NCBI GenBank assembly: GCA_012838585.1
Contig: DUPB01000152.1
Coordinates: 1 to 53,729, forward strand
Reading direction: 5' to 3'
From: Bacteroidales bacterium
GTDB taxonomy: Bacteria > Bacteroidota > Bacteroidia > Bacteroidales > Dysgonomonadaceae
Length of the DNA: 53,729 nt
Position 1 is the first letter of the stretch, and each line of letters begins with the position of its first letter. The notes below the pieces were generated by a model. The model was not told the DNA's origin, made no database searches, and saw only the letters and a list, made by a program, of their open reading frames with translations. Both the position numbers and the translations under genes were made by a program. Positions 1-53,729 of the stretch are shown here, in pieces.

Positions 1-1047
1 AATAGGGCTGTTTCGCCCAGGGTGAGCGCGTTGATACAGGTGGGAATGAGCTTGATCACCATACCGTTAACCCACGAAGAGGGACATCGCGCGGTACTCA
101 CCACCAACCATATCGGCTCGGTTTCCAACCCGTTTTTCAATGAAAACCTTGCCGCCTACGTGAAAGGGGTGTCAGATCAAACGCTTATTCAGTTGAGAGA
201 TACCGATTTGCCCACCTACATCCGACTGCATACGGCCGGGTTGGAATCTGACTACTCGTTGCTCCTTTCGGAAAGCTCCCTGTTGAATTGGGGGAAAGAG
301 GATTTCAACGTGTTGGGAATGGAGTTTTTCATGCGCAAACTGAATCTTATCGCCTATTACTTTACCGTTGCTATCAACAAGGATATCGAACTTGAGGAAG
401 AGAAGGATGAGTTGGAGCGCGATATCGTGGGACATGACGTTTTCGGGGCGATTCGTCACTTGCACCGGCCAGATATGCCGTTCTACCGGTATACCCGATC
501 GAAAGAGCTGACGACCGAGGAGCGAAGGTTCGCCAAACGGGTGGGCTGGCGCTCGCTGTTGAACTTTATCGACCCCCTTCTCTTGGGTAAAACGGGATGG
601 GAAATGAAGAACGGTTGCCGGGTGAATGGAAGCCTTGGGTATGGCATGTCGCCCTTCGGCGATTACATCGATGAAAACATTTGGCTACAAGCAAGGCGGT
701 TTAACGCGCATCTCTACTTTAGGCAACATCAAAACAGAACGCGGTGGTTCCCGGCTTTGGGTATGCAAATGAGTGATGTATGCTTGACCGAAAACCTCAA
801 GACGGTTTTTTCCTTACACGGTTGGATGCAACCGGAAGGACTCGATTTCAACACTTCAAAGGTGTTCGCGGGGGGTGCGGTAGATGGCAGGCTGCAATAC
901 AAGTTCCCGGTGGCTACCCACTCCCGTTTATCAGCCTTCGCCGCCGATATAGGGATCATCGCCAAAACGAAAGGTTTTATGACCGGGGAAGCCAAGTTGG
1001 ATGCTCACCTCGGTTGGTATCTGGGCGTATCGGTTTTTATGAAGTAG
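1..1047 (+). CDS. HExxH-motif protein of unknown function, 5' end cut by window
   Basis: The frame is open to base 1, so the gene starts left of the window; the GTG at 22 is only an internal codon. The visible 348 codons carry a HEEGH sequence near the start (about residue 18 counted from the GTG), which fits the HExxH zinc-metallopeptidase signature, preceded by a hydrophobic stretch. The C-terminal half has alternating short aromatic-rich strands (DENIWLQARRF, LDAHLGWYLGVSVFMK) ending in a hydrophobic residue, as in a membrane beta-barrel or beta-rich domain. I do not recognise a named family, and a peptidase function is inferred from one short motif only. It is convergent with the rubrerythrin gene and shares a bidirectional terminator with it. 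It appears unrelated to the glycan genes. Confidence 0.7.
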   Translation, partial: NRAVSPRVSALIQVGMSLITIPLTHEEGHRAVLTTNHIGSVSNPFFNENLAAYVKGVSDQTLIQLRDTDLPTYIRLHTAGLESDYSLLLSESSLLNWGKEDFNVLGMEFFMRKLNLIAYYFTVAINKDIELEEEKDELERDIVGHDVFGAIRHLHRPDMPFYRYTRSKELTTEERRFAKRVGWRSLLNFIDPLLLGKTGWEMKNGCRVNGSLGYGMSPFGDYIDENIWLQARRFNAHLYFRQHQNRTRWFPALGMQMSDVCLTENLKTVFSLHGWMQPEGLDFNTSKVFAGGAVDGRLQYKFPVATHSRLSAFAADIGIIAKTKGFMTGEAKLDAHLGWYLGVSVFMK

Positions 1048-1048
1048 T

Positions 1049-1082
1049 AAAAAAGGCTGCCTAAAAGTAGACGGCCTTTTTT
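1049..1082. terminator. Bidirectional intrinsic terminator
   Basis: A 9-bp stem AAAAAAGGC / GCCTTTTTT (1049-1057 and 1074-1082) sits one base after the stop codon of the plus-strand gene. The A-run on one side and T-run on the other give a U-tract in both directions, so it can end both the plus-strand gene and the convergent rubrerythrin transcript. Confidence 0.75.
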
Positions 1083-1130
1083 AAAGTACTCGGTTTTCAG
1101 GATATGGTCTCCTGGATGATTGCTAGTCGA

Positions 1131-1709
1131 CTAATAATACTTGTCGCATTTAACCTCGAAATAGGCTTGCGCGTGTAAGCAAGCGGGGCATGTTTTCGGT
1201 GCATTTTTGCCCTCGTGAACATACCCGCAATTGCGGCATTGCCACTCGATTTTTTCGTTGCGCGAGAATACCGTTTCCTCTTTCACCCGTTGCAACAGCT
1301 TCAAGTAGCGCTCTTCGTGAATGGCCTCGGCTTTCGCGATCATCCGGTACATGGTGGCAATCTCCTTAAAACCTTCTTCCTCGGCAACGTCGGCAAAGTG
1401 AGGATACAGCTCTGTCCACTCTTCGTTTTCACCGGCAGCCGCGGCTGCCAGGTTTTCGGCTGTTGTCCCGATAACGCCTGCCGGGAAGGTAGAGGTGATT
1501 TCCAGCATACCGCCTTCCAGATATTTGAACATCCGTTTCGCGTGTTCTTTTTCTTGCTCGGCGGTTTCCATGAAGATAGCCGCGATTTGCTTGTATCCTT
1601 CCTTGTCGGCCTCTCTCGCGAAATAGGTGTAGCGCATCCTTGCCTGGGATTCCCCGGCAAACGATTTCATCAGATTAATTTCTGTCTGTGTTCCTTTAAT
1701 ACTCTTCAT
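1131..1709 (-). CDS. Rubrerythrin
   Basis: This 192-residue protein is a classical rubrerythrin, a cytoplasmic non-haem di-iron peroxidase that reduces hydrogen peroxide in anaerobes. The N-terminal ferritin-like four-helix domain has the iron ligands E20, the ExxH motif at 53-56 (EKEH) and a second E-x-x-H (EAIH) near residue 128. The C-terminal rubredoxin-like domain has two CxxC knuckles (CRNC and CPAC) that bind a single iron. Length matches the family. It starts with ATG 34 bases after the stop codon of the DUF1080 gene, so it may be read with that operon, but its role (oxidative-stress defence) has no obvious link to glycans. Its leader begins with the same TACGATTATT-type string (plus-strand reading) seen before other genes here. 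Confidence 0.95.
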   Translation of the reverse strand: MKSIKGTQTEINLMKSFAGESQARMRYTYFAREADKEGYKQIAAIFMETAEQEKEHAKRMFKYLEGGMLEITSTFPAGVIGTTAENLAAAAAGENEEWTELYPHFADVAEEEGFKEIATMYRMIAKAEAIHEERYLKLLQRVKEETVFSRNEKIEWQCRNCGYVHEGKNAPKTCPACLHAQAYFEVKCDKYY

Positions 1710-1743
1710 ACGATTATTATTTTAATGTTTTGGTATGTACTTT

Positions 1744-4700
1744 TTACAGTCTTTTTACCCGTATATGCCTGAACTTCAGTTTTGAGCCGTGCCCCAAGAA
1801 GCCGATGTGTCCCGATTCGTTGAGCAGCCCTGGGTGCTCTTTCTTGTCCATGGTCCCATCTTTGGAGGCTTCGCGTATATCCCCGTCGAGGATGGTGGTC
1901 CCGTTCAGGATAACGGTGATGCGGTCGCCGTTCGCGATGACCTCCTGGTAGTTCCATTCGCCCAGTGGCTTTAGGTAACCCCGCTTGGCGGGAATGACCC
2001 CGTATACCGAACCGTGGTACTGGTAGGGTTGCAGCTTCTCGTAAACGGGCGCTTCGTTATCCAGGATTTGCAGTTCCATGCCCATGTAAGCGGCATCGCC
2101 CTCCGTACCGGTGCGGATACCCAACCCGTTGTTCGCGGCGGGGGTGAGCATGAATTCGAAGCGAAATACGAAGTTGTCGTACTCTTCCTTAGTGTAGAGG
2201 TTGCGTGTCCAGCCTTTGCTGTCGCCTCTGGGATCTACCACCATGACCCCATCTTCAATGAAGTAGTCGGTGGTATTTCCTTTCCAATGGTGCATGTGGG
2301 TACCATCGAAGAGCACTACAAAACCCTCTTCCTCCTCCTCTTTTGACAGGGTATAAGGTTGCACCCGCTCGATCTCCTTGATGTAGATATCCCTGTAAGC
2401 CACCTTACTGCCATGGGCTTGCAGTTCGATCTGCTCAACCGGGAAGATGGGTTGGTTCCGATCCCAGTAGTTCTCCAGGATCACGTTGTCGGTGACCAAC
2501 TCGCCGTTTAGCCAAACCGAGACCCTATCCCCAATCATCCGTATACGGAACGTGTTCCATTCGCCCACCTTTTGGTCGGCCACCTTTAGCGGTTTGCTCG
2601 GGTTTTGTTGGTTGTTGTAGAGCCCGCCGGACCCGACCTGTGCTCCCACGTTCACGCGGGCAGTATCCCATATCTGCACTTGCGGGGTTCCGCGAAGGTA
2701 AATGCCGGCATCGGGTTCGGGACCCGGGAACAGTTTCCAGTCGACCAGCATTTCAAAGTCGCCATACTGCTTCTCCGTGCAGAGGTTGTTGAATCCAGAG
2801 CCGTCGAATATGATGCAGCCTTCTTTTACTTGCCAGTCTCTGGCTGCCTCTTCATCGGCCTCTTTTTGGGCGGCTGCCAGTTTTCTCGCGCTCATGTTTG
2901 ACCGTTGGATGGGGTTCTCTACCAGCCCTTTCCATCCATCCAGGTTCTTGCCATTGAACAGGGAGATGAATCCTCCCTCCGTTGGATTTTCAGACAGGTA
3001 CTTGGCGATGGATTGACGTTGGTAGTCGGCATCGGGGTTGGAAAGCGTTTTGCTCACCTTGTTCAAGATCGCGGTCGTCTCCTCTCCCGCGAAGGAGGGG
3101 TTGGCAATCGCGATGGTCATCGCCGCCTGTGCGGCCGCTTCACTCGTGGCCGGTTGATCCATGAATGGCGCCATGAAAAGCATTGCCTGGTAGTGACCGG
3201 TGGTTCCCATGAGTTGGATCAACTGGTTCTTCTGCTGGTCGTTTTGCGCGAACTGTATGGCCTCACGGGCGTAGAGGTACTTGACGGCCCCCGTTTCTCC
3301 AGAATTGCGAATAATTGGGATCAGCGCATCAGTCACCTTTTCCAGCTCCGTTTTATCGTTGCTTGCGCGGGCGATGTCCAGGAGCGAGTAGGTCACATGG
3401 AATGTCTTCCAGGAGGCCAGGGCGTTAAAGGCAGCCTCTTTTTCCTCACCGGTCGCTTGGCTGTACGCTTCTGCGATGGTCTCCAAGGCTTGCTGTGATC
3501 CGCTGTTACTCAGTGCGCTGTAATAGAGGTGCTTGTTCACGGAGCGCTTCATTTGACCCGTGACCATCTCCAGCTGTTGGTCGGCCGGGAGGTGGGAAAG
3601 TGCAACGTTAATGGCTTGTTGCAGCGCGGGGATCTCTGTTTGTCCCGGTTGCTCCAGCAGCGTGAACAGGTCGTTCAGGTTTTTATCTGTGACCACCGCC
3701 TTAAGCGTATTGGCCGCTGCGGCTTTCACTGTCGCATTGTTGGTGAACATCTGGTTAAACACGAGGTCGTATTGGTCCTCCATTTTCCGTGCGGCGATCA
3801 GTTCCAGGATCGCTTTTTTACCCTCGTTACCACTCATCTCAAATACGGAGGTTAGGGTGTTGGCCATATCGCCCTTGAACGTTAATAGGGCATTTTTTGC
3901 TAAGGCTACGGTTTCATCGTTATCGCTCTTCAGCATGTCGGCCAGCGAGATCAGGGCATCGTCGCCCCCATGCCTGGTCAGCGCTTTGGCGGCCGCCTTC
4001 TGTACCATAAGGTCAGAGGAGGCAGTCAACGGGACGGCGAGGGGCACGATGTTTCCCACCTCGTGGTTGGATAGCCAGTGGAGTAACGTGGCTTGAAGTT
4101 CCGGCGATTTGGTTGATGCGAACTGTTTCTCAACCAGGGCGACCGCCTTTTTATCGTCATGGAAGGGGTATGCATTTAGCACGCCGTTTAGGTAGGTGAG
4201 GTTCCCATCTTTGAAGGCACCTTGCAAGATTTTCTCCGTTTTAGCGTTGGGCAACGAGAGTTGCAGCTTGGTTGCCGCGACCTTTACATCTTGGAGGTTC
4301 CGCTTCTTAGCTGCCGAGAGGAGCTTTTTTGCCTCTTTGCCGACCAGCTTCGGCTCGTTAGTACTTAGACGATTCAATAGCGTGAGGTAGGAAGCCGTGG
4401 CGTTGTTTTTTTGGTAGCTATAGTCGGCCTGGGCGGCAGCGGCACTCATTGCTTTCACCGATGCTTTCGTTCCCGCTTGGGCCAGCGCGTTCAGCACCAC
4501 TTGCTGCATCTCGCTTGAGGGGGTTCGTTGTAAGAGCTCCAACAGGGTCGACTCGACTTTTGGGTAGTCTGTTTGCCCCAACGCGTTGACCACGTGCATG
4601 CTCAACGCTTCCGACTGGCTGTTTTCAAGGGCATTCAGCAGGGCTTCGTTCGCCTTGTCGCTGTTGATGGAAGCCAGTGCTGTGGCAGCGGTTGGTAGCA

Positions 4701-5142
4701 GGTAGTCGTCACTCAGCAGGGAAGCCAGCGCATCCACGTTGTTGTCCGTGGCGATCATCCGCAGATGGCGCACCACGAAAGCCTTCACCTCCTTGTCCAA
4801 GGGTTCCTTCAGCGCTTTCTCGAACGCGTTGGCAGTCATTTCACGAGCCGCCGGGTCGTTTGCCACGTAATGCGTCCATCCGGTGATGGCAAATTCAAGC
4901 GTTTCGTTGCTCTGATCCCCCGGTGGATACATTCTTCCTATCAGGTCCAGCATTCCCTCTTCGCCGGTACTGACCAGATCGGCCATTAACTCGTTATACT
5001 GTTTTTGCGTGCTTGCCGGTAACTGGGCCAATGCATCGGCGATGACCGTTGCTTTGCTCCTTCCCGCCGGAAGCTGTGCCTGTGCTGTGTTGATTCCCAG
5101 TAGGAGGCACAGGGCAATTAAAATATAGTGTATATGTTTCAT
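1744..5142 (-). CDS. HEAT-repeat protein with two DUF1080 (3-keto-glycoside hydrolase) domains
   Basis: An exported 1132-residue protein: signal peptide ending about AQAQ (residue 22), a long alpha-helical HEAT/armadillo-like region (about 30-700) rich in Ala and Leu, then two DUF1080 jelly-roll domains at about 723-925 and 940-1132. Both begin with the family's typical FxSLFNGKNLDGW-like strand (FISLFNGKNLDGW; FVVLFDGTHMHHW) and contain the GIYLRG / GLGIRTG and QAHG / GHGSK blocks. DUF1080 proteins are known hydrolases of 3-keto-disaccharides and other 3-keto-glycosides, acting after a Gfo/Idh oxidoreductase has oxidised C3. The partner genes lie directly upstream in the same orientation (35-base gap). 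The pairing of two such domains with a HEAT scaffold is notable; whether both are active is unknown. The start ATG is preceded by the recurring 37-nt leader. Confidence 0.88.
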   Translation of the reverse strand: MKHIHYILIALCLLLGINTAQAQLPAGRSKATVIADALAQLPASTQKQYNELMADLVSTGEEGMLDLIGRMYPPGDQSNETLEFAITGWTHYVANDPAAREMTANAFEKALKEPLDKEVKAFVVRHLRMIATDNNVDALASLLSDDYLLPTAATALASINSDKANEALLNALENSQSEALSMHVVNALGQTDYPKVESTLLELLQRTPSSEMQQVVLNALAQAGTKASVKAMSAAAAQADYSYQKNNATASYLTLLNRLSTNEPKLVGKEAKKLLSAAKKRNLQDVKVAATKLQLSLPNAKTEKILQGAFKDGNLTYLNGVLNAYPFHDDKKAVALVEKQFASTKSPELQATLLHWLSNHEVGNIVPLAVPLTASSDLMVQKAAAKALTRHGGDDALISLADMLKSDNDETVALAKNALLTFKGDMANTLTSVFEMSGNEGKKAILELIAARKMEDQYDLVFNQMFTNNATVKAAAANTLKAVVTDKNLNDLFTLLEQPGQTEIPALQQAINVALSHLPADQQLEMVTGQMKRSVNKHLYYSALSNSGSQQALETIAEAYSQATGEEKEAAFNALASWKTFHVTYSLLDIARASNDKTELEKVTDALIPIIRNSGETGAVKYLYAREAIQFAQNDQQKNQLIQLMGTTGHYQAMLFMAPFMDQPATSEAAAQAAMTIAIANPSFAGEETTAILNKVSKTLSNPDADYQRQSIAKYLSENPTEGGFISLFNGKNLDGWKGLVENPIQRSNMSARKLAAAQKEADEEAARDWQVKEGCIIFDGSGFNNLCTEKQYGDFEMLVDWKLFPGPEPDAGIYLRGTPQVQIWDTARVNVGAQVGSGGLYNNQQNPSKPLKVADQKVGEWNTFRIRMIGDRVSVWLNGELVTDNVILENYWDRNQPIFPVEQIELQAHGSKVAYRDIYIKEIERVQPYTLSKEEEEEGFVVLFDGTHMHHWKGNTTDYFIEDGVMVVDPRGDSKGWTRNLYTKEEYDNFVFRFEFMLTPAANNGLGIRTGTEGDAAYMGMELQILDNEAPVYEKLQPYQYHGSVYGVIPAKRGYLKPLGEWNYQEVIANGDRITVILNGTTILDGDIREASKDGTMDKKEHPGLLNESGHIGFLGHGSKLKFRHIRVKRL

Positions 5143-5174
5143 ACGATTATTTTACTCTTTTAATTTCGGTGTAT
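5140..5174 (-). repeat. Recurring leader, copy D (DUF1080 gene)
   Basis: A 35-base A-rich leader that ends exactly at the ATG of the DUF1080 gene. Read on plus it starts CATACGATTATTTTA and ends TTTCGGTGTAT. It matches the leaders at 10084, 34603 and 49478 with a few substitutions and a 2-base deletion. It lies in the intergenic gap, just overlapping the ATG. Confidence 0.75.
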
Positions 5175-5177
5175 AAA

Positions 5178-6431
5178 TTATATCGTCCAGGGAGCGCGCA
5201 TGGGCTGGTTCACCAGGCGGTTCGCCTCCTCATCGTTCACGAATAGCTCATTGACCGGGTCGAACTCCAGTGTTCTATTCAGTTGGAGTGCCACGGCGCC
5301 CATGTTCACGATGGTGCAGGAGCGGTGTCCGTTCATCTCGTTAAGTGCGAACTTCTGCCGGTTGCGAATGCATGCCAGGAAGTCGACGTTCTGCTCCTCC
5401 GGTTCCGGGAAGTCGGCCAACTTCTTCTCCCAATCGGGTATATCGCATTTGAAGTTGCGGTAGACATTTCCGTTAGGACCCGCTATGTAGGGGGTGTCGG
5501 GTGTTCCGTAATCCCCGCCCCACAAAATGATTTGGCACCCGTCGTCGTAGGTGTAGGTGATGGAGCGCCACGTGCCTACCGCGTCGTGATGCTGTTGCGG
5601 TGCATCCACCTCCACTTTCACCGGGCTTGTGTTGTCCTTGCCCAGGAGGTATTGTACCGGGTCGATGTAGTGTTGTCCCATATCGCCCAATCCCCCACCG
5701 TCATAGTCCCAGTAGCCGCGGAACGTGGCGTGTACGCGATGTGCATTGTAGGGCTTGTAGGGTGCCGGCCCCAACCACATGTCATAATCCAGCTCCTCAG
5801 GTATCGGTTGCGGCTCCAGGTGGTTCTTGCCTACCCAGAAAAATTTCCAGTCGAACCCGGTATGCTTGCTGATGGTCACTTTCAGCGGCCAACCTAGCAT
5901 CCCGCTATCTACCAGCTTTTTGAGCGGTTTTACCGGGGTTCCCAAGCCGTAGAAGTTGTCTTTAAACCTGAACCAGGTGTTTAGCCGGAAGATGTTACCG
6001 TGTTGTTGTATGGCTTCACGTACCCGTTTGCTTTCGCCTATGGTACGTGTCATCGGTTTTTCGCAGAAAATATCCTTCCCTGCCTTGGCCGCCTCTACCG
6101 ACATGATCCCGTGCCAGTGAGGTGGTGTGGCAATGTGTACGATGTCCACGTTCTTGTCGAGGATCAAGTCCCTAAAATCGTGGTACAGGTTGATGGCCTC
6201 TTTTACCTTGGCGGCTGCTCGTTCGAGGTGCTTCTTGTCCACGTCGCACATGGCGACCACCCTTGTGTTGTCGTAGGGAATATGGCCTTGACCCATACTC
6301 CCGACCCCGATTATCCCCTTCGTTAGCTCATCGCTCGGGGCCAGCATACCCCTTCCCAGCACGTTGCGGGGCACGATGGTCAGCAGGGTAACGCCCCCCA
6401 TCGTCTTTAAAAATTGTCTTCTGGAAGTCAT
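5178..6431 (-). CDS. Exported Gfo/Idh/MocA family oxidoreductase
   Basis: A 417-residue NAD(P)-dependent oxidoreductase. The N-terminus has a Tat signal (SRRQFLK at 3-9), so it is folded with cofactor and exported to the periplasm. The Rossmann fold follows (IGVGSMGQGH about residues 41-50), then the family EKP motif (FCEKPMTRT) and a C-terminal substrate domain with GGLGDMGQHYIDPV. Exported members of this family in Bacteroides (BT2158-type, from memory) oxidise the C3 hydroxyl of glycosides, making 3-keto-glycosides that DUF1080 proteins cleave. The DUF1080 gene is next in the operon (35-base gap), and a second such oxidoreductase is upstream (119-base gap). Substrate is not predictable from sequence. 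Family call is sure; the redox-glycosidase role is inferred from the neighbourhood. Confidence 0.9.
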   Translation of the reverse strand: MTSRRQFLKTMGGVTLLTIVPRNVLGRGMLAPSDELTKGIIGVGSMGQGHIPYDNTRVVAMCDVDKKHLERAAAKVKEAINLYHDFRDLILDKNVDIVHIATPPHWHGIMSVEAAKAGKDIFCEKPMTRTIGESKRVREAIQQHGNIFRLNTWFRFKDNFYGLGTPVKPLKKLVDSGMLGWPLKVTISKHTGFDWKFFWVGKNHLEPQPIPEELDYDMWLGPAPYKPYNAHRVHATFRGYWDYDGGGLGDMGQHYIDPVQYLLGKDNTSPVKVEVDAPQQHHDAVGTWRSITYTYDDGCQIILWGGDYGTPDTPYIAGPNGNVYRNFKCDIPDWEKKLADFPEPEEQNVDFLACIRNRQKFALNEMNGHRSCTIVNMGAVALQLNRTLEFDPVNELFVNDEEANRLVNQPMRAPWTI

Positions 6432-6550
6432 CGTTAAATAGATTAATGTTTTCCGTTATAAAACTTTATTTTATTATTGATTCTCGTTGGCTCGTTTGGC
6501 GTATGAAAGCAGCTTCCTTACATGGGGTTGCCGTTTCGCATCGCGCTCTA

Positions 6551-7927
6551 TTATTCCTGATGTTGCACACCGGCTAGGGGGATGGTTTCGGGAACGTTAT
6601 CCACCTTGCCCATGTCGTACGTTGAGGGGCCTAAGTATAGGTCGGAGTTCAACACCTCCTCGCGGGTGATGTCTTTCCCGGTATAGGCAGCCATACGTCC
6701 CATGATGGCCACGAGCGTCGAGTTGGCTTGGTCCTCCCCGTCGTTGATGGTCTCCCCGGTTCGGATCGCGGTAACCAGGTTGATATGCTCTTGCACGAAC
6801 GGGTTGGTGACGTTCCACTCCGAGGAGGTGTCGCCTTCGGCCGGGTAGGGATATTGCCAGATCACCTCGCCGTTCCAGTTGTACAGTTTCCCGGCCGCGT
6901 CGGCATACCCTTCCGTGCAGTTGATCTGTTCCACCTTCCCGTTGGAGCAACCGTCTATCTGCCTGGCCGCGCAGTGGGTACGCATGCCGTTCTCGTAGAG
7001 GTACTCGATGCTGAAAAAGTCGTACTGGTCACCGGTAACCCTCCGCTGACGGCCTCCCCAGCCACTGGCTTTCACGGGGTACTCGCCCAGGTACCAGTTC
7101 ATCACGTCGATCTCGTGAATGAATTGCTCGGTGATATGGTCTCCCGAGAGCCAACAGAAGTTCACCCAGTTTCTCAGCATATACTCCATGTCCGACCATT
7201 CGGGCCTTCTGCTGCGGTACCACAGTGCTCCCCCGTTCCGGATGATGTTTGCCCCGGTGATCTCCCCGATCTCACCGTTCAATACCCTTCTTCGGGTCTC
7301 CATGTAATCCTTTTGCGAGCGGCGGATGGTGCCGCTGATGATATTCAGGTTGAGTGACTCCGACCGTTTCACCGCGGCCAACACTTTGCGGACTCCCGTG
7401 GGATCCACGGCGATCGGCTTTTCCATGAAGATATGTTTCTTCGCGTTGACCGCTGCCTCCAGGTGCGCGGGACGGAAGTGGGGGGGCGTGCATAGCAGCA
7501 CGACGTCGATACCGGCGTCCAGCACCTTCTCGTAGCTATCAAACCCGATGAAGCAGTTCTCGTCTGCCACCTCCACGTTTTTTTGCTCTTTCAGGATCTT
7601 GCGGCAGTTATCCATCTTGTCTTGGAACACGTCGCCCAGGGCAACGATCTCGAGGTTGGGACCCGCGTTGAGGAAGTCAATCGCGGCTCCTGTTCCCCGG
7701 CCCCCACACCCTATTAAACCTGCTTTCAAAGTTTTCCCGTCGGGTGCTTGGTCAAGTAGGGTCGGAAGTGTTAGTCCCGCCCCCTTTGGTTGCTTGGGGG
7801 AAGAACAGGAGCTGAGAAGCGGGATTCCTCCTACTGCACCGATTCCTCCGACCGCGCCAATCGCTCCCGCGGCGACCGAACCCTTTAAAAAGCTTCTTCT
7901 TGAGAATGAATGATTCTTCGATTCCAT
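6551..7927 (-). CDS. Tat-exported lipoprotein Gfo/Idh/MocA family oxidoreductase
   Basis: A 458-residue oxidoreductase with a Tat motif (SRRSFLKG at 9-16), a Gly/Ala-rich hydrophobic core containing a small internal repeat (AIGAVGG then IGAVGG), and a lipobox LLSSC, so it is probably a periplasmic lipoprotein that carries its nicotinamide cofactor across the membrane. The Rossmann motif GLIGCGGRGTGAA is at about residue 70, the family EKP motif (FMEKPIAVD) about 170, and the substrate domain includes EQFIHEIDVMNWYLG. It lies 25 bases after the isomerase-like gene and 119 bases before the second oxidoreductase. Two dissimilar oxidoreductases in one cassette suggest either two substrates or forward oxidation and reverse reduction of the cleaved 3-keto sugar; that split is inference. 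Confidence 0.9.
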   Translation of the reverse strand: MESKNHSFSRRSFLKGSVAAGAIGAVGGIGAVGGIPLLSSCSSPKQPKGAGLTLPTLLDQAPDGKTLKAGLIGCGGRGTGAAIDFLNAGPNLEIVALGDVFQDKMDNCRKILKEQKNVEVADENCFIGFDSYEKVLDAGIDVVLLCTPPHFRPAHLEAAVNAKKHIFMEKPIAVDPTGVRKVLAAVKRSESLNLNIISGTIRRSQKDYMETRRRVLNGEIGEITGANIIRNGGALWYRSRRPEWSDMEYMLRNWVNFCWLSGDHITEQFIHEIDVMNWYLGEYPVKASGWGGRQRRVTGDQYDFFSIEYLYENGMRTHCAARQIDGCSNGKVEQINCTEGYADAAGKLYNWNGEVIWQYPYPAEGDTSSEWNVTNPFVQEHINLVTAIRTGETINDGEDQANSTLVAIMGRMAAYTGKDITREEVLNSDLYLGPSTYDMGKVDNVPETIPLAGVQHQE

Positions 7928-7952
7928 TTGGTTGTATGTTTATATTGTATTG

Positions 7953-8909
7953 TTAAAAATAGGCGATCATTTGATCCATCTGTTCGGAAATCTTCTTCAG
8001 GTGATTCCGATCGCCGCCCGGTACCTCTACGGTGAGCCATCCCCCGGTATGGTTGACTTCCCGTAAGGCTTGCATCACTACCGGCCAGTTGCAATCCCCT
8101 TGCATCAGCTCCACGTTGAACCCTTCCCATAGGCCTTTCGAGTTCATGCGCTCACGGCTGAACTCCTTCGCGTGCAGCTTCATGATACGTCTGTTGAGCG
8201 TTCTGATCCAGTGCTCGGGCCAGCCGTAACGAAGGATGTTGCCCACGTCGAAATACCAGCCCACCAACGGGTGGTTGATCTCGTCGACGTACCGTTTGGC
8301 CTCCACGGGGCTGATCAGGAAGTTGCTCCACACGTTCTCCAGCCCGATTTGCATGCCGGTCTCTTCCGCGTGGGGGATTAGCTCCCGGATAGCCTGTTGA
8401 GAGTTGATGTAGGCCTGTTCGTATGAGACCTTCTCGTTCACCACACCAGGTACCACGAGTACGGTGTCTCCACCCAGCTCTTTCACCTGCTTGAGCGATA
8501 GGGCGACAGATTCAATGCACTTTTTCCGTACTTCCGGGTCGGGATCGGATAACGGGACACTCCAGTGGTCCCTGTTACAGACCGTGGGGAACTCGATGCC
8601 CGATTTCTCTTTCGCGTCGAGGAGTTCTGTCATAGGGATGTCTACAGGGGCATTGAGTTCCACCCCGTGGAACCCGAGGTCTACCACCAGTTTTAACTTG
8701 TCGACGAGCGGCAGCTCTTCGTTGATCATGCCATAGCCGAGGCTTTTCTTTAACGTGGCTTTCTGGCCGGCTTCTCCGTTTTCAATAGCACTTCCCTTTC
8801 CGCTTGGCGTGGGTCGGGCGAGGCTGCTTTTCACGGTGGCCGATAACGGGGTTAGCGCCGCAGCACCTGTGATCACGGCCGCGGATTTAATAAATTCTCG
8901 TTTGTTCAT
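7953..8909 (-). CDS. Exported sugar phosphate isomerase/epimerase-like (AP endonuclease family 2) TIM barrel
   Basis: A 318-residue protein with a twin-arginine-like leader (NKREFIKSAA) and a xylose-isomerase-like TIM barrel. Metal-binding positions typical of the family are visible: Glu in QIGLENVWSN, Asp in GWYFDVGN, His in IMKLHAKEF and Glu in WLTVEVPGG. In characterised 3-keto-glycoside gene sets of Bacteroides (BT2156-type) such proteins act on or cleave keto-glycosides rather than sugar phosphates, which agrees with export here. It is the first gene of the cassette that runs through two Gfo/Idh oxidoreductases to the DUF1080 hydrolase. The 190 bases in front hold a 6-bp palindrome (GATAGG-GTG-CCTATC, 8969-8983) that could be an operator. 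Confidence 0.85.
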   Translation of the reverse strand: MNKREFIKSAAVITGAAALTPLSATVKSSLARPTPSGKGSAIENGEAGQKATLKKSLGYGMINEELPLVDKLKLVVDLGFHGVELNAPVDIPMTELLDAKEKSGIEFPTVCNRDHWSVPLSDPDPEVRKKCIESVALSLKQVKELGGDTVLVVPGVVNEKVSYEQAYINSQQAIRELIPHAEETGMQIGLENVWSNFLISPVEAKRYVDEINHPLVGWYFDVGNILRYGWPEHWIRTLNRRIMKLHAKEFSRERMNSKGLWEGFNVELMQGDCNWPVVMQALREVNHTGGWLTVEVPGGDRNHLKKISEQMDQMIAYF

Positions 8910-8968
8910 ATTGGGTTGTTCATTTATGTGTTGTTTGCCAAATAAGCGCTAAAGGTAAAGAATTTTTG

Positions 8969-8983
8969 GATAGGGTGCCTATC
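8969..8983. promoter_or_regulatory. Palindrome in front of the redox cassette
   Basis: A perfect 6-bp inverted repeat, GATAGG GTG CCTATC, about 60 bases upstream of the first gene of the isomerase / oxidoreductase / DUF1080 cassette. There is no T-tract after it on either strand, so it fits an operator better than a terminator. No clear TAnnTTTG promoter box was found nearby. Confidence 0.3.
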
Positions 8984-9099
8984 AAATCGCGCAAAATATG
9001 GGCAGGATACCGTGAGCATCGTTTTTAACACGTTTTTTTAGGCACAGTTTACGGTGGATTTTTGTTTCAATATCTATATGGACTTGTTCGTTTCTTGAT

Positions 9100-10086
9100 T
9101 CAGTCGTTCTTAAAATCGGTGGGGTAGGTGACCCTCTCTCGTATAGTTCCGTCCAACGCGTGGAGCCAGGTCTCGAACTCCCGTTGTCCCTCTTTTAGGA
9201 GTACCACGCGTACCCCATTTATTTCGCGCGTGTAGGTGGTTTTCCACCCGCTAAAGTGGCCGTACGCCAAGGCAATCCCATGGTAGTCCACGATGTAGTC
9301 GTTCACGTGTTCATGCCCCACGAAGGTACCCATCACGTCGCCCATCTCCTTCATCGCGAAGAACATGCCGGTGTTCAGCACGGGGCCGCACTCGTCTTCT
9401 TTCCGTACCCCGTAGCGGGTGTTCTTGTCGTCATCGAACGCCAGTCGATACTCCGGCAGCGGGATATGGAAGTAGGCCACGGCCGGCAACGGCTCGTGGT
9501 TGTTTTTAAGGGTGTAGAAAAGGCTCTGCTCACGGTACCATTGAATTTGTTTGGGGGTGATCCAGTCATACCCGCTCACCCCGTTCATGGAGGAGTAGTC
9601 ACCAGAATCGAAACAGTATACCAGCGCCTTTTCTTGCAGCTGCCTCTTGCCTCCGTAGATGGGGATCACGTTGTCCATCACCCGGTCCGGGCTGGCCCCA
9701 AATGGGCTGTTCATGTTGTAGGGAAGCGCTGTTACGATGGCCGCGATTTCATCGCGTGAAACGCCATATTCATGGTCGTGGTTACCCAGGGTGACGAGAA
9801 ACGGGATTTCCCGTTCGATGACAGGCGCTGTTATTCGATCCCACCCCTCATGCACTGGCCCGAGCACGATATCCCCCGTGAAGACCACCAAGTCGGGCTT
9901 CTCGGCATCCAGGATCCGGTCGATCAGCAGTAGGGCGGTGTCCGATTTTGCATTTCCGTGACAGTAATGCATATCGGTGAACTGCACGATTTTGAACGTT
10001 CCGTCCTCGTTAAACGAGAGCTTTTGTGCGCTCAGCCCAAATGCCATCGTGGCGAGCATCGCGAGAATTATCCATTTTTTCTTCAT
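9100..10086 (-). CDS. Secreted calcineurin-like metallophosphoesterase
   Basis: A 328-residue phosphatase-fold protein with a signal peptide (cleavage about GLSAQ, residue 21). All blocks of the binuclear-metal site are visible: DMH at 38-40, GD at 71-72 (FTGDIVLG), GNHDHE at 101-106 and GHEH near residue 260. The family hydrolyses phosphomonoesters or diesters; this subtype resembles Dcr2/Siz-like purple-acid-phosphatase relatives. It stands alone between 190- and 206-base gaps and is preceded by a copy of the recurring 37-nt leader, which suggests it is regulated with the DUF1080, six-hairpin glycosidase and GH106 genes. A second metallophosphoesterase lies at 28625. Confidence 0.9.
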   Translation of the reverse strand: MKKKWIILAMLATMAFGLSAQKLSFNEDGTFKIVQFTDMHYCHGNAKSDTALLLIDRILDAEKPDLVVFTGDIVLGPVHEGWDRITAPVIEREIPFLVTLGNHDHEYGVSRDEIAAIVTALPYNMNSPFGASPDRVMDNVIPIYGGKRQLQEKALVYCFDSGDYSSMNGVSGYDWITPKQIQWYREQSLFYTLKNNHEPLPAVAYFHIPLPEYRLAFDDDKNTRYGVRKEDECGPVLNTGMFFAMKEMGDVMGTFVGHEHVNDYIVDYHGIALAYGHFSGWKTTYTREINGVRVVLLKEGQREFETWLHALDGTIRERVTYPTDFKND

Positions 10087-10118
10087 ACGATTATTTTATT
10101 TTTTTGTTTCGGTGTATG
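10084..10118 (-). repeat. Recurring leader, copy C (metallophosphoesterase)
   Basis: A 35-base leader ending at the start codon, beginning CATACGATTATTTTATT on plus and ending GTTTCGGTGTATG. About 10 bases further upstream there is also TGATTATTTTAATCAAGTC, similar to sequence at 34729-34747 beside copy A, so copy C looks like copy A with a central deletion of roughly 90 bases. Confidence 0.75.
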
Positions 10119-10252
10119 GAACCTTTTATGATTATTTTAATCAAGTCAGTTTCTTACGATTTGATTGTAATAATCCAATGTTTGGAACCTATGGGGTTCA
10201 TGTTGCACGCGGCTTTCGCGATGCGTTTGTTTTTGGTTCACACCAGTCGAGC

Positions 10253-10290
10253 CTGAAAGCGATAAAACAGTGACATGCGAAAGTTAAGTT
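10253..10290. repeat. Half-copy of an extragenic palindrome
   Basis: CTGAAAGCG, then AAAACAGT, ACATGC and AAGTTAA occur in the same order as in the right half of the 48-base palindrome at 17933-17980. It lies directly after the GH29 stop codon. The matching left half is not recognisable. Confidence 0.55.
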
Positions 10291-10292
10291 AG

Positions 10293-11675
10293 TTACTCTT
10301 TGAAATTGTTTACTTTAAACACCCACGCGTGGTTGCAAGGCATACGATGTGCCGGAATCATGGGGAGGGTGATCGTGAGTCGCCCATTTTTCAGGGTGGT
10401 CTTTATTTTTCCCTCGTACCCGAGAAGTTCCACTTTTCCCGCCTGTTTCACGTTAGGCAGCACGATCGGTGCATCCATCCACTCTTTGAGGATAACGTAT
10501 AGGTCGCCTCCCTTTCGGGTAAAGGCAATCGCCTTGCTCTCGGGTTTGTTCTCGCTACGCCACGCTTGTGTTCCGTAAATCGCGTCACCGTTCACCTTGA
10601 GCCATCTTCCTATATCGAGTAACCGTTCTTGCATGATTACCGGGATGAGTCCGTTGCCATCGGGTCCCACGTTCAACAGGAAGTTGCCCCCGTTGGACAC
10701 TTTGTCAATCAGCGTGTGGATGAGCTGCTTGGAGGTAAGGTAATGCTCCGTGGTTTCAAACTGGTTGTACCCGTACGACGTACCGATACCCCGGCTCTCC
10801 TCCCACGGGTGGTCGGCTTTGTTACCGATGCCCTTGTTGCTGTGGACGAGGTCGTACTCCGTGGTGTAATAATCGCCGTGCTGGCTGCGCGTCTCCTTGC
10901 CCCATCGGTCGTTGACCACCACCCTCTCTTTCACCGGTGACGCGTTAAAGAGCCAAGCCAGGAACTCCTCGCTCTTCAGCGTTTTGCTGTCGTAATCCCA
11001 CTCCCCGTCCGAGAAGATGATGTCGGGCTCGTACGCGTTCACCAACTCCTTCATTTGAGGGATCATGTGCGTGTCTACCCACTCCTCGATGGTGGCGGGG
11101 GAGTAGAGCGGGTGCGCCCACTCCAGGAGCGAGTAGTAGAGACCAAAGTGGAGACCTGCTTCTCGTGTAGCTTGGGATAGCGCGCCGATGAGGTCTCGTT
11201 TGGGTCCCGTGACCATGCTGTTCCACCGGGGCGAGTACGCGCTGGGCCAGAGGCAGAACCCGTCATGATGCTTCGAGGTCAACACCACGTACTTGGCGCC
11301 TGCCTCCTTAAACAGTTCGGCCCATTCAGCGGGGTTAAAGTAGGCCGCCGTGAACATCGGTGCGAAATCGGCGTAAGAGAAGTCATTGCCGTAATGTTTC
11401 TCGTGGAAATCGAGGAACAGCTTGTTGCCTGTCAGGAGACGGTTGTAATAATGCTCGGCGTACTTCTCGTAGATGCCTTCCACCTCGTTTACCGGTGCGT
11501 AAGCCGGCACGGAGTAGATACCCCAGTGGATGAAGATGCCGAACTTGGCGTCTGTCCACCAGGAGGGTATCTCCCGCTGATCAAGCGACTGCCAGTCAGG
11601 CTGGTATTGCGCGGGCAGTTGCATGAAAAAGGATGATAACAGTAAGGTGGCGATTAAGATGCTCGTTTTCTTCAT
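10293..11675 (-). CDS. Alpha-L-fucosidase, GH29
   Basis: A 460-residue secreted enzyme (signal peptide to about LPAQ, residue 23) that removes alpha-linked L-fucose from glycans in the periplasm. Family blocks are present in order: WWTDAKFGIFIHWGIYSVPAY (about 39-59), LTSKHHDGFCLW (132-143), and EPDIIFSDGEWDY (216-228), in which D223 is the expected catalytic nucleophile. The C-terminal 100 residues form the usual beta-sandwich. Its start is 13 bases after the stop codon of the Gfo/Idh gene at 11689, so the two are co-transcribed. The acid/base residue of GH29 is poorly conserved and was not assigned. Linkage specificity (GH29-A or B) is not clear. Confidence 0.92.
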   Translation of the reverse strand: MKKTSILIATLLLSSFFMQLPAQYQPDWQSLDQREIPSWWTDAKFGIFIHWGIYSVPAYAPVNEVEGIYEKYAEHYYNRLLTGNKLFLDFHEKHYGNDFSYADFAPMFTAAYFNPAEWAELFKEAGAKYVVLTSKHHDGFCLWPSAYSPRWNSMVTGPKRDLIGALSQATREAGLHFGLYYSLLEWAHPLYSPATIEEWVDTHMIPQMKELVNAYEPDIIFSDGEWDYDSKTLKSEEFLAWLFNASPVKERVVVNDRWGKETRSQHGDYYTTEYDLVHSNKGIGNKADHPWEESRGIGTSYGYNQFETTEHYLTSKQLIHTLIDKVSNGGNFLLNVGPDGNGLIPVIMQERLLDIGRWLKVNGDAIYGTQAWRSENKPESKAIAFTRKGGDLYVILKEWMDAPIVLPNVKQAGKVELLGYEGKIKTTLKNGRLTITLPMIPAHRMPCNHAWVFKVNNFKE

Positions 11676-11688
11676 GAGATTATAATGG

Positions 11689-12855
11689 TTATTGATGGAT
11701 CCACTTTTGCCACTTCACCTCATCGTTGTAACCGGAAGCAACGGCTGTCTCGATGAACTGCATGCCCCGGAGGCCATCATCCACCGTTGGGAAATCGTGT
11801 ATCGGCCCTTCCGGAACTTCCCATCCCCTTTTGGCCATGACGGTGAGGGCAAAATTTCGGTAGATATTGGCGAAGGCCTCGATGAATCCCTCGGGGTGTC
11901 CCGCGGGGGTTCGGGTGTTCCAAAGCGCCAGCTCGCCCAGGAACTCGTTGTTACCCATGTAGAGCTCTTCTGACTGTTTGTCTCCCCAGCGCAAGAAAAG
12001 CCTGTTCGAGTCCATTTGCCGCCACTCCAGCCCCCCTTTATCTCCATAGACCCGGACACGGATGTTGTTTGCTTCGCCCGTGGCGATCTGCGTGGCCATC
12101 AGTACCCCGGTCACCCCTTCCTCCATGCGTAACAGCAAGGCGCCGTCATCGTCCACGGGGCGACCTTCCACGTAGGTTTGCAGATCCGCGCACACCTCTT
12201 GCACTTTTAGTCCCGTGACGTATTCAGCGAGGTGCCACGCGTGGGTACCGATATCGCCCATGCAACCCGCCTTGCCCGTGGTGGCCGGGTTCGTCCTCCA
12301 GCCCGCGTTATTCCCTCCTTGCAACTCGATGCGTTGGGAGAGCCACCCTTGGGTGTACTCCACGTACACTTTCCTAAGCTTACCCAGTTCGCCGTTCGCG
12401 ATGCGTGTTTTCGCCTCCTTCACGGCCGGGTAGCCCGAGTAGACATGGGTAAGGGCGAGAACAAGTCCCGTTTCCTCCACCTTTTGCTTCAGCTGTATCG
12501 CCTCCTCCAGGGAGAAGGTCATCGGCTTATCCAGCACCACGTGGATACCTCTTTCCAGCGCCATCATGGCGGGCTCAAAGTGCCACTTGTTGGGCGTGAC
12601 GATGGTGACGAAATCCATTCGCTCATCCTCGGGTAGCTCCATCTCCTTTTCGAACATCTCGTGGTAATTCTCGTAAACACGGTGTTCCGGGAGGAAGTAC
12701 TCTTTGCCCGAGCTTTTGGATATTTCCGGGTCGACGCTAAAGCAGCCGCACACCAACTCGATCAAGTTGTCCATAAAGGCACCACGGCGGTGTATTGCAC
12801 CGATAAAGGCATCGCTGCCACCGCCAACCATTCCCATTTTTAATTTTCTCTTCAT
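11689..12855 (-). CDS. Cytoplasmic Gfo/Idh/MocA family oxidoreductase
   Basis: A 388-residue NAD(P)-dependent dehydrogenase without a signal peptide, unlike the two exported ones further left. I chose ATG at 12855 (MKRKLKMGMVGGG) over an upstream TTG at 12861. The Rossmann motif is MVGGGSDAFIG, the EKP-type motif is VLDKPMTFS (Asp in place of Glu, common in the family), and the substrate domain has GCMGDIGTHAWHLAEYVTG. It probably oxidises or reduces a free sugar or cyclitol after import. It forms a pair with the GH29 gene (13-base gap), so fucose or a related sugar is a candidate substrate; that is inference. A 7-base tandem repeat lies 11 bases before the start codon. Confidence 0.88.
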   Translation of the reverse strand: MKRKLKMGMVGGGSDAFIGAIHRRGAFMDNLIELVCGCFSVDPEISKSSGKEYFLPEHRVYENYHEMFEKEMELPEDERMDFVTIVTPNKWHFEPAMMALERGIHVVLDKPMTFSLEEAIQLKQKVEETGLVLALTHVYSGYPAVKEAKTRIANGELGKLRKVYVEYTQGWLSQRIELQGGNNAGWRTNPATTGKAGCMGDIGTHAWHLAEYVTGLKVQEVCADLQTYVEGRPVDDDGALLLRMEEGVTGVLMATQIATGEANNIRVRVYGDKGGLEWRQMDSNRLFLRWGDKQSEELYMGNNEFLGELALWNTRTPAGHPEGFIEAFANIYRNFALTVMAKRGWEVPEGPIHDFPTVDDGLRGMQFIETAVASGYNDEVKWQKWIHQ

Positions 12856-12866
12856 CTTCAAAGGTT

Positions 12867-12908
12867 TTATTTATTATTTATTATTTATTGTTTATTGTTT
12901 GTTGTTCG
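12867..12908. repeat. 7-base tandem repeat in the leader of the Gfo/Idh gene
   Basis: Read on plus: three perfect TTATTTA units followed by degenerate TTGTTTA, TTGTTTG and TTGTTCG units. In the transcript this is an A-rich TAAATAA-type tract just before the start codon. Slippage would alter the spacing between promoter and gene by 7 bases. Confidence 0.7.
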
Positions 12909-13039
12909 CCACTTATCTCGATGTGATCATCGTGAGGTATGTTTGCATTGATGTACCAAGGAATCCCACCGTTATCGTTTATGATCCGGTGACGGCTTTT
13001 CATTTGTTGCACGTTCGCAAGTTACGTAAATTTTAAAGA

Positions 13040-13076
13040 TTAACGATGCGAAACGATGGTATTAAACAATCGTTAA
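13040..13076 (-). terminator. Possible terminator after GH127
   Basis: An 8-bp inverted repeat TTAACGAT / ATCGTTAA (13040-13047 and 13069-13076) lies 35 bases beyond the GH127 stop codon. In the minus direction it is followed by CTTTAAAATTT; on plus it is followed by eight T residues. The 21-base loop is long, so this is a weak call. Confidence 0.4.
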
Positions 13077-13110
13077 GTTTTTTTGGCTCCTATCGCTTTG
13101 TTTTATGGCT

Positions 13111-14970
13111 TTAGTTGTTCACGTCTGGTAGGGGTAGCCATGTGCAAATGTGTGATCCCTCCCAGCAGTTCACGGAGGCGTAATCTACCATGCGTATGTT
13201 GCCGTTTGTGGTAGGCACGATAAACTCCATGCGGGCATCGGAACGGGAGGGTGTTGTTTTGGTCACTTTCACCACGCCACGTTTGTTGGCTTTAATTTTT
13301 ACAGGCTGATTGTACGCGGGATCGATGTTCTCATCGCGCGCCAACACGATGGGTCCCCAGGTTACCGCCTGATAGTTTTCGCTGCCTTCGGTGCTTCCCT
13401 TGGGTGCGTCTATCAACCTGGCAATCATTTCAAACTCAATATCGATGCGGTCACCGGCTTTCCATTCACGCTCGATAACGGCGTATTGTCCCGGCACCAC
13501 TTTCAGCCTTTTACCGTTCACCCTTACCCTGTTTTTTTGGCTCCATTCGGGTATCCTTACCTGCACGGCAAACTTTTCAGCTTTTTCGGGATTCACATGA
13601 ATGATTATTTTTCCCGACTGAGGAAAGTCGGTCTCGATCTTTAATCCTAAGGCTTCTCCATTCGGTGTAGTGGTATTTACATCCGCCGCATTGAAGAGGT
13701 TGATAACCGGTCCCCGCTCAGAGTTGGTAACCGCGATAAGCGGGATATGCGCTAAACCTATCGGGCCACTCAGGTTACAGCAAGTAACGAGCAGACCATC
13801 GAACCCACGTCCCCAACCTTTGGCGTCCACTTTCTGCCCGTTGAGCAGGTTCGAGTAACTGAACCCGTCCCCGGTGGGTTTCATAGCTCCCAGCAAACCG
13901 TTGTAAATGTACCTTTCAATTTGGTCTGCCGGGGCAGATTCCCCTGTTAAGCGCATCAAATGGTTGCAATACTTCATCCATGTAACGCCCACGCAGGTCT
14001 CCATCATTCGCTTGATGTTCGGGTTGGTTTGCTCAACAGCGGTTTTAGTCCATGCCTCCCCGTTCACTTTGGGATAGTAGGGCTGGTCGGCTCCACCACT
14101 ACCGATGATGGTCATCTCTTGGGTGCGCACGCTGTTGTAATAGTTGTCCAGCATCTGCTTTACTTCCTGCTTTCCGGTTGCGCGGTAGTACTTTACCAAT
14201 CCCTCGAACAGCGAAGTAATCTCGTATGCTTTGGGGTAGGTTCCTGCCATTTTGTATGGTTCAACGTTGTTGTAGGCATTCTCGAACAGGTCGTGATTTT
14301 TCGCTCCTCCTGCTTCAATAACATAAGCGGCGAAATCGAGGTATCGCTGGTAGCCTGTCATCTGGTAGAGTCGCATCATCGGCTCGAGGATGGTGCTCGA
14401 TTCGATTTTCTCAGAGCTCCATCCCATTTGATTGATGGGCGATTTTGGGGCCGGGCCAACCTGGTCAATGATACAATCTCCCTGGCGAATAAGGCTTTCC
14501 AAAACAGCCGGATCGGGGTTTACCCAATCGTAATAATCCATCAGTCCCAGCATCACGTACTTCCGCTCCCAAATATCGCCGGTGGCACTTTCGGGTTGCT
14601 TTTCTACAGGCGAACAACTAATACTACCGTTCGGATGCTCGGTAGAGAGCAAATCCTTAACGGTTTCATCCAATATTGTTTTCAATTCCGGGTCTTGTGT
14701 ATAACGATAGAACAAGCTTGCCGAGCGGGCTGCTTTGCCCCACATCTCACCTAGCGCGAACTGGGTTCTTCCCGTGCGAAACAAGTTGACAAAAGTGGCG
14801 TAGGGGAGTACCCCTTTATTCCAGTTAACTATGGAGTTTTGTATATCGCTTTCCAAGCCCCCATGGAATTTTATGGAGTTTGGTTCTAATAGAAACTGTT
14901 GGTCTTTTACCTGTGAAAACAGGGTTACCGATAGGGTAAGGAGTAAAATAAGTAAACTGTTTCGCTGCAT
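13111..14970 (-). CDS. Beta-L-arabinofuranosidase-type hydrolase, GH127/DUF1680
   Basis: A 619-residue secreted (alpha/alpha)6-barrel enzyme (signal peptide to about LFSQ, residue 20). The zinc/thiolate site that defines GH127 and its relatives is intact: E324-x-C326 in METCVGVTWMKY and the adjacent cysteines C397-C398 in LVTCCNLSGP, corresponding to Glu338, Cys340, Cys417 and Cys418 of HypBA1, where Cys417 is the nucleophile. The N-terminal segment and the C-terminal beta-sandwich also match. The family removes beta-L-arabinofuranosyl units; related families (GH142, GH146) have other furanoside targets, so the exact sugar is not certain. It is the last gene of the ARH/PHP block (62-base gap) and is followed by a hairpin. 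Confidence 0.9.
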   Translation of the reverse strand: MQRNSLLILLLTLSVTLFSQVKDQQFLLEPNSIKFHGGLESDIQNSIVNWNKGVLPYATFVNLFRTGRTQFALGEMWGKAARSASLFYRYTQDPELKTILDETVKDLLSTEHPNGSISCSPVEKQPESATGDIWERKYVMLGLMDYYDWVNPDPAVLESLIRQGDCIIDQVGPAPKSPINQMGWSSEKIESSTILEPMMRLYQMTGYQRYLDFAAYVIEAGGAKNHDLFENAYNNVEPYKMAGTYPKAYEITSLFEGLVKYYRATGKQEVKQMLDNYYNSVRTQEMTIIGSGGADQPYYPKVNGEAWTKTAVEQTNPNIKRMMETCVGVTWMKYCNHLMRLTGESAPADQIERYIYNGLLGAMKPTGDGFSYSNLLNGQKVDAKGWGRGFDGLLVTCCNLSGPIGLAHIPLIAVTNSERGPVINLFNAADVNTTTPNGEALGLKIETDFPQSGKIIIHVNPEKAEKFAVQVRIPEWSQKNRVRVNGKRLKVVPGQYAVIEREWKAGDRIDIEFEMIARLIDAPKGSTEGSENYQAVTWGPIVLARDENIDPAYNQPVKIKANKRGVVKVTKTTPSRSDARMEFIVPTTNGNIRMVDYASVNCWEGSHICTWLPLPDVNN

Positions 14971-15032
14971 AACTTTTATTAAATGTATTGAAAATAGTAA
15001 GTGGGCAAGGCATTATGGATGTGGGTGCGGCT

Positions 15033-16724
15033 TTAGAGCTGTTCTACGCGTATATCGTTCCAATATCCGGCTTCCCATGACCATCCATTCGCTTTGTTCT
15101 CCAGGTCTATTTTCACGTTGTTGTTCCCGGCAAAGGGGGTTAGGTCGAAAAGAACCTCCAGCCATCCATCCTCGTTCACGCTATCTTTCCCGATCGTCAC
15201 CTCTTTCTGTACAGATCCGTTGACCCGTATAACCAGTACCCAGTCGCCCTTATCATGGTGCGATACCTCCGCCTTGAGGCGTGTTTGTTTACCGGCGGGA
15301 ATATCTATCACCTTTGTCAGCACGCAAGGCATCCCCCGGGTCAAAGGGTGTGTAAGAAGCACGTTCTTTTTCCCTTTGTAGGTCTCGCGTAGTCCCGGCT
15401 GCATATCGGACCCGCAATAAGCGATGGTCCATCCAGGGAAGCGTTTATCCAGGTCGCCCTGTATATCTACCAAAGCCAAATGTCTGATTTGGGCCATCTC
15501 CTCCGCCGTGAAAAGGGAGTTGGCTATCGGTTCCGGATCCCAGCTAAATACTAACGAACTGGGGACGGGTACTTTAACGGGAATCACAAACAGCTCTTCT
15601 CCATTTGAATCGGCTTCGATGCGTCCACCTTGTTGCACAATATATTCTCTGGCAAGTTTTTCGCACACGTTAAGCAATTCCGGAAAATTGTAAGGTGTAT
15701 GAGAGAACTTGGTTTCCTCATCGAGGTTTTCTTTGAATCGATCGGGCAGATTAGACGTACCCATGGTAGTAAACAATACGCCGGCCGCGTTCGAGGGGTT
15801 GCAATCGGAATCTTGTCCGCAACGGGTAGAGATGATGATGGTCTGCTCTATATCTTTTTTCCCGTAGAGCATACCGATAAGCACGTAAGCCCCATTGATT
15901 TTCACGTCGATGCCGCCATTTGACTTCTTTTGGTACTCGGGGTCGTTTCGGTACTTCTCCTGGCACAACTGCCAGGTGGCTTCCCAGTCGCTTGGGTTAG
16001 CCTTATACCATGCAACCACGTCGCGTACCATCTCGGCGTATTGGCATCCCGCGGGGATACAGGCTAACCCGGCATCGATGATCTTCAGGATGTCGTCCTC
16101 GAAAAAGGCTTCGCTATACATGCCGCCGATAAATTGTCCCGCGTACATGCCATCGCTGTAGTTCATCAGTCGCCCGAATTTTTCACCCAGGGCGATGGGT
16201 ACGTTGGGCATGCCAGGGGCGATAAGTCCGGAATAGTCGGCTTCTATCTGGTAGTCAATATCGTGGGGGTTGTTATTGAACGCCGGGTGGCTGCAGTCTG
16301 GTGGGGCTATTCCCAAGCGCAGGTTGCGCCGGCCAGCCTCGTTGGCGCACCACAAGGGGTACTCCGTGTTCGCGAAGTCGATGCCCGCTTGCCGGATGGA
16401 GACGTCCAGCCCATGCTCCTCCAGGGAGCGCAGGAAGGTCATCTCCACGTAAAGATCGTCTTGGTTAAACGCCTCGTTGATTAACTCGTTCCTCCATGTT
16501 GGCATCTCCTCCAGCGGCATGATTTCATCCTTCCATTTGAACTCGGTAGGGGCAGCCCAGCTAACCCCCACTATCTGGCCGAGCCAGCCGGCTTTTAATT
16601 TGTCACGATACTCTTTCACGGGCAGTTTTCTATATTCCACGGTATCCTTTTTCCCTTGACCGGTGCATCCCGCCAAGCTCAAAGCAAAGACAATAACTGC
16701 AATTTTTAAAGTTGTTTTTACCAT
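15033..16724 (-). CDS. ADP-ribosylglycohydrolase (ARH)-fold lipoprotein with C-terminal beta-sandwich
   Basis: A lipoprotein of 563 residues. The start is placed at ATG 16724 (MVKTTLKIAVIVFALSLAGC), because this gives a clean signal peptide with lipobox LAGC; the longer frame to 16814 adds 30 unlikely residues. The ARH domain (about 35-390) has the metal-binding acidic motifs QDDLYVEMTF and CGQDSDCNPSNAAG, equivalent to the DD and DxD sites of DraG/ARH enzymes. The C-terminal about 150 residues are beta-rich and end in WSWEAGYWNDIRVEQL, a galactose-binding-like sandwich. ARH enzymes hydrolyse N- or O-ribosyl bonds, but here export and PUL context argue for a glycosidase-type role on a furanoside. 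It is paralogous to the gene at 17994. Confidence 0.85.
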   Translation of the reverse strand: MVKTTLKIAVIVFALSLAGCTGQGKKDTVEYRKLPVKEYRDKLKAGWLGQIVGVSWAAPTEFKWKDEIMPLEEMPTWRNELINEAFNQDDLYVEMTFLRSLEEHGLDVSIRQAGIDFANTEYPLWCANEAGRRNLRLGIAPPDCSHPAFNNNPHDIDYQIEADYSGLIAPGMPNVPIALGEKFGRLMNYSDGMYAGQFIGGMYSEAFFEDDILKIIDAGLACIPAGCQYAEMVRDVVAWYKANPSDWEATWQLCQEKYRNDPEYQKKSNGGIDVKINGAYVLIGMLYGKKDIEQTIIISTRCGQDSDCNPSNAAGVLFTTMGTSNLPDRFKENLDEETKFSHTPYNFPELLNVCEKLAREYIVQQGGRIEADSNGEELFVIPVKVPVPSSLVFSWDPEPIANSLFTAEEMAQIRHLALVDIQGDLDKRFPGWTIAYCGSDMQPGLRETYKGKKNVLLTHPLTRGMPCVLTKVIDIPAGKQTRLKAEVSHHDKGDWVLVIRVNGSVQKEVTIGKDSVNEDGWLEVLFDLTPFAGNNNVKIDLENKANGWSWEAGYWNDIRVEQL

Positions 16725-16822
16725 TTTCAAGTGAATCATTCTTTCATTAAAGGAGAATACTATTGTTTCTAAAAAAGCGAGATATCCAAAGGAGAGAAGG
16801 GTAGAAAAAACCAATCACTTTC

Positions 16823-17902
16823 TTACCACAATTTCAATGTGACATTTTTATCCTTCCCGTATAGGCAGTTCAGGAATTCAACGTCAGATCCTTTATCGAT
16901 TTTAACGCGCAACACATGTTGCGGATATAGTGGTCTCGCGTACATGTATCCGCCACACTTCACCTCATAAGAGATGTCGCTGTTATTGATAATCTCAATC
17001 GTTCCATTTTTCTCGTTGATCACCCTAGTCGAGATGGAAGCTTCTATAAGGGACTTCAACAGCTCTTCAGCCCCTGACAAAGTATGGTTGTAGAGTGCCA
17101 GGGTCCTGCCAGCGAACAACGCCTCCTTGACCCCTTCTTCGCTGTACTCTGCCGCGAATACCAGGGTCATCGGGCGTGCTAACTTCCCCCGGTAGAGGTT
17201 GGCGCTGGTGTAGTGGATATCGGAGTTGGCTATGGGAGCCAGGTTGTACTCTTTACACCAGTCGATGACTTTTGGGTAAGCCTCCCAGCCATTGAACAGC
17301 TCAACGCCGTGGATTTTCTTTTTCGCGATCAACTCCTCGTGGATAGGGTATACCGTGCTTTTATCATCCGGCCACCCGGGGTGATTCCACAAGATAAAGC
17401 CACCCTGCTTGAGGGCCTCGTCGATGGCTTCGAGCGGGTCGGGTAGGTCCAGCTTGTTCGCGTCTTGAATAAAGAGGGCGTTCAAGTGGCCCAGGGGTTT
17501 CTGGCGGGTGATTTCCGCCCCTTTAATTACCACCATTCCGATGGCATCCCCCTGCGCCTTGGCTATTTCGTAGGATTTGTTGTGGTCGCTAATCAGTATC
17601 TCCTTGTTGGGGCGGACTTCAATGTGATCGGTGATGGCGATCACGTCCAAACCCTCGTTCCACGCCTCTTTGACCCGCTGGTCCGGCCACACCTTTCCAT
17701 CGGAGAAGACGGTATGCACGTGGAAGTCGCATTTCAGCGTTTTATACCCCCCGATATCGGGTATCCTGATGTTGTATCTATAATCTTGTGCATTGAGGTT
17801 CGGGTATTCGTAAACCTCATCGTTTTGAATCTGGGCGATACCGTGGGTAAACAGGCCAAGAAACAGGCAAGTGAAAATGAAAGGAAGAATTTTACTGTTC
17901 AT
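16823..17902 (-). CDS. Secreted PHP-domain phosphodiesterase (Sb-PDE-like)
   Basis: A 359-residue secreted protein (signal peptide to about GIAQ, residue 24). The PHP metal centre is clear: CDFHVHTVFSDG with HVH at 61-63, AITDHIE at 89-95, ILWNHPGWPDD near 175, and the NSDIHY block near 227. PHP enzymes are trinuclear-metal phosphoesterases. The C-terminal beta domain (YMYARPLYPQHVLRVKI) resembles that of the Sb-PDE phosphodiesterase group; this subgroup call is from memory. It lies between two ARH-fold genes (91 and 98 bases away), suggesting that the imported substrate has phosphodiester or phosphomonoester groups, or that the fold has been adapted to another hydrolysis. Confidence 0.85.
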   Translation of the reverse strand: MNSKILPFIFTCLFLGLFTHGIAQIQNDEVYEYPNLNAQDYRYNIRIPDIGGYKTLKCDFHVHTVFSDGKVWPDQRVKEAWNEGLDVIAITDHIEVRPNKEILISDHNKSYEIAKAQGDAIGMVVIKGAEITRQKPLGHLNALFIQDANKLDLPDPLEAIDEALKQGGFILWNHPGWPDDKSTVYPIHEELIAKKKIHGVELFNGWEAYPKVIDWCKEYNLAPIANSDIHYTSANLYRGKLARPMTLVFAAEYSEEGVKEALFAGRTLALYNHTLSGAEELLKSLIEASISTRVINEKNGTIEIINNSDISYEVKCGGYMYARPLYPQHVLRVKIDKGSDVEFLNCLYGKDKNVTLKLW

Positions 17903-17932
17903 ATGTTTAGTTATGCTATTTATTGATTTTTC

Positions 17933-17980
17933 GCATGTTACTGTTTTCGCTCTGAAAGCGTGAAACAGTAAACTACATGC
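17933..17980. repeat. 48-base extragenic palindrome
   Basis: Between the second ARH gene and the PHP gene lies an interrupted inverted repeat: GCATGT, TACTGTTT, CGCT, five-base loop CTGAA, AGCG, AAACAGTA, ACATGC, with only small bulges. There is no T-tract after it on minus, so it is not a classical terminator. Its right half recurs at 10253-10290, so it looks like a REP-type element, an RNA processing or attenuation hairpin, or a dyad operator. Confidence 0.7.
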
Positions 17981-17993
17981 AAAAGTTAAAAAG

Positions 17994-19541
17994 TTAATAA
18001 TAGACCACTTTTCCCGGTTTCTTCTTGGAGTAGACGATCACGTCGTTCGCCTCCACCCGGTAGCCGTTGGGAATGGCTTTCGCTTTCAGGGTGATGCTGT
18101 TCTCCCCCTCTTTCAGGTCGTAGTTCCAGGTGATGTCATGTCGTCTGACACGGTTGTTCGTGGGGATTTTCGCCACTTCGTACAGTTCATCGTTGATGTA
18201 GACCTCAATTTCGAAGACCTCATCGGGCAGCCTGCTGTTTTTTATCGCCCTGCCAGTCAAAACGAATCCCGAACCTTGGATGTTGAACGACGCTTCCAGG
18301 TTATTGCTGTTCATATGGGCGCCAATCCTTCTTCTCTCGACCGGGTAGAGCCCTTCAAAGCTTTTTTCGTAGGGAACAGGTTTGGGTTCCTGGTACTTGA
18401 TGGTGAAGGTATCGCCGTTTAGTTTACCACCTTTTTTCACGATCATTTCGCTCGCGTGGCGGAAACCGGTTTCGTACACCTTGTTGAGAGACATTTCGAT
18501 ATGCGCGAAGTTCAGATCTTCCACCTTGTCCAGTCCCTGCTTCCAATAGGCCGGTATCTTGTCGTAGCCGATCATCGTTCCCAGTATTCCAGCCGCGTTG
18601 GCCGGGTTGCAGTCCGAGTCGTACCCGCACCGCGTGCTGATATCGATGGTCGCCCCGTAGTCGCCCTTGCCGTAAAGCAGTCCAATCACGATGTAGGCAC
18701 CGTTGATGGTGGCATCGATGTTGAAGGGTTTGAAGACCCCATCCGGGCAACCGATATCTGCCGTCCACTTCTTTTGCGCTTCGAACCATGCTTTCTTCCA
18801 GTCGTTCGGGTCTTCGCGGTAGCACTGTATCACGTCGGCGATACACTGGTAGTAGTTGCTCTTCTTCGGGATCGTTTTTAAGGCCTCTTCCACGATGAAT
18901 TCGATGTCATCATGCACGAAGGCCAGCGCGTACATGGCTGCCACGTAGATACCGCCGTACACACCATCGCCGTAATTCATGATATGGCCAATCCTCCAGC
19001 CGATCTCTGATGCGGAGTTGACCATCCCCGGGGACATCAGCCCCGCGAAGTCGGCCTCGATCTGGAAATCGATGTCATCGGCGTGCGGGTTGTTTTTCCA
19101 GTGCCCCGATTCTGGCGGCATGATACCGTTCAGGATATTGTAACGGGCTGCCTGGTTGGCGTGCCATAGCGGGTAACCCGCGTTGGCAAAGTATTGCGCG
19201 TGCAACGAGTCGGGCGCGTCCAGCCCGTGCTTGTCAAATACCTGCACGAATGTCAGGTCCATGTAGACATCGTCGTATAACCCCGGTGAGTTTTCGTAGT
19301 ACCAGAGCATCCGCGTGTCGTCCCACGGGATGGGAACCTCGTCGCCGATCATCGTCCCGTTCCATACGAATTCCGTGGGTCCGCCGTAGGTGCATCCAAT
19401 CACCTGGCCTGCCCACCCTCCTTTAATTTTATCCAGCAGTTCACCTTTGCTGATGCTGTATTCTGTTGCAGGCGTGTTGCCTTTGTTGCACGACAAAAGG
19501 ATGATCGCGCCCAAGCAAATAATAGTTGTTACTTTTCGCAT
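17994..19541 (-). CDS. ADP-ribosylglycohydrolase (ARH)-fold lipoprotein
   Basis: A 515-residue lipoprotein (MRKVTTIICLGAIILLSC, lipid-modified Cys18). The ARH domain (about 28-370) has LYDDVYMDLTF (DD at 90-91), ADDIDFQIEADF, and CGYDSDCNPANAAG, matching the metal-binding acidic positions of the family. The last about 130 residues are a beta-sandwich rich in Asn, Glu and Val. The overall architecture and many blocks (GPTEFxW, NGAYxxIGxLYGK, STRCGxDSDCNPxNAAG) are shared with the protein at 15033, so the two arose by duplication. It sits 63 bases after the DUF4998 gene, across a strong hairpin, and starts the ARH-PHP-ARH-GH127 block. Extracellular or periplasmic site of action is predicted; the substrate is unknown. 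Confidence 0.88.
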   Translation of the reverse strand: MRKVTTIICLGAIILLSCNKGNTPATEYSISKGELLDKIKGGWAGQVIGCTYGGPTEFVWNGTMIGDEVPIPWDDTRMLWYYENSPGLYDDVYMDLTFVQVFDKHGLDAPDSLHAQYFANAGYPLWHANQAARYNILNGIMPPESGHWKNNPHADDIDFQIEADFAGLMSPGMVNSASEIGWRIGHIMNYGDGVYGGIYVAAMYALAFVHDDIEFIVEEALKTIPKKSNYYQCIADVIQCYREDPNDWKKAWFEAQKKWTADIGCPDGVFKPFNIDATINGAYIVIGLLYGKGDYGATIDISTRCGYDSDCNPANAAGILGTMIGYDKIPAYWKQGLDKVEDLNFAHIEMSLNKVYETGFRHASEMIVKKGGKLNGDTFTIKYQEPKPVPYEKSFEGLYPVERRRIGAHMNSNNLEASFNIQGSGFVLTGRAIKNSRLPDEVFEIEVYINDELYEVAKIPTNNRVRRHDITWNYDLKEGENSITLKAKAIPNGYRVEANDVIVYSKKKPGKVVYY

Positions 19542-19558
19542 TTATATAAGGAATAAAT

Positions 19559-19588
19559 AACGTGAGTTCTTTATATCGAACTCACGTT
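19559..19588 (-). terminator. Terminator or attenuator inside the PUL
   Basis: A perfect 11-bp stem AACGTGAGTTC / GAACTCACGTT with an 8-base loop lies between the DUF4998 gene and the ARH gene. On minus it is followed by the U-rich TTATTTATTCC. It would let the SusC-SusD-binding-protein part be made in excess over the enzyme part. Confidence 0.7.
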
Positions 19589-19604
19589 AAGTTAATTAAA
19601 TGTT

Positions 19605-20801
19605 TTACTCTGCATCTGCATCGTATCCATAGAACTCTATTTCCCATAGGTCAATCCATCCGCTGCCTGATCGGGAGTTTTTCCACACTATGGCAAAATA
19701 CTGGAAGTTCTGCATTTCCGACCATGTTCTTGTCCATGTGGCTGTACCAAACCAAAAGGTTGTTGATAGCCAATTGCCTTTGGCGATGGCATCGGCAAAC
19801 CCGGGGGAGTTCGCGTAATCGCCTCCCGCGTTGGGGTCAAACGGCACGTTGCCCCAGTACATCTCCACGCTGTTCGCGAAGCGCCTGTTGTAGGTGAACT
19901 GATCCTGGTACAAGGAGACCTTGTTGATGTAGTAGGAGTCTTTTTGCGCATCTATCACCATTATTTTCGGGAAAACAGCCGCTAGCGCTCCTTGTGCGCT
20001 CACCCACCGGTTATCTCTGTTGATAATGCCATCCACCACTTCCGAGGGCATAAAGCTGCTACTCCATATCTGTCCATCGGTCACTGTAACGTTCCACGAC
20101 TTGCAGTCTAACAATCCGGCAATAGCCGTAGGTGATCTGATCCAGTCGTTCCAGATGGTATCCAGGCCATCGGTAGGACAATAGCTGGAGCTAAATTGAA
20201 ACCTCCTTCCGGTCGCTGCATCGGGGAACGATACTTTATTGTTGTTCACGTCCATTGTCTCGTCCAGTTCAACAATATCGCCATTTTTGTCGATGTATCT
20301 GAATCGGGTGGCTATCATCTCATCGGTGCCGAAGCTCATCACCACCTCCGCGGACGATCCTACAATCTCTGCCGATACAACGGTGCGTTCGGCGTGCGTT
20401 AAGAGCCAGTTCTCCGCGTAGGGTGACACGGTAATCTCCGTGGGCATTGACTGGTTGCCTTTGGAATCGAAGTTGATCAACTCAAACGTGTAAGACCTCT
20501 CTTCCAGTTTGTCGATGATAATCTCGATCTTGTTGCCGGTGAAAGACGCGTAGTTAATCTCCTTAACCTCGGCCTTGTTGTTCCAATAGACCTTGGCCGA
20601 AGTGACCGACGGGTCTTTGGGCGCTTTCCACACGAGCTTCACGCGCTTGTAACCCCTGAATGCTTTCAAGTCATTGGTCATCTCGGGGTAAACGTATCCA
20701 CCTTTCTTGACGAATTCCATGTAGATGTCATCTTGGTTTTTACATGAACTCACGCAAACTGCCACAAGGAAAGCTATCAGTAAATATGCATTTTTCTTCA
20801 T
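19605..20801 (-). CDS. DUF4998 domain lipoprotein, probable surface glycan-binding protein
   Basis: A 398-residue lipoprotein. I prefer ATG at 20801 (MKKNAYLLIAFLVAVCVSSC) to the GTG at 20828 or ATG at 20822, because it gives a normal signal peptide with lipobox VSSC. The N-terminal half (GYVYPEMTNDLKAFRGYKRV, KLVWKAPKDPSVTSAKVYW) matches the DUF4998 domain found in proteins encoded beside SusD. The C-terminal half (about 240-398) is discoidin-like, with aromatic residues and the closing strand GWIDLWEIEFYGYD. Such proteins commonly act as surface glycan-binding proteins next to SusC/SusD; for this one that is inference. It starts 32 bases after the DUF4959 gene and ends just before a terminator. 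Confidence 0.82.
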   Translation of the reverse strand: MKKNAYLLIAFLVAVCVSSCKNQDDIYMEFVKKGGYVYPEMTNDLKAFRGYKRVKLVWKAPKDPSVTSAKVYWNNKAEVKEINYASFTGNKIEIIIDKLEERSYTFELINFDSKGNQSMPTEITVSPYAENWLLTHAERTVVSAEIVGSSAEVVMSFGTDEMIATRFRYIDKNGDIVELDETMDVNNNKVSFPDAATGRRFQFSSSYCPTDGLDTIWNDWIRSPTAIAGLLDCKSWNVTVTDGQIWSSSFMPSEVVDGIINRDNRWVSAQGALAAVFPKIMVIDAQKDSYYINKVSLYQDQFTYNRRFANSVEMYWGNVPFDPNAGGDYANSPGFADAIAKGNWLSTTFWFGTATWTRTWSEMQNFQYFAIVWKNSRSGSGWIDLWEIEFYGYDADAE

Positions 20802-20833
20802 ACTGCTCAATGTTTTAATCATGCTCACGTTAC

Positions 20834-22123
20834 TTATCTATACTCTTCCAAGATCTGCCCGAAGGGGGTGATCTCTCCCAGTTGCACTTGTCCCACCTTG
20901 GCTTTGGTTTCCCAAGTGGCAAAGGTGTTGATAATCACTACCCGCAGGTACCGCAGTTCGTCGTGGGCGTTTTCATACAGGGTGTTGTCCATTTCGAATT
21001 CGGTGCCGATATTGAATATCTCGCGGTCTTCGGGTGTCCATGTGGGGGGAACAGACCCGTCCGGGTTGTAACCGGATGGTCTGGGCTGTTCGAAATAGCC
21101 CAGCTTGAACCAGCTGTCGTCAAATCCATGCTCATTCCCCGGCACCACCTGGCCAGTTGGCGCTAAACTACCCCAGAACTCGTATTCGCGGGGGTGGGCT
21201 CCGGTCCAGATGTTGTAATCGATTCGGGCCATTTTGGCGATGCGGCTAATTTTGGCGCGAACCCCTAAATCGATGGTAAGCCACTGGGGCATTGGGTTGC
21301 TCCCGTCACTCGCGTAAAAGTGGGGGATGGCAGAGACGCCTGAATCGTCCCATAAAGAGTGGATGGGATAGTAGGAGGAGTTGGTTGAGTAGGAGTTGTC
21401 GTCCCCCGGGTTGAAGTATCTAAATTTCTTTTTGTCGAGCCTCGATTCCTCCAACGGGGTCAACACCTTACTTATCATATCGGACTTGTTACCCCACCTA
21501 TCGCGGATGTAAACCCCGAATAGGGTCTCAACGCTCTCTAGTCCACGGCGAGCCAAGTAGATATCCTCGGCAGCCGTGAAGAGGGTGGTTACCTCGACCC
21601 ATCTCTTAGACTCTTCGGGAGCATTGATATTGGAGACATTTTTGTCAGCCAGCAAGCAGACCGCCAAGTCCGCGTTCGTGGTGTTGTTCATGATGTGAAT
21701 TTTAACGCCGCCAAAAGCCTCCTCGATGTCAAACTCCACGGTTTGCACGGCGGGCGGCAACGGGTTGATGGTGACCTTTACCGGTGTTGACCGTACCTCG
21801 TTCACGTTAAACGAGCTTACCTCCACATCCCGCGGTTGGGTGTCGGCGTAGCCAACAACGATCAAACTATCAAGGTAGCGCGATATTTTCGTGTTCACTA
21901 TCTCCCCGTTTCGTTCATAAGTAGCCACGATACCCTTTATGTTGTCATCGTTGGGTATCTTTACCTTGATCACGGCACCACCGGGAATACCAATCACCTC
22001 GGTGACCTCGGCCGGTTTGGGCACGGGTATCTTGTCGTCAATCTGATCAATTCGCCCGGCTTCATCACAGCTAAAGGATAGCCAAGCGAAGAGCAACACG
22101 CAACAATATATTAACTTTTTCAT
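20834..22123 (-). CDS. DUF4959/DUF5126/DUF5000 lipoprotein, probable surface glycan-binding protein
   Basis: A 429-residue lipoprotein (MKKLIYCCVLLFAWLSFSC). The order of domains fits the DUF4959 (about 20-120, VTEVIGIPGGAVIKVKIP), DUF5126 (about 125-235) and DUF5000 (about 260-429) arrangement seen in SusE/F-position proteins of many Bacteroidota PULs. The last domain is discoidin-like with conserved Trp and Tyr residues (WLTIDLGVRAKISRIAKM, EYEFWGS). It follows SusD by 27 bases and precedes the DUF4998 gene. It probably holds the glycan at the cell surface for the SusC/D complex; no binding specificity can be read from sequence. Confidence 0.85.
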   Translation of the reverse strand: MKKLIYCCVLLFAWLSFSCDEAGRIDQIDDKIPVPKPAEVTEVIGIPGGAVIKVKIPNDDNIKGIVATYERNGEIVNTKISRYLDSLIVVGYADTQPRDVEVSSFNVNEVRSTPVKVTINPLPPAVQTVEFDIEEAFGGVKIHIMNNTTNADLAVCLLADKNVSNINAPEESKRWVEVTTLFTAAEDIYLARRGLESVETLFGVYIRDRWGNKSDMISKVLTPLEESRLDKKKFRYFNPGDDNSYSTNSSYYPIHSLWDDSGVSAIPHFYASDGSNPMPQWLTIDLGVRAKISRIAKMARIDYNIWTGAHPREYEFWGSLAPTGQVVPGNEHGFDDSWFKLGYFEQPRPSGYNPDGSVPPTWTPEDREIFNIGTEFEMDNTLYENAHDELRYLRVVIINTFATWETKAKVGQVQLGEITPFGQILEEYR

Positions 22124-22150
22124 GTTCAGTCGTTTTATTTCATTATACCA

Positions 22151-24118
22151 TTACCATCCCAAGTTCTGTATGAGGTTTGGGTTTCTTTCAATCGTGCCCG
22201 TTTGGATGGGCCAAAAGTAGTTCTTCTGCGCGAAGGGCTGTTCGGCGATTAATATTTTCGTGTAGTACTCTTCCGGGTTGGGTGCGATTACCCTAAAGCC
22301 GTAGATGTTCTTCGCGTACTCGCTGCTTGCCTCTTTCCAGCGTCGCAGGTCCCAGAAGCGTTGGCTCTCGAAGGCAAGTTCGTTCAGCCTCTCCCGGTGG
22401 ATGATCTCGCGCATACCCGCTTTGCTGTTGTATCTCCCGGGGGAGGTGCTATGTTGGTCCCAAGAGGTCTTCACATCGGGGATACCCGCGCGTTCGCGTA
22501 CGGCATTGATGTGTTCAAACATCTCCGCGCTGTGCGCACCACTTGGTCCCTCGGCTTCATTGATGGCCTCCGCGTAAAGTAGGTAGAGGTCGGCCAGGCG
22601 AATCATGGGCCATGGGTACCAGTAGGTTGACAAGGCACTCCCATCGGCGCTCATGCGATTTCGGTAGGGGTACATCTTTTTGGGATAGTACCCTGTAACG
22701 GGACCCGACTCGCTACTGCTCTTCGCCAGGGCTTTACCCATGCGGTTTTCAATGGTGTAAATGTCCTTGGGTTGCAGGTCGTTATAGCTGGTCAGAGAGC
22801 CGACCCACTTACCGCCATCAAAGCCCAGGAAAGCGTAGAAGCGCGGCTCGCGTTCGAAATTCAGTTGAATGGTCGTGTATCCCTGTTCTATGTAGTAGGA
22901 GTGTGCTGCATCGCCATCGCGTAGCGCGTATTCATCCTTCCCTAACCTCTCCCTATCGAAGTTAAGGGGGAGTCCGTTGCTCGTGTAGAACTGTTCCGCG
23001 ATTTTCAACGGGACGCCGATAAAGGCGTAGCAACTCAAGGCATGCCTCCAGCCCAAGTCCTTGTACTGCAGGTTTGGACCCGTAAGTTGCTGCCACATGG
23101 ATAATTGCGTCCAGTTGCTTTGGGTGTTGCCCCAGATGATCTCCTCGTTCCACCGGTCGCACATCATGCCGCGCAGCGTGAAGTCGAGGTAGAGGGTGTC
23201 GTTCACCCGGTACTCATGGTCGTATTCGTACAGTTGTATATTGGCAAGTTTGGCAAGATCGATGGCCTCTTTACACGCTACTACGGCATCTTCCCACCGT
23301 TTTTGTTGTTCCGCTTCCGATTTATCCTGCGGGAACAGCTGTATGCCTCGAGCGTCTACTAGGGGTGCTTGATCCACGTTGTTGTTAAACAGGGGGCTGG
23401 CCGCGTAGACCGATACGCGGGCTTTGAGTGAAGCCGCGATGACTTGGTTTGTCCTTCCATACTCATCTACGGATGGATTCACCTGGGGGAGGTCCGGTAT
23501 GGCCTCATCCAGCAGTTCGATGACGTAGTCAAAGCAATCGTCGATGGGGTCACGGTAAACGCGTACCTGTTCAACGTCGGCATCGATAGGTAAGCTCTCT
23601 CTCACGATAGGTATCGGTCCCCATTTGCGGATCAGGTTAAAGTGAAAGTAAGCCTTGAGAAACTTCGCTTCGGCTTTCCATTGCTTTTTTTCCCACTCTT
23701 GCATGTCCGGAACTTGATCCACGTTTTCGATCAATATATCGCAACAGCGGATTCCCTGGTACATGTAGGCCCAGTCGTTGGCGTACACCGTTGTGGCGCT
23801 CTGTAGCCCCCTCGCGATTTGGAACATGCTACTGGGTACACGCCCTGCTGTGTTGGTGACCCTTCGTCCTACAAGGTCCCACAGTTCGTCGCCTCCCAGC
23901 AGCGCGGGGTCGTATCCCGAAGTGCCCTCTTCCGTCATGTAGGAGTAGCAGGTGCCTAGGTAGCGTATGGCGGTAGAGCGCAGGTTGAATGCCGTCTCGA
24001 TAGTTGCCATCCCATCATCGGGCACCACGTCCAGGTACTCGTTGCAAGCCGTCAGCCCGATAGTCAACGCGAGCGCGGCCAATTTAATTTTTTTGATGAT
24101 ATCTGTTCGCTTATTCAT
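22151..24118 (-). CDS. susD-like: SusD/RagB family nutrient-uptake outer membrane lipoprotein
   Basis: A 655-residue SusD-type lipoprotein (lipobox LTAC, Cys25), the substrate-capturing lid over the SusC transporter on the outer surface. Tetratricopeptide-like helices (about 85-330) carry the conserved KAEAKFLKAYFHFNLIRKWG block, and the C-terminal region has the typical WPMIRLADLYLLYAEAINEA and RLNELAFESQRFWDLRRW motifs, followed by a closing WPIQTGTIERNPNLIQNLGW. It starts 8 bases after SusC, as expected for a coupled pair. Members of this length are common; sugar specificity is not predictable. Confidence 0.95.
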   Translation of the reverse strand: MNKRTDIIKKIKLAALALTIGLTACNEYLDVVPDDGMATIETAFNLRSTAIRYLGTCYSYMTEEGTSGYDPALLGGDELWDLVGRRVTNTAGRVPSSMFQIARGLQSATTVYANDWAYMYQGIRCCDILIENVDQVPDMQEWEKKQWKAEAKFLKAYFHFNLIRKWGPIPIVRESLPIDADVEQVRVYRDPIDDCFDYVIELLDEAIPDLPQVNPSVDEYGRTNQVIAASLKARVSVYAASPLFNNNVDQAPLVDARGIQLFPQDKSEAEQQKRWEDAVVACKEAIDLAKLANIQLYEYDHEYRVNDTLYLDFTLRGMMCDRWNEEIIWGNTQSNWTQLSMWQQLTGPNLQYKDLGWRHALSCYAFIGVPLKIAEQFYTSNGLPLNFDRERLGKDEYALRDGDAAHSYYIEQGYTTIQLNFEREPRFYAFLGFDGGKWVGSLTSYNDLQPKDIYTIENRMGKALAKSSSESGPVTGYYPKKMYPYRNRMSADGSALSTYWYPWPMIRLADLYLLYAEAINEAEGPSGAHSAEMFEHINAVRERAGIPDVKTSWDQHSTSPGRYNSKAGMREIIHRERLNELAFESQRFWDLRRWKEASSEYAKNIYGFRVIAPNPEEYYTKILIAEQPFAQKNYFWPIQTGTIERNPNLIQNLGW

Positions 24119-24126
24119 AGTCCTAT

Positions 24127-27100
24127 TTATTTAAACGTTACGTTCAAACCCACGTTGATTGTTCTCTGGATGGGATAATTGAGTCCCGAGCTTCCCATTT
24201 CCGGGTCCCACATCTTAAAGTTACTCCAGCTAAACAGGTTTCTTCCCGACAGGTAGATGCGGAAATTGGAGAGATGCATCATTTTGGTGAGTTTTTCTGG
24301 GAAGGTGTACCCTAGTTCAACTTGTTTCAGGCGGAGGAACGACCCGTCTCTCATCCACCAGGTGCTGACGGGCGTGTTGTTGCGGTTGGTGTACGCGCTG
24401 TAGCGGGGCCAGAACGCGTAGATGTCGCGGTTGTCTTCGCTCCAATGGCTCTCATCGATACTTTTCAATAGCTGGGTGTCGCCAACGAACGGCGACATGT
24501 CTACCGCGTCAATCCAGAATGATTCGTTCGCCAGACCTTGGAAGAACACGGATGCATCGATACCCTTGTAGCCGGTAGAGATTCCAAACCCGTAGATGAT
24601 TTCAGGGGTAGTGGGGTTACCAATGGGTACCCTATCGGCTTCAGTGATCACACCATCTTGGTTCACATCGGTATACTTGATGTCCCCACCTCCGTATTGA
24701 GAACCAAACGCGGCTTGAGAGGGGCTGTTGGCTGCTTCTTCGTCATCGATAAAGAGCCGCTCGGCTATAAATCCCCACCTTTGCTTGATGGAGTAGCCTT
24801 TGTGGTGGCGCCAGTACTCTTTGTATTCCGGCTCCTCGTACACCTCATATCGGCTGGTGGAGTAGGTGAAGTTCGCACGGGCGGAGGTCCAAAAATCCTT
24901 GTTCCACGCGTGCTTGTAATCCGCTTGTATATCCACACCTTTTGCCGATGCTTCTCCAATGTTGGCCGAGATGGGGGCTTGCAGCCCCATCGTGTTTGTG
25001 ATGTCGGCACGGGTCATGAAGATATCGGAACGGGCTTCAGTAAAATATTCGGCGATGATGTCAACCTTATTGAACAGGCCAAGTTCAAGAGCGTAGTTCG
25101 TTTTCAGTGATTTCTCCCATGTGATGGCATCGTTCGCGTAACGTCTCACAGAGATTCCCGAGGAGGATACTCCCCGGTTCTCTCCAAAGTAGGATGTCCT
25201 GTTAGCATCCGTCATGATCATTTCCGACAGGTAGTAGAAGCGGTTGGTCGCGGAGCCTATGTTGTCGTTACCTACCAGCCCGTAGGAGTAACGGAGCTTG
25301 AGGTTGCTGACCACCTTGTTAAGCGGTTCAAAGAAGTTCTCTCTTGAGACAACCCACGCGAGGCCAAACGAGGGGAAGAAACCCCAGCGGTGATTCTTTG
25401 AGAAGCGTTCCGAGCCGTTGTAACCGAAGTTGAATTCTGAAAAGTACTTGCCATCCCACCCGTAGGTGAAGCGACCCGCCAGTCCCGCGTTTCGCGAGGG
25501 GAGTGAGAGCTGAAGGGATCCCGCGTTTGCCGTCAACTGTTCTCGAACCGTGAATACCATCAGTCCGCTCACGTTGCTTCGGCCAAAATCGCGCATCCAG
25601 TTTAACCGGCTTTCGGAGTACATGGTGCTAATCACGTTCTTTCCACCCTCGTTGTAGGTTAGGTAATCGGTGCCATTTTCATTCAAACGGGTAATCTTGT
25701 ATTCACCCGTGTAGGAGTCGTAGTGGTCTAACGCGTACCAGTAGGGTCTAAAAGTCCTGGAAATGGTGAAGTCCGAATAACGGGTCAGGTTAAATAGCGT
25801 CATGAAGTTTAATCCTTCAGTGATGAAGTCGAGCTTTTGGTTTAGTTCCACCGCGGCGATCATCTGTGAACGGTTCCAGTCTTTGTAACCCCTCACCATT
25901 TCCGCGTATGGGTTAATGTAACCACCATCGCCATAGTTTCCAAACAGGATGTGCTTGATGCCGATGTGGTCATCATCAATGGGGTAATAGGCGGGGAACA
26001 GCACGGGATCGGAGTGTAGCACTTGCCAGTAAACCGCGCTCCCCCCGTTTAGCGGGCCGGTGTAATCATCGAAGTTGCCCGTCAATCGAACGGCTAACCT
26101 GGTGTTTTTACCGGTGTTGATATCGATGTTGGAGCGGAGCGTGTAGTTCTTGGCATCAATGTTGTTGTTGAACGAGTTGCGCCTATCGACCTTCAAAATT
26201 CCCGTGTCGTGCATGAAGGCGCCGGAGACGTAGTAGGTTGCCACTTTCCCTCCCCCGCGAATCGAGATGTTGACGCGATTGCTGTTCGCGTAATCTTTAA
26301 ACAGCATTTTGTGCCAGTCGTTGCTTGGGTATATCAAGCGATTCGCATTGGGTTTGCCCGTCTGTTCAATCTTGTCGTAGCTATACATCAAGTCACCCAG
26401 CGGGTCGCGGGTGGTGATGGCCTCGTTGTAAGATTTCATATAGGTAACCGGGTCGGCCAATTCAATGTTTTGCGTGGGAGCCGAGATGGAGGTCTCCAAG
26501 CGGGCGAATATTTTGGCGGACCCTTCTTGGCCCCGCTTCGTTGTCACGTGAATCACGCCGTTTGCCCCGCGAGCCCCGTAGAGGGCGGTGGCGGTAGCGT
26601 CTTTCATGATGGAGAAGCTTTCGATGTCATCCGGCTGCAAACGTGCCAGGTCGGTACTTGTCAGCTCGATGTTGTCAATCAGGATCAGTGGGTTGGTGTT
26701 CGCGCCAAAGGTGGTGATGCCGCGAACGAAGAAGTCCGCGTTATCTTGACCCGGCTCGCCGGATCGCTGGTAGGCGATAACCCCTGCCACGTTCCCCGCC
26801 AGTGCTGTTGTCAAGTTGCTGGAGGGAACTTTCAGGTCGCCTGGGCTAACGGTGGTGATAGCACCGATCACGCTCTCTTTCTTCTGCCTCCCGAAAGCCA
26901 CGATCGTTACCTCTTCCAACTCGCTGGTCGCGGGCAACAACGCTACTTCGATGAAGGTCTTGTCACCAACGGCTACCGTTTGGGAAGTCATACCCAAAAA
27001 CGAAAAGGTGAGTTTGTCTGTAGTGTTGACTTTGATTTCAAATGTTCCATCAATGTCGGTTGATACACCCCTGGGTGTATTCTCGACCACGATACTCACC

Positions 27101-27240
27101 CCTGGTAGGGGCTCTCCCGTCTCTTGTTCAATTACTCGCCCCTTAACGGTAACCTGTTGTGCAAGCAGGTGTAGGGGAGCAATGAACAAGAAAAAGGTGA
27201 GGTACAAAACAAGGTTGCGTTTTTTTCTCATTTCATTCAT
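24127..27240 (-). CDS. susC-like: SusC/RagA family TonB-dependent outer membrane transporter
   Basis: A 1037-residue TonB-linked transporter. The ATG at 27240 (MNEMRKKRNLVLYL) is chosen over a TTG at 27255; ATG at 27231 is also possible. After the signal peptide comes a carboxypeptidase-regulatory-like domain (about 30-105, VTVKGRVIEQETGEPLPGVS), a TonB-box-like EEVTIVAFG, the plug with the LYGARGANGVIHVTTKRG block (about 225-243), and a beta-barrel ending in an aromatic residue (GLNVTFK). It imports the oligosaccharide into the periplasm using TonB energy. It is the first gene of the central PUL with a promoter about 150 bases upstream. No sigma/anti-sigma pair or hybrid two-component sensor is in the window. 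Confidence 0.95.
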   Translation of the reverse strand: MNEMRKKRNLVLYLTFFLFIAPLHLLAQQVTVKGRVIEQETGEPLPGVSIVVENTPRGVSTDIDGTFEIKVNTTDKLTFSFLGMTSQTVAVGDKTFIEVALLPATSELEEVTIVAFGRQKKESVIGAITTVSPGDLKVPSSNLTTALAGNVAGVIAYQRSGEPGQDNADFFVRGITTFGANTNPLILIDNIELTSTDLARLQPDDIESFSIMKDATATALYGARGANGVIHVTTKRGQEGSAKIFARLETSISAPTQNIELADPVTYMKSYNEAITTRDPLGDLMYSYDKIEQTGKPNANRLIYPSNDWHKMLFKDYANSNRVNISIRGGGKVATYYVSGAFMHDTGILKVDRRNSFNNNIDAKNYTLRSNIDINTGKNTRLAVRLTGNFDDYTGPLNGGSAVYWQVLHSDPVLFPAYYPIDDDHIGIKHILFGNYGDGGYINPYAEMVRGYKDWNRSQMIAAVELNQKLDFITEGLNFMTLFNLTRYSDFTISRTFRPYWYALDHYDSYTGEYKITRLNENGTDYLTYNEGGKNVISTMYSESRLNWMRDFGRSNVSGLMVFTVREQLTANAGSLQLSLPSRNAGLAGRFTYGWDGKYFSEFNFGYNGSERFSKNHRWGFFPSFGLAWVVSRENFFEPLNKVVSNLKLRYSYGLVGNDNIGSATNRFYYLSEMIMTDANRTSYFGENRGVSSSGISVRRYANDAITWEKSLKTNYALELGLFNKVDIIAEYFTEARSDIFMTRADITNTMGLQAPISANIGEASAKGVDIQADYKHAWNKDFWTSARANFTYSTSRYEVYEEPEYKEYWRHHKGYSIKQRWGFIAERLFIDDEEAANSPSQAAFGSQYGGGDIKYTDVNQDGVITEADRVPIGNPTTPEIIYGFGISTGYKGIDASVFFQGLANESFWIDAVDMSPFVGDTQLLKSIDESHWSEDNRDIYAFWPRYSAYTNRNNTPVSTWWMRDGSFLRLKQVELGYTFPEKLTKMMHLSNFRIYLSGRNLFSWSNFKMWDPEMGSSGLNYPIQRTINVGLNVTFK

Positions 27241-27393
27241 TTTTTCAAGTTGCAATGTGTCAATAAATGGTCTGTATTATTGTGTTTCCGTGTAAAACCT
27301 GATCGAGTGTCCTATAATTCAAGTTATTCGTGTGATCCATGCCTTGGTTTACCCTCCGGCAGGAAAAATGCCCCTATTCAAACTATTTTTTTG

Positions 27394-27424
27394 CAAATAT
27401 AAATCAACTTGCAAATAGAACAAA
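27394..27424 (-). promoter_or_regulatory. Predicted Bacteroidota promoter for the SusC-D operon
   Basis: On minus: TTTG (27424-27421), a 19-base spacer, and TATATTTG (27401-27394), which matches the -33 TTTG and -7 TAnnTTTG consensus of the Bacteroides primary sigma factor. Transcription would start near 27387, giving a leader of about 147 bases before SusC. Confidence 0.6.
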
Positions 27425-27564
27425 CGATTGTCCGTTAAATATAGTTAAAGTATTTGTCATTGCGCAAAGTCATTTATGAAATGTTACAGAATGGTTACAT
27501 TATCATTACCTTTTGGTTAAGAAACAAGCCAGTCGCTATTGTGTTAAGGTCTGTTTCATGTAAG

Positions 27565-27595
27565 AATACCGCATGCAAATGAAGAATGCGGTATT
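27565..27595 (+). terminator. Hairpin with U-tract, plus orientation, no gene in front
   Basis: A perfect 10-bp stem AATACCGCAT / ATGCGGTATT with an 11-base loop, followed on plus by TTTGTCTGTTTGTTG. It has the form of an intrinsic terminator for a plus-strand transcript, but no plus-strand protein gene lies upstream within this gap. Confidence 0.5.
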
Positions 27596-27686
27596 TTTGT
27601 CTGTTTGTTGTAGCGTACTGGTTTTCAGTATTATGATTTAGTGCAAACGATTGAGCCTTTCCTGGCTGGTTTGAGGATAAAATAAC

Positions 27687-27720
27687 GAGATGACCAGCCA
27701 TGGTTAAGACTGGTCATCTC
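27687..27720 (-). terminator. Terminator of the lipoprotein gene at 27761
   Basis: A perfect 11-bp stem GAGATGACCAG / CTGGTCATCTC with a 12-base loop, 40 bases beyond the stop codon. On minus it is followed by the T-rich GTTATTTTATCC. Confidence 0.6.
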
Positions 27721-27760
27721 GGTTGTTTTGAGCAGGTGTTGGGTTGGTTGTGCGATGCCT

Positions 27761-28519
27761 CTATGGTTCCGGGGCATCCTCGTACCAGATCGTTTTGTTT
27801 ATAGCGTTTAGGTATTCCTGCTCATTTTTCTTTCCTTCGTCGGTGAAGAACCATTTCAGGTACATCACGGGTCGGTTAGCTTTGCTTATCGCCAACCCGG
27901 TACAGTGTAGGTATTTCTCTTCGTACGGCCTATCCATGGGAATATGGTAGACGAAAACGGAGTCGGCATTAAACAGGCTTTGTGCCTCTTTCCCGGCCAA
28001 TACGGTGATATGTTCGTTGGGGTCAATCCAAGCACGATCATCAATGTCCAAAGCCGCCCTGATTTCGGAATAGATAATACTCCGGGGGATTCCCACTTTC
28101 CAATGGGGAGTTTTGAGAAGGGTGGAGTCTTTGATCATTAGATTGTCTATCTCTTTTTTCTCGCCAGCGGAGTAGACCGGGGTATCTCCAATTCTATCGG
28201 TATGTACCGGGTAAAATGGGTACATGATAACGCACTGTTTGTCCTTTGACGTCAGTACGGGTGTGTACGCGAAGCCTACGTTCCTATTCTCACGGATTCT
28301 CCATTCCTTGAACTGTTTTTGGTCAATGAAGTCGCGAGGCATCGTGCAGGTAATTCCTAACTTTTCACTCATCTGTTCAGCGTATTCGGGGAACGTGCGG
28401 GTGCTATGTTCCGCTACTCTTCGTTCCCACGCGGCTGTTCCCGAAGAGGAGAAAGAGGAGCCGCAACCCATGACAAGAATAATGAGCCCTAGCAGGCAAA
28501 ATGATGTTACTTTCTTCAT
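27761..28519 (-). CDS. Lipoprotein of unknown function
   Basis: A 252-residue lipoprotein (MKKVTSFCLLGLIILVMGC, lipid-modified Cys19) followed by a Ser/Gly linker. The mature part is mixed alpha/beta with many charged and aromatic residues (TMPRDFIDQKQFKEWR, IKDSTLLKTPHWKVGIPR, PVMYLKWFFTDEGKKNEQEY). I recognise no domain. Its last third, with HCTGLAISKANRPVMYLKWFF, resembles small secreted proteins found singly in Bacteroidota genomes. It has its own terminator, stands 105 bases from the metallophosphoesterase gene, and lies between two glycan gene blocks without an evident link to either. Confidence 0.75.
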   Translation of the reverse strand: MKKVTSFCLLGLIILVMGCGSSFSSSGTAAWERRVAEHSTRTFPEYAEQMSEKLGITCTMPRDFIDQKQFKEWRIRENRNVGFAYTPVLTSKDKQCVIMYPFYPVHTDRIGDTPVYSAGEKKEIDNLMIKDSTLLKTPHWKVGIPRSIIYSEIRAALDIDDRAWIDPNEHITVLAGKEAQSLFNADSVFVYHIPMDRPYEEKYLHCTGLAISKANRPVMYLKWFFTDEGKKNEQEYLNAINKTIWYEDAPEP

Positions 28520-28624
28520 GATTTAATCGTTTTCTATAAATATAATGATTTGCTGCAACATCAAGCCCGATTTAGGGTTAATAAATATAAATGCCATGAA
28601 TCATTATTTCCAAAGATGTTGCCT

Positions 28625-29794
28625 CTATTGCACTTTATAAGTAAAGGTTTTCACCTGTTTTCCTTTGCTATCCGTGATGTGGACCTCCATCAGTTTGTCG
28701 GTAGCTGTAACGCCGACCATTTGCCTGTTATGATTCACCAGTATCGGGAAGTGGGTGGTGTTGTTCTTTTCTTGGTAGAGGTGCCTGTGGAGGTGTCCGC
28801 ATAGCATCAGGTCGATATCGGCGCTGTTCAGGATGGGTACAAACTTTTTCAGGATTTCATTTTCGCCATGCCAGTTCCCGAGAGGGGGAATATGGATGAT
28901 GACCACCTTAAATGGTGCTTGCTTACACGCGTCGCTTTGGATGGTCTTTTCCAGCCATTGGGCCTGTTCGGTACGGTAATTGTCGAAAGCCGCGAGACCG
29001 TGGTACTCGATGTCGCTGTCTGGCTTATCCTCGCCGCAGTCCAGCACGATAAAGAAGACGGGACCCTGGCGAAACGTGTAGTATAACTGACCCGTTGGGG
29101 TGGGGAAGTAGCGCGGGTAGGTGGACGCGAAATTGCCCCGGGTCTCGTGATTGCCGCGGGCGTAGTAAAAGGGGGTCTCTTTGGCGAATGTTTTAACCGC
29201 GGTATCCATAAAGTCGTCGAATAGCTTTTTCTCTGAGCGCATATCGGTACACATATCGCCGTTGAAAAAGACCAGGTCGGTTTTATCCCATTGCACCCCT
29301 GTCAGTAGGGAGTCCATCAGCGCGTTATCGCCGTGAATATCGTTTATCATCAGGAATGACACCTCCTCTTTCCGCGGGTTGTTGGTGGTGAACGTGAGCG
29401 GTTTCTGGCCGTACACATCACTTGCCACGGTGCGGCCGTAGGCCACGTAATAAGCCTGGTGGTCGGTTACCTCGTGCGAATAGACGCGATACCGGTAAGT
29501 AGTGTTGGGCGTTAAATTCTTCAACGTTACCATATGCACCGAATCGACCTTCTTAAACCCGTAGTTTTCCGCGAAAAATTGGGGCCTCGCCTCGTGGTAG
29601 AAATGGGTGCCATCGTCCGGGGCCAGTTCCACCCAGGATACGGCCGGTTTGTTGGTCGTCCAGATGATGGTTACTTCATCTTCGGTTAAGCCTTGCAGGT
29701 AGGGGCCATGGTCAATGGCGATGCGCGACTGGGCAGCAAGCGAGATACTGATGCTCAGGAAAAGAGAGATCCATACGATTGATCGAGCCTTCAT
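28625..29794 (-). CDS. Secreted purple-acid-phosphatase-like metallophosphoesterase
   Basis: A 389-residue secreted phosphoesterase (signal peptide to about LAAQ, residue 22). An N-terminal fibronectin-III-like domain (about 25-135: YLQGLTEDEVTIIWTTNKPA, LTPNTTYRYRVYS), as in purple acid phosphatases, precedes the calcineurin-like domain. Metal-site blocks: NDIH at 151-154, NGD in FFNGDMCTD, RGNHETRG, and CGHLHRH near the C-terminus. It probably releases phosphate from an extracellular or periplasmic substrate. It is the second such enzyme in the window (other at 9100), but its domain structure differs, so it is not a recent duplicate. The 176-base upstream leader contains a GTT/ACT triplet-rich stretch. 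Confidence 0.9.
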   Translation of the reverse strand: MKARSIVWISLFLSISISLAAQSRIAIDHGPYLQGLTEDEVTIIWTTNKPAVSWVELAPDDGTHFYHEARPQFFAENYGFKKVDSVHMVTLKNLTPNTTYRYRVYSHEVTDHQAYYVAYGRTVASDVYGQKPLTFTTNNPRKEEVSFLMINDIHGDNALMDSLLTGVQWDKTDLVFFNGDMCTDMRSEKKLFDDFMDTAVKTFAKETPFYYARGNHETRGNFASTYPRYFPTPTGQLYYTFRQGPVFFIVLDCGEDKPDSDIEYHGLAAFDNYRTEQAQWLEKTIQSDACKQAPFKVVIIHIPPLGNWHGENEILKKFVPILNSADIDLMLCGHLHRHLYQEKNNTTHFPILVNHNRQMVGVTATDKLMEVHITDSKGKQVKTFTYKVQ

Positions 29795-29810
29795 AATGAA
29801 TGATTGAAAA

Positions 29811-29870
29811 TGGTTATTATTGTTGTTACTGTTACTGTTGTTGTTGATACCGTTAATACTGTTGCTACCT
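29811..29870. repeat. Triplet-rich leader of the metallophosphoesterase gene
   Basis: On plus the stretch is built mostly from GTT, ATT and ACT triplets (GTTATTATTGTTGTTACT and onward). In the minus-strand transcript this is a CAA/AAC/AGT-rich, unstructured leader ending about 17 bases before the ATG at 29794. No clear promoter box was found in the gap. Confidence 0.5.
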
Positions 29871-29970
29871 GTTGTAATCCTTTGCTAACCTTTGTTTTCG
29901 GGATCTATGTTGTATTGACGATGCAACCTGGTTATTGGTGTCGATGCCCATGTTGATGTTCTCGGCCCCG

Positions 29971-32466
29971 TTACTTTTGAACAAGAACAATCTGCCGTTT
30001 ATTCAGGTTTTCTTGACTCAGGGTGAGTCGGGTGCTTCCTTTTTTGTACTCCCAGTCATCTGTTTCCGAGCCATTCACCAATACGCGTGCCGGTTTTTTC
30101 CCGGAGAAAATCTCGACTTCCCAGGTTCGCTTTTTGGGCATCCCCTCGTACTGACCCTCTACGGGGTGAAGGGTGATCTCCGTGTTTCGTTGGGTGTCCA
30201 CGCAATCGATTTTCGTCTTTGACAAATTGCCCTGTTCATACGCGAACGTGATCCCGTCATCCTCCCAGAGCGTGTAGCTGCTGGTTTGATGCGGGTATAT
30301 TTTCAACTCGATGGTGTCGAGGGAGTGTTCACCGATAAAATGAGTTGCCTTTTGGTAAGGAATAATTGCCCCTTCGCGAATGAAAAGGGGGCCGCCCCTT
30401 GTTTCCGGAACCGAAGCGTGAACGGTTCTGTTGCCCGCGACGGTTTCGCCGGTCCAGTAATTCACCCAATTCCCTTTCGGAAGGTAGATCGAGTCGCTGT
30501 ACACCCCTACCAGCAGTTGCTCCCCAAACATGTATTGATGGGTTATGTTGTCTACCGTACGGTCATCAGGGAACATCAGCGGCATCGCCCTTAGTATGGG
30601 TATTCCGGTCTGACTCCCTTGCAGCGCGGCCGAGTAGATGTAAGGGAAGAGGCGGTTGCGCAGGGTCGCGTAATAGCGGAACAGTTCCTTCTCTTCCGGG
30701 TTCATGTACCAGGGGTGAAGCAGGTTATACCAACTGTTCAGTTGTACCCATGGGAAGAAGAACCCCATATGCATGGCTGCCTTGTTATCGGAAACCTCCA
30801 CCAGCATGTCGCACGAGGTGTTGATGAAACCACTGAGCCCAAGATTCAACTGATCGAGTAGTGCTACTACGTCACCGCCGTTATCACCGCTGGTAGATGC
30901 TCCCCAGTGCTGAGCCCCGGCATACCCCCCGCAATAGTGGTGAAAAGAGCGTACACCTTTGTGTGAACGGAATGTTTCGCACATCTGCTTGGGCAGCAGT
31001 ACCTGGTTCAGGTTGTGCATCTCTTTGTCCGTTAGTTCGTTATAGTAGGCTCGGTCGGGGTGCTCATCGAGGGTGCGCGCGGGATCCAGCTTGAACCCAT
31101 CCACCCCCTGGTCGATAAAGCGGGTAAGGTGATCGAACCAGTGCTCTTTACCGGAGAGAGCGGTTCCCTGTTTCAACGCGAGCCTGTCCTCCTCGGCAAT
31201 GGTCATATCGTGATCGATGCAGAGCCATAACGCCAATTTGAACCCTAACCCATGCAGGCGGGATATAAAGAGGGAGGGGTGTTCATATTTCGGGAACTGC
31301 TCTTTTTCCCAAAATGGCTCCGCTGGGAATTTGTCGAAGTTCCAGTTTTTGGCGGTGGAGAAATCGTACCTTTTTTCCATCCACTGGGGTTCAATCCAGA
31401 AGATTTCGCAAGGGATTTTCTCCTCCCTAAAGCGAAGCGCATCGTTCAAGAGATCTATTTGGTCCTCCATCGTGTTGCCGCCAAACGCGAGGCCATACGC
31501 CCATTTGGGCATCACGTATGGTCTGCCAGTAACCAGGGTGTAATGATTCAGCACTTCACTCATTTCATTACCAAGCAGCAAATAGAAATCGGGGTCACCT
31601 TCGCTGTTGTAGATAAAGAGTTGATCTTTTTGAAAACGACCGATATCGAAATAGTTTCTTACCGTAGTATTGTTAAAGATGCCCCATCCCTCGGAACTGG
31701 TGAGAAAAGGCACGGGCGCCTCCATTTTCTTGTAGGTGGCCCACATGCGTAGGGCAGTACCCCGGTGTTGGATATTGGTTCGGCTGGTGCTCCCGCCACC
31801 GTAGAATCGTTCCCCATCTTTTAGGGTGATGCTAATTATACTGGCTTTGGCGGGGTTGCCCACATCCTCTAGCTGCTGCCCTTGTAGTTTCTCTTGTGAT
31901 TGCGGTTGATTTTTACCTTTAACTAGTCCTTGAGCCTGCCCTAGTTGCCCTTGCCCCTGCGCTACCGCACCGGGATCCTCGGAGCCAATGATCACTTCGT
32001 CTTGACCGGTATCACTAAAATAGGCATCGAGGGAAGCAGCCAGTTCATGGGTGAGGACATCTGACGACTTAACCAGCGAGATTTTTTCTACCACGGGGCG
32101 TCCTTGGTTGTCGGTAACAGTTATATCACCTGTTGCGGGATCGATGAAGAGGCGGTACGATTGCGTGGAGATCTCGTGCTTTCCCTCCTTTTTCTTGTAG
32201 GTAGCTTCTGTTGGCTCCCAACCCGTTTTGATGATGCCGTATCGTTCCATCACGCTCTCTTGAAACTCTCCGGTTGACGAAACCCTGACCCTAAATATTT
32301 CGTTTTGGCACGGCTGGATTCGCAGCACCTTTCCATCGCTAAGAGGAATATCGAAATGCCCCGAGTTGTGCCCCGCAATCAGTTGATAACTTATACCGGA
32401 GGAGAGCCAAAGCAGTCCGGCTAAAAAAAGTGAAACTCGTGCGTTTATCTTTATCTTTATTTTCAT
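29971..32466 (-). CDS. Glycoside hydrolase family 31 enzyme with Gln/Gly-rich insert
   Basis: An 831-residue secreted GH31 enzyme (N-terminal hydrophobic segment about 11-27). Family blocks: N-terminal beta-sandwich (40-310), TIM barrel starting PKWAYGLAFGGNT (320-332), catalytic nucleophile D461 in VDGFKLDPAR, and acid/base D528 in STSGDNGG, then two C-terminal sandwiches. GH31 enzymes cleave alpha-glucosides, alpha-xylosides, alpha-galactosides or related bonds; the exact activity is not clear. Odd: residues about 162-203 form a low-complexity insert with 11 Gln in 29 residues (GQGQLGQAQG and QSQEKLQGQQ) between strands of the N-terminal domain. It follows the six-hairpin glycosidase gene by 21 bases, so the two are co-transcribed. 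Confidence 0.92.
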   Translation of the reverse strand: MKIKIKINARVSLFLAGLLWLSSGISYQLIAGHNSGHFDIPLSDGKVLRIQPCQNEIFRVRVSSTGEFQESVMERYGIIKTGWEPTEATYKKKEGKHEISTQSYRLFIDPATGDITVTDNQGRPVVEKISLVKSSDVLTHELAASLDAYFSDTGQDEVIIGSEDPGAVAQGQGQLGQAQGLVKGKNQPQSQEKLQGQQLEDVGNPAKASIISITLKDGERFYGGGSTSRTNIQHRGTALRMWATYKKMEAPVPFLTSSEGWGIFNNTTVRNYFDIGRFQKDQLFIYNSEGDPDFYLLLGNEMSEVLNHYTLVTGRPYVMPKWAYGLAFGGNTMEDQIDLLNDALRFREEKIPCEIFWIEPQWMEKRYDFSTAKNWNFDKFPAEPFWEKEQFPKYEHPSLFISRLHGLGFKLALWLCIDHDMTIAEEDRLALKQGTALSGKEHWFDHLTRFIDQGVDGFKLDPARTLDEHPDRAYYNELTDKEMHNLNQVLLPKQMCETFRSHKGVRSFHHYCGGYAGAQHWGASTSGDNGGDVVALLDQLNLGLSGFINTSCDMLVEVSDNKAAMHMGFFFPWVQLNSWYNLLHPWYMNPEEKELFRYYATLRNRLFPYIYSAALQGSQTGIPILRAMPLMFPDDRTVDNITHQYMFGEQLLVGVYSDSIYLPKGNWVNYWTGETVAGNRTVHASVPETRGGPLFIREGAIIPYQKATHFIGEHSLDTIELKIYPHQTSSYTLWEDDGITFAYEQGNLSKTKIDCVDTQRNTEITLHPVEGQYEGMPKKRTWEVEIFSGKKPARVLVNGSETDDWEYKKGSTRLTLSQENLNKRQIVLVQK

Positions 32467-32487
32467 ATATTCCCTTTTCCCATTCTG

Positions 32488-34605
32488 TTACTGATATTTA
32501 TGGAAGTTCTCGTATTTAATTTTCCAACTGCCATCTTTCGGGAATCCGGGAGCGGTAACGTTGCCGGAGCCGTCCCATCCTTCCGCCATCATGGCGATGG
32601 CCGTCAGCAATCCTCCGTTGGAGGGGAAGTAGGGGTAAGGCGACCCTTCGCCGTATGCCAGCCCGTGCTCGTCGAAGATGTAGTTGTCGTGCAACAGCAG
32701 ATCAACCGCAAGTTCAGGTTGCCCCAACCGGGCTGCCGTCATCGCCAGCATCGGGAAATCCCACCCCCAAATTCTTTTGAAATTCCAGGTTTCGAGGATC
32801 TTGTCGAACGTTCTCTCTAAAATAACCTTATCCACGTTGTCGCCGGGCAGCATGCCGTAAATACCGATAATGGCCGGATGCTCAAAGGTGTATTGGGTCC
32901 ACATATCGGGTATCCCTTCGTATAAAATGTAGAGGCTATCCTCCACGGGGTAGGGTGATAGCTTTTGGTACACGGTGTCGATATTTTCCGGGACGTTGAT
33001 TTCGAGCCGGTTGTACCACTCTTTGGCTACCCGTAGTCCGTAACGCCAGTAAGCCAGTTCAAACGTGGGGTTAAAGGTTTCGGAATACGGCGTGTTCTCC
33101 GAAACGGGAACAATGGGCGGTCCCAACACGTACTCATCTTTCCCCGGGTGATAGTAGGCAAGCGATGCCAGGAGCTCCGCGGTGGCGAAAACCACCTCTT
33201 GCCATTTTTCCAGCGTCTCCCGGGTGGGCTTTTGGCGGTACTCCATCTCCGCGAAGTAGATGGGGTGGGGTTGTTGCCAGATGAGGAAAGCGTGCGCTTC
33301 ACAGGGCCACTCCACGTTGTTGTAGGCCGTGCATTTCGGCCATTTTGCCCCTTCAAATCCTTCACTTTCTGCCCTCAATCGGGCGGTTTCCAGGAAGTTT
33401 TGATAAATACTCAGGCTCTGATCTGCCAGCTCCAGGTTGCCCCACAAGCCCCAGTGCGCCATGTGCCACCAGATCATCTCGAAGTGGAATCGACCAAACC
33501 AGCCGTTATTGTTGACCAGTCCGCTCTCTTGGGGGGGGAGGGAGCCCGACTCGTTCACCTTCATCAGGTAACGCGACAGAACGATGCGCCTCTCCAGTTC
33601 AAACCAGCGTTTATCTTCGCTTTCGGAGAGGTCGATGGCCGCCCCCGATTCCCAAAACTGCTTCCATCCTTCACGGCTGGCTACCTGTGCTTCTCTCGCG
33701 GTGATGGGATTCTCCTGTATCGGCTCGGGTGAGAACTCGCAGCTGAACGCCATCTTTTTCCCTTCGGGGGTTAGTATAAAGGTATGGGGATTATCTTCTG
33801 CCGCGGAAAAAGTGCAGGGCGTATCCCAGGACAAGGCAGCATGATACTTGTCTTGATCCAGCGCTCGGGTAAACATCACCTGCTGGCCATTTTCTTTAAA
33901 AGTGGTAGTATGTTTGTCCGGTTCGTCCCAAATACCGATGTAGTGCCCTTTCCTGCTGTTTTTTCGCGATGCGCCGGGGAAGGCGATTTTTACGGCCAGC
34001 CTGTCGAGATCGATCAGGGGCGATTCCACGGTTACGGCAAGCAGGTCTCTATCGGGGTGGCAGGCGGTATAGACCTGCACCGGGATACTATCCAGCTCGA
34101 AATAGCTGGAGACGATCCCCGTCCAGAGATTCACCTCCTGCTGACAGTGTTGCAGGTCGGTCATGGCTACCTCATTACCCTCTTTATCTAACAACACGAA
34201 TGCGATCCAGGCCAGGTTAATTCGATGCGGGTTGCCCGTTAGCCACTCGGAGATGAGCTTTTGCTCTTCTGTCTCATCATTCATAAGGGGGTAGGTGACC
34301 ATCCGCCCATTGTGCAGTACTTGCTTACCTTTGAAGTCGGCGATGTCCACCCCCTTGGGCACCGGGTCCGAATGCCACCCCCACTGCGACAGGGTATTGA
34401 AGGGGATAAAGGTCTGTAACCCGGTAAGGTCCAGCCCGAAAGCGATTTCGCCATTTCCCACCTGCGCCGGGCTCCGTTTGCTGAACTCGTAAGATACGAT
34501 GTTGTGTCGCGACACTACCGCCTCACGGTCAATCTTGTCGCTATTGTCGGGTGCGCTGCCACAACCCGCCAGCAGGATCACTAGGAATAGGAATATCACT
34601 TTCAT
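32488..34605 (-). CDS. Six-hairpin (alpha/alpha)6 glycosidase-like lipoprotein, activity unassigned
   Basis: A 705-residue lipoprotein (MKVIFLFLVILLAGC, Cys15). The N-terminal about 270 residues are a beta-supersandwich, followed by an (alpha/alpha)6 barrel with blocks such as FHFEMIWWHMAHWGLWGN, EWPCEAHAFLIWQQPHP, VSENTPYSETFNPTFELAYW and IWGWDFPMLAMTAARLGQ. This layout is that of clan GH-L/GH95-like enzymes (GH65, GH15, GH95), but I cannot place it in one family. The Glu residues in VSENTPYSET and EWPCEAHAF are candidate catalytic acids. The gene is preceded by an extended copy of the recurring leader and followed by GH31. It may act on a rhamnose-, fucose- or glucose-containing linkage; that is inference. 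Confidence 0.75.
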   Translation of the reverse strand: MKVIFLFLVILLAGCGSAPDNSDKIDREAVVSRHNIVSYEFSKRSPAQVGNGEIAFGLDLTGLQTFIPFNTLSQWGWHSDPVPKGVDIADFKGKQVLHNGRMVTYPLMNDETEEQKLISEWLTGNPHRINLAWIAFVLLDKEGNEVAMTDLQHCQQEVNLWTGIVSSYFELDSIPVQVYTACHPDRDLLAVTVESPLIDLDRLAVKIAFPGASRKNSRKGHYIGIWDEPDKHTTTFKENGQQVMFTRALDQDKYHAALSWDTPCTFSAAEDNPHTFILTPEGKKMAFSCEFSPEPIQENPITAREAQVASREGWKQFWESGAAIDLSESEDKRWFELERRIVLSRYLMKVNESGSLPPQESGLVNNNGWFGRFHFEMIWWHMAHWGLWGNLELADQSLSIYQNFLETARLRAESEGFEGAKWPKCTAYNNVEWPCEAHAFLIWQQPHPIYFAEMEYRQKPTRETLEKWQEVVFATAELLASLAYYHPGKDEYVLGPPIVPVSENTPYSETFNPTFELAYWRYGLRVAKEWYNRLEINVPENIDTVYQKLSPYPVEDSLYILYEGIPDMWTQYTFEHPAIIGIYGMLPGDNVDKVILERTFDKILETWNFKRIWGWDFPMLAMTAARLGQPELAVDLLLHDNYIFDEHGLAYGEGSPYPYFPSNGGLLTAIAMMAEGWDGSGNVTAPGFPKDGSWKIKYENFHKYQ

Positions 34606-34725
34606 ACGATTATTTTATTCTTTTACATTTCGGTGTATGGAACTATTTTGTTAAGCCAAATGAGCATTGGACAAGTTTACTTGTCCAATGCCATGGCGAG
34701 GAATAGTCTAACTTTAGTGAACCTT
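34603..34725 (-). repeat. Recurring leader, extended copy A (six-hairpin glycosidase)
   Basis: A 123-base segment ending at the start codon. The 37 bases next to the gene are identical to those at 49478-49514, and the rest matches copy B (49478-49600) at most positions. It holds a perfect 12-bp hairpin (GCATTGGACAAG / CTTGTCCAATGC, loop TTTA, 34664-34691); copy B keeps 9 of the 12 pairs. Confidence 0.85.
34664..34691. repeat. Perfect 12-bp hairpin in leader copy A
   Basis: GCATTGGACAAG, loop TTTA, CTTGTCCAATGC. It lies 77 bases beyond the GH92 stop codon and 59 bases before the next start codon. Without a clean T-tract it could be a weak GH92 terminator, an mRNA-stabilising hairpin or an operator dyad. 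Confidence 0.6.
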
Positions 34726-34767
34726 CGAAGATTATTTTAGTCATGTCGGTTTCACCGTATCAATCCA

Positions 34768-37137
34768 CTATCTCATCTTTTTCTTCAAAGGTTTCCGACC
34801 CATCTTAAACACCAACTCACCTCCCTGGATGAGGTCACTGTGAAGCAGGTTGTAGTCGCTGAGGAGCTTCCCGTTTATGGTCACCTGTAGGACGTAGATG
34901 TTTTTTTCATCGTAGTTCTCTACTTTTATCACCAGCTCCTTGCCATCCGCGAGCTGTATCGTGGCCTCCTTCACGGAGGGTGAGCCGATAGCGTATTGCC
35001 CCGACGCGGGCGCAACAGGGTAGAAGCCTAGTGAAGAGAAGATATACCAGGCGGACATCTGCCCGCAGTCGTCGTTGCCACACAGCCCATCCGGTTTGTT
35101 CAGGTACATGGTGTTCTTGATCTGATGGACCCGCTCCTGCGTTTTCCAGGGCTTGCCGGCCCAGTTGTAGAGGTAGGGCACGTGGTGGCTCGGTTCGTTG
35201 CCATGCACGTAACAACCAATCAGTCCATGCCGGGTAACATCTTCGGTTTCGGCGAAGTACTTATCCGGTAGATACATGGTGAACAGGGTGTCCAGGTAGT
35301 CCGCGAACCGTTTGTTACCCCCTATTCTTTCGATGAGCGCGGGCACATCGTGCGGCACGTAGAGCGAGTAGTTCCACGCGTTGCCCTCGATGAACCCCTC
35401 GTTGGCCGTGTGGAGCGGGTCGAAGGGCGTTTTCCAGCTCCCATCACTGTTCTTCGCGCCGATGAAGCCGGTCTCCTCGTTAAACAGGTTCTTCCAGTTA
35501 TGGGAGCGTTTTTCGAACTGCTCGGCCACTTGGGTGTTCCCTAAGGAGTGTGCCAGTTGCGCGATCGTCCAATCGTCGTACGCGTATTCCAGCGTCATCG
35601 AGGAGCCATTCACGCTTTTGTCGAACGGCACGTATCCCAACCTCATGTAGTCGTCGATGTTGCCGTAGTTTTGGTAGGACGCCGAAGAGACGCACGCCTC
35701 TAACGCCCGGTGCGGGTCGAATCCCCGGATGCCGTTTATCCACGCGTCGGCAATCACCGGCACGGCATGGTAGCCAATCATGCACCAGTTCTCGTTTCCG
35801 AAGTGGCTCCATACTGGCAGCGACTTATGCACGCTCTGGTCGTAATGGGCCAACATGGAGTTAATCATATCGCTCGTACGTTCCGGCTGTATGATGGTTA
35901 ACAGCGGGTGCAGCGCCCGGTAGGTGTCCCACAGCGAGAAGATGGAGTAGTTGACAAACCCGTCCGCCTGGTGTACCTGGTGATCAATCCCCCGGTATTG
36001 ACCATCCACGTCCATGTAGACGATGGGGTTGATAAAGGTGTGGTACAGCGAGGTGTAGAAGGTCTCTTTCTTTTCGGGCGATGCCTCAATCTTGATTCTT
36101 TCCAGCTCCTTTTGCCATTTCGCCTTCGCTTCGTTCTTCACCCGGTCAAAATCGAAATGAGGCACTTCGGCGTAAAGGTTTTTCAGTGCTCCTTCGGTGC
36201 TGACGGCCGAAAGGGCGAATTTGATCTTGATTTGCTCTCCCTCTTCCGTTTTGAAGTCGAAGTAGGTCTTCAGCTTCCTACCCGCCATTTCGGGGAAATT
36301 GTTCTCCTGGTCGAACTTGCGCCAGAAACCCCGGTAAATCAGGTTTTCTTCGTTTCGGCAACCCCAATTTTCGATGGGTTTTGAAAAGACCATGGCGAAG
36401 TAGAGGTAGTTGGTGCGCGCCCATCCGCTGGTAATGCGGTAGCCCGTCACCAGCGTGTCGTTGTGCACCCACACCTGCGACCACAATACCTTCCCGTCGT
36501 AATTATAGATCCCGTGCGTTAAGTCGAGTATAATGTGCGCGTCGTCGCTTTTTGGGAAGGTGTATTGATGAAAGCCAACATGCTCGGTGGTGGTCAGTTC
36601 GGCGTCAATATCGTAATCTTCTAATGTTACCCGATAGTATCCGGGGATAGCCGTTTCGGTTTCGTGGCTAAAACGCGAACGATAGCCATTCTCCGGTTTA
36701 TCAGCTGTGCCCGGATTCAGCCTCAACTCCCCGGTTGTGGGCATAATCAAAAAGTCTCCCAAGTCGGAGTGTCCCGTACCGCTGAAATGGGTGTGGCTGA
36801 ACCCCACGATGGTGGGGTCGTTGTATTGGTAGCCAGCACAGTAGCGGTATACCGTTCCGGTGTATTTTCCATCGGGACCGGCGTATGGGATGGTGTCCGT
36901 GTCGGGGCTAAGTTGTACCATGCCAAAGGGGACGGTCGCCCCGGGGAACACGTGTCCCATCTCCTGGGTACCGATCATGGGATTCACGTAGCGCGTGAGG
37001 TCCTCCATCTTTTGCTGCGCGGTTAACGACCCAACAGCGCATAGCATGCATAGCAGCGCAATAACCATGTTGTGGCGCATGTTCTTCGTTTTTTTCATCG
37101 TCTCTGAGTTGTTATCTTGTATCTTTTTAGTTTTCAT
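34768..37137 (-). CDS. Alpha-mannosidase-type hydrolase, GH92
   Basis: A 789-residue exported enzyme. The family is clear from RYVNPMIGTQEMGHVFPGAT (about 49-68), FSHTHFSGTGHSDLGD, SIFSLWDTYRALHPLLTI, EGNAWNYSLYVPHD, HGNEPSHHVPYLYNWAGKPW and GNDDCGQMSAWYIFSSLGFYPV; the last three hold the calcium and catalytic carboxylate region. GH92 enzymes are calcium-dependent, inverting exo-alpha-mannosidases. ATG 37137 overlaps the stop of the truncated GH28-like gene by 4 bases (ATGA), implying translational coupling; an internal ATG at 37098 gives a shorter, more typical signal peptide. Mannose as the natural sugar is inferred from the family. Confidence 0.92.
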   Translation of the reverse strand: MKTKKIQDNNSETMKKTKNMRHNMVIALLCMLCAVGSLTAQQKMEDLTRYVNPMIGTQEMGHVFPGATVPFGMVQLSPDTDTIPYAGPDGKYTGTVYRYCAGYQYNDPTIVGFSHTHFSGTGHSDLGDFLIMPTTGELRLNPGTADKPENGYRSRFSHETETAIPGYYRVTLEDYDIDAELTTTEHVGFHQYTFPKSDDAHIILDLTHGIYNYDGKVLWSQVWVHNDTLVTGYRITSGWARTNYLYFAMVFSKPIENWGCRNEENLIYRGFWRKFDQENNFPEMAGRKLKTYFDFKTEEGEQIKIKFALSAVSTEGALKNLYAEVPHFDFDRVKNEAKAKWQKELERIKIEASPEKKETFYTSLYHTFINPIVYMDVDGQYRGIDHQVHQADGFVNYSIFSLWDTYRALHPLLTIIQPERTSDMINSMLAHYDQSVHKSLPVWSHFGNENWCMIGYHAVPVIADAWINGIRGFDPHRALEACVSSASYQNYGNIDDYMRLGYVPFDKSVNGSSMTLEYAYDDWTIAQLAHSLGNTQVAEQFEKRSHNWKNLFNEETGFIGAKNSDGSWKTPFDPLHTANEGFIEGNAWNYSLYVPHDVPALIERIGGNKRFADYLDTLFTMYLPDKYFAETEDVTRHGLIGCYVHGNEPSHHVPYLYNWAGKPWKTQERVHQIKNTMYLNKPDGLCGNDDCGQMSAWYIFSSLGFYPVAPASGQYAIGSPSVKEATIQLADGKELVIKVENYDEKNIYVLQVTINGKLLSDYNLLHSDLIQGGELVFKMGRKPLKKKMR

Positions 37138-37883
37138 CTTTTGGCTTGCAGTTTCTTCCCCTTGGCATTGATGCTCTCTTTCACCGACACGTTTGTCGAT
37201 GCCTTGTCCGCCTTCACCTCGTTGCCCGCGGTGTCCATGTAGGCCTTTTCGAGGGTGACGTCGTGGCAGTTAGTGATGACCATGCCCCGGCTGTCGGGTA
37301 CTGTCCGGCTCTCTACCGTAATGCCGCGGATGGTCACCCCCTTGCAGTTAGAGTAGCGCTGCACGTCCCCGCAGGCGTTCCTCAGGATGATTCCCTCCAG
37401 GTTGACGTTGTTGCACCGGTTGAAGTGAATCAGTGCCGGTTTGTTTTGCAACTCACTCTCCGGCAGGTAGCCTTTCTCCACTTGGTCGGTGAGGCTCTTC
37501 AATACCCCTTGCCCATTCCCTTCGATCACCCCTTTGCCGGTGATGCTAATGTTCACCATGCTGTCTGCCAGGATAAGTGCCGGGATGGCGTTCACGCGAA
37601 AGTAGTCATAAATCGAAGGAAATGCAACCAGTACGGCGCCTTCATGCAGTTGGATGGTGACGTTGGACTTCAGGTGGAAGCTACCGGTGAGGTAACGTCC
37701 CACGTGGAAGTTGAGTTGACCGCCCCCGTTGGCGCTGATGTAATCGATGGCGTACTGGATGGATGCCGTGTTCAGGGTGACACCGTCTGATTTGATGTCG
37801 AACAGGGATGCTGGGTAGTCTTTCGCGGAGAGGTGACAAAGGGTCATCAGCGCCAGCAGTGTAACAGCTATTTTTTTCTTCAT
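37134..37883 (-). CDS. Truncated GH28-like beta-helix protein lacking catalytic residues
   Basis: A 249-residue secreted protein (ATG at 37883, MKKKIAVTLLALMTLCHLSA; a start at 37928 is less likely). It aligns along its whole length with the first half of the two neighbours at 38017 and 39517 (SIQYAIDYI, GRYLTGSFHLKSNVTI, NISITGKGVIEGNG, GITLRN-like), but where they have NNDGLDIVDC and DAADDAICFKS it has DSRGMVITNC and DTAGNEVKADK, so all the acidic catalytic residues are lost. It then ends with a basic tail (KGKKLQAKR) about 225 residues early. There is no frameshift or stop inside the retained part, and the gene is coupled to GH92 by an ATGA overlap, so it looks kept as a binding or scaffold protein rather than decaying. 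Confidence 0.85.
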   Translation of the reverse strand: MKKKIAVTLLALMTLCHLSAKDYPASLFDIKSDGVTLNTASIQYAIDYISANGGGQLNFHVGRYLTGSFHLKSNVTIQLHEGAVLVAFPSIYDYFRVNAIPALILADSMVNISITGKGVIEGNGQGVLKSLTDQVEKGYLPESELQNKPALIHFNRCNNVNLEGIILRNACGDVQRYSNCKGVTIRGITVESRTVPDSRGMVITNCHDVTLEKAYMDTAGNEVKADKASTNVSVKESINAKGKKLQAKR

Positions 37884-37929
37884 TTTGGCTCTTTTTTTAA
37901 CGGATGAAAAGGATAGAGTTTTAAGCAAT

Positions 37930-38011
37930 CGGGCAAAGCTTTAACGGTCGAATGTGCTAAAACTTTAGTGATTAACCGGGCAAAAGCTTTAACGGTTGAA
38001 CGGAGCTAAAG
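37930..38011. repeat. Two tandem copies of a 35-base repeat upstream of the truncated GH28-like gene
   Basis: The string CGGGCAAA(A)GCTTTAACGGT followed by a GAA and GCTAAA block occurs at 37930 and again at 37977 (47-base period). It fills the 133-base gap between two GH28-like genes and might be duplicated operators or a relic of the gene duplication. Confidence 0.6.
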
Positions 38012-38016
38012 CACCA

Positions 38017-39504
38017 TTACTGCATCGTCACGTTTTTGGAGCGGTTTTGAATGATCTGCTCTTTCTTCTCGCTATCGGGTTCAATGAACTCCACGTCGCG
38101 GAAGGTGGCGCCATCCACGTTGTCAATCACGATCGCGGGGCGATAATCCTTTTTTTCGGCCACCAGCCGCACGTTGTCAAGCACCAAGCCATCGATGTGA
38201 CGCACGTAGAACCCCCACGCGGGTAGCTCCTTCCATTGCGAGAACTCCGGGTACCTGGCCCGCATGTCGGGGATGCTATCCAGTTCCGCCTGGCTGGTGC
38301 CGCGGTAGGCGTAGAGCGGGTTGCCGCCACCCGGGTAGACAATTTCGATGTTCTTCAGCACCACCTCCTCTATCTTGTAGTCTGGCAGCCCAAAAAGGAT
38401 GGCGGGGGAGATGTTGCGCGGGTTGTCCTCCACCGGCCCTTCGTAGTTGTACCCCGCGTCGGGTTTGGTCGGAGGCACCTCCGCGTAAACGTTGGAGATA
38501 CGGATGTTCTTCATACTGGGTTTCTTGCCTTGGCTCCAGCGTTCCCCGATGCGCAGGAAGATCACGTTACCGGTGTTGATGGAGCGGATGCTGTCCACCA
38601 CGATATTTTCCACGAGCCCCCCGTCGACGGCCGCGAAGGTGATGGCAGAGCGGAAGGTGTCGAATATGGTGACGTTCTTGATGGTAAAGTTCCTGAATCC
38701 CCCGCGGGAGACCGTTCCGAACTTGATCCCGTTCGCGCTGGAGCGTCCCACGCAGTTTTCCACCACCACGTTCTGGCAGATGCTGTTGGCGTCGTGCGAC
38801 TTGAAGCAGATAACGTCGTCCGCGGCGTCGAAGTAGGAGTTCTTGATGATTACCCCATCGCAATCCACGATATCGATCCCGTCGTTGTTCCAGTATGCCT
38901 TGCTATCCACGCGGATACCATCCACGTAGACGTTTTTGCACTGGTCGTAGGTCTGGTTCCAGCTGGCCGGGTCACGCAGGGTGATGCCGGTGACGGTCAC
39001 GTTCACGCACTCCCGGAAGTAGATGTTTTCCGGTCGCCTCCACTCCCTGGGCCTGTCCAGTAGCAGCTCATCTTCAAAAACGCCGCGATGGATGAGGCTC
39101 ACCAGGTTGTTGGCCGTGGTGAATCCCCGCCCGTTGATGGTTCCCTGCCCCGTGATCCCGATGTTCTCCTGGTTTATGGCAAATATCATGGCCGACCACT
39201 TGACCTTGGGGTCGATCATGTAATCGAGCGGGTTGGTGGATCCCAGAAGGGTCGCCCCCGGTTCCAGGTGGAGGGTCACGTTTGACTTCAGGTAAATGCT
39301 TCCCGTCACGTAGTTGCCCACTTGGAAAACGAGCCGTCCACCCCCGTTTTCGCTTACATGGTCGATGGCCCGTTGTAGGGTTCGGGTGTTGATCGTTTTG
39401 CCGTCGGGCTTGGCGCCAAAGTCGTCCACGTTGTAATCCCTCGCCTGAATATGGGGGGCAAGGGCGATGAACAGGATTGATAATAGGCTGCTTATCTTAT
39501 TCAT
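38017..39504 (-). CDS. GH28-family-like right-handed beta-helix hydrolase
   Basis: A 495-residue secreted protein (signal peptide to about HIQA, residue 21) with a polygalacturonase-type parallel beta-helix. The acidic motifs of GH28 are present as YWNNDGIDIVDC and FDAADDVICFKSHD, but the third motif, usually GHG, is replaced by SSANGIKFGT, and the RIK motif is not evident (LRIGERW is nearest). Classical GH28 enzymes hydrolyse galacturonan or rhamnogalacturonan with inversion; this variant may act on a different uronic acid or on rhamnogalacturonan-like linkages. It starts 12 bases after its close paralogue at 39517 and is followed by a truncated third copy. Alternative: a polysaccharide lyase or epimerase on the same fold. 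Confidence 0.82.
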   Translation of the reverse strand: MNKISSLLSILFIALAPHIQARDYNVDDFGAKPDGKTINTRTLQRAIDHVSENGGGRLVFQVGNYVTGSIYLKSNVTLHLEPGATLLGSTNPLDYMIDPKVKWSAMIFAINQENIGITGQGTINGRGFTTANNLVSLIHRGVFEDELLLDRPREWRRPENIYFRECVNVTVTGITLRDPASWNQTYDQCKNVYVDGIRVDSKAYWNNDGIDIVDCDGVIIKNSYFDAADDVICFKSHDANSICQNVVVENCVGRSSANGIKFGTVSRGGFRNFTIKNVTIFDTFRSAITFAAVDGGLVENIVVDSIRSINTGNVIFLRIGERWSQGKKPSMKNIRISNVYAEVPPTKPDAGYNYEGPVEDNPRNISPAILFGLPDYKIEEVVLKNIEIVYPGGGNPLYAYRGTSQAELDSIPDMRARYPEFSQWKELPAWGFYVRHIDGLVLDNVRLVAEKKDYRPAIVIDNVDGATFRDVEFIEPDSEKKEQIIQNRSKNVTMQ

Positions 39505-39516
39505 GATGATGGTTGC

Positions 39517-40989
39517 TTATTTTTGGGTGATTCGGGTCGATTGATGTTGTATGAAGTTTCTCCTTTTGCCCGGCACGTCGTAGATGACTCCCGATAACGT
39601 TGCCCCTTTCACGTCGTCGAACACGATGGCCGGACGGTAATCCTTCTCTTTTGCCTTCAGGGTCACGTTTTCCAGGGTGAGGTTGCTGGCGTGGCGCACG
39701 TAGAGCCCCCATGCCGGCAGCTCCTTCCAGTTGGAGAACTCGGGGTAAGAGTCGGTCATCTCCGGGATGGCGTCCAGGTCGGCCGGCTTCGTTCCCCGGT
39801 AGGCATAATTGGGGTTACTGCCGCCGGGGTAGACGATCTCGATATCGCGCAGGGTCACGTTGTTGATATCGACTCCCGGGATGCCGAAAATGATGGCAGG
39901 AGAGACGTTCCGGGGCAGGTCTTCCACCGGTCCCTCGTAGCCGTAACCCTGGTCGGGCTTCGTGGCGGGGATTTCCGCGTACAGGTTCTGGATGGTCACG
40001 TTACTGATGGTTCCCGGCCTCTCCTTGTTCCGGCGGGTACCGATGCGTAGGAAGATGGCGTTCCCGGTGTTGTACGCGTAGAGGCTGTCCACGAAGATGT
40101 TCTCCACCTTGCCCCCATCGGGGGTGGCGATGGTAATCGCGGAGCGGAACGTGTCGTACACCTTGTTGTTTATGATGCGGATGTTCTTGTAGCCACCCAG
40201 GGTGACCGTTCCGAACTTGATGCCGTTGGCGCTGGAGCGGGCCACGCAGTTGCGCACCTCGATGTTTTCGCACCGCTTGCTGGCATCGTGCGATTTAAAG
40301 CAGATGGCATCGTCCGCTGCATCGAAAAACGAGTTGCTCACCACTACCTCCTTGCAGTCCACGATGTCCAGCCCGTCGTTGTTCCAGAAGGCTTTGCTGT
40401 CGACGGTAATCCCATCAATCCTCAAATACTCGCACTGGTCGTACGTCTGCACCCAAAAAGCGGTGTTCCTGAGGGTGATGCCGCTGATGGAAACGTTGTT
40501 GCATTCCCGGAAGTAGATACCGTGTGGCCGTCTGTTTGCCGGGCGATCCAACTGCATGGGGTCGTCAAGTATCCCCTTGTGTATCTGGTCGGTGAGGTTG
40601 TATGCCACCTCGAACCCCTGTCCATCAATCACCCCTTTTCCAGAGATAGAGATGTTGGAGGCATCCTTGGCGTATACCAACGCCGGGTAGGGATTGTCGA
40701 TGTTGTAATCGTAGATATTGGTGGACCCCACCAGGATGGCCCCCTCGCGAAGCACGATATGCACGTTCGATTTCAGCTCGATGGTGCCGGTGAGGTAGCG
40801 CCCCACGTAGAAGACCAGGGTATCCCCGCCCGTTTCATGGATGTAGTCGATTGCCTTCTGGATAGAGGTGGTGTTCAACGTGGTGCCGTTGGACTTGATA
40901 CCAAAGTACGATGCCTTGTACTGTTTCGCAGAGACGTGGCAAACGGTTGTCAGCGCCAGTAATAGAATAATGTATTTCAATCGGTTCAT
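39517..40989 (-). CDS. GH28-family-like right-handed beta-helix hydrolase
   Basis: A 490-residue secreted paralogue of the protein at 38017 (signal peptide to about HVSA, residue 21). Beta-helix turns repeat through the middle (NISISGKGVIDGQG, VSISGITLRNTAFW, YLRIDGITVDSKAFW), with the acidic motifs FWNNDGLDIVDC and FDAADDAICFKSHD and the same GHG replacement (SSANGIKFGT). Its C-terminal region (ATKPDQGYGYEGPVEDLPRN) is also shared with the neighbour. It is the first gene of the block running into the second GH28-like gene, the truncated copy and GH92, 142 bases after the AbiE terminator side, so a promoter probably lies in that gap although none was clear. Confidence 0.85.
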   Translation of the reverse strand: MNRLKYIILLLALTTVCHVSAKQYKASYFGIKSNGTTLNTTSIQKAIDYIHETGGDTLVFYVGRYLTGTIELKSNVHIVLREGAILVGSTNIYDYNIDNPYPALVYAKDASNISISGKGVIDGQGFEVAYNLTDQIHKGILDDPMQLDRPANRRPHGIYFRECNNVSISGITLRNTAFWVQTYDQCEYLRIDGITVDSKAFWNNDGLDIVDCKEVVVSNSFFDAADDAICFKSHDASKRCENIEVRNCVARSSANGIKFGTVTLGGYKNIRIINNKVYDTFRSAITIATPDGGKVENIFVDSLYAYNTGNAIFLRIGTRRNKERPGTISNVTIQNLYAEIPATKPDQGYGYEGPVEDLPRNVSPAIIFGIPGVDINNVTLRDIEIVYPGGSNPNYAYRGTKPADLDAIPEMTDSYPEFSNWKELPAWGLYVRHASNLTLENVTLKAKEKDYRPAIVFDDVKGATLSGVIYDVPGKRRNFIQHQSTRITQK

Positions 40990-41061
40990 GTTTTCCTATT
41001 TACCTGTTTTTTCACTGTTTTTCCTTGTTTTGAATTGTTGCATTAAGAATTGAGTTCCCTT

Positions 41062-41082
41062 AAAAAAACCTGTTTTCACAGG
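41062..41082 (-). terminator. Intrinsic terminator of the AbiE operon
   Basis: On minus: CCTGT GAAA ACAGG followed by seven T residues, 50 bases beyond the toxin stop codon. A further outer pairing (GAGT, CCCT with AGGGACTC) extends the structure. Confidence 0.75.
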
Positions 41083-41085
41083 GAC

Positions 41086-41120
41086 TCAAGTAAGCGTTAA
41101 AAAACTATCAAGTAAGCGTT
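41086..41120. repeat. Short direct repeat at the edge of the AbiE island
   Basis: TCAAGTAAGCGTT occurs at 41086-41098 and 41108-41120 (22-base period), between the terminator and the toxin stop codon. A related string CTCAAGCTTAAGCGG is found at about 44326-44340 on the other side of the island. Confidence 0.6.
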
Positions 41121-41131
41121 TCGCATCTATT

Positions 41132-41953
41132 TTATTCGAACTTTATCATATCAGCCAATTGCAGAAAATAATCGTTCGACCATATTTCCAATTCTTCCGT
41201 GTTTTTTATAAATCGCACAACATCCTCTTTTACCATTTCAATATCTGTTGTGGCTAGTCGTTCTTTTAACTGGTGGATAAACTCCTCCCTGCTCATTTCA
41301 ATATCCTCAAATTGCCTGATTCGTTCTTGTAAGTGATTGAAATTTAACTTTACACCATTTCTAACATACCATTCAAAGTCATACCAATCACGTCCTTTTA
41401 CTCGCTGTTTCCATTTTCTGAATACAATCGCATGCATTTTTCCGGCATACAGATCCGGTAAGACAAAACAACGTGTCATAAATGAGTAAGGGAGCAACAA
41501 TAATTTTTGTTCAGTGTCAAATTTTATCGGTGGGTCAATATCCACTTCTATTTTGATTTTGACAGATTTTTCGGTTTGAAATTTTAAATCGTAAACCGCT
41601 GTATTGTCTTTTAAAAAAGCGGACTCTACCCGCCCGAATGTTCTTTTTTCTTTTTTTGAAATAACAACATCCTTTCCCACGGCATTAAATTCATTGATGA
41701 TCGATGGGAAATAATCTTCAAGCCGGAAATCAATGTTGGGTGCAATGAGTGAGAAATCCATATCTTCCGAAAAACGCTTCAACCCGTGAAAAATACGCAA
41801 GCAGGTGCCGCCGTAAAAAGCTGCCTTGTTGAAAAATCCGCCACGATAGAGTCCTGCAAGCGTAATTTCCTGCATCACTTCATAAGTGGCACTTGTCAGT
41901 TCGCTCTGTTTTTCTATCTTGTAGCGAGCCAACATTTGATTGAATACACTCAT
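41132..41953 (-). CDS. abiEii-like: AbiEii/AbiGii-type nucleotidyltransferase toxin
   Basis: A 273-residue toxin of type IV toxin-antitoxin systems. The nucleotidyltransferase core shows AAFYGGTCLRIFHGLKRFSEDMDF (GGT at 48-50, DMD at 64-66), the GSx10DxD-type signature of the DUF1814 family, and later KMHAIVFRKWKQRVKGRDWYDFEWY, which holds the conserved KxxD/DW block. AbiEii toxins add nucleotides to RNA such as tRNA and stop growth, for example in phage-infected cells. The start codon overlaps the antitoxin stop by 4 bases (ATGA), the usual order antitoxin then toxin. Base composition is clearly more AT-rich than the flanking glycan genes, a sign of transfer. Confidence 0.9.
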   Translation of the reverse strand: MSVFNQMLARYKIEKQSELTSATYEVMQEITLAGLYRGGFFNKAAFYGGTCLRIFHGLKRFSEDMDFSLIAPNIDFRLEDYFPSIINEFNAVGKDVVISKKEKRTFGRVESAFLKDNTAVYDLKFQTEKSVKIKIEVDIDPPIKFDTEQKLLLLPYSFMTRCFVLPDLYAGKMHAIVFRKWKQRVKGRDWYDFEWYVRNGVKLNFNHLQERIRQFEDIEMSREEFIHQLKERLATTDIEMVKEDVVRFIKNTEELEIWSNDYFLQLADMIKFE

Positions 41954-42573
41954 TGCTTCAACAATTTTATAAGGTTGTTTATCTCGGTCTTTTTCTTACT
42001 TACATACGCGCATTGCTCAAAGATGGCTTCATCCATTTTATAAAATTCATCCATATCAAGGCGTATATCTTCCTCTAGGTAGGTTTCCACGTTCTTTACA
42101 AACCGAAGCCGCAGTCTGGGCGTGTAAACAATTAAATCACACAACGCTTTTTCGGGTGAAGCTATCAGGTAAGCATAATCATCTTCTACAACTTGACGGA
42201 TACCGATAGGATAATAATTGGAAGCGCAATGAATGTATTCAAATCGCCCGATGCTATTTTCGTATAATTTTGAAGCTTTGAATGTTAGTGAAGTTGTCGT
42301 ATGAACGGTTTCGGGAATAAGTCCATAGTGACGAAGCGCGGTTTGCATCGACACGTAAGAGGGTCCATAAAGGTGATTGGCAATTAATTCCACCGAGAGT
42401 AATCGTTCAGAAACCGTTGAAGAAACAACGTATAATCCCTTTTTTAGCCTTATTAAACTACCTTTTTGTTCAAGATTTGTAATTTTCTTTTGAGGATGTT
42501 TATAAGACGTGAAAAGAGTTTCCAGTACTCCTACATTTATCGGTACAATTCCAAATTGCTTTAATGCTTTCAT
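41950..42573 (-). CDS. abiEi-like: AbiEi-type antitoxin / transcriptional regulator
   Basis: A 207-residue antitoxin with an N-terminal winged-helix part (ITNLEQKGSLIRLKKGLYVVS, about 32-52) and the typical AbiEi middle block ELIANHLYGPSYVSMQTALRHYGLIPE, followed by SPEKALCDLIVY. Such proteins neutralise the AbiEii nucleotidyltransferase and repress their own operon. It overlaps the toxin gene by 4 bases. On minus, a TATTTTTG box (42585-42578) lies only 5 bases before the ATG, so if it is the -7 element the mRNA would be almost leaderless. Confidence 0.88.
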   Translation of the reverse strand: MKALKQFGIVPINVGVLETLFTSYKHPQKKITNLEQKGSLIRLKKGLYVVSSTVSERLLSVELIANHLYGPSYVSMQTALRHYGLIPETVHTTTSLTFKASKLYENSIGRFEYIHCASNYYPIGIRQVVEDDYAYLIASPEKALCDLIVYTPRLRLRFVKNVETYLEEDIRLDMDEFYKMDEAIFEQCAYVSKKKTEINNLIKLLKQ

Positions 42574-42849
42574 ATTGCAAAAATAGTCTTTTTTTTGACA
42601 GATAACGCATTATTATTTCGTTTTCCATCAAAAAAGTGGCGATATTTTCTTTTTTCGCTTGAATGTTACTTACGCGTGCAATTTCCTCTGTTGCCTTTCA
42701 AAAGTAGTGTTACTACTAAAAAGGTGGACACAAAAGGTAGAGATTTCGGGGAAATCGGCATATAGCACATGAAAGATTTTAGGGAGATAGGCAAATGGTG
42801 CCTAAAAGATTTTAGGGAAATCGGCAAAATGGTTATATTTGTCGTGTAA
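42565..42849 (+). repeat. 33-base tandem repeat with coding character upstream of the ATPase
   Basis: Three imperfect units start at 42741, 42774 and 42807, exactly 33 bases (11 codons) apart. In one frame they read RDFGEIGI-stop, then KDFREIGK and KDFREIGK. The last two differ only by synonymous changes (GAG/GAA, ATA/ATC) within the eight residues. A mini-ORF ATG 42769 to TAA 42849 (26 residues) contains both. The same frame is open upstream from 42565 to the TAG at 42763, without an ATG. I do not recognise it; it looks like a relic or a short repeat peptide. Confidence 0.65.
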
Positions 42850-42940
42850 TACTTGATGAAACAGGTTGGGTATCACTATGAGGTGGTAGATTAAAAGGTT
42901 TAAGTACAGTGTTTTATGTGGCAGATATAACAAAAAGCGT
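42574..42940. other. 367-base gap between the divergent AbiE and ATPase genes
   Basis: Besides the 33-base repeats it holds a 6-bp dyad AGTAGT GTT ACTACT (42703-42717) and the likely ATPase promoter. No RNA gene is evident. Confidence 0.5.
42811..42841 (+). promoter_or_regulatory. Possible promoter of the ATPase gene
   Basis: TATATTTG at 42834-42841 matches the -7 TAnnTTTG element; upstream, TTTAG near 42811 is only a poor -33. Initiation would be about 95 bases before the ATPase ATG. Confidence 0.35.
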
Positions 42941-44272
42941 ATGATTTTTCAAAGAAAGATGTATAACCAGATGCTCCAATGGAAAAAGGAGTCTAACGGG
43001 AAAAGCGCCTTATTGATTCAAGGTGCCAGGCGTGTTGGTAAATCCACATTGGTAGAGGAGTTTGCAAAAAATGAGTATAAATCATACATCCTCATCGATT
43101 TTTCAAAAGCTTCTCCTGAAGTATATGCTCTTTTTGATGATATGATGAATCTGGATAATTTTTTCATCAAACTTCAATTTCTTTTCGCGACCTCGCTACA
43201 TGAGCGGGAGTCGGTAATCATTTTTGATGAGGTACAGCTTCAGCCCAAGGCTCGTCAAGCCATTAAACATTTAGTCAAGGATTGTCGATATGACTATATC
43301 GAGACCGGATCGTTAATTTCAATCCGAAAGAATGTAAAAGATATTTTGATCCCGAGTGAAGAGAGAAAAGTGAATATGTATCCATTAGACTATGAAGAAT
43401 TTCTTTGGGCTCGTGGAGATAAGGTGACGATGAATTTATTGCGTGAAGCTTTTAAGAATAAACAAAAATTGGGAGACGCCGTACATCGCAAGCTAATGAG
43501 AGATTTCAGACTCTACATGTTGGTAGGAGGCATGCCACAAGCAGTGAGAGAACTCTTGGAGAGCAATGATTTGAGCCAGGTTGACCGGGTTAAACGTTCA
43601 ATCCTGTCTCTATATGATGAGGACTTTCATAAAATAGACGATACCGGGCAGGCCTCGCAAATGTTAAAAGCCATTCCCGCTCAATTGAGTAAGAATGCCT
43701 CCAGGTATCAAATCTCCACCGTGCTAAAAAATGGTAAGCATAACAGGGTTGGCGGAGTACTTAAGTTAATGGAGGATTCAATGGTTGTACATGTTGCTTA
43801 CCATGCCAATGACCCCAATATTGGTTTGGGTTTGACAAAAGATATCGAATACTACAAAATGTATCTTTTAGATACCGGGCTTTTTGTAACGCTAGCCTTT
43901 ATGGATAAGGATTTTACGGACAATATCATCTATCAAAAGCTGTTAAGTGACAAACTGAGTGCCAACCTTGGATATGTTTACGAAAATGTAGTGGCGCAAA
44001 TGCTTAGAGCTAATGGCAAAGAGTTGTACTACCACACGATGCCCGCGCCAAACTCCAATAACTATTACGAGATAGATTTCCTTATTTCCGATGGACACAA
44101 GCTGTCGCCAATTGAAGTAAAATCATCCGGATATAAACGGCACGCCTCCCTCGATGCTTTTCGCGACAAGTATTCAGAGCGGATTCAGGAGCGTTATTTA
44201 ATTTACCCCAAGGAACCAGCTTATCAAGAAGGTACCACTTACCTTCCGGTATATATGACGCCGTTTGTGTAA
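42941..44272 (+). CDS. AAA_14 ATPase with C-terminal DUF4143 domain
   Basis: A 443-residue ATPase, the only complete plus-strand gene of the window. Walker A is GARRVGKST (28-36), Walker B is VIIFDEVQ (92-99), followed by a sensor-like IETGS. The C-terminal DUF4143 part ends with YEIDFLISDGHKLSPIEVKSS, which has the D...ExK pattern of a PD-(D/E)xK nuclease-like fold. The family is widespread as single mobile-looking genes in Bacteroidota, Archaea and other phyla, with unknown function; defence or DNA-related roles are suspected. It is AT-rich, divergent from the AbiE operon and surrounded by repeats (33-base units upstream, a large inverted repeat downstream), which supports an acquired island. 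Confidence 0.9.
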   Translation: MIFQRKMYNQMLQWKKESNGKSALLIQGARRVGKSTLVEEFAKNEYKSYILIDFSKASPEVYALFDDMMNLDNFFIKLQFLFATSLHERESVIIFDEVQLQPKARQAIKHLVKDCRYDYIETGSLISIRKNVKDILIPSEERKVNMYPLDYEEFLWARGDKVTMNLLREAFKNKQKLGDAVHRKLMRDFRLYMLVGGMPQAVRELLESNDLSQVDRVKRSILSLYDEDFHKIDDTGQASQMLKAIPAQLSKNASRYQISTVLKNGKHNRVGGVLKLMEDSMVVHVAYHANDPNIGLGLTKDIEYYKMYLLDTGLFVTLAFMDKDFTDNIIYQKLLSDKLSANLGYVYENVVAQMLRANGKELYYHTMPAPNSNNYYEIDFLISDGHKLSPIEVKSSGYKRHASLDAFRDKYSERIQERYLIYPKEPAYQEGTTYLPVYMTPFV

Positions 44273-44294
44273 TGATTATGGCTAATAGGTTATA

Positions 44295-44397
44295 ATCCCC
44301 AAAAATGTTGGTGGCTTAATACTCACTCAAGCTTAAGCGGAATTTCAGAAAAAACAGCCAACATGGTGTATTCTTTTTGGGGATGGCACGGAGTGCC
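44295..44397. repeat. Large imperfect inverted repeat after the ATPase gene
   Basis: Left arm ATCCCCAAAAATGTTGG (44295-44311) pairs with CCAACAT (44358-44364) and TTTTTGGGGAT (44374-44384), the right arm being split by a 9-base insert. A small hairpin GGCAC GGA GTGCC follows (44385-44397). The inside contains a palindromic AAGCTT. It may act as terminator between convergent genes, or be a MITE-like remnant. Confidence 0.65.
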
Positions 44398-44427
44398 TAA
44401 AATTGACAGAGCTTGTAACTTTCGGTA

Positions 44428-45132
44428 CTATCGGAACAGGAAGGCAATGCCTATCGTAAGCAGGTTTAGCTTCTCTTTATGTTCCCATTGATCATGCTGA
44501 TTGACCTCGTACACTTTTGTGACCTTCTGTTTTATTCTCTGATGCCGAACGGCGGCCGTTAACAGTAGGTCGCATTTCCCGTCGAGCGGAATGCTCACGC
44601 CAACCTCAGGGTGGAGCATCAGCCCGCCATGATTCCTGAACTTCACATCGTTGTAGGTGCCTGATGACCAGCTAAGGATGAGCTCTTCATGATGTTTCTC
44701 TTTCAGGTTGCCGATAGCGTACCCTCCTTTTAGGGCAAGGAATGGAGTGATGTGTTGACCATCAAACATGTATCGTACTTCACCGAATAGCGGGAACAGG
44801 TTTTTTTCAAACAGTTCAAAGCCCGTACCTGCACCTATCGCCCAATTTGTATTCAACCTGTATCCTCCGGAAACCATAAGAGAGGGTACAAGTGACAGTT
44901 TCATCTGATGATGCGCGGTAGCAGGAGGGACCCATAAGCTACTACCTGTAGTTTCCAAAGAAGGGTAATAGTAGGGTGTATATTTGTTGACCTCTTTACC
45001 CATCAGCAAATTGACCTGCATGGTGCTGTAGAAACCTTTTTTATCGACCTGCCCGTAACGACCTTCCCGCGATTGTCCGAACGATAGAAAGGAGACGATG
45101 AGGAAGAGCAGTAGGAAAAATTCTTTTTTCAT
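44428..45132 (-). CDS. Outer-membrane beta-barrel-like protein of unknown function
   Basis: A 234-residue secreted protein (signal peptide to about SFGQS, residue 20). It is made of alternating strands with aromatic ends (WAIGAGTGFELFEKN, HITPFLALKGGYAIGN, KCDLLLTAAVRHQRI) and finishes LLTIGIAFLFR, an aromatic-basic end like small eight-stranded outer-membrane barrels. No specific family is recognised. It follows the propeller-like lipoprotein gene by 12 bases and is presumably its operon partner; the pair has no obvious link to the glycan genes. Confidence 0.75.
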   Translation of the reverse strand: MKKEFFLLLFLIVSFLSFGQSREGRYGQVDKKGFYSTMQVNLLMGKEVNKYTPYYYPSLETTGSSLWVPPATAHHQMKLSLVPSLMVSGGYRLNTNWAIGAGTGFELFEKNLFPLFGEVRYMFDGQHITPFLALKGGYAIGNLKEKHHEELILSWSSGTYNDVKFRNHGGLMLHPEVGVSIPLDGKCDLLLTAAVRHQRIKQKVTKVYEVNQHDQWEHKEKLNLLTIGIAFLFR

Positions 45133-45144
45133 ACAATTGCAATC

Positions 45145-46446
45145 TTATTGAATTTGTTGGATGTTGTTTAAGTCACTGGTATTATAAAGCTTCAACCCTT
45201 GCAAGTCTGCCGTGACCAATCGATTTTCTTCAAACAGGAAGCAGCGTCCCGAGATGTCGGGATATTCTCTCACGTGTTCCAATTGTTCCTTGCCAGGAAG
45301 ATAGATGGAGAGTCCATTTCTTCCAACGGTTATTATTTTTTTGTCGATGTAATTAATGCTGGACGCGTCCGTCAGTTGGGGGTACTTGCGGTACTCTTCT
45401 TCGGCAACGAAGGCCGGTATCTCCTTGATTTCCGTGAATGCCGCCCAAATATAGTGGCCTGCCAGGATGTAGAATGCCTTTAATTCGGGCACGTAGGTGG
45501 CATCTTTGGGAGCGCAGTTGGGAAAGTAGAGGTGAAATCCCCTGAAATATCCTGTCGAAAGCAGGCAGTCGACATGTCCGCTGCTATGGTTAGCCTCATT
45601 TCTTTCCAGTATGTAAATAATGTTCTCCTTATAGGATAGCTTAACCGGTATGGAATTGCTATAATAGTAAGGACTCGGGTAGGGAGCATCCTTGATGTCT
45701 TTTGTTAAGAATTCACCCTTGGAGTAGCTGCAAACTTTCCAAGAGTTGTAGGTGCCCAACGAGTAGATCTCTTCGTTGGCCACGTTAACGAGCGCGGAAT
45801 AAGGTTTGCCGCGTGGATAGTTGTTCTCGAGCCAGCCATCCGGGATTTCGGTAGTAGTTAAATGGGCGCATTGGGCATCCACTTCAGAAAAATCGAGTTG
45901 GGGCTGCCTGTCGGTTATGGTTCCCGTGAGCGTACGTGTTTCCCAGTTTACTTGAATTCCTTTCCCTTTTTGAAACGGAAAATTCCAATAGGTCTTGTAG
46001 TCTGAAAACTGATTAAAGTAGTAGGGTTCCCGGTGCAGGAGCGATATTGTTGGGGGATTGGAAACGTCCAGCACCACCATATCGGTTAGGTTGTTGCAAA
46101 AAAGCCGGTTGCCTATCACGTCAAAATCTCTCAGATAGGGACATTCGATGTAGCAAAGTTTTGTAGTTCCATGTGCATCTTTCTGATAGACATGGATACC
46201 ACCCAAACTGTCGCCAACGAAAAAGTGGGATGGGTTCGACACGATCTTGAAGGGTGACACGAGTGGGGAAGTCGACTTTACGGCTATCGCCCCAACTTTG
46301 CCCATATCCAGGTAGACCGGGTACGATTTAGACTGTGTAACCTCTTTTGTAAAAGAGTGATACGTGCTATACTCATCATCGCATCCCGCTCCCCCTATCA
46401 GCAAGAGCAGGGAAATCAAGGGAAATAAAAACCGTCTTAACCTCAT
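45145..46446 (-). CDS. Propeller-like (LVIVD-type) lipoprotein of unknown function
   Basis: A 433-residue lipoprotein (MRLRRFLFPLISLLLLIGGAGC, Cys22). The mature part has repeated four-strand units such as FKIVSNPSHFFVGDSLGGIHVYQ, LRDFDVIGNRLFCNNLTDMVVLDVSNP, and NRLVTADLQGLKLYNTSDL, typical of LVIVD/beta-propeller repeats of surface lipoproteins. No catalytic motif is visible. It is followed 12 bases later by the barrel protein and preceded by 139 bases after the GH106 gene, with no strong promoter recognised. Role unknown. Confidence 0.75.
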   Translation of the reverse strand: MRLRRFLFPLISLLLLIGGAGCDDEYSTYHSFTKEVTQSKSYPVYLDMGKVGAIAVKSTSPLVSPFKIVSNPSHFFVGDSLGGIHVYQKDAHGTTKLCYIECPYLRDFDVIGNRLFCNNLTDMVVLDVSNPPTISLLHREPYYFNQFSDYKTYWNFPFQKGKGIQVNWETRTLTGTITDRQPQLDFSEVDAQCAHLTTTEIPDGWLENNYPRGKPYSALVNVANEEIYSLGTYNSWKVCSYSKGEFLTKDIKDAPYPSPYYYSNSIPVKLSYKENIIYILERNEANHSSGHVDCLLSTGYFRGFHLYFPNCAPKDATYVPELKAFYILAGHYIWAAFTEIKEIPAFVAEEEYRKYPQLTDASSINYIDKKIITVGRNGLSIYLPGKEQLEHVREYPDISGRCFLFEENRLVTADLQGLKLYNTSDLNNIQQIQ

Positions 46447-46561
46447 GAAAATCCGCGTTTATACACGTTAATAATATACCGTCCATTTATAAATGATGAT
46501 TTTAAACCCTGAAACGTTGCGGGAAAAGCATGAAAAATTAAAAAAGTTGTTTGCATAAAGT

Positions 46562-46600
46562 CCTTGGTAGAGCCTAACCTAACCCTTAGTAGAGCGTAAC
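46562..46600. repeat. Small duplication at the GH106 3' end
   Basis: CCTTGGTAGAGCCTAAC (46562-46578) and CCTTAGTAGAGCGTAAC (46584-46600) differ at 2 of 17 positions, with a 22-base period. The second spans the stop codon and last codons of the GH106 gene, so the first is a partial copy of the gene's end. Confidence 0.6.
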
Positions 46601-49480
46601 AGGCCCCACCAATCCCATCGACTGAATCTCCTGCTCCCTGCCTTTCCGGTTCGTGTACTTGACGGCGGTCGGGTTATCGTCCAGGGTCTGCATGTAATTG
46701 CCCATGGTCGTGATCACGTGAACCTCGATATCGTTTTCCCCGATAATCGTGTCATCGCCCAGCTTATACACGCGATCGCCATACCATTGCACCCCTTGCG
46801 ATTTCCCGTTGACGAACAGTTCGGACACGCCGAACACCTTGCCCAAGTTGAGGATGGCTCCTTTTTCGGGTACCTGTACGCGCTTCTTGTAGACCGCGGT
46901 GCCGGTGAAACGGAGATGCTCGGTATCTTTCAGGTCTTGCAGGGTCTCCATCTGCACGCTTTTCACCCAATTCTCCCGGCTGTGCCTCAACTCCACCTTC
47001 CAGTCGTTGTTCAAGAGTTGCGCGTTGGGGTGGGGTGGGGGTAGCTCTTCCCAGTACTCGCCCCTTCGCCTTTTGTTAAAGACGATGACGCGGGACTCTG
47101 CCGGCCCCAGGTTCAGTTGCAGGCTGTTGCCCTCTAGTTGCAACCGGTAAGCCTTCCCCGTCCCGGGATCCCAGAGCCAGGGGTAGCGACCGCGGGTGAT
47201 CTCTTGGGAGAAAGTGACCCGACTGCTCCTACGTTCATGCATATGCGAGTTGGTGAAAAAGAAGAGCTCGCTTTTGTCATCGGCCTGATAGCGTGTCTGC
47301 ATCAGGTAGCGGTCAGGCTGATCGATCTCCAGGTAGTGGGGCAGTTGGTGCTCCTTCTGTAAGCCGGTGTACCACTCCAGGAAGAGACGGTCGGTTGGTT
47401 TGGGAATCAAGATGAATCGGTCGGGGAAAGCTTTCATTTTTACCACCCACCCTTTTACTTTCTTGTCATTCTCTTCGTGGTTATGCAGGCCAAGCGACTT
47501 CTCAGGCAGGTACTCGATGGCGTAGATGGTGCCTCCCCCGCTGACGAAAGCGTGTAGCTTTTCCGCGGTCTCCGGGAACAGGCTCTTCACCTCGGGCAGG
47601 AAGAGAATCCCGTACCTCTTGGGGCCGTAGCATAGCTTCCCTTTCTCGATGGTGGCGTCTTGTATGATCTTCTCGGTCACGTAATCGGCGGCGCCCCCGT
47701 TCTTGTTGATGGACTCCCAGAGTATGGAGGTGTAATCCACGTTCAGTTTTTCGGGGAAGGGGTCGGTCTGTACCCCCATTTCGCCCCACATGTCGTAATT
47801 GGCCGGCAGAATAGCTATGTCGGTATACATATCTGCATGCTGCAACAGGGCGGAGAGCCTGGCCTTATACCGGTTGAGGTACTTGAAGTAGGGCCACAAG
47901 TTGTTGTTCTCGTTGTAGTAGGAACCGTATTGCACCCAGCCAGGGAAGGGGGTCTCCGGGGGGGAGTAGTTGAACCCGTGCCAGATGGAGTGGGTGATGC
48001 CCGACATGATTGCCTGATCCGAGCCGATTTTGAGCAGCTCCAGGGTGGCATTGAAGACGAGGTAGGTGTTGGTCATCTCTTCGCAGCTGATTAACCGCTT
48101 GCCGGTGAGGTGCGCCGCCGAGGAGACGTACTTGTTGATCATGGTGTATCCCCGCCCCCGGCGGTAATCCTCGTCTGACATCTCTTCCCCGAGCTTATGC
48201 CTTAACCAGTTGGTGGTCCACGATTCACCTTCGGGGATGTCGTACCCCAGGCTGCTTTCCAGTGGGAAGAACCCCCTGCCGTAAGCCTGTGCCCGGGATT
48301 GCACGTTCTGCGCCCGGCACCAATCCAGATAGGTTCGCGTGAAACGTTCGTACAGCAGTTCGGCCTTCGTGTATTCGAAGTCGAAACGAACCCGACGGAT
48401 GATCTCCTCGAACTCCGGGCTCTTCTTCGCCCCGTACTGGTCATCGATCACGCCGCCCAACCGGCCCACTTTAAACATGATAAAGGGGAGGTAGGGCATC
48501 ACGTCGTATCCCCTTCGCTCCCGGAACACCTCGGCGAAATCGTCGGTCCAGTTGCTCCCCTCGAGCTCCATGGAGTCGCAGAAGAAGGCCCTGAGGTGGT
48601 TGGAGAGCGGACCCGTTTTCTTCTGGATGGTGTTCGACATGTTGTAGAGGTACTTGGTTACCGCCTCTTTATCCATGTGGTTCAGTATGGGGCCCGCGGC
48701 ACCGGGCGCCCCGTTGATGACCGCGGCGAACGAGTTGACCTTCACCAACGCGTAGAAAACGTGTTTTCCTTCGGGTACCTTTACCAGTAGGAGATCCTGA
48801 TCACGCAGGTGGGATAGCTCGGTTACTTGATCGAGGCCGCTCATGGGGTCGGGAACCAGCTTTAATGAAATAATCTCGAAGGTCCTCCCGGGAAAGGTGT
48901 CGGTCACGCCCGGGTCTGTTTCGCTGAAGATATGGTAGCGGGAGACTTCGTACTCCATAGGGCCTTCCAGCTCTTCGGCCATGATCAACATCACTTGGGC
49001 TCGCTCGTCGTGCGGCAACGATTCCGACCCGAAAGGCCAGCCTGAACCCACGATGAGGTCGCAGGTCATATCCAGCTTTTTCGCCTCGGTAAAAGCGACC
49101 TGCAGCATCTCGATCCACTCGTCGCTCAACCATTCGATCGACTTGATACCCAGGTCATCGCCGGTTGAGGGGAAGTCGATCGAGTTGATCTCAACGCCCC
49201 CCACGTCAGCCTCCTTTAGCAGGTGAAGCTCCCGGATGATCTCCTCTTTTTCCAGCTTAAGCCCGTTCCACCACCACCGCACGAACGGGTGGTATTTAGA
49301 CTCAGGATTTTGAAAGAGGGTGTATAGGTCGGTTTTCTTTTGGCGTGCACTGGCCGTTGTTGCACCGGCATGTACCGCATTGGCCGTTGCAGCTCCTGCT
49401 CCCAGCAGGGGGAGACCGCTTTTAACCATTAATCCCGTGGAGAGCGCGGCGCTTCTCACTATAAAGGCTCTTCTATTCAT
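46586..49480 (-). CDS. Alpha-L-rhamnosidase-type hydrolase, GH106
   Basis: A 964-residue exported enzyme with a Tat-like leader (NRRAFIVRSA) and a long Ala-rich h-region. Family features include the start of the catalytic TIM barrel HPFVRWWWNGLKLEKEEIIREL (about 63-84), GGVEINSIDFP, CDLIVGSGWPFG, FFCDSMELEGSNWTDDF, and SCEEMTNTYLVF; the last two contain the glutamates usually proposed as catalytic in GH106. The C-terminal region is a beta-sandwich (AVYKKRVQVPEKGAILNLGKV). GH106 enzymes remove alpha-L-rhamnose with inversion, typical of rhamnogalacturonan degradation. It carries the same extended leader as the six-hairpin glycosidase gene and follows a strong terminator after SusD. Confidence 0.88.
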   Translation of the reverse strand: MNRRAFIVRSAALSTGLMVKSGLPLLGAGAATANAVHAGATTASARQKKTDLYTLFQNPESKYHPFVRWWWNGLKLEKEEIIRELHLLKEADVGGVEINSIDFPSTGDDLGIKSIEWLSDEWIEMLQVAFTEAKKLDMTCDLIVGSGWPFGSESLPHDERAQVMLIMAEELEGPMEYEVSRYHIFSETDPGVTDTFPGRTFEIISLKLVPDPMSGLDQVTELSHLRDQDLLLVKVPEGKHVFYALVKVNSFAAVINGAPGAAGPILNHMDKEAVTKYLYNMSNTIQKKTGPLSNHLRAFFCDSMELEGSNWTDDFAEVFRERRGYDVMPYLPFIMFKVGRLGGVIDDQYGAKKSPEFEEIIRRVRFDFEYTKAELLYERFTRTYLDWCRAQNVQSRAQAYGRGFFPLESSLGYDIPEGESWTTNWLRHKLGEEMSDEDYRRGRGYTMINKYVSSAAHLTGKRLISCEEMTNTYLVFNATLELLKIGSDQAIMSGITHSIWHGFNYSPPETPFPGWVQYGSYYNENNNLWPYFKYLNRYKARLSALLQHADMYTDIAILPANYDMWGEMGVQTDPFPEKLNVDYTSILWESINKNGGAADYVTEKIIQDATIEKGKLCYGPKRYGILFLPEVKSLFPETAEKLHAFVSGGGTIYAIEYLPEKSLGLHNHEENDKKVKGWVVKMKAFPDRFILIPKPTDRLFLEWYTGLQKEHQLPHYLEIDQPDRYLMQTRYQADDKSELFFFTNSHMHERRSSRVTFSQEITRGRYPWLWDPGTGKAYRLQLEGNSLQLNLGPAESRVIVFNKRRRGEYWEELPPPHPNAQLLNNDWKVELRHSRENWVKSVQMETLQDLKDTEHLRFTGTAVYKKRVQVPEKGAILNLGKVFGVSELFVNGKSQGVQWYGDRVYKLGDDTIIGENDIEVHVITTMGNYMQTLDDNPTAVKYTNRKGREQEIQSMGLVGPVTLY

Positions 49481-49600
49481 ACGATTATTTTATTCTTTTA
49501 CATTTCGGTGTATGAGAACTATTCCGTTAAGTCAAATGAGCAGAAGACAAGTTTACTTGGATTATGCCATGGTGAGGAATAGTCTAATTTTAATGAACTT
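49478..49600 (-). repeat. Recurring leader, extended copy B (GH106)
   Basis: A 123-base segment ending at the GH106 ATG, matching copy A at 34603-34725 along its full length: the first 37 bases are identical and the rest differ by scattered substitutions. The hairpin is partly decayed in this copy. Confidence 0.85.
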
Positions 49601-49603
49601 TGC

Positions 49604-49635
49604 TAAAAGGGCTGTGTCGAAAAGACACAGCCCTT
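49604..49635 (-). terminator. Strong intrinsic terminator after the second SusD
   Basis: A perfect 12-bp stem AAGGGCTGTGTC / GACACAGCCCTT with a five-base loop (GAAAA on plus), followed on minus by TTTTAGC. It ends the SusC-SusD transcript 29 bases beyond the stop codon and isolates the GH106 gene. Confidence 0.85.
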
Positions 49636-49663
49636 CAGTCCCTGTATTGATCAAGATAACAGG

Positions 49664-51538
49664 TTACTTACTGTTATCGTAGGTACCTCCATCGTAACCG
49701 GCGTTTTGGGGAATATCGCTCCCGGTGTTCGCCTGTATAAATCCGATAGGCAGGGGGAACACGTATTGGTGGTCGCCGATGTTGGGGCGTACAGTCCCAT
49801 CATCAACATTTGGATAGTTCCAGCCGTACTTCTTCACCCGGCTAACGAGCACATTCCCCTTGTTCAGGTGACTGTTACTGGCTAAGTTCGGGTTGTTGGA
49901 CAGGCGCGACAAGGTGACCCACCGATGTTCCTCCGCGAATAACTCACGAGCGCGCTCATCGAGGATGTAATCGAGGGTGACATCGTTGGCAGAGCATGGC
50001 TGGGCTCCCGCGCGTGAGCGCACCTCGTTGATGTCGGCGCTCGCGGCAGCGAGATTCCCTTTACCGAGGTACGCCTCAGCGCGGAGCAGGTACGTTTCGG
50101 AGAGGCGCATGATGTACCAATCCACGTCGTACTGTTCCCAGGTGTTGCCCGCCGAGCTTGTACCTCGCTTATCGGAAGAGAGTTTCCACAATCGGGGCCA
50201 GATACCGGTTGTGTCGGCCGCGGTGGCCACTTTCGGGTACTTCTCGAATGCCTCCTGAATAGCTTGGGGCCACGTTTTGTTCCCACTAATCAGGTAGGTG
50301 TTTTTCTGGATCATGGCTTCGGAGCCCCGGAAGTCTTGTTTATCTCCTTTCCACACCTTCCACAAGTAGTAGTTGGTGGGGCGCAACGCGGGGCCGTAAA
50401 CGCCGATTGTTCCCAACGAGTCGGGTCGAAGGCCGTTTGACGAAACTTTCTTTCCGTTTTCCCAAACGTTGCTTGCCTCCTCGCCATAGAGGTTAAACGG
50501 TTCTCCACCGTTATAGTCGGCATGCGTTTTTTGCCTGTTCTGATAACGGATATTCGCGTTGAACGCTGCCTCTGCTTGATTGTAACGGCATCGCCACCAG
50601 CTGTTTCCGCCACCACCGGTGCTGTAGGTCCCGTAGTTGTATTGGCATACCCAGATGGCCTCCTTGTTCCCGGAAGAGTAATTTTGGTTCCCGATTTGGA
50701 ACAGGTCCCAGTAGGGGTTCAAGGCGTGTCCGTAGCGGTTGGTTTTTTCTGAGGTACGCGTGCCAAAACGCTCTGTCATCAGCTTATATTCGCCGTCGGT
50801 TCCGTTGATGACCCGCGTTGCCGCCGCGATGGCACCATCGAAGTCGCCCAAGCTGTTGCAAACTTCGGCAAGCAGGTGATCGGCGGCTGCCCTGACTGCC
50901 CGACCCGGCTGATTGGTGGTCTTGGGCAGGTTAGCCGCGGCAAACTCCAGGTCCTCTTTTACCTGCTTCCATCCTTCCGTGCGCGTGTTGCGCGGGAAGT
51001 CAATGGCGATTCCATCGGAGGGTTCCGTTACGATGGGAACACCACCGAAAAGGCCTATCAGGTTGCGATAAAACCAAGCACGCAAGAACAGGGCTTCTGC
51101 CCTATATTCGTTCTTTTGTGTTTCACTATTCCATTTAATATCCCGATTGTCAATGGCTTCAACCACTTTGTTGAGATCGTAAATCACGTAATACTGGTTC
51201 CTGAACCAGTGGTCAACGAAACCGTCAGACGAGGTTAACCCCTGGACGAAATTGGTGCTTCCAATCCCGTTCTGCCCGGTACCGTTAAAGGTGTCTAACC
51301 CGGCACCCATCAGCAACCAGGAGCAGTTGTTGTGCATGACACCCATCAACAGGTATTGCACCCTGGCGTAACCGTAATTTAATGCCAGTTCAATATCGGC
51401 GGCACTATTATAAAAAGTAGAGGTGTTTAACGTGTACGATTTTTCCTCGAGGAAGGCGTTGTCGTTTTCACAGCCCATAGGCACTGCCAGTATGGCTACC
51501 CCTACAATGATGCTTACTATATATTTTCTTATATTCAT
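49664..51538 (-). CDS. susD-like: SusD/RagB family nutrient-uptake outer membrane lipoprotein
   Basis: A 624-residue SusD-type lipoprotein (lipobox VPMGC, Cys23). The helical TPR part includes KNEYRAEALFLRAWFYRNLIGLFGGVPIV, and the C-terminal part has WYIMRLSETYLLRAEAYLGKGNLAAASADINEVRSRAG and LDYILDERARELFAEEHRW (conserved blocks given in short). It follows its SusC partner by 13 bases and binds the substrate at the cell surface. It is not a close copy of the SusD at 22151, so the two pairs probably import different glycans. Confidence 0.95.
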   Translation of the reverse strand: MNIRKYIVSIIVGVAILAVPMGCENDNAFLEEKSYTLNTSTFYNSAADIELALNYGYARVQYLLMGVMHNNCSWLLMGAGLDTFNGTGQNGIGSTNFVQGLTSSDGFVDHWFRNQYYVIYDLNKVVEAIDNRDIKWNSETQKNEYRAEALFLRAWFYRNLIGLFGGVPIVTEPSDGIAIDFPRNTRTEGWKQVKEDLEFAAANLPKTTNQPGRAVRAAADHLLAEVCNSLGDFDGAIAAATRVINGTDGEYKLMTERFGTRTSEKTNRYGHALNPYWDLFQIGNQNYSSGNKEAIWVCQYNYGTYSTGGGGNSWWRCRYNQAEAAFNANIRYQNRQKTHADYNGGEPFNLYGEEASNVWENGKKVSSNGLRPDSLGTIGVYGPALRPTNYYLWKVWKGDKQDFRGSEAMIQKNTYLISGNKTWPQAIQEAFEKYPKVATAADTTGIWPRLWKLSSDKRGTSSAGNTWEQYDVDWYIMRLSETYLLRAEAYLGKGNLAAASADINEVRSRAGAQPCSANDVTLDYILDERARELFAEEHRWVTLSRLSNNPNLASNSHLNKGNVLVSRVKKYGWNYPNVDDGTVRPNIGDHQYVFPLPIGFIQANTGSDIPQNAGYDGGTYDNSK

Positions 51539-51551
51539 AATCGTTATCTAT

Positions 51552-53729
51552 TTAAAAGGTTATATTCGCACCCAAAGAGACTGTTTTATAGGTGGGGCGC
51601 ATGCCAAAACGGGTACTCGACATGTTGGCAGCCGTTGTACCCCCATCTTCCGGATCAAGCCCCGACCAGTTGGTAATGGTGAACAGGTCGGTTGCCGCCA
51701 GGTAGAGCTGTATGGCCTGGACGTTGATTTTCTCCAACAGGGACTTGTCGAACGTGTAGGAGAGAGATAAGTCCTTTAGTTTCAAGAATGTACGAGGATT
51801 CCAGTAGTTGTAGTTCAGCGAGTTCACGTAACCGAAACGGGGATATTTGTCGGATGGGTTATTCTCTGTCCACGGGCTGATGTTCAGTTGGTTATTCGAT
51901 CCCCCTATCTGGAATCCGTTCGGGTCATACCCCAGGAAGTGGGTCTCGCTCCCTTGCATCCAGCGGAAGCTGAAGTAGAGGGAGAAGTTTTTCCAAGAGA
52001 ACGTGTTGCCCAAGTTCAGGGTGAAGAGGGGGTCCATATCACCCACCCAATGCCTGTCGTTGGTGTCAATCTTACCGTCCTCGTTGTAATCCAGGAACTT
52101 CAGGTCTCCGGGCTTTGCCGTTGGCTGGATGACTGTTCCATCCGCGCTCTTGTAGTTGTCGATTTCATCTTGACTTTGGAAGATGCCAATCATCTTGTAA
52201 TCGTATGCCGAGGTAATAGAGTGACCTACCATCAAGGCATAGTACATGTCATATCCATAGGTTGTTACTAAAGAGTAGTCATCGTTGTTATTGTCATCGA
52301 ACAACTTGTCAATCTTGTTGCGGTTCAAATCGAATACCAGGTTAGATTCCCAACGCAACGTTTCGTTGCCATCTCCCGGCATGTTCACCGTGTTCACAGT
52401 CAGTTCAAACCCCCGGTTGGTGACCTTTCCGGCATTAGCATCAATTGATGGGAAACCGGCCACGTAAGGTATAGAACGGTTCAACACCATGTTCGTGGTT
52501 GCCGAGGTGTAGAGGTCGAGGCTACCGTTAACGCGGCTGTTCAGGAACGCGTAGTCAACCCCGATGTTCCACTTAGAGGTAGTAGCCCAAGTCAGGAACT
52601 TGTTCGGCAAAGCGGCCACGTACATGGTATACGCGCTTTTGTCGCCAAACCAGGTGTAGCCCTTGTTGATACCGGCAATGGTGGAATAGGCCCCGATGCC
52701 TCCGCGTGAACCGTTTTGTCCCCACGACAGCCGCAACTTTAAGAAATCGAGGTTGCTGAAGTTTTCCATGAACCCTTCCGAGGATACCACCCAAGCCCCC
52801 GATACACCAAAGAAGTCACCCCATTTGTGCCCTTCTGAAAAGGCGGAAAAACCGTCGCGACGGAAGTTCCCGGTCAGGTAGTATTTGTGGGCGAAATTAT
52901 AGTTTAAGCGGGCGAGGTACGCGATGGATTGCGTTCTCGTACGTTGACGGGCAGCTTGGAGGTTGCCCGGCATAGACAGGTCAAGCCCGTACGTGCCTAA
53001 GCTACTGGCCGCGGGAATATCGAATCCCTTGAAGTCAATGCGAATGTGTTCCCAGTTATATGACTCACGGGTATAACCCAACATGGCGTCCATGTGATGT
53101 AGACCGATGTCTGTTCTATAGGTGAGCAGGTTGTCGGTGTTCCAGTGTGAAGAGTGGGAATCGCGCACGTCACCCGTTACGTTCCCGATGTTTTTATACG
53201 GGTTGTTCAGGTCGGCCAAGGTCCGCGTGTCTAACCACAGCTGCGGGTTGTTGATCAGGTCGAGCTGCGATGTGTTGCGTTGGGCGTTTAGGGTGAACTT
53301 GTAGGTCAAGCCTTTCAAGAACGGGAAATCGACTTCCGCGTAACCGATACCCCCGATATTGTAATTGACGGTTTTCGTATCTGTCCATAAGTAGCTGGCA
53401 TCTTCGCGACCCCACAGTGGGTTGATGGCCCCATCGGAACCAGTCGGGTACTCTTCTACCCAATCGGTGAAACCTTCATGCCTGACGTGCGTGTAGGAGA
53501 ATGGGCTCATCCAGGTAGCGGCCTGCATCGAGGGGGTAGCACCCCAGGCTTTCGCATCCAGGTAGTTACCCTTCACCCCAACCTTTAGCCAAGAGTTTAT
53601 CTGAGAGTCTATCTTGGCCATGACGGTGTATTTCCTGTAATCATCACCTTTTAAAACCCCTTTCGTTCTGTCGAACCCGGCAGAGACATAATAGGAGGAG
53701 AATTTAGACCTGCCGGAGACGTTGACGCT
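51552..53729 (-). CDS. susC-like: SusC/RagA family TonB-dependent transporter, 5' end cut by window
   Basis: The C-terminal 726 codons of a SusC-type transporter; the frame remains open to the right edge, reading SSYYVSAGFDRTKGVLKGDDY before the Met at 53621, so that Met is internal. The visible part is barrel sequence with family blocks such as RYPRFGYVNSLNYNYWNPRTF and LKLKDLSLSYTFDKSLLEKI, and it ends in an aromatic residue (VSLGANITF), as expected for outer-membrane insertion. It works with the SusD at 49664 (13-base gap). The plug and signal peptide lie outside the window. Confidence 0.95.
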   Translation of the reverse strand, partial: SVNVSGRSKFSSYYVSAGFDRTKGVLKGDDYRKYTVMAKIDSQINSWLKVGVKGNYLDAKAWGATPSMQAATWMSPFSYTHVRHEGFTDWVEEYPTGSDGAINPLWGREDASYLWTDTKTVNYNIGGIGYAEVDFPFLKGLTYKFTLNAQRNTSQLDLINNPQLWLDTRTLADLNNPYKNIGNVTGDVRDSHSSHWNTDNLLTYRTDIGLHHMDAMLGYTRESYNWEHIRIDFKGFDIPAASSLGTYGLDLSMPGNLQAARQRTRTQSIAYLARLNYNFAHKYYLTGNFRRDGFSAFSEGHKWGDFFGVSGAWVVSSEGFMENFSNLDFLKLRLSWGQNGSRGGIGAYSTIAGINKGYTWFGDKSAYTMYVAALPNKFLTWATTSKWNIGVDYAFLNSRVNGSLDLYTSATTNMVLNRSIPYVAGFPSIDANAGKVTNRGFELTVNTVNMPGDGNETLRWESNLVFDLNRNKIDKLFDDNNNDDYSLVTTYGYDMYYALMVGHSITSAYDYKMIGIFQSQDEIDNYKSADGTVIQPTAKPGDLKFLDYNEDGKIDTNDRHWVGDMDPLFTLNLGNTFSWKNFSLYFSFRWMQGSETHFLGYDPNGFQIGGSNNQLNISPWTENNPSDKYPRFGYVNSLNYNYWNPRTFLKLKDLSLSYTFDKSLLEKINVQAIQLYLAATDLFTITNWSGLDPEDGGTTAANMSSTRFGMRPTYKTVSLGANITF

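Follow-up and report, generated by a model that had tools for sequence, protein, structure and literature searches.

The ribose PUL BT2803-2809 of Bacteroides thetaiotaomicron, known as rus, includes the putative ribose transporter RusT, according to two reports (PMC12596196, PMC12548429). Another source lists a ribokinase, a TonB-dependent receptor, a SusD, a DUF4969 protein, a nucleoside hydrolase, and a DMT transporter permease as members of the BT2804 locus (PMC10434189), and a paper on ribose utilization is also cited in PMC11697453. In Escherichia coli, the yegTUV operon encodes YegU, a predicted ADP-ribosylglycohydrolase (ARH), together with a putative sugar kinase and a predicted nucleoside symporter, and has been linked to ADP-glucose and glycogen, unlike our ribose reading of the locus described below (PMC10819704). 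Prevotella intermedia has further been reported to carry an ARH-family gene in a locus for hemin uptake (PMC10434189). This gene may belong to another branch of the family, but it indicates that a link to ribose does not hold for every ARH beside uptake genes. Among the matches listed in our literature search, which mostly did not reach subscription literature, none gave ARH proteins in Bacteroidota PULs a substrate. Diverse ribose systems were reportedly described by Glowacki et al. in 2020, probably with ADP-ribosylglycohydrolases in some ribose loci. The yegTUV operon is not known to include SusCD.

The locus studied here lies on a contig of 53,729 nucleotides from a Bacteroidales bacterium (DUPB01000152.1; Dysgonomonadaceae), the whole of which we call the window. 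It comprises eight closely packed genes in the order given by the preliminary description, all on the minus strand, and Pfam and NCBIfam profile scans agree with the calls for SusC, SusD, DUF4959/5126/5000, DUF4998, two ADP_ribosyl_GH proteins, PHP, and GH127 (loci of the comparisons below are numbered with L, genomes with G, and a contig with C):

24127..27255, minus strand: SusC/RagA TonB-dependent transporter (TIGR04056, 973 bits; relatives in L045, L046, and L086)
22151..24118, minus strand: SusD-like lipoprotein (Pfam SusD_RagB, 1.6e-57)
20834..22123, minus strand: putative surface binding protein, DUF4959-DUF5126-DUF5000 (Pfam)
19605..20828, minus strand: putative surface binding protein, DUF4998 (Pfam)
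17994..19541, minus strand: ARH1, apparently exported ARH-fold protein with a C-terminal beta domain, proposed ribosidase (Pfam ADP_ribosyl_GH, 2e-37)
16823..17902, minus strand: PHP-fold metallohydrolase, apparently exported (Pfam PHP, 2.6e-8; phmmer to 3e38_A, 3e-74)
15033..16814, minus strand: ARH2, second ARH-fold protein (Pfam, 2.8e-24; Foldseek ARH3/DraG); comparison with L044 puts the probable real start some 75-90 bases past the TTG
13111..14970, minus strand: GH127-family protein, proposed furanosidase (Pfam GH127, 2.2e-32)

Like rus, which joins a SusC/SusD pair to a ribokinase, a nucleoside hydrolase, and a DMT-type transporter, the window PUL has a SusC/SusD pair, and relatives of its ARHs are linked to the same kinds of genes. 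In contrast to rus, none of the ribokinase, transporter, and nucleoside hydrolase is found in the window PUL; no ribokinase was found anywhere on the window contig, Pfam detects no nucleoside hydrolase among the PUL genes, the two ARHs would stand in the ribosidase place instead, and PHP and GH127 are added. Outside of the PUL, the window holds GH28, GH106 (pectin-type), GH92, and alpha-L-fucosidase family genes. The two further phosphoesterases that had been noted near the locus (at 9100 and 28625) are calcineurin-type by profile, and both lie outside the conserved cassette.

ARH1 and ARH2 belong to the ADP-ribosylglycohydrolase (ARH/DraG) superfamily by profile, fold, and acidic ligands, in line with their Pfam matches and with the fold initially proposed for both. 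An AlphaFold model of ARH1 (515 residues, built from a 40-sequence alignment; mean pLDDT 93.1) retrieved 55 PDB chains at E <=0.001 with Foldseek, led by ARH3 and DraG, and nearly all of the best 50 of these 55 chains are ARH3, ARH1, DraG, or related entries. For the ten best matches, the Foldseek probability is 1.00 and the target-normalized TM scores are 0.61-0.72. The ARH2 model is moderate (pLDDT 77.7, higher in the core), and Foldseek gives the same ARH3/DraG set. Sequence identity to these structural matches is about 10-17% for both proteins, and phmmer with the single ARH1 or ARH2 sequence found no match among PDB sequences at E up to 0.1, unlike profile searches, which did reach PDB ARH sequences. 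Viral ARH proteins were matched as well, which is merely the same fold again.

The metal-site acids had been described as intact, and this was borne out: E57, D90, D91, D308, and D310 of ARH1 are invariant in the alignment of 40 sequences (the window protein and 39 relatives), as are E91, D119, D120, D335, and D337 of ARH2 across 18 rows of ARH2, longer ARH, and ARH1 types. The equivalent residues of ARH3 have metal roles, and PDB titles among the Foldseek matches of ARH1 name E41, D77, and D314 mutants. Export signals also stood up to inspection by eye, which showed hydrophobic N termini with lipobox-like LLSC in ARH1 and LAGC in ARH2; the N termini of PHP and GH127, judged in the same way, are signal-peptide-like. 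While the fold and the acidic metal residues are thus common to the window ARHs and ARH3/DraG, the window proteins differ by their export signals, by an extra C-terminal beta domain, and by the residues around the acids. Where classical ARHs have the TDD threonine, ARH1 has tyrosine (YDD) and ARH2 glutamine (QDD), and a profile alignment to MJ1187 that places YDD on TDD pairs DSDC, as the last motif, with DTDS. With the acids kept and the TDD threonine and last-motif Thr/Ser replaced, the hydroxyl-bearing positions therefore differ from those of classical ARHs.

These features bear on whether the locus might harvest the remains of dead cells (ADP-ribose, poly-ADP-ribose, or material derived from NAD), with the ARHs as exported true ADP-ribosyl hydrolases. 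The match of fold and acidic site to ARH3/DraG would agree with such a function, as would the nucleoside hydrolases that often adjoin ARHs (see below) and a PHP protein that could act on nucleotides. The replacement of the TDD threonine and of the residue after the last D-x-D argues against it, however, and a SusCD pair fits larger ligands, so that we consider this function doubtful, although it overlaps with a ribose system because ADP-ribose material could be the substrate of one.

The gene neighborhoods of the ARH1 family point to ribose, although proximity of genes is no proof of activity. A scan of named genomes yielded 119 ARH1 relatives, the best 80 of which were used as loci. By tblastn, 46 of the 80 have a ribokinase, a sugar transporter, or both no farther than about 10 kb away (both in 37, ribokinase alone in 5, transporter alone in 4); many of the 34 loci with neither are short. 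Clustering of the ORFs of these loci, with no family picked beforehand, gave ribokinase (41 of 80 loci), transporter (39), SusC (25), SusD (23), and nucleoside hydrolase (20) as the top clusters after the ARHs themselves, followed by LacI (17) and an esterase (12), with all others at 8 or fewer. The clusters were named from scanned representatives (several from L043, which is outside the 80), from tblastn with the window SusC and SusD, or by inspection. In the 37 loci with full flanks, ORF clustering detects at least one of ribokinase, transporter, and nucleoside hydrolase in 25 and none of them in 12, though one of these 12 (L091) has both ribokinase and transporter by tblastn. All genes counted lie on the same strand as the nearest ARH (41/41 ribokinase, 40/40 transporter, and 21/21 nucleoside-hydrolase genes), and the 40 transporter genes seen compare with about 0.4 expected for loci totaling 1.40 Mb, given the single copy in the 3.24 Mb of the window genome. 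The 80 loci are not independent since sister strains are among them, with near-identical transporters under two species names in L097 and L100 and five Aquirufa-like loci that are sisters.

Two scanned kinases score 319 and 337 bits, above the cut-off of the ribokinase model TIGR02152 (299.65) but below that of a second ribokinase model, PRK11142 (295 and 312 versus 341). For the transporter, NCBIfam gives weak RhaT/GlcU-like scores and Pfam gives Ureide_permease/Sugar_transport, and its likeness to that of rus is one of locus make-up. The nucleoside hydrolases of ARH loci are of the IU_nuc_hydro family. The preliminary description had proposed a dedicated system for a phosphate-bearing or ribo/arabinofuranosidic glycan. 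Since ribokinases, nucleoside hydrolases, LacI-type regulators, and a sugar transporter are frequent neighbors of this ARH family in Bacteroidota, the ribofuranosidic half of this guess is supported in kind, and the same gene company would make the window locus a variant of ribose-utilization systems.

A more specific relationship between ARHs and nucleoside hydrolases emerged in Bacteroides. Of 60 genomes in the genus to which B. xylanisolvens XB1A belongs, 18 carry the transporter, at 20 places in all. Fifteen of these places were compared, and the remaining five, among them the two of the L097 type, were left aside. An ARH alone accompanies the transporter in 7 of these 15 loci and a nucleoside hydrolase alone in another 7, while one has both and none has neither; a ribokinase is found in 12. 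Distances are not always short, as the ARH of L151 and the nucleoside hydrolases of L144, L145, and L156 lie about 7-9 kb from the transporter or kinase. Two of the Bacteroides loci (L143 and L150) resemble rus, each with SusC, a nucleoside hydrolase, the same transporter family, and a pair of ribokinase matches, one of which runs off the end of the stretch. This alternation suggests that ARHs and nucleoside hydrolases fill one slot. The bonds cleaved by nucleoside hydrolases are those of beta-N-ribosides and the ones cleaved by ARHs are alpha-ribosyl, which makes alpha-ribofuranosides the natural prediction for the ARH type.

The genes missing from the window PUL may be supplied from elsewhere in the same genome. 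Across 61 genomes, ARH1 was found in 19 and the transporter in 19, with both in 15 (Fisher p 1.5e-7, ignoring phylogeny), and in 12 of these 15 the two genes lie on one contig at most about 12 kb apart, the exceptions being the window genome, G008, and G050. Besides ARH1 and ARH2, the window genome encodes a third ARH, which lies on contig C173 and is 73% identical to ARH2. On C173, a nucleoside hydrolase, a ribokinase, a transporter, the ARH2 paralogue, SusC, and SusD follow one another, with a divergent gene for a LacI-type regulator that is closest to RbsR, under its cut-off. This transporter (81%) is the only copy found in the window genome, and the ribokinase (54%) its only strong match, the second reaching 26%. 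SusC of C173 is split over two reading frames near the N terminus in the assembly, whether by error or decay, so that this locus may not be whole.

How far the window cassette itself extends to other genomes was a point on which the preliminary description had made its proposal depend. A single one of the 80 loci, L044 of Petrimonas sp. IBARAKI, repeats the full ARH1-PHP-ARH2-GH127 order, at 80-86% identity, but there a ribokinase absent from the window lies between PHP and ARH2, with the alignment continuing on both sides. Beyond the cassette (ARH1-PHP and ARH2-GH127), L044 aligns with the window over GH31 and the phosphoesterase at 28625, and it carries a transporter after GH127; no match to SusCD was found in the stretch of L044 compared. 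The genes on the other side, SusC-SusD-DUF5000-DUF4998-ARH1, occur in window order in L045, L046, and L086; SusC identity is 82-83% for the first two and 74%, over a partial match, for L086. An extra ORF of 989 residues precedes ARH1 in L086, while L046 has a ribokinase and transporter directly after ARH1 and a LacI-type gene ahead. Most simply, we infer that an ancestral locus had both gene sets and that each lineage lost one. Corrinoid-protein and URO-D-family genes beside L044 hinted at cobamide ribosides, a candidate that we left since such genes are absent from the window PUL.

PHP is not a regular partner of ARHs. Among 100 loci (L024-L123), L044 alone has a PHP near an ARH; in all eight other genomes of the order with strong matches to both, PHP and ARH lie on different contigs; and among 39 genomes of the genus, no listed PHP match outside the window genome is near an ARH (in G008 and G013 the two share a contig but are more than 380 kb apart). 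The phosphodiesterase label given to PHP is a putative one: its best NCBIfam match is the CehA/McbA metallohydrolase model at 77.1 bits, below the cut-off of 80. Its metal motif positions (H61, H63, D92, H93, E130, H139, H174, D228, and H230) align with those of 3e38_A, which has glutamate for one aspartate. By sequence, the last gene of the cassette is a GH127-family protein, since it matches the profile and carries the E-x-C / CC motif (E324-x-C326 and C397-C398, aligned to 5mqo_A). GH127-family genes are found in five of the 100 loci (L037, L038, L042, L044, and L116), at 24-28% identity except for the cassette copy of L044, which makes GH127 an occasional rather than regular partner of ARHs. 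The rarity of both genes near ARHs suggests that the extension is young or rare, the general feature being the link between ARHs and ribose genes.

This distribution also weighs on the phosphate half of the original proposal, in which ARH1, ARH2, and GH127 would be furanosidases and PHP a phosphodiesterase acting on a phosphate-bearing furanose glycan such as ribosyl-ribitol phosphate or teichoic-like polymers. ARH1, PHP, ARH2, and GH127 do occur together in two species (with one ribokinase among them in L044), phosphoesterase genes lie near by in the window, and distant GH127 relatives are present in four further ARH loci. Yet PHP is near an ARH in that single locus of 100 and in none of the other genomes searched, and ribose-type loci that lack PHP are a common setting of the ARH family, so that we regard such a dedicated system as unlikely. 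A plant cell-wall PUL for pectin side chains, with the ARH fold recruited to arabinofuranose, apiose, or similar sugars, strikes us as very unlikely. The distant relationship of GH127 to aceric acid and arabinofuranose enzymes and the GH28, GH106, GH92, and alpha-L-fucosidase family genes of the window would fit it, but the latter lie outside the PUL and the ARH family tracks ribose genes. Aceric acid hydrolase itself (NF049879) was rejected as an assignment for GH127 at 142.8 bits against an equivalog cut-off of 950.

Gene content and linkage instead suggest that the window locus represents a variation on known ribose-scavenging systems and not an entirely new kind of glycan system. At a probability of roughly 65%, we read it as a ribose-utilization system with the ARHs as putative ribosidases and its own ribokinase and transporter missing. 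SusC/SusD and the two binding proteins would capture and import a ribose-bearing compound, and ARH1 and ARH2, periplasmic or lipid-anchored, would hydrolyze its ribofuranosidic bonds through the metal-dependent ARH site, these bonds being probably alpha by analogy with ARH enzymes. GH127 might take off another furanose and PHP an ester or phosphoester. Free ribose would then enter via the RhaT/GlcU-like transporter and be phosphorylated by ribokinase, both encoded on C173 beside the ARH2 paralogue. Gene content, folds, acidic sites, and the linkage of this ARH family to ribose genes were observed directly, whereas we infer that ribose is the product, that the enzymes are alpha-specific, what PHP and GH127 do, and that C173 supplies the transporter and kinase. 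GH127 and PHP are unaccounted for by ribose, which counts against a ribose system, as do the ARH loci with neither ribokinase nor transporter, the lack of ribokinase, transporter, and nucleoside hydrolase in the window PUL, and the pectin-type genes elsewhere in the window.

A bolder proposal, which we put forward only tentatively and think improbable as a whole, is that secreted ARH-fold proteins are unrecognized, probably alpha-specific ribofuranosidases that replace nucleoside hydrolases in ribose PULs and that, together with PHP and GH127, would open a ribose glycan containing phosphate and furanose on which bacteria are not known to feed. Proteins labeled as ADP-ribosylglycohydrolases recur in PULs of Bacteroidota, and their linkage to ribose genes gives a concrete prediction for them, namely the release of ribose, probably from alpha-ribofuranosides, for which Petrimonas sp. 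IBARAKI, Proteiniphilum, and Bacteroides xylanisolvens are named relatives suited to a test.

Three ARH genes (for the ADP-ribosylglycohydrolase fold) stand in tandem at positions 6401-11539 of L097, one of the compared loci, and similar loci are L090, L092, L093, L095, L099, L101, L111, L117, and L123. The first ARH protein of these tandem triples is of a longer type of about 640-705 amino acids that keeps a TDD-like motif, SDDDTD, and has DxDNQ as its last motif; this longer type is a third ARH subfamily. L097 is named Bacteroides xylanisolvens XB1A and L100 Bacteroides pyogenes DSM 20611, and their RhaT/GlcU-like transporters are nearly identical (99.7%) while gene sizes are alike between the two loci, a likeness that may stem from contamination or mislabeling in one of the records, or from recent transfer.

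Two ribose-type loci, i.e., ARH-family loci with a ribokinase and/or a sugar transporter, showed further features. The SusC of L043, on another contig (C173) of the window genome, is present as two reading frames (5802-8980), split near the N terminus in this assembly. At 5019-8466 of L044 from Petrimonas sp. IBARAKI, genes for B12-binding and URO-D-family proteins are flanked by a phosphoesterase and the ribose-type locus.

Three further regions of the window were annotated as follows:

1744-8909: 3-keto-disaccharide hydrolase (with HEAT repeats), two Gfo/Idh oxidoreductases, and a TIM-barrel protein
within 41132-44272: AbiEii-type nucleotidyltransferase toxin gene (Pfam)
34768-53621: second carbohydrate island with GH92, GH28, and GH106 genes

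The first block resembles an oxidative 3-keto-glycoside pathway. Its counterpart in L042 (65-90% identity) lies downstream of an ARH1 orthologue, and parts of it are present in L038.

The gene adjoining the AbiEii-type toxin gene had no Pfam match and could be its AbiEi partner, and an AAA_14/DUF4143 ATPase adjoins this pair. These genes lie in a patch of low GC content (38% versus about 52%), which is perhaps a mobile toxin-antitoxin or defense insert.

In the second carbohydrate island, where the GH28 call comes from scanning one out of three similar genes, another SusC/SusD pair was recognized by eye. The gene content of this island suggests pectin use.
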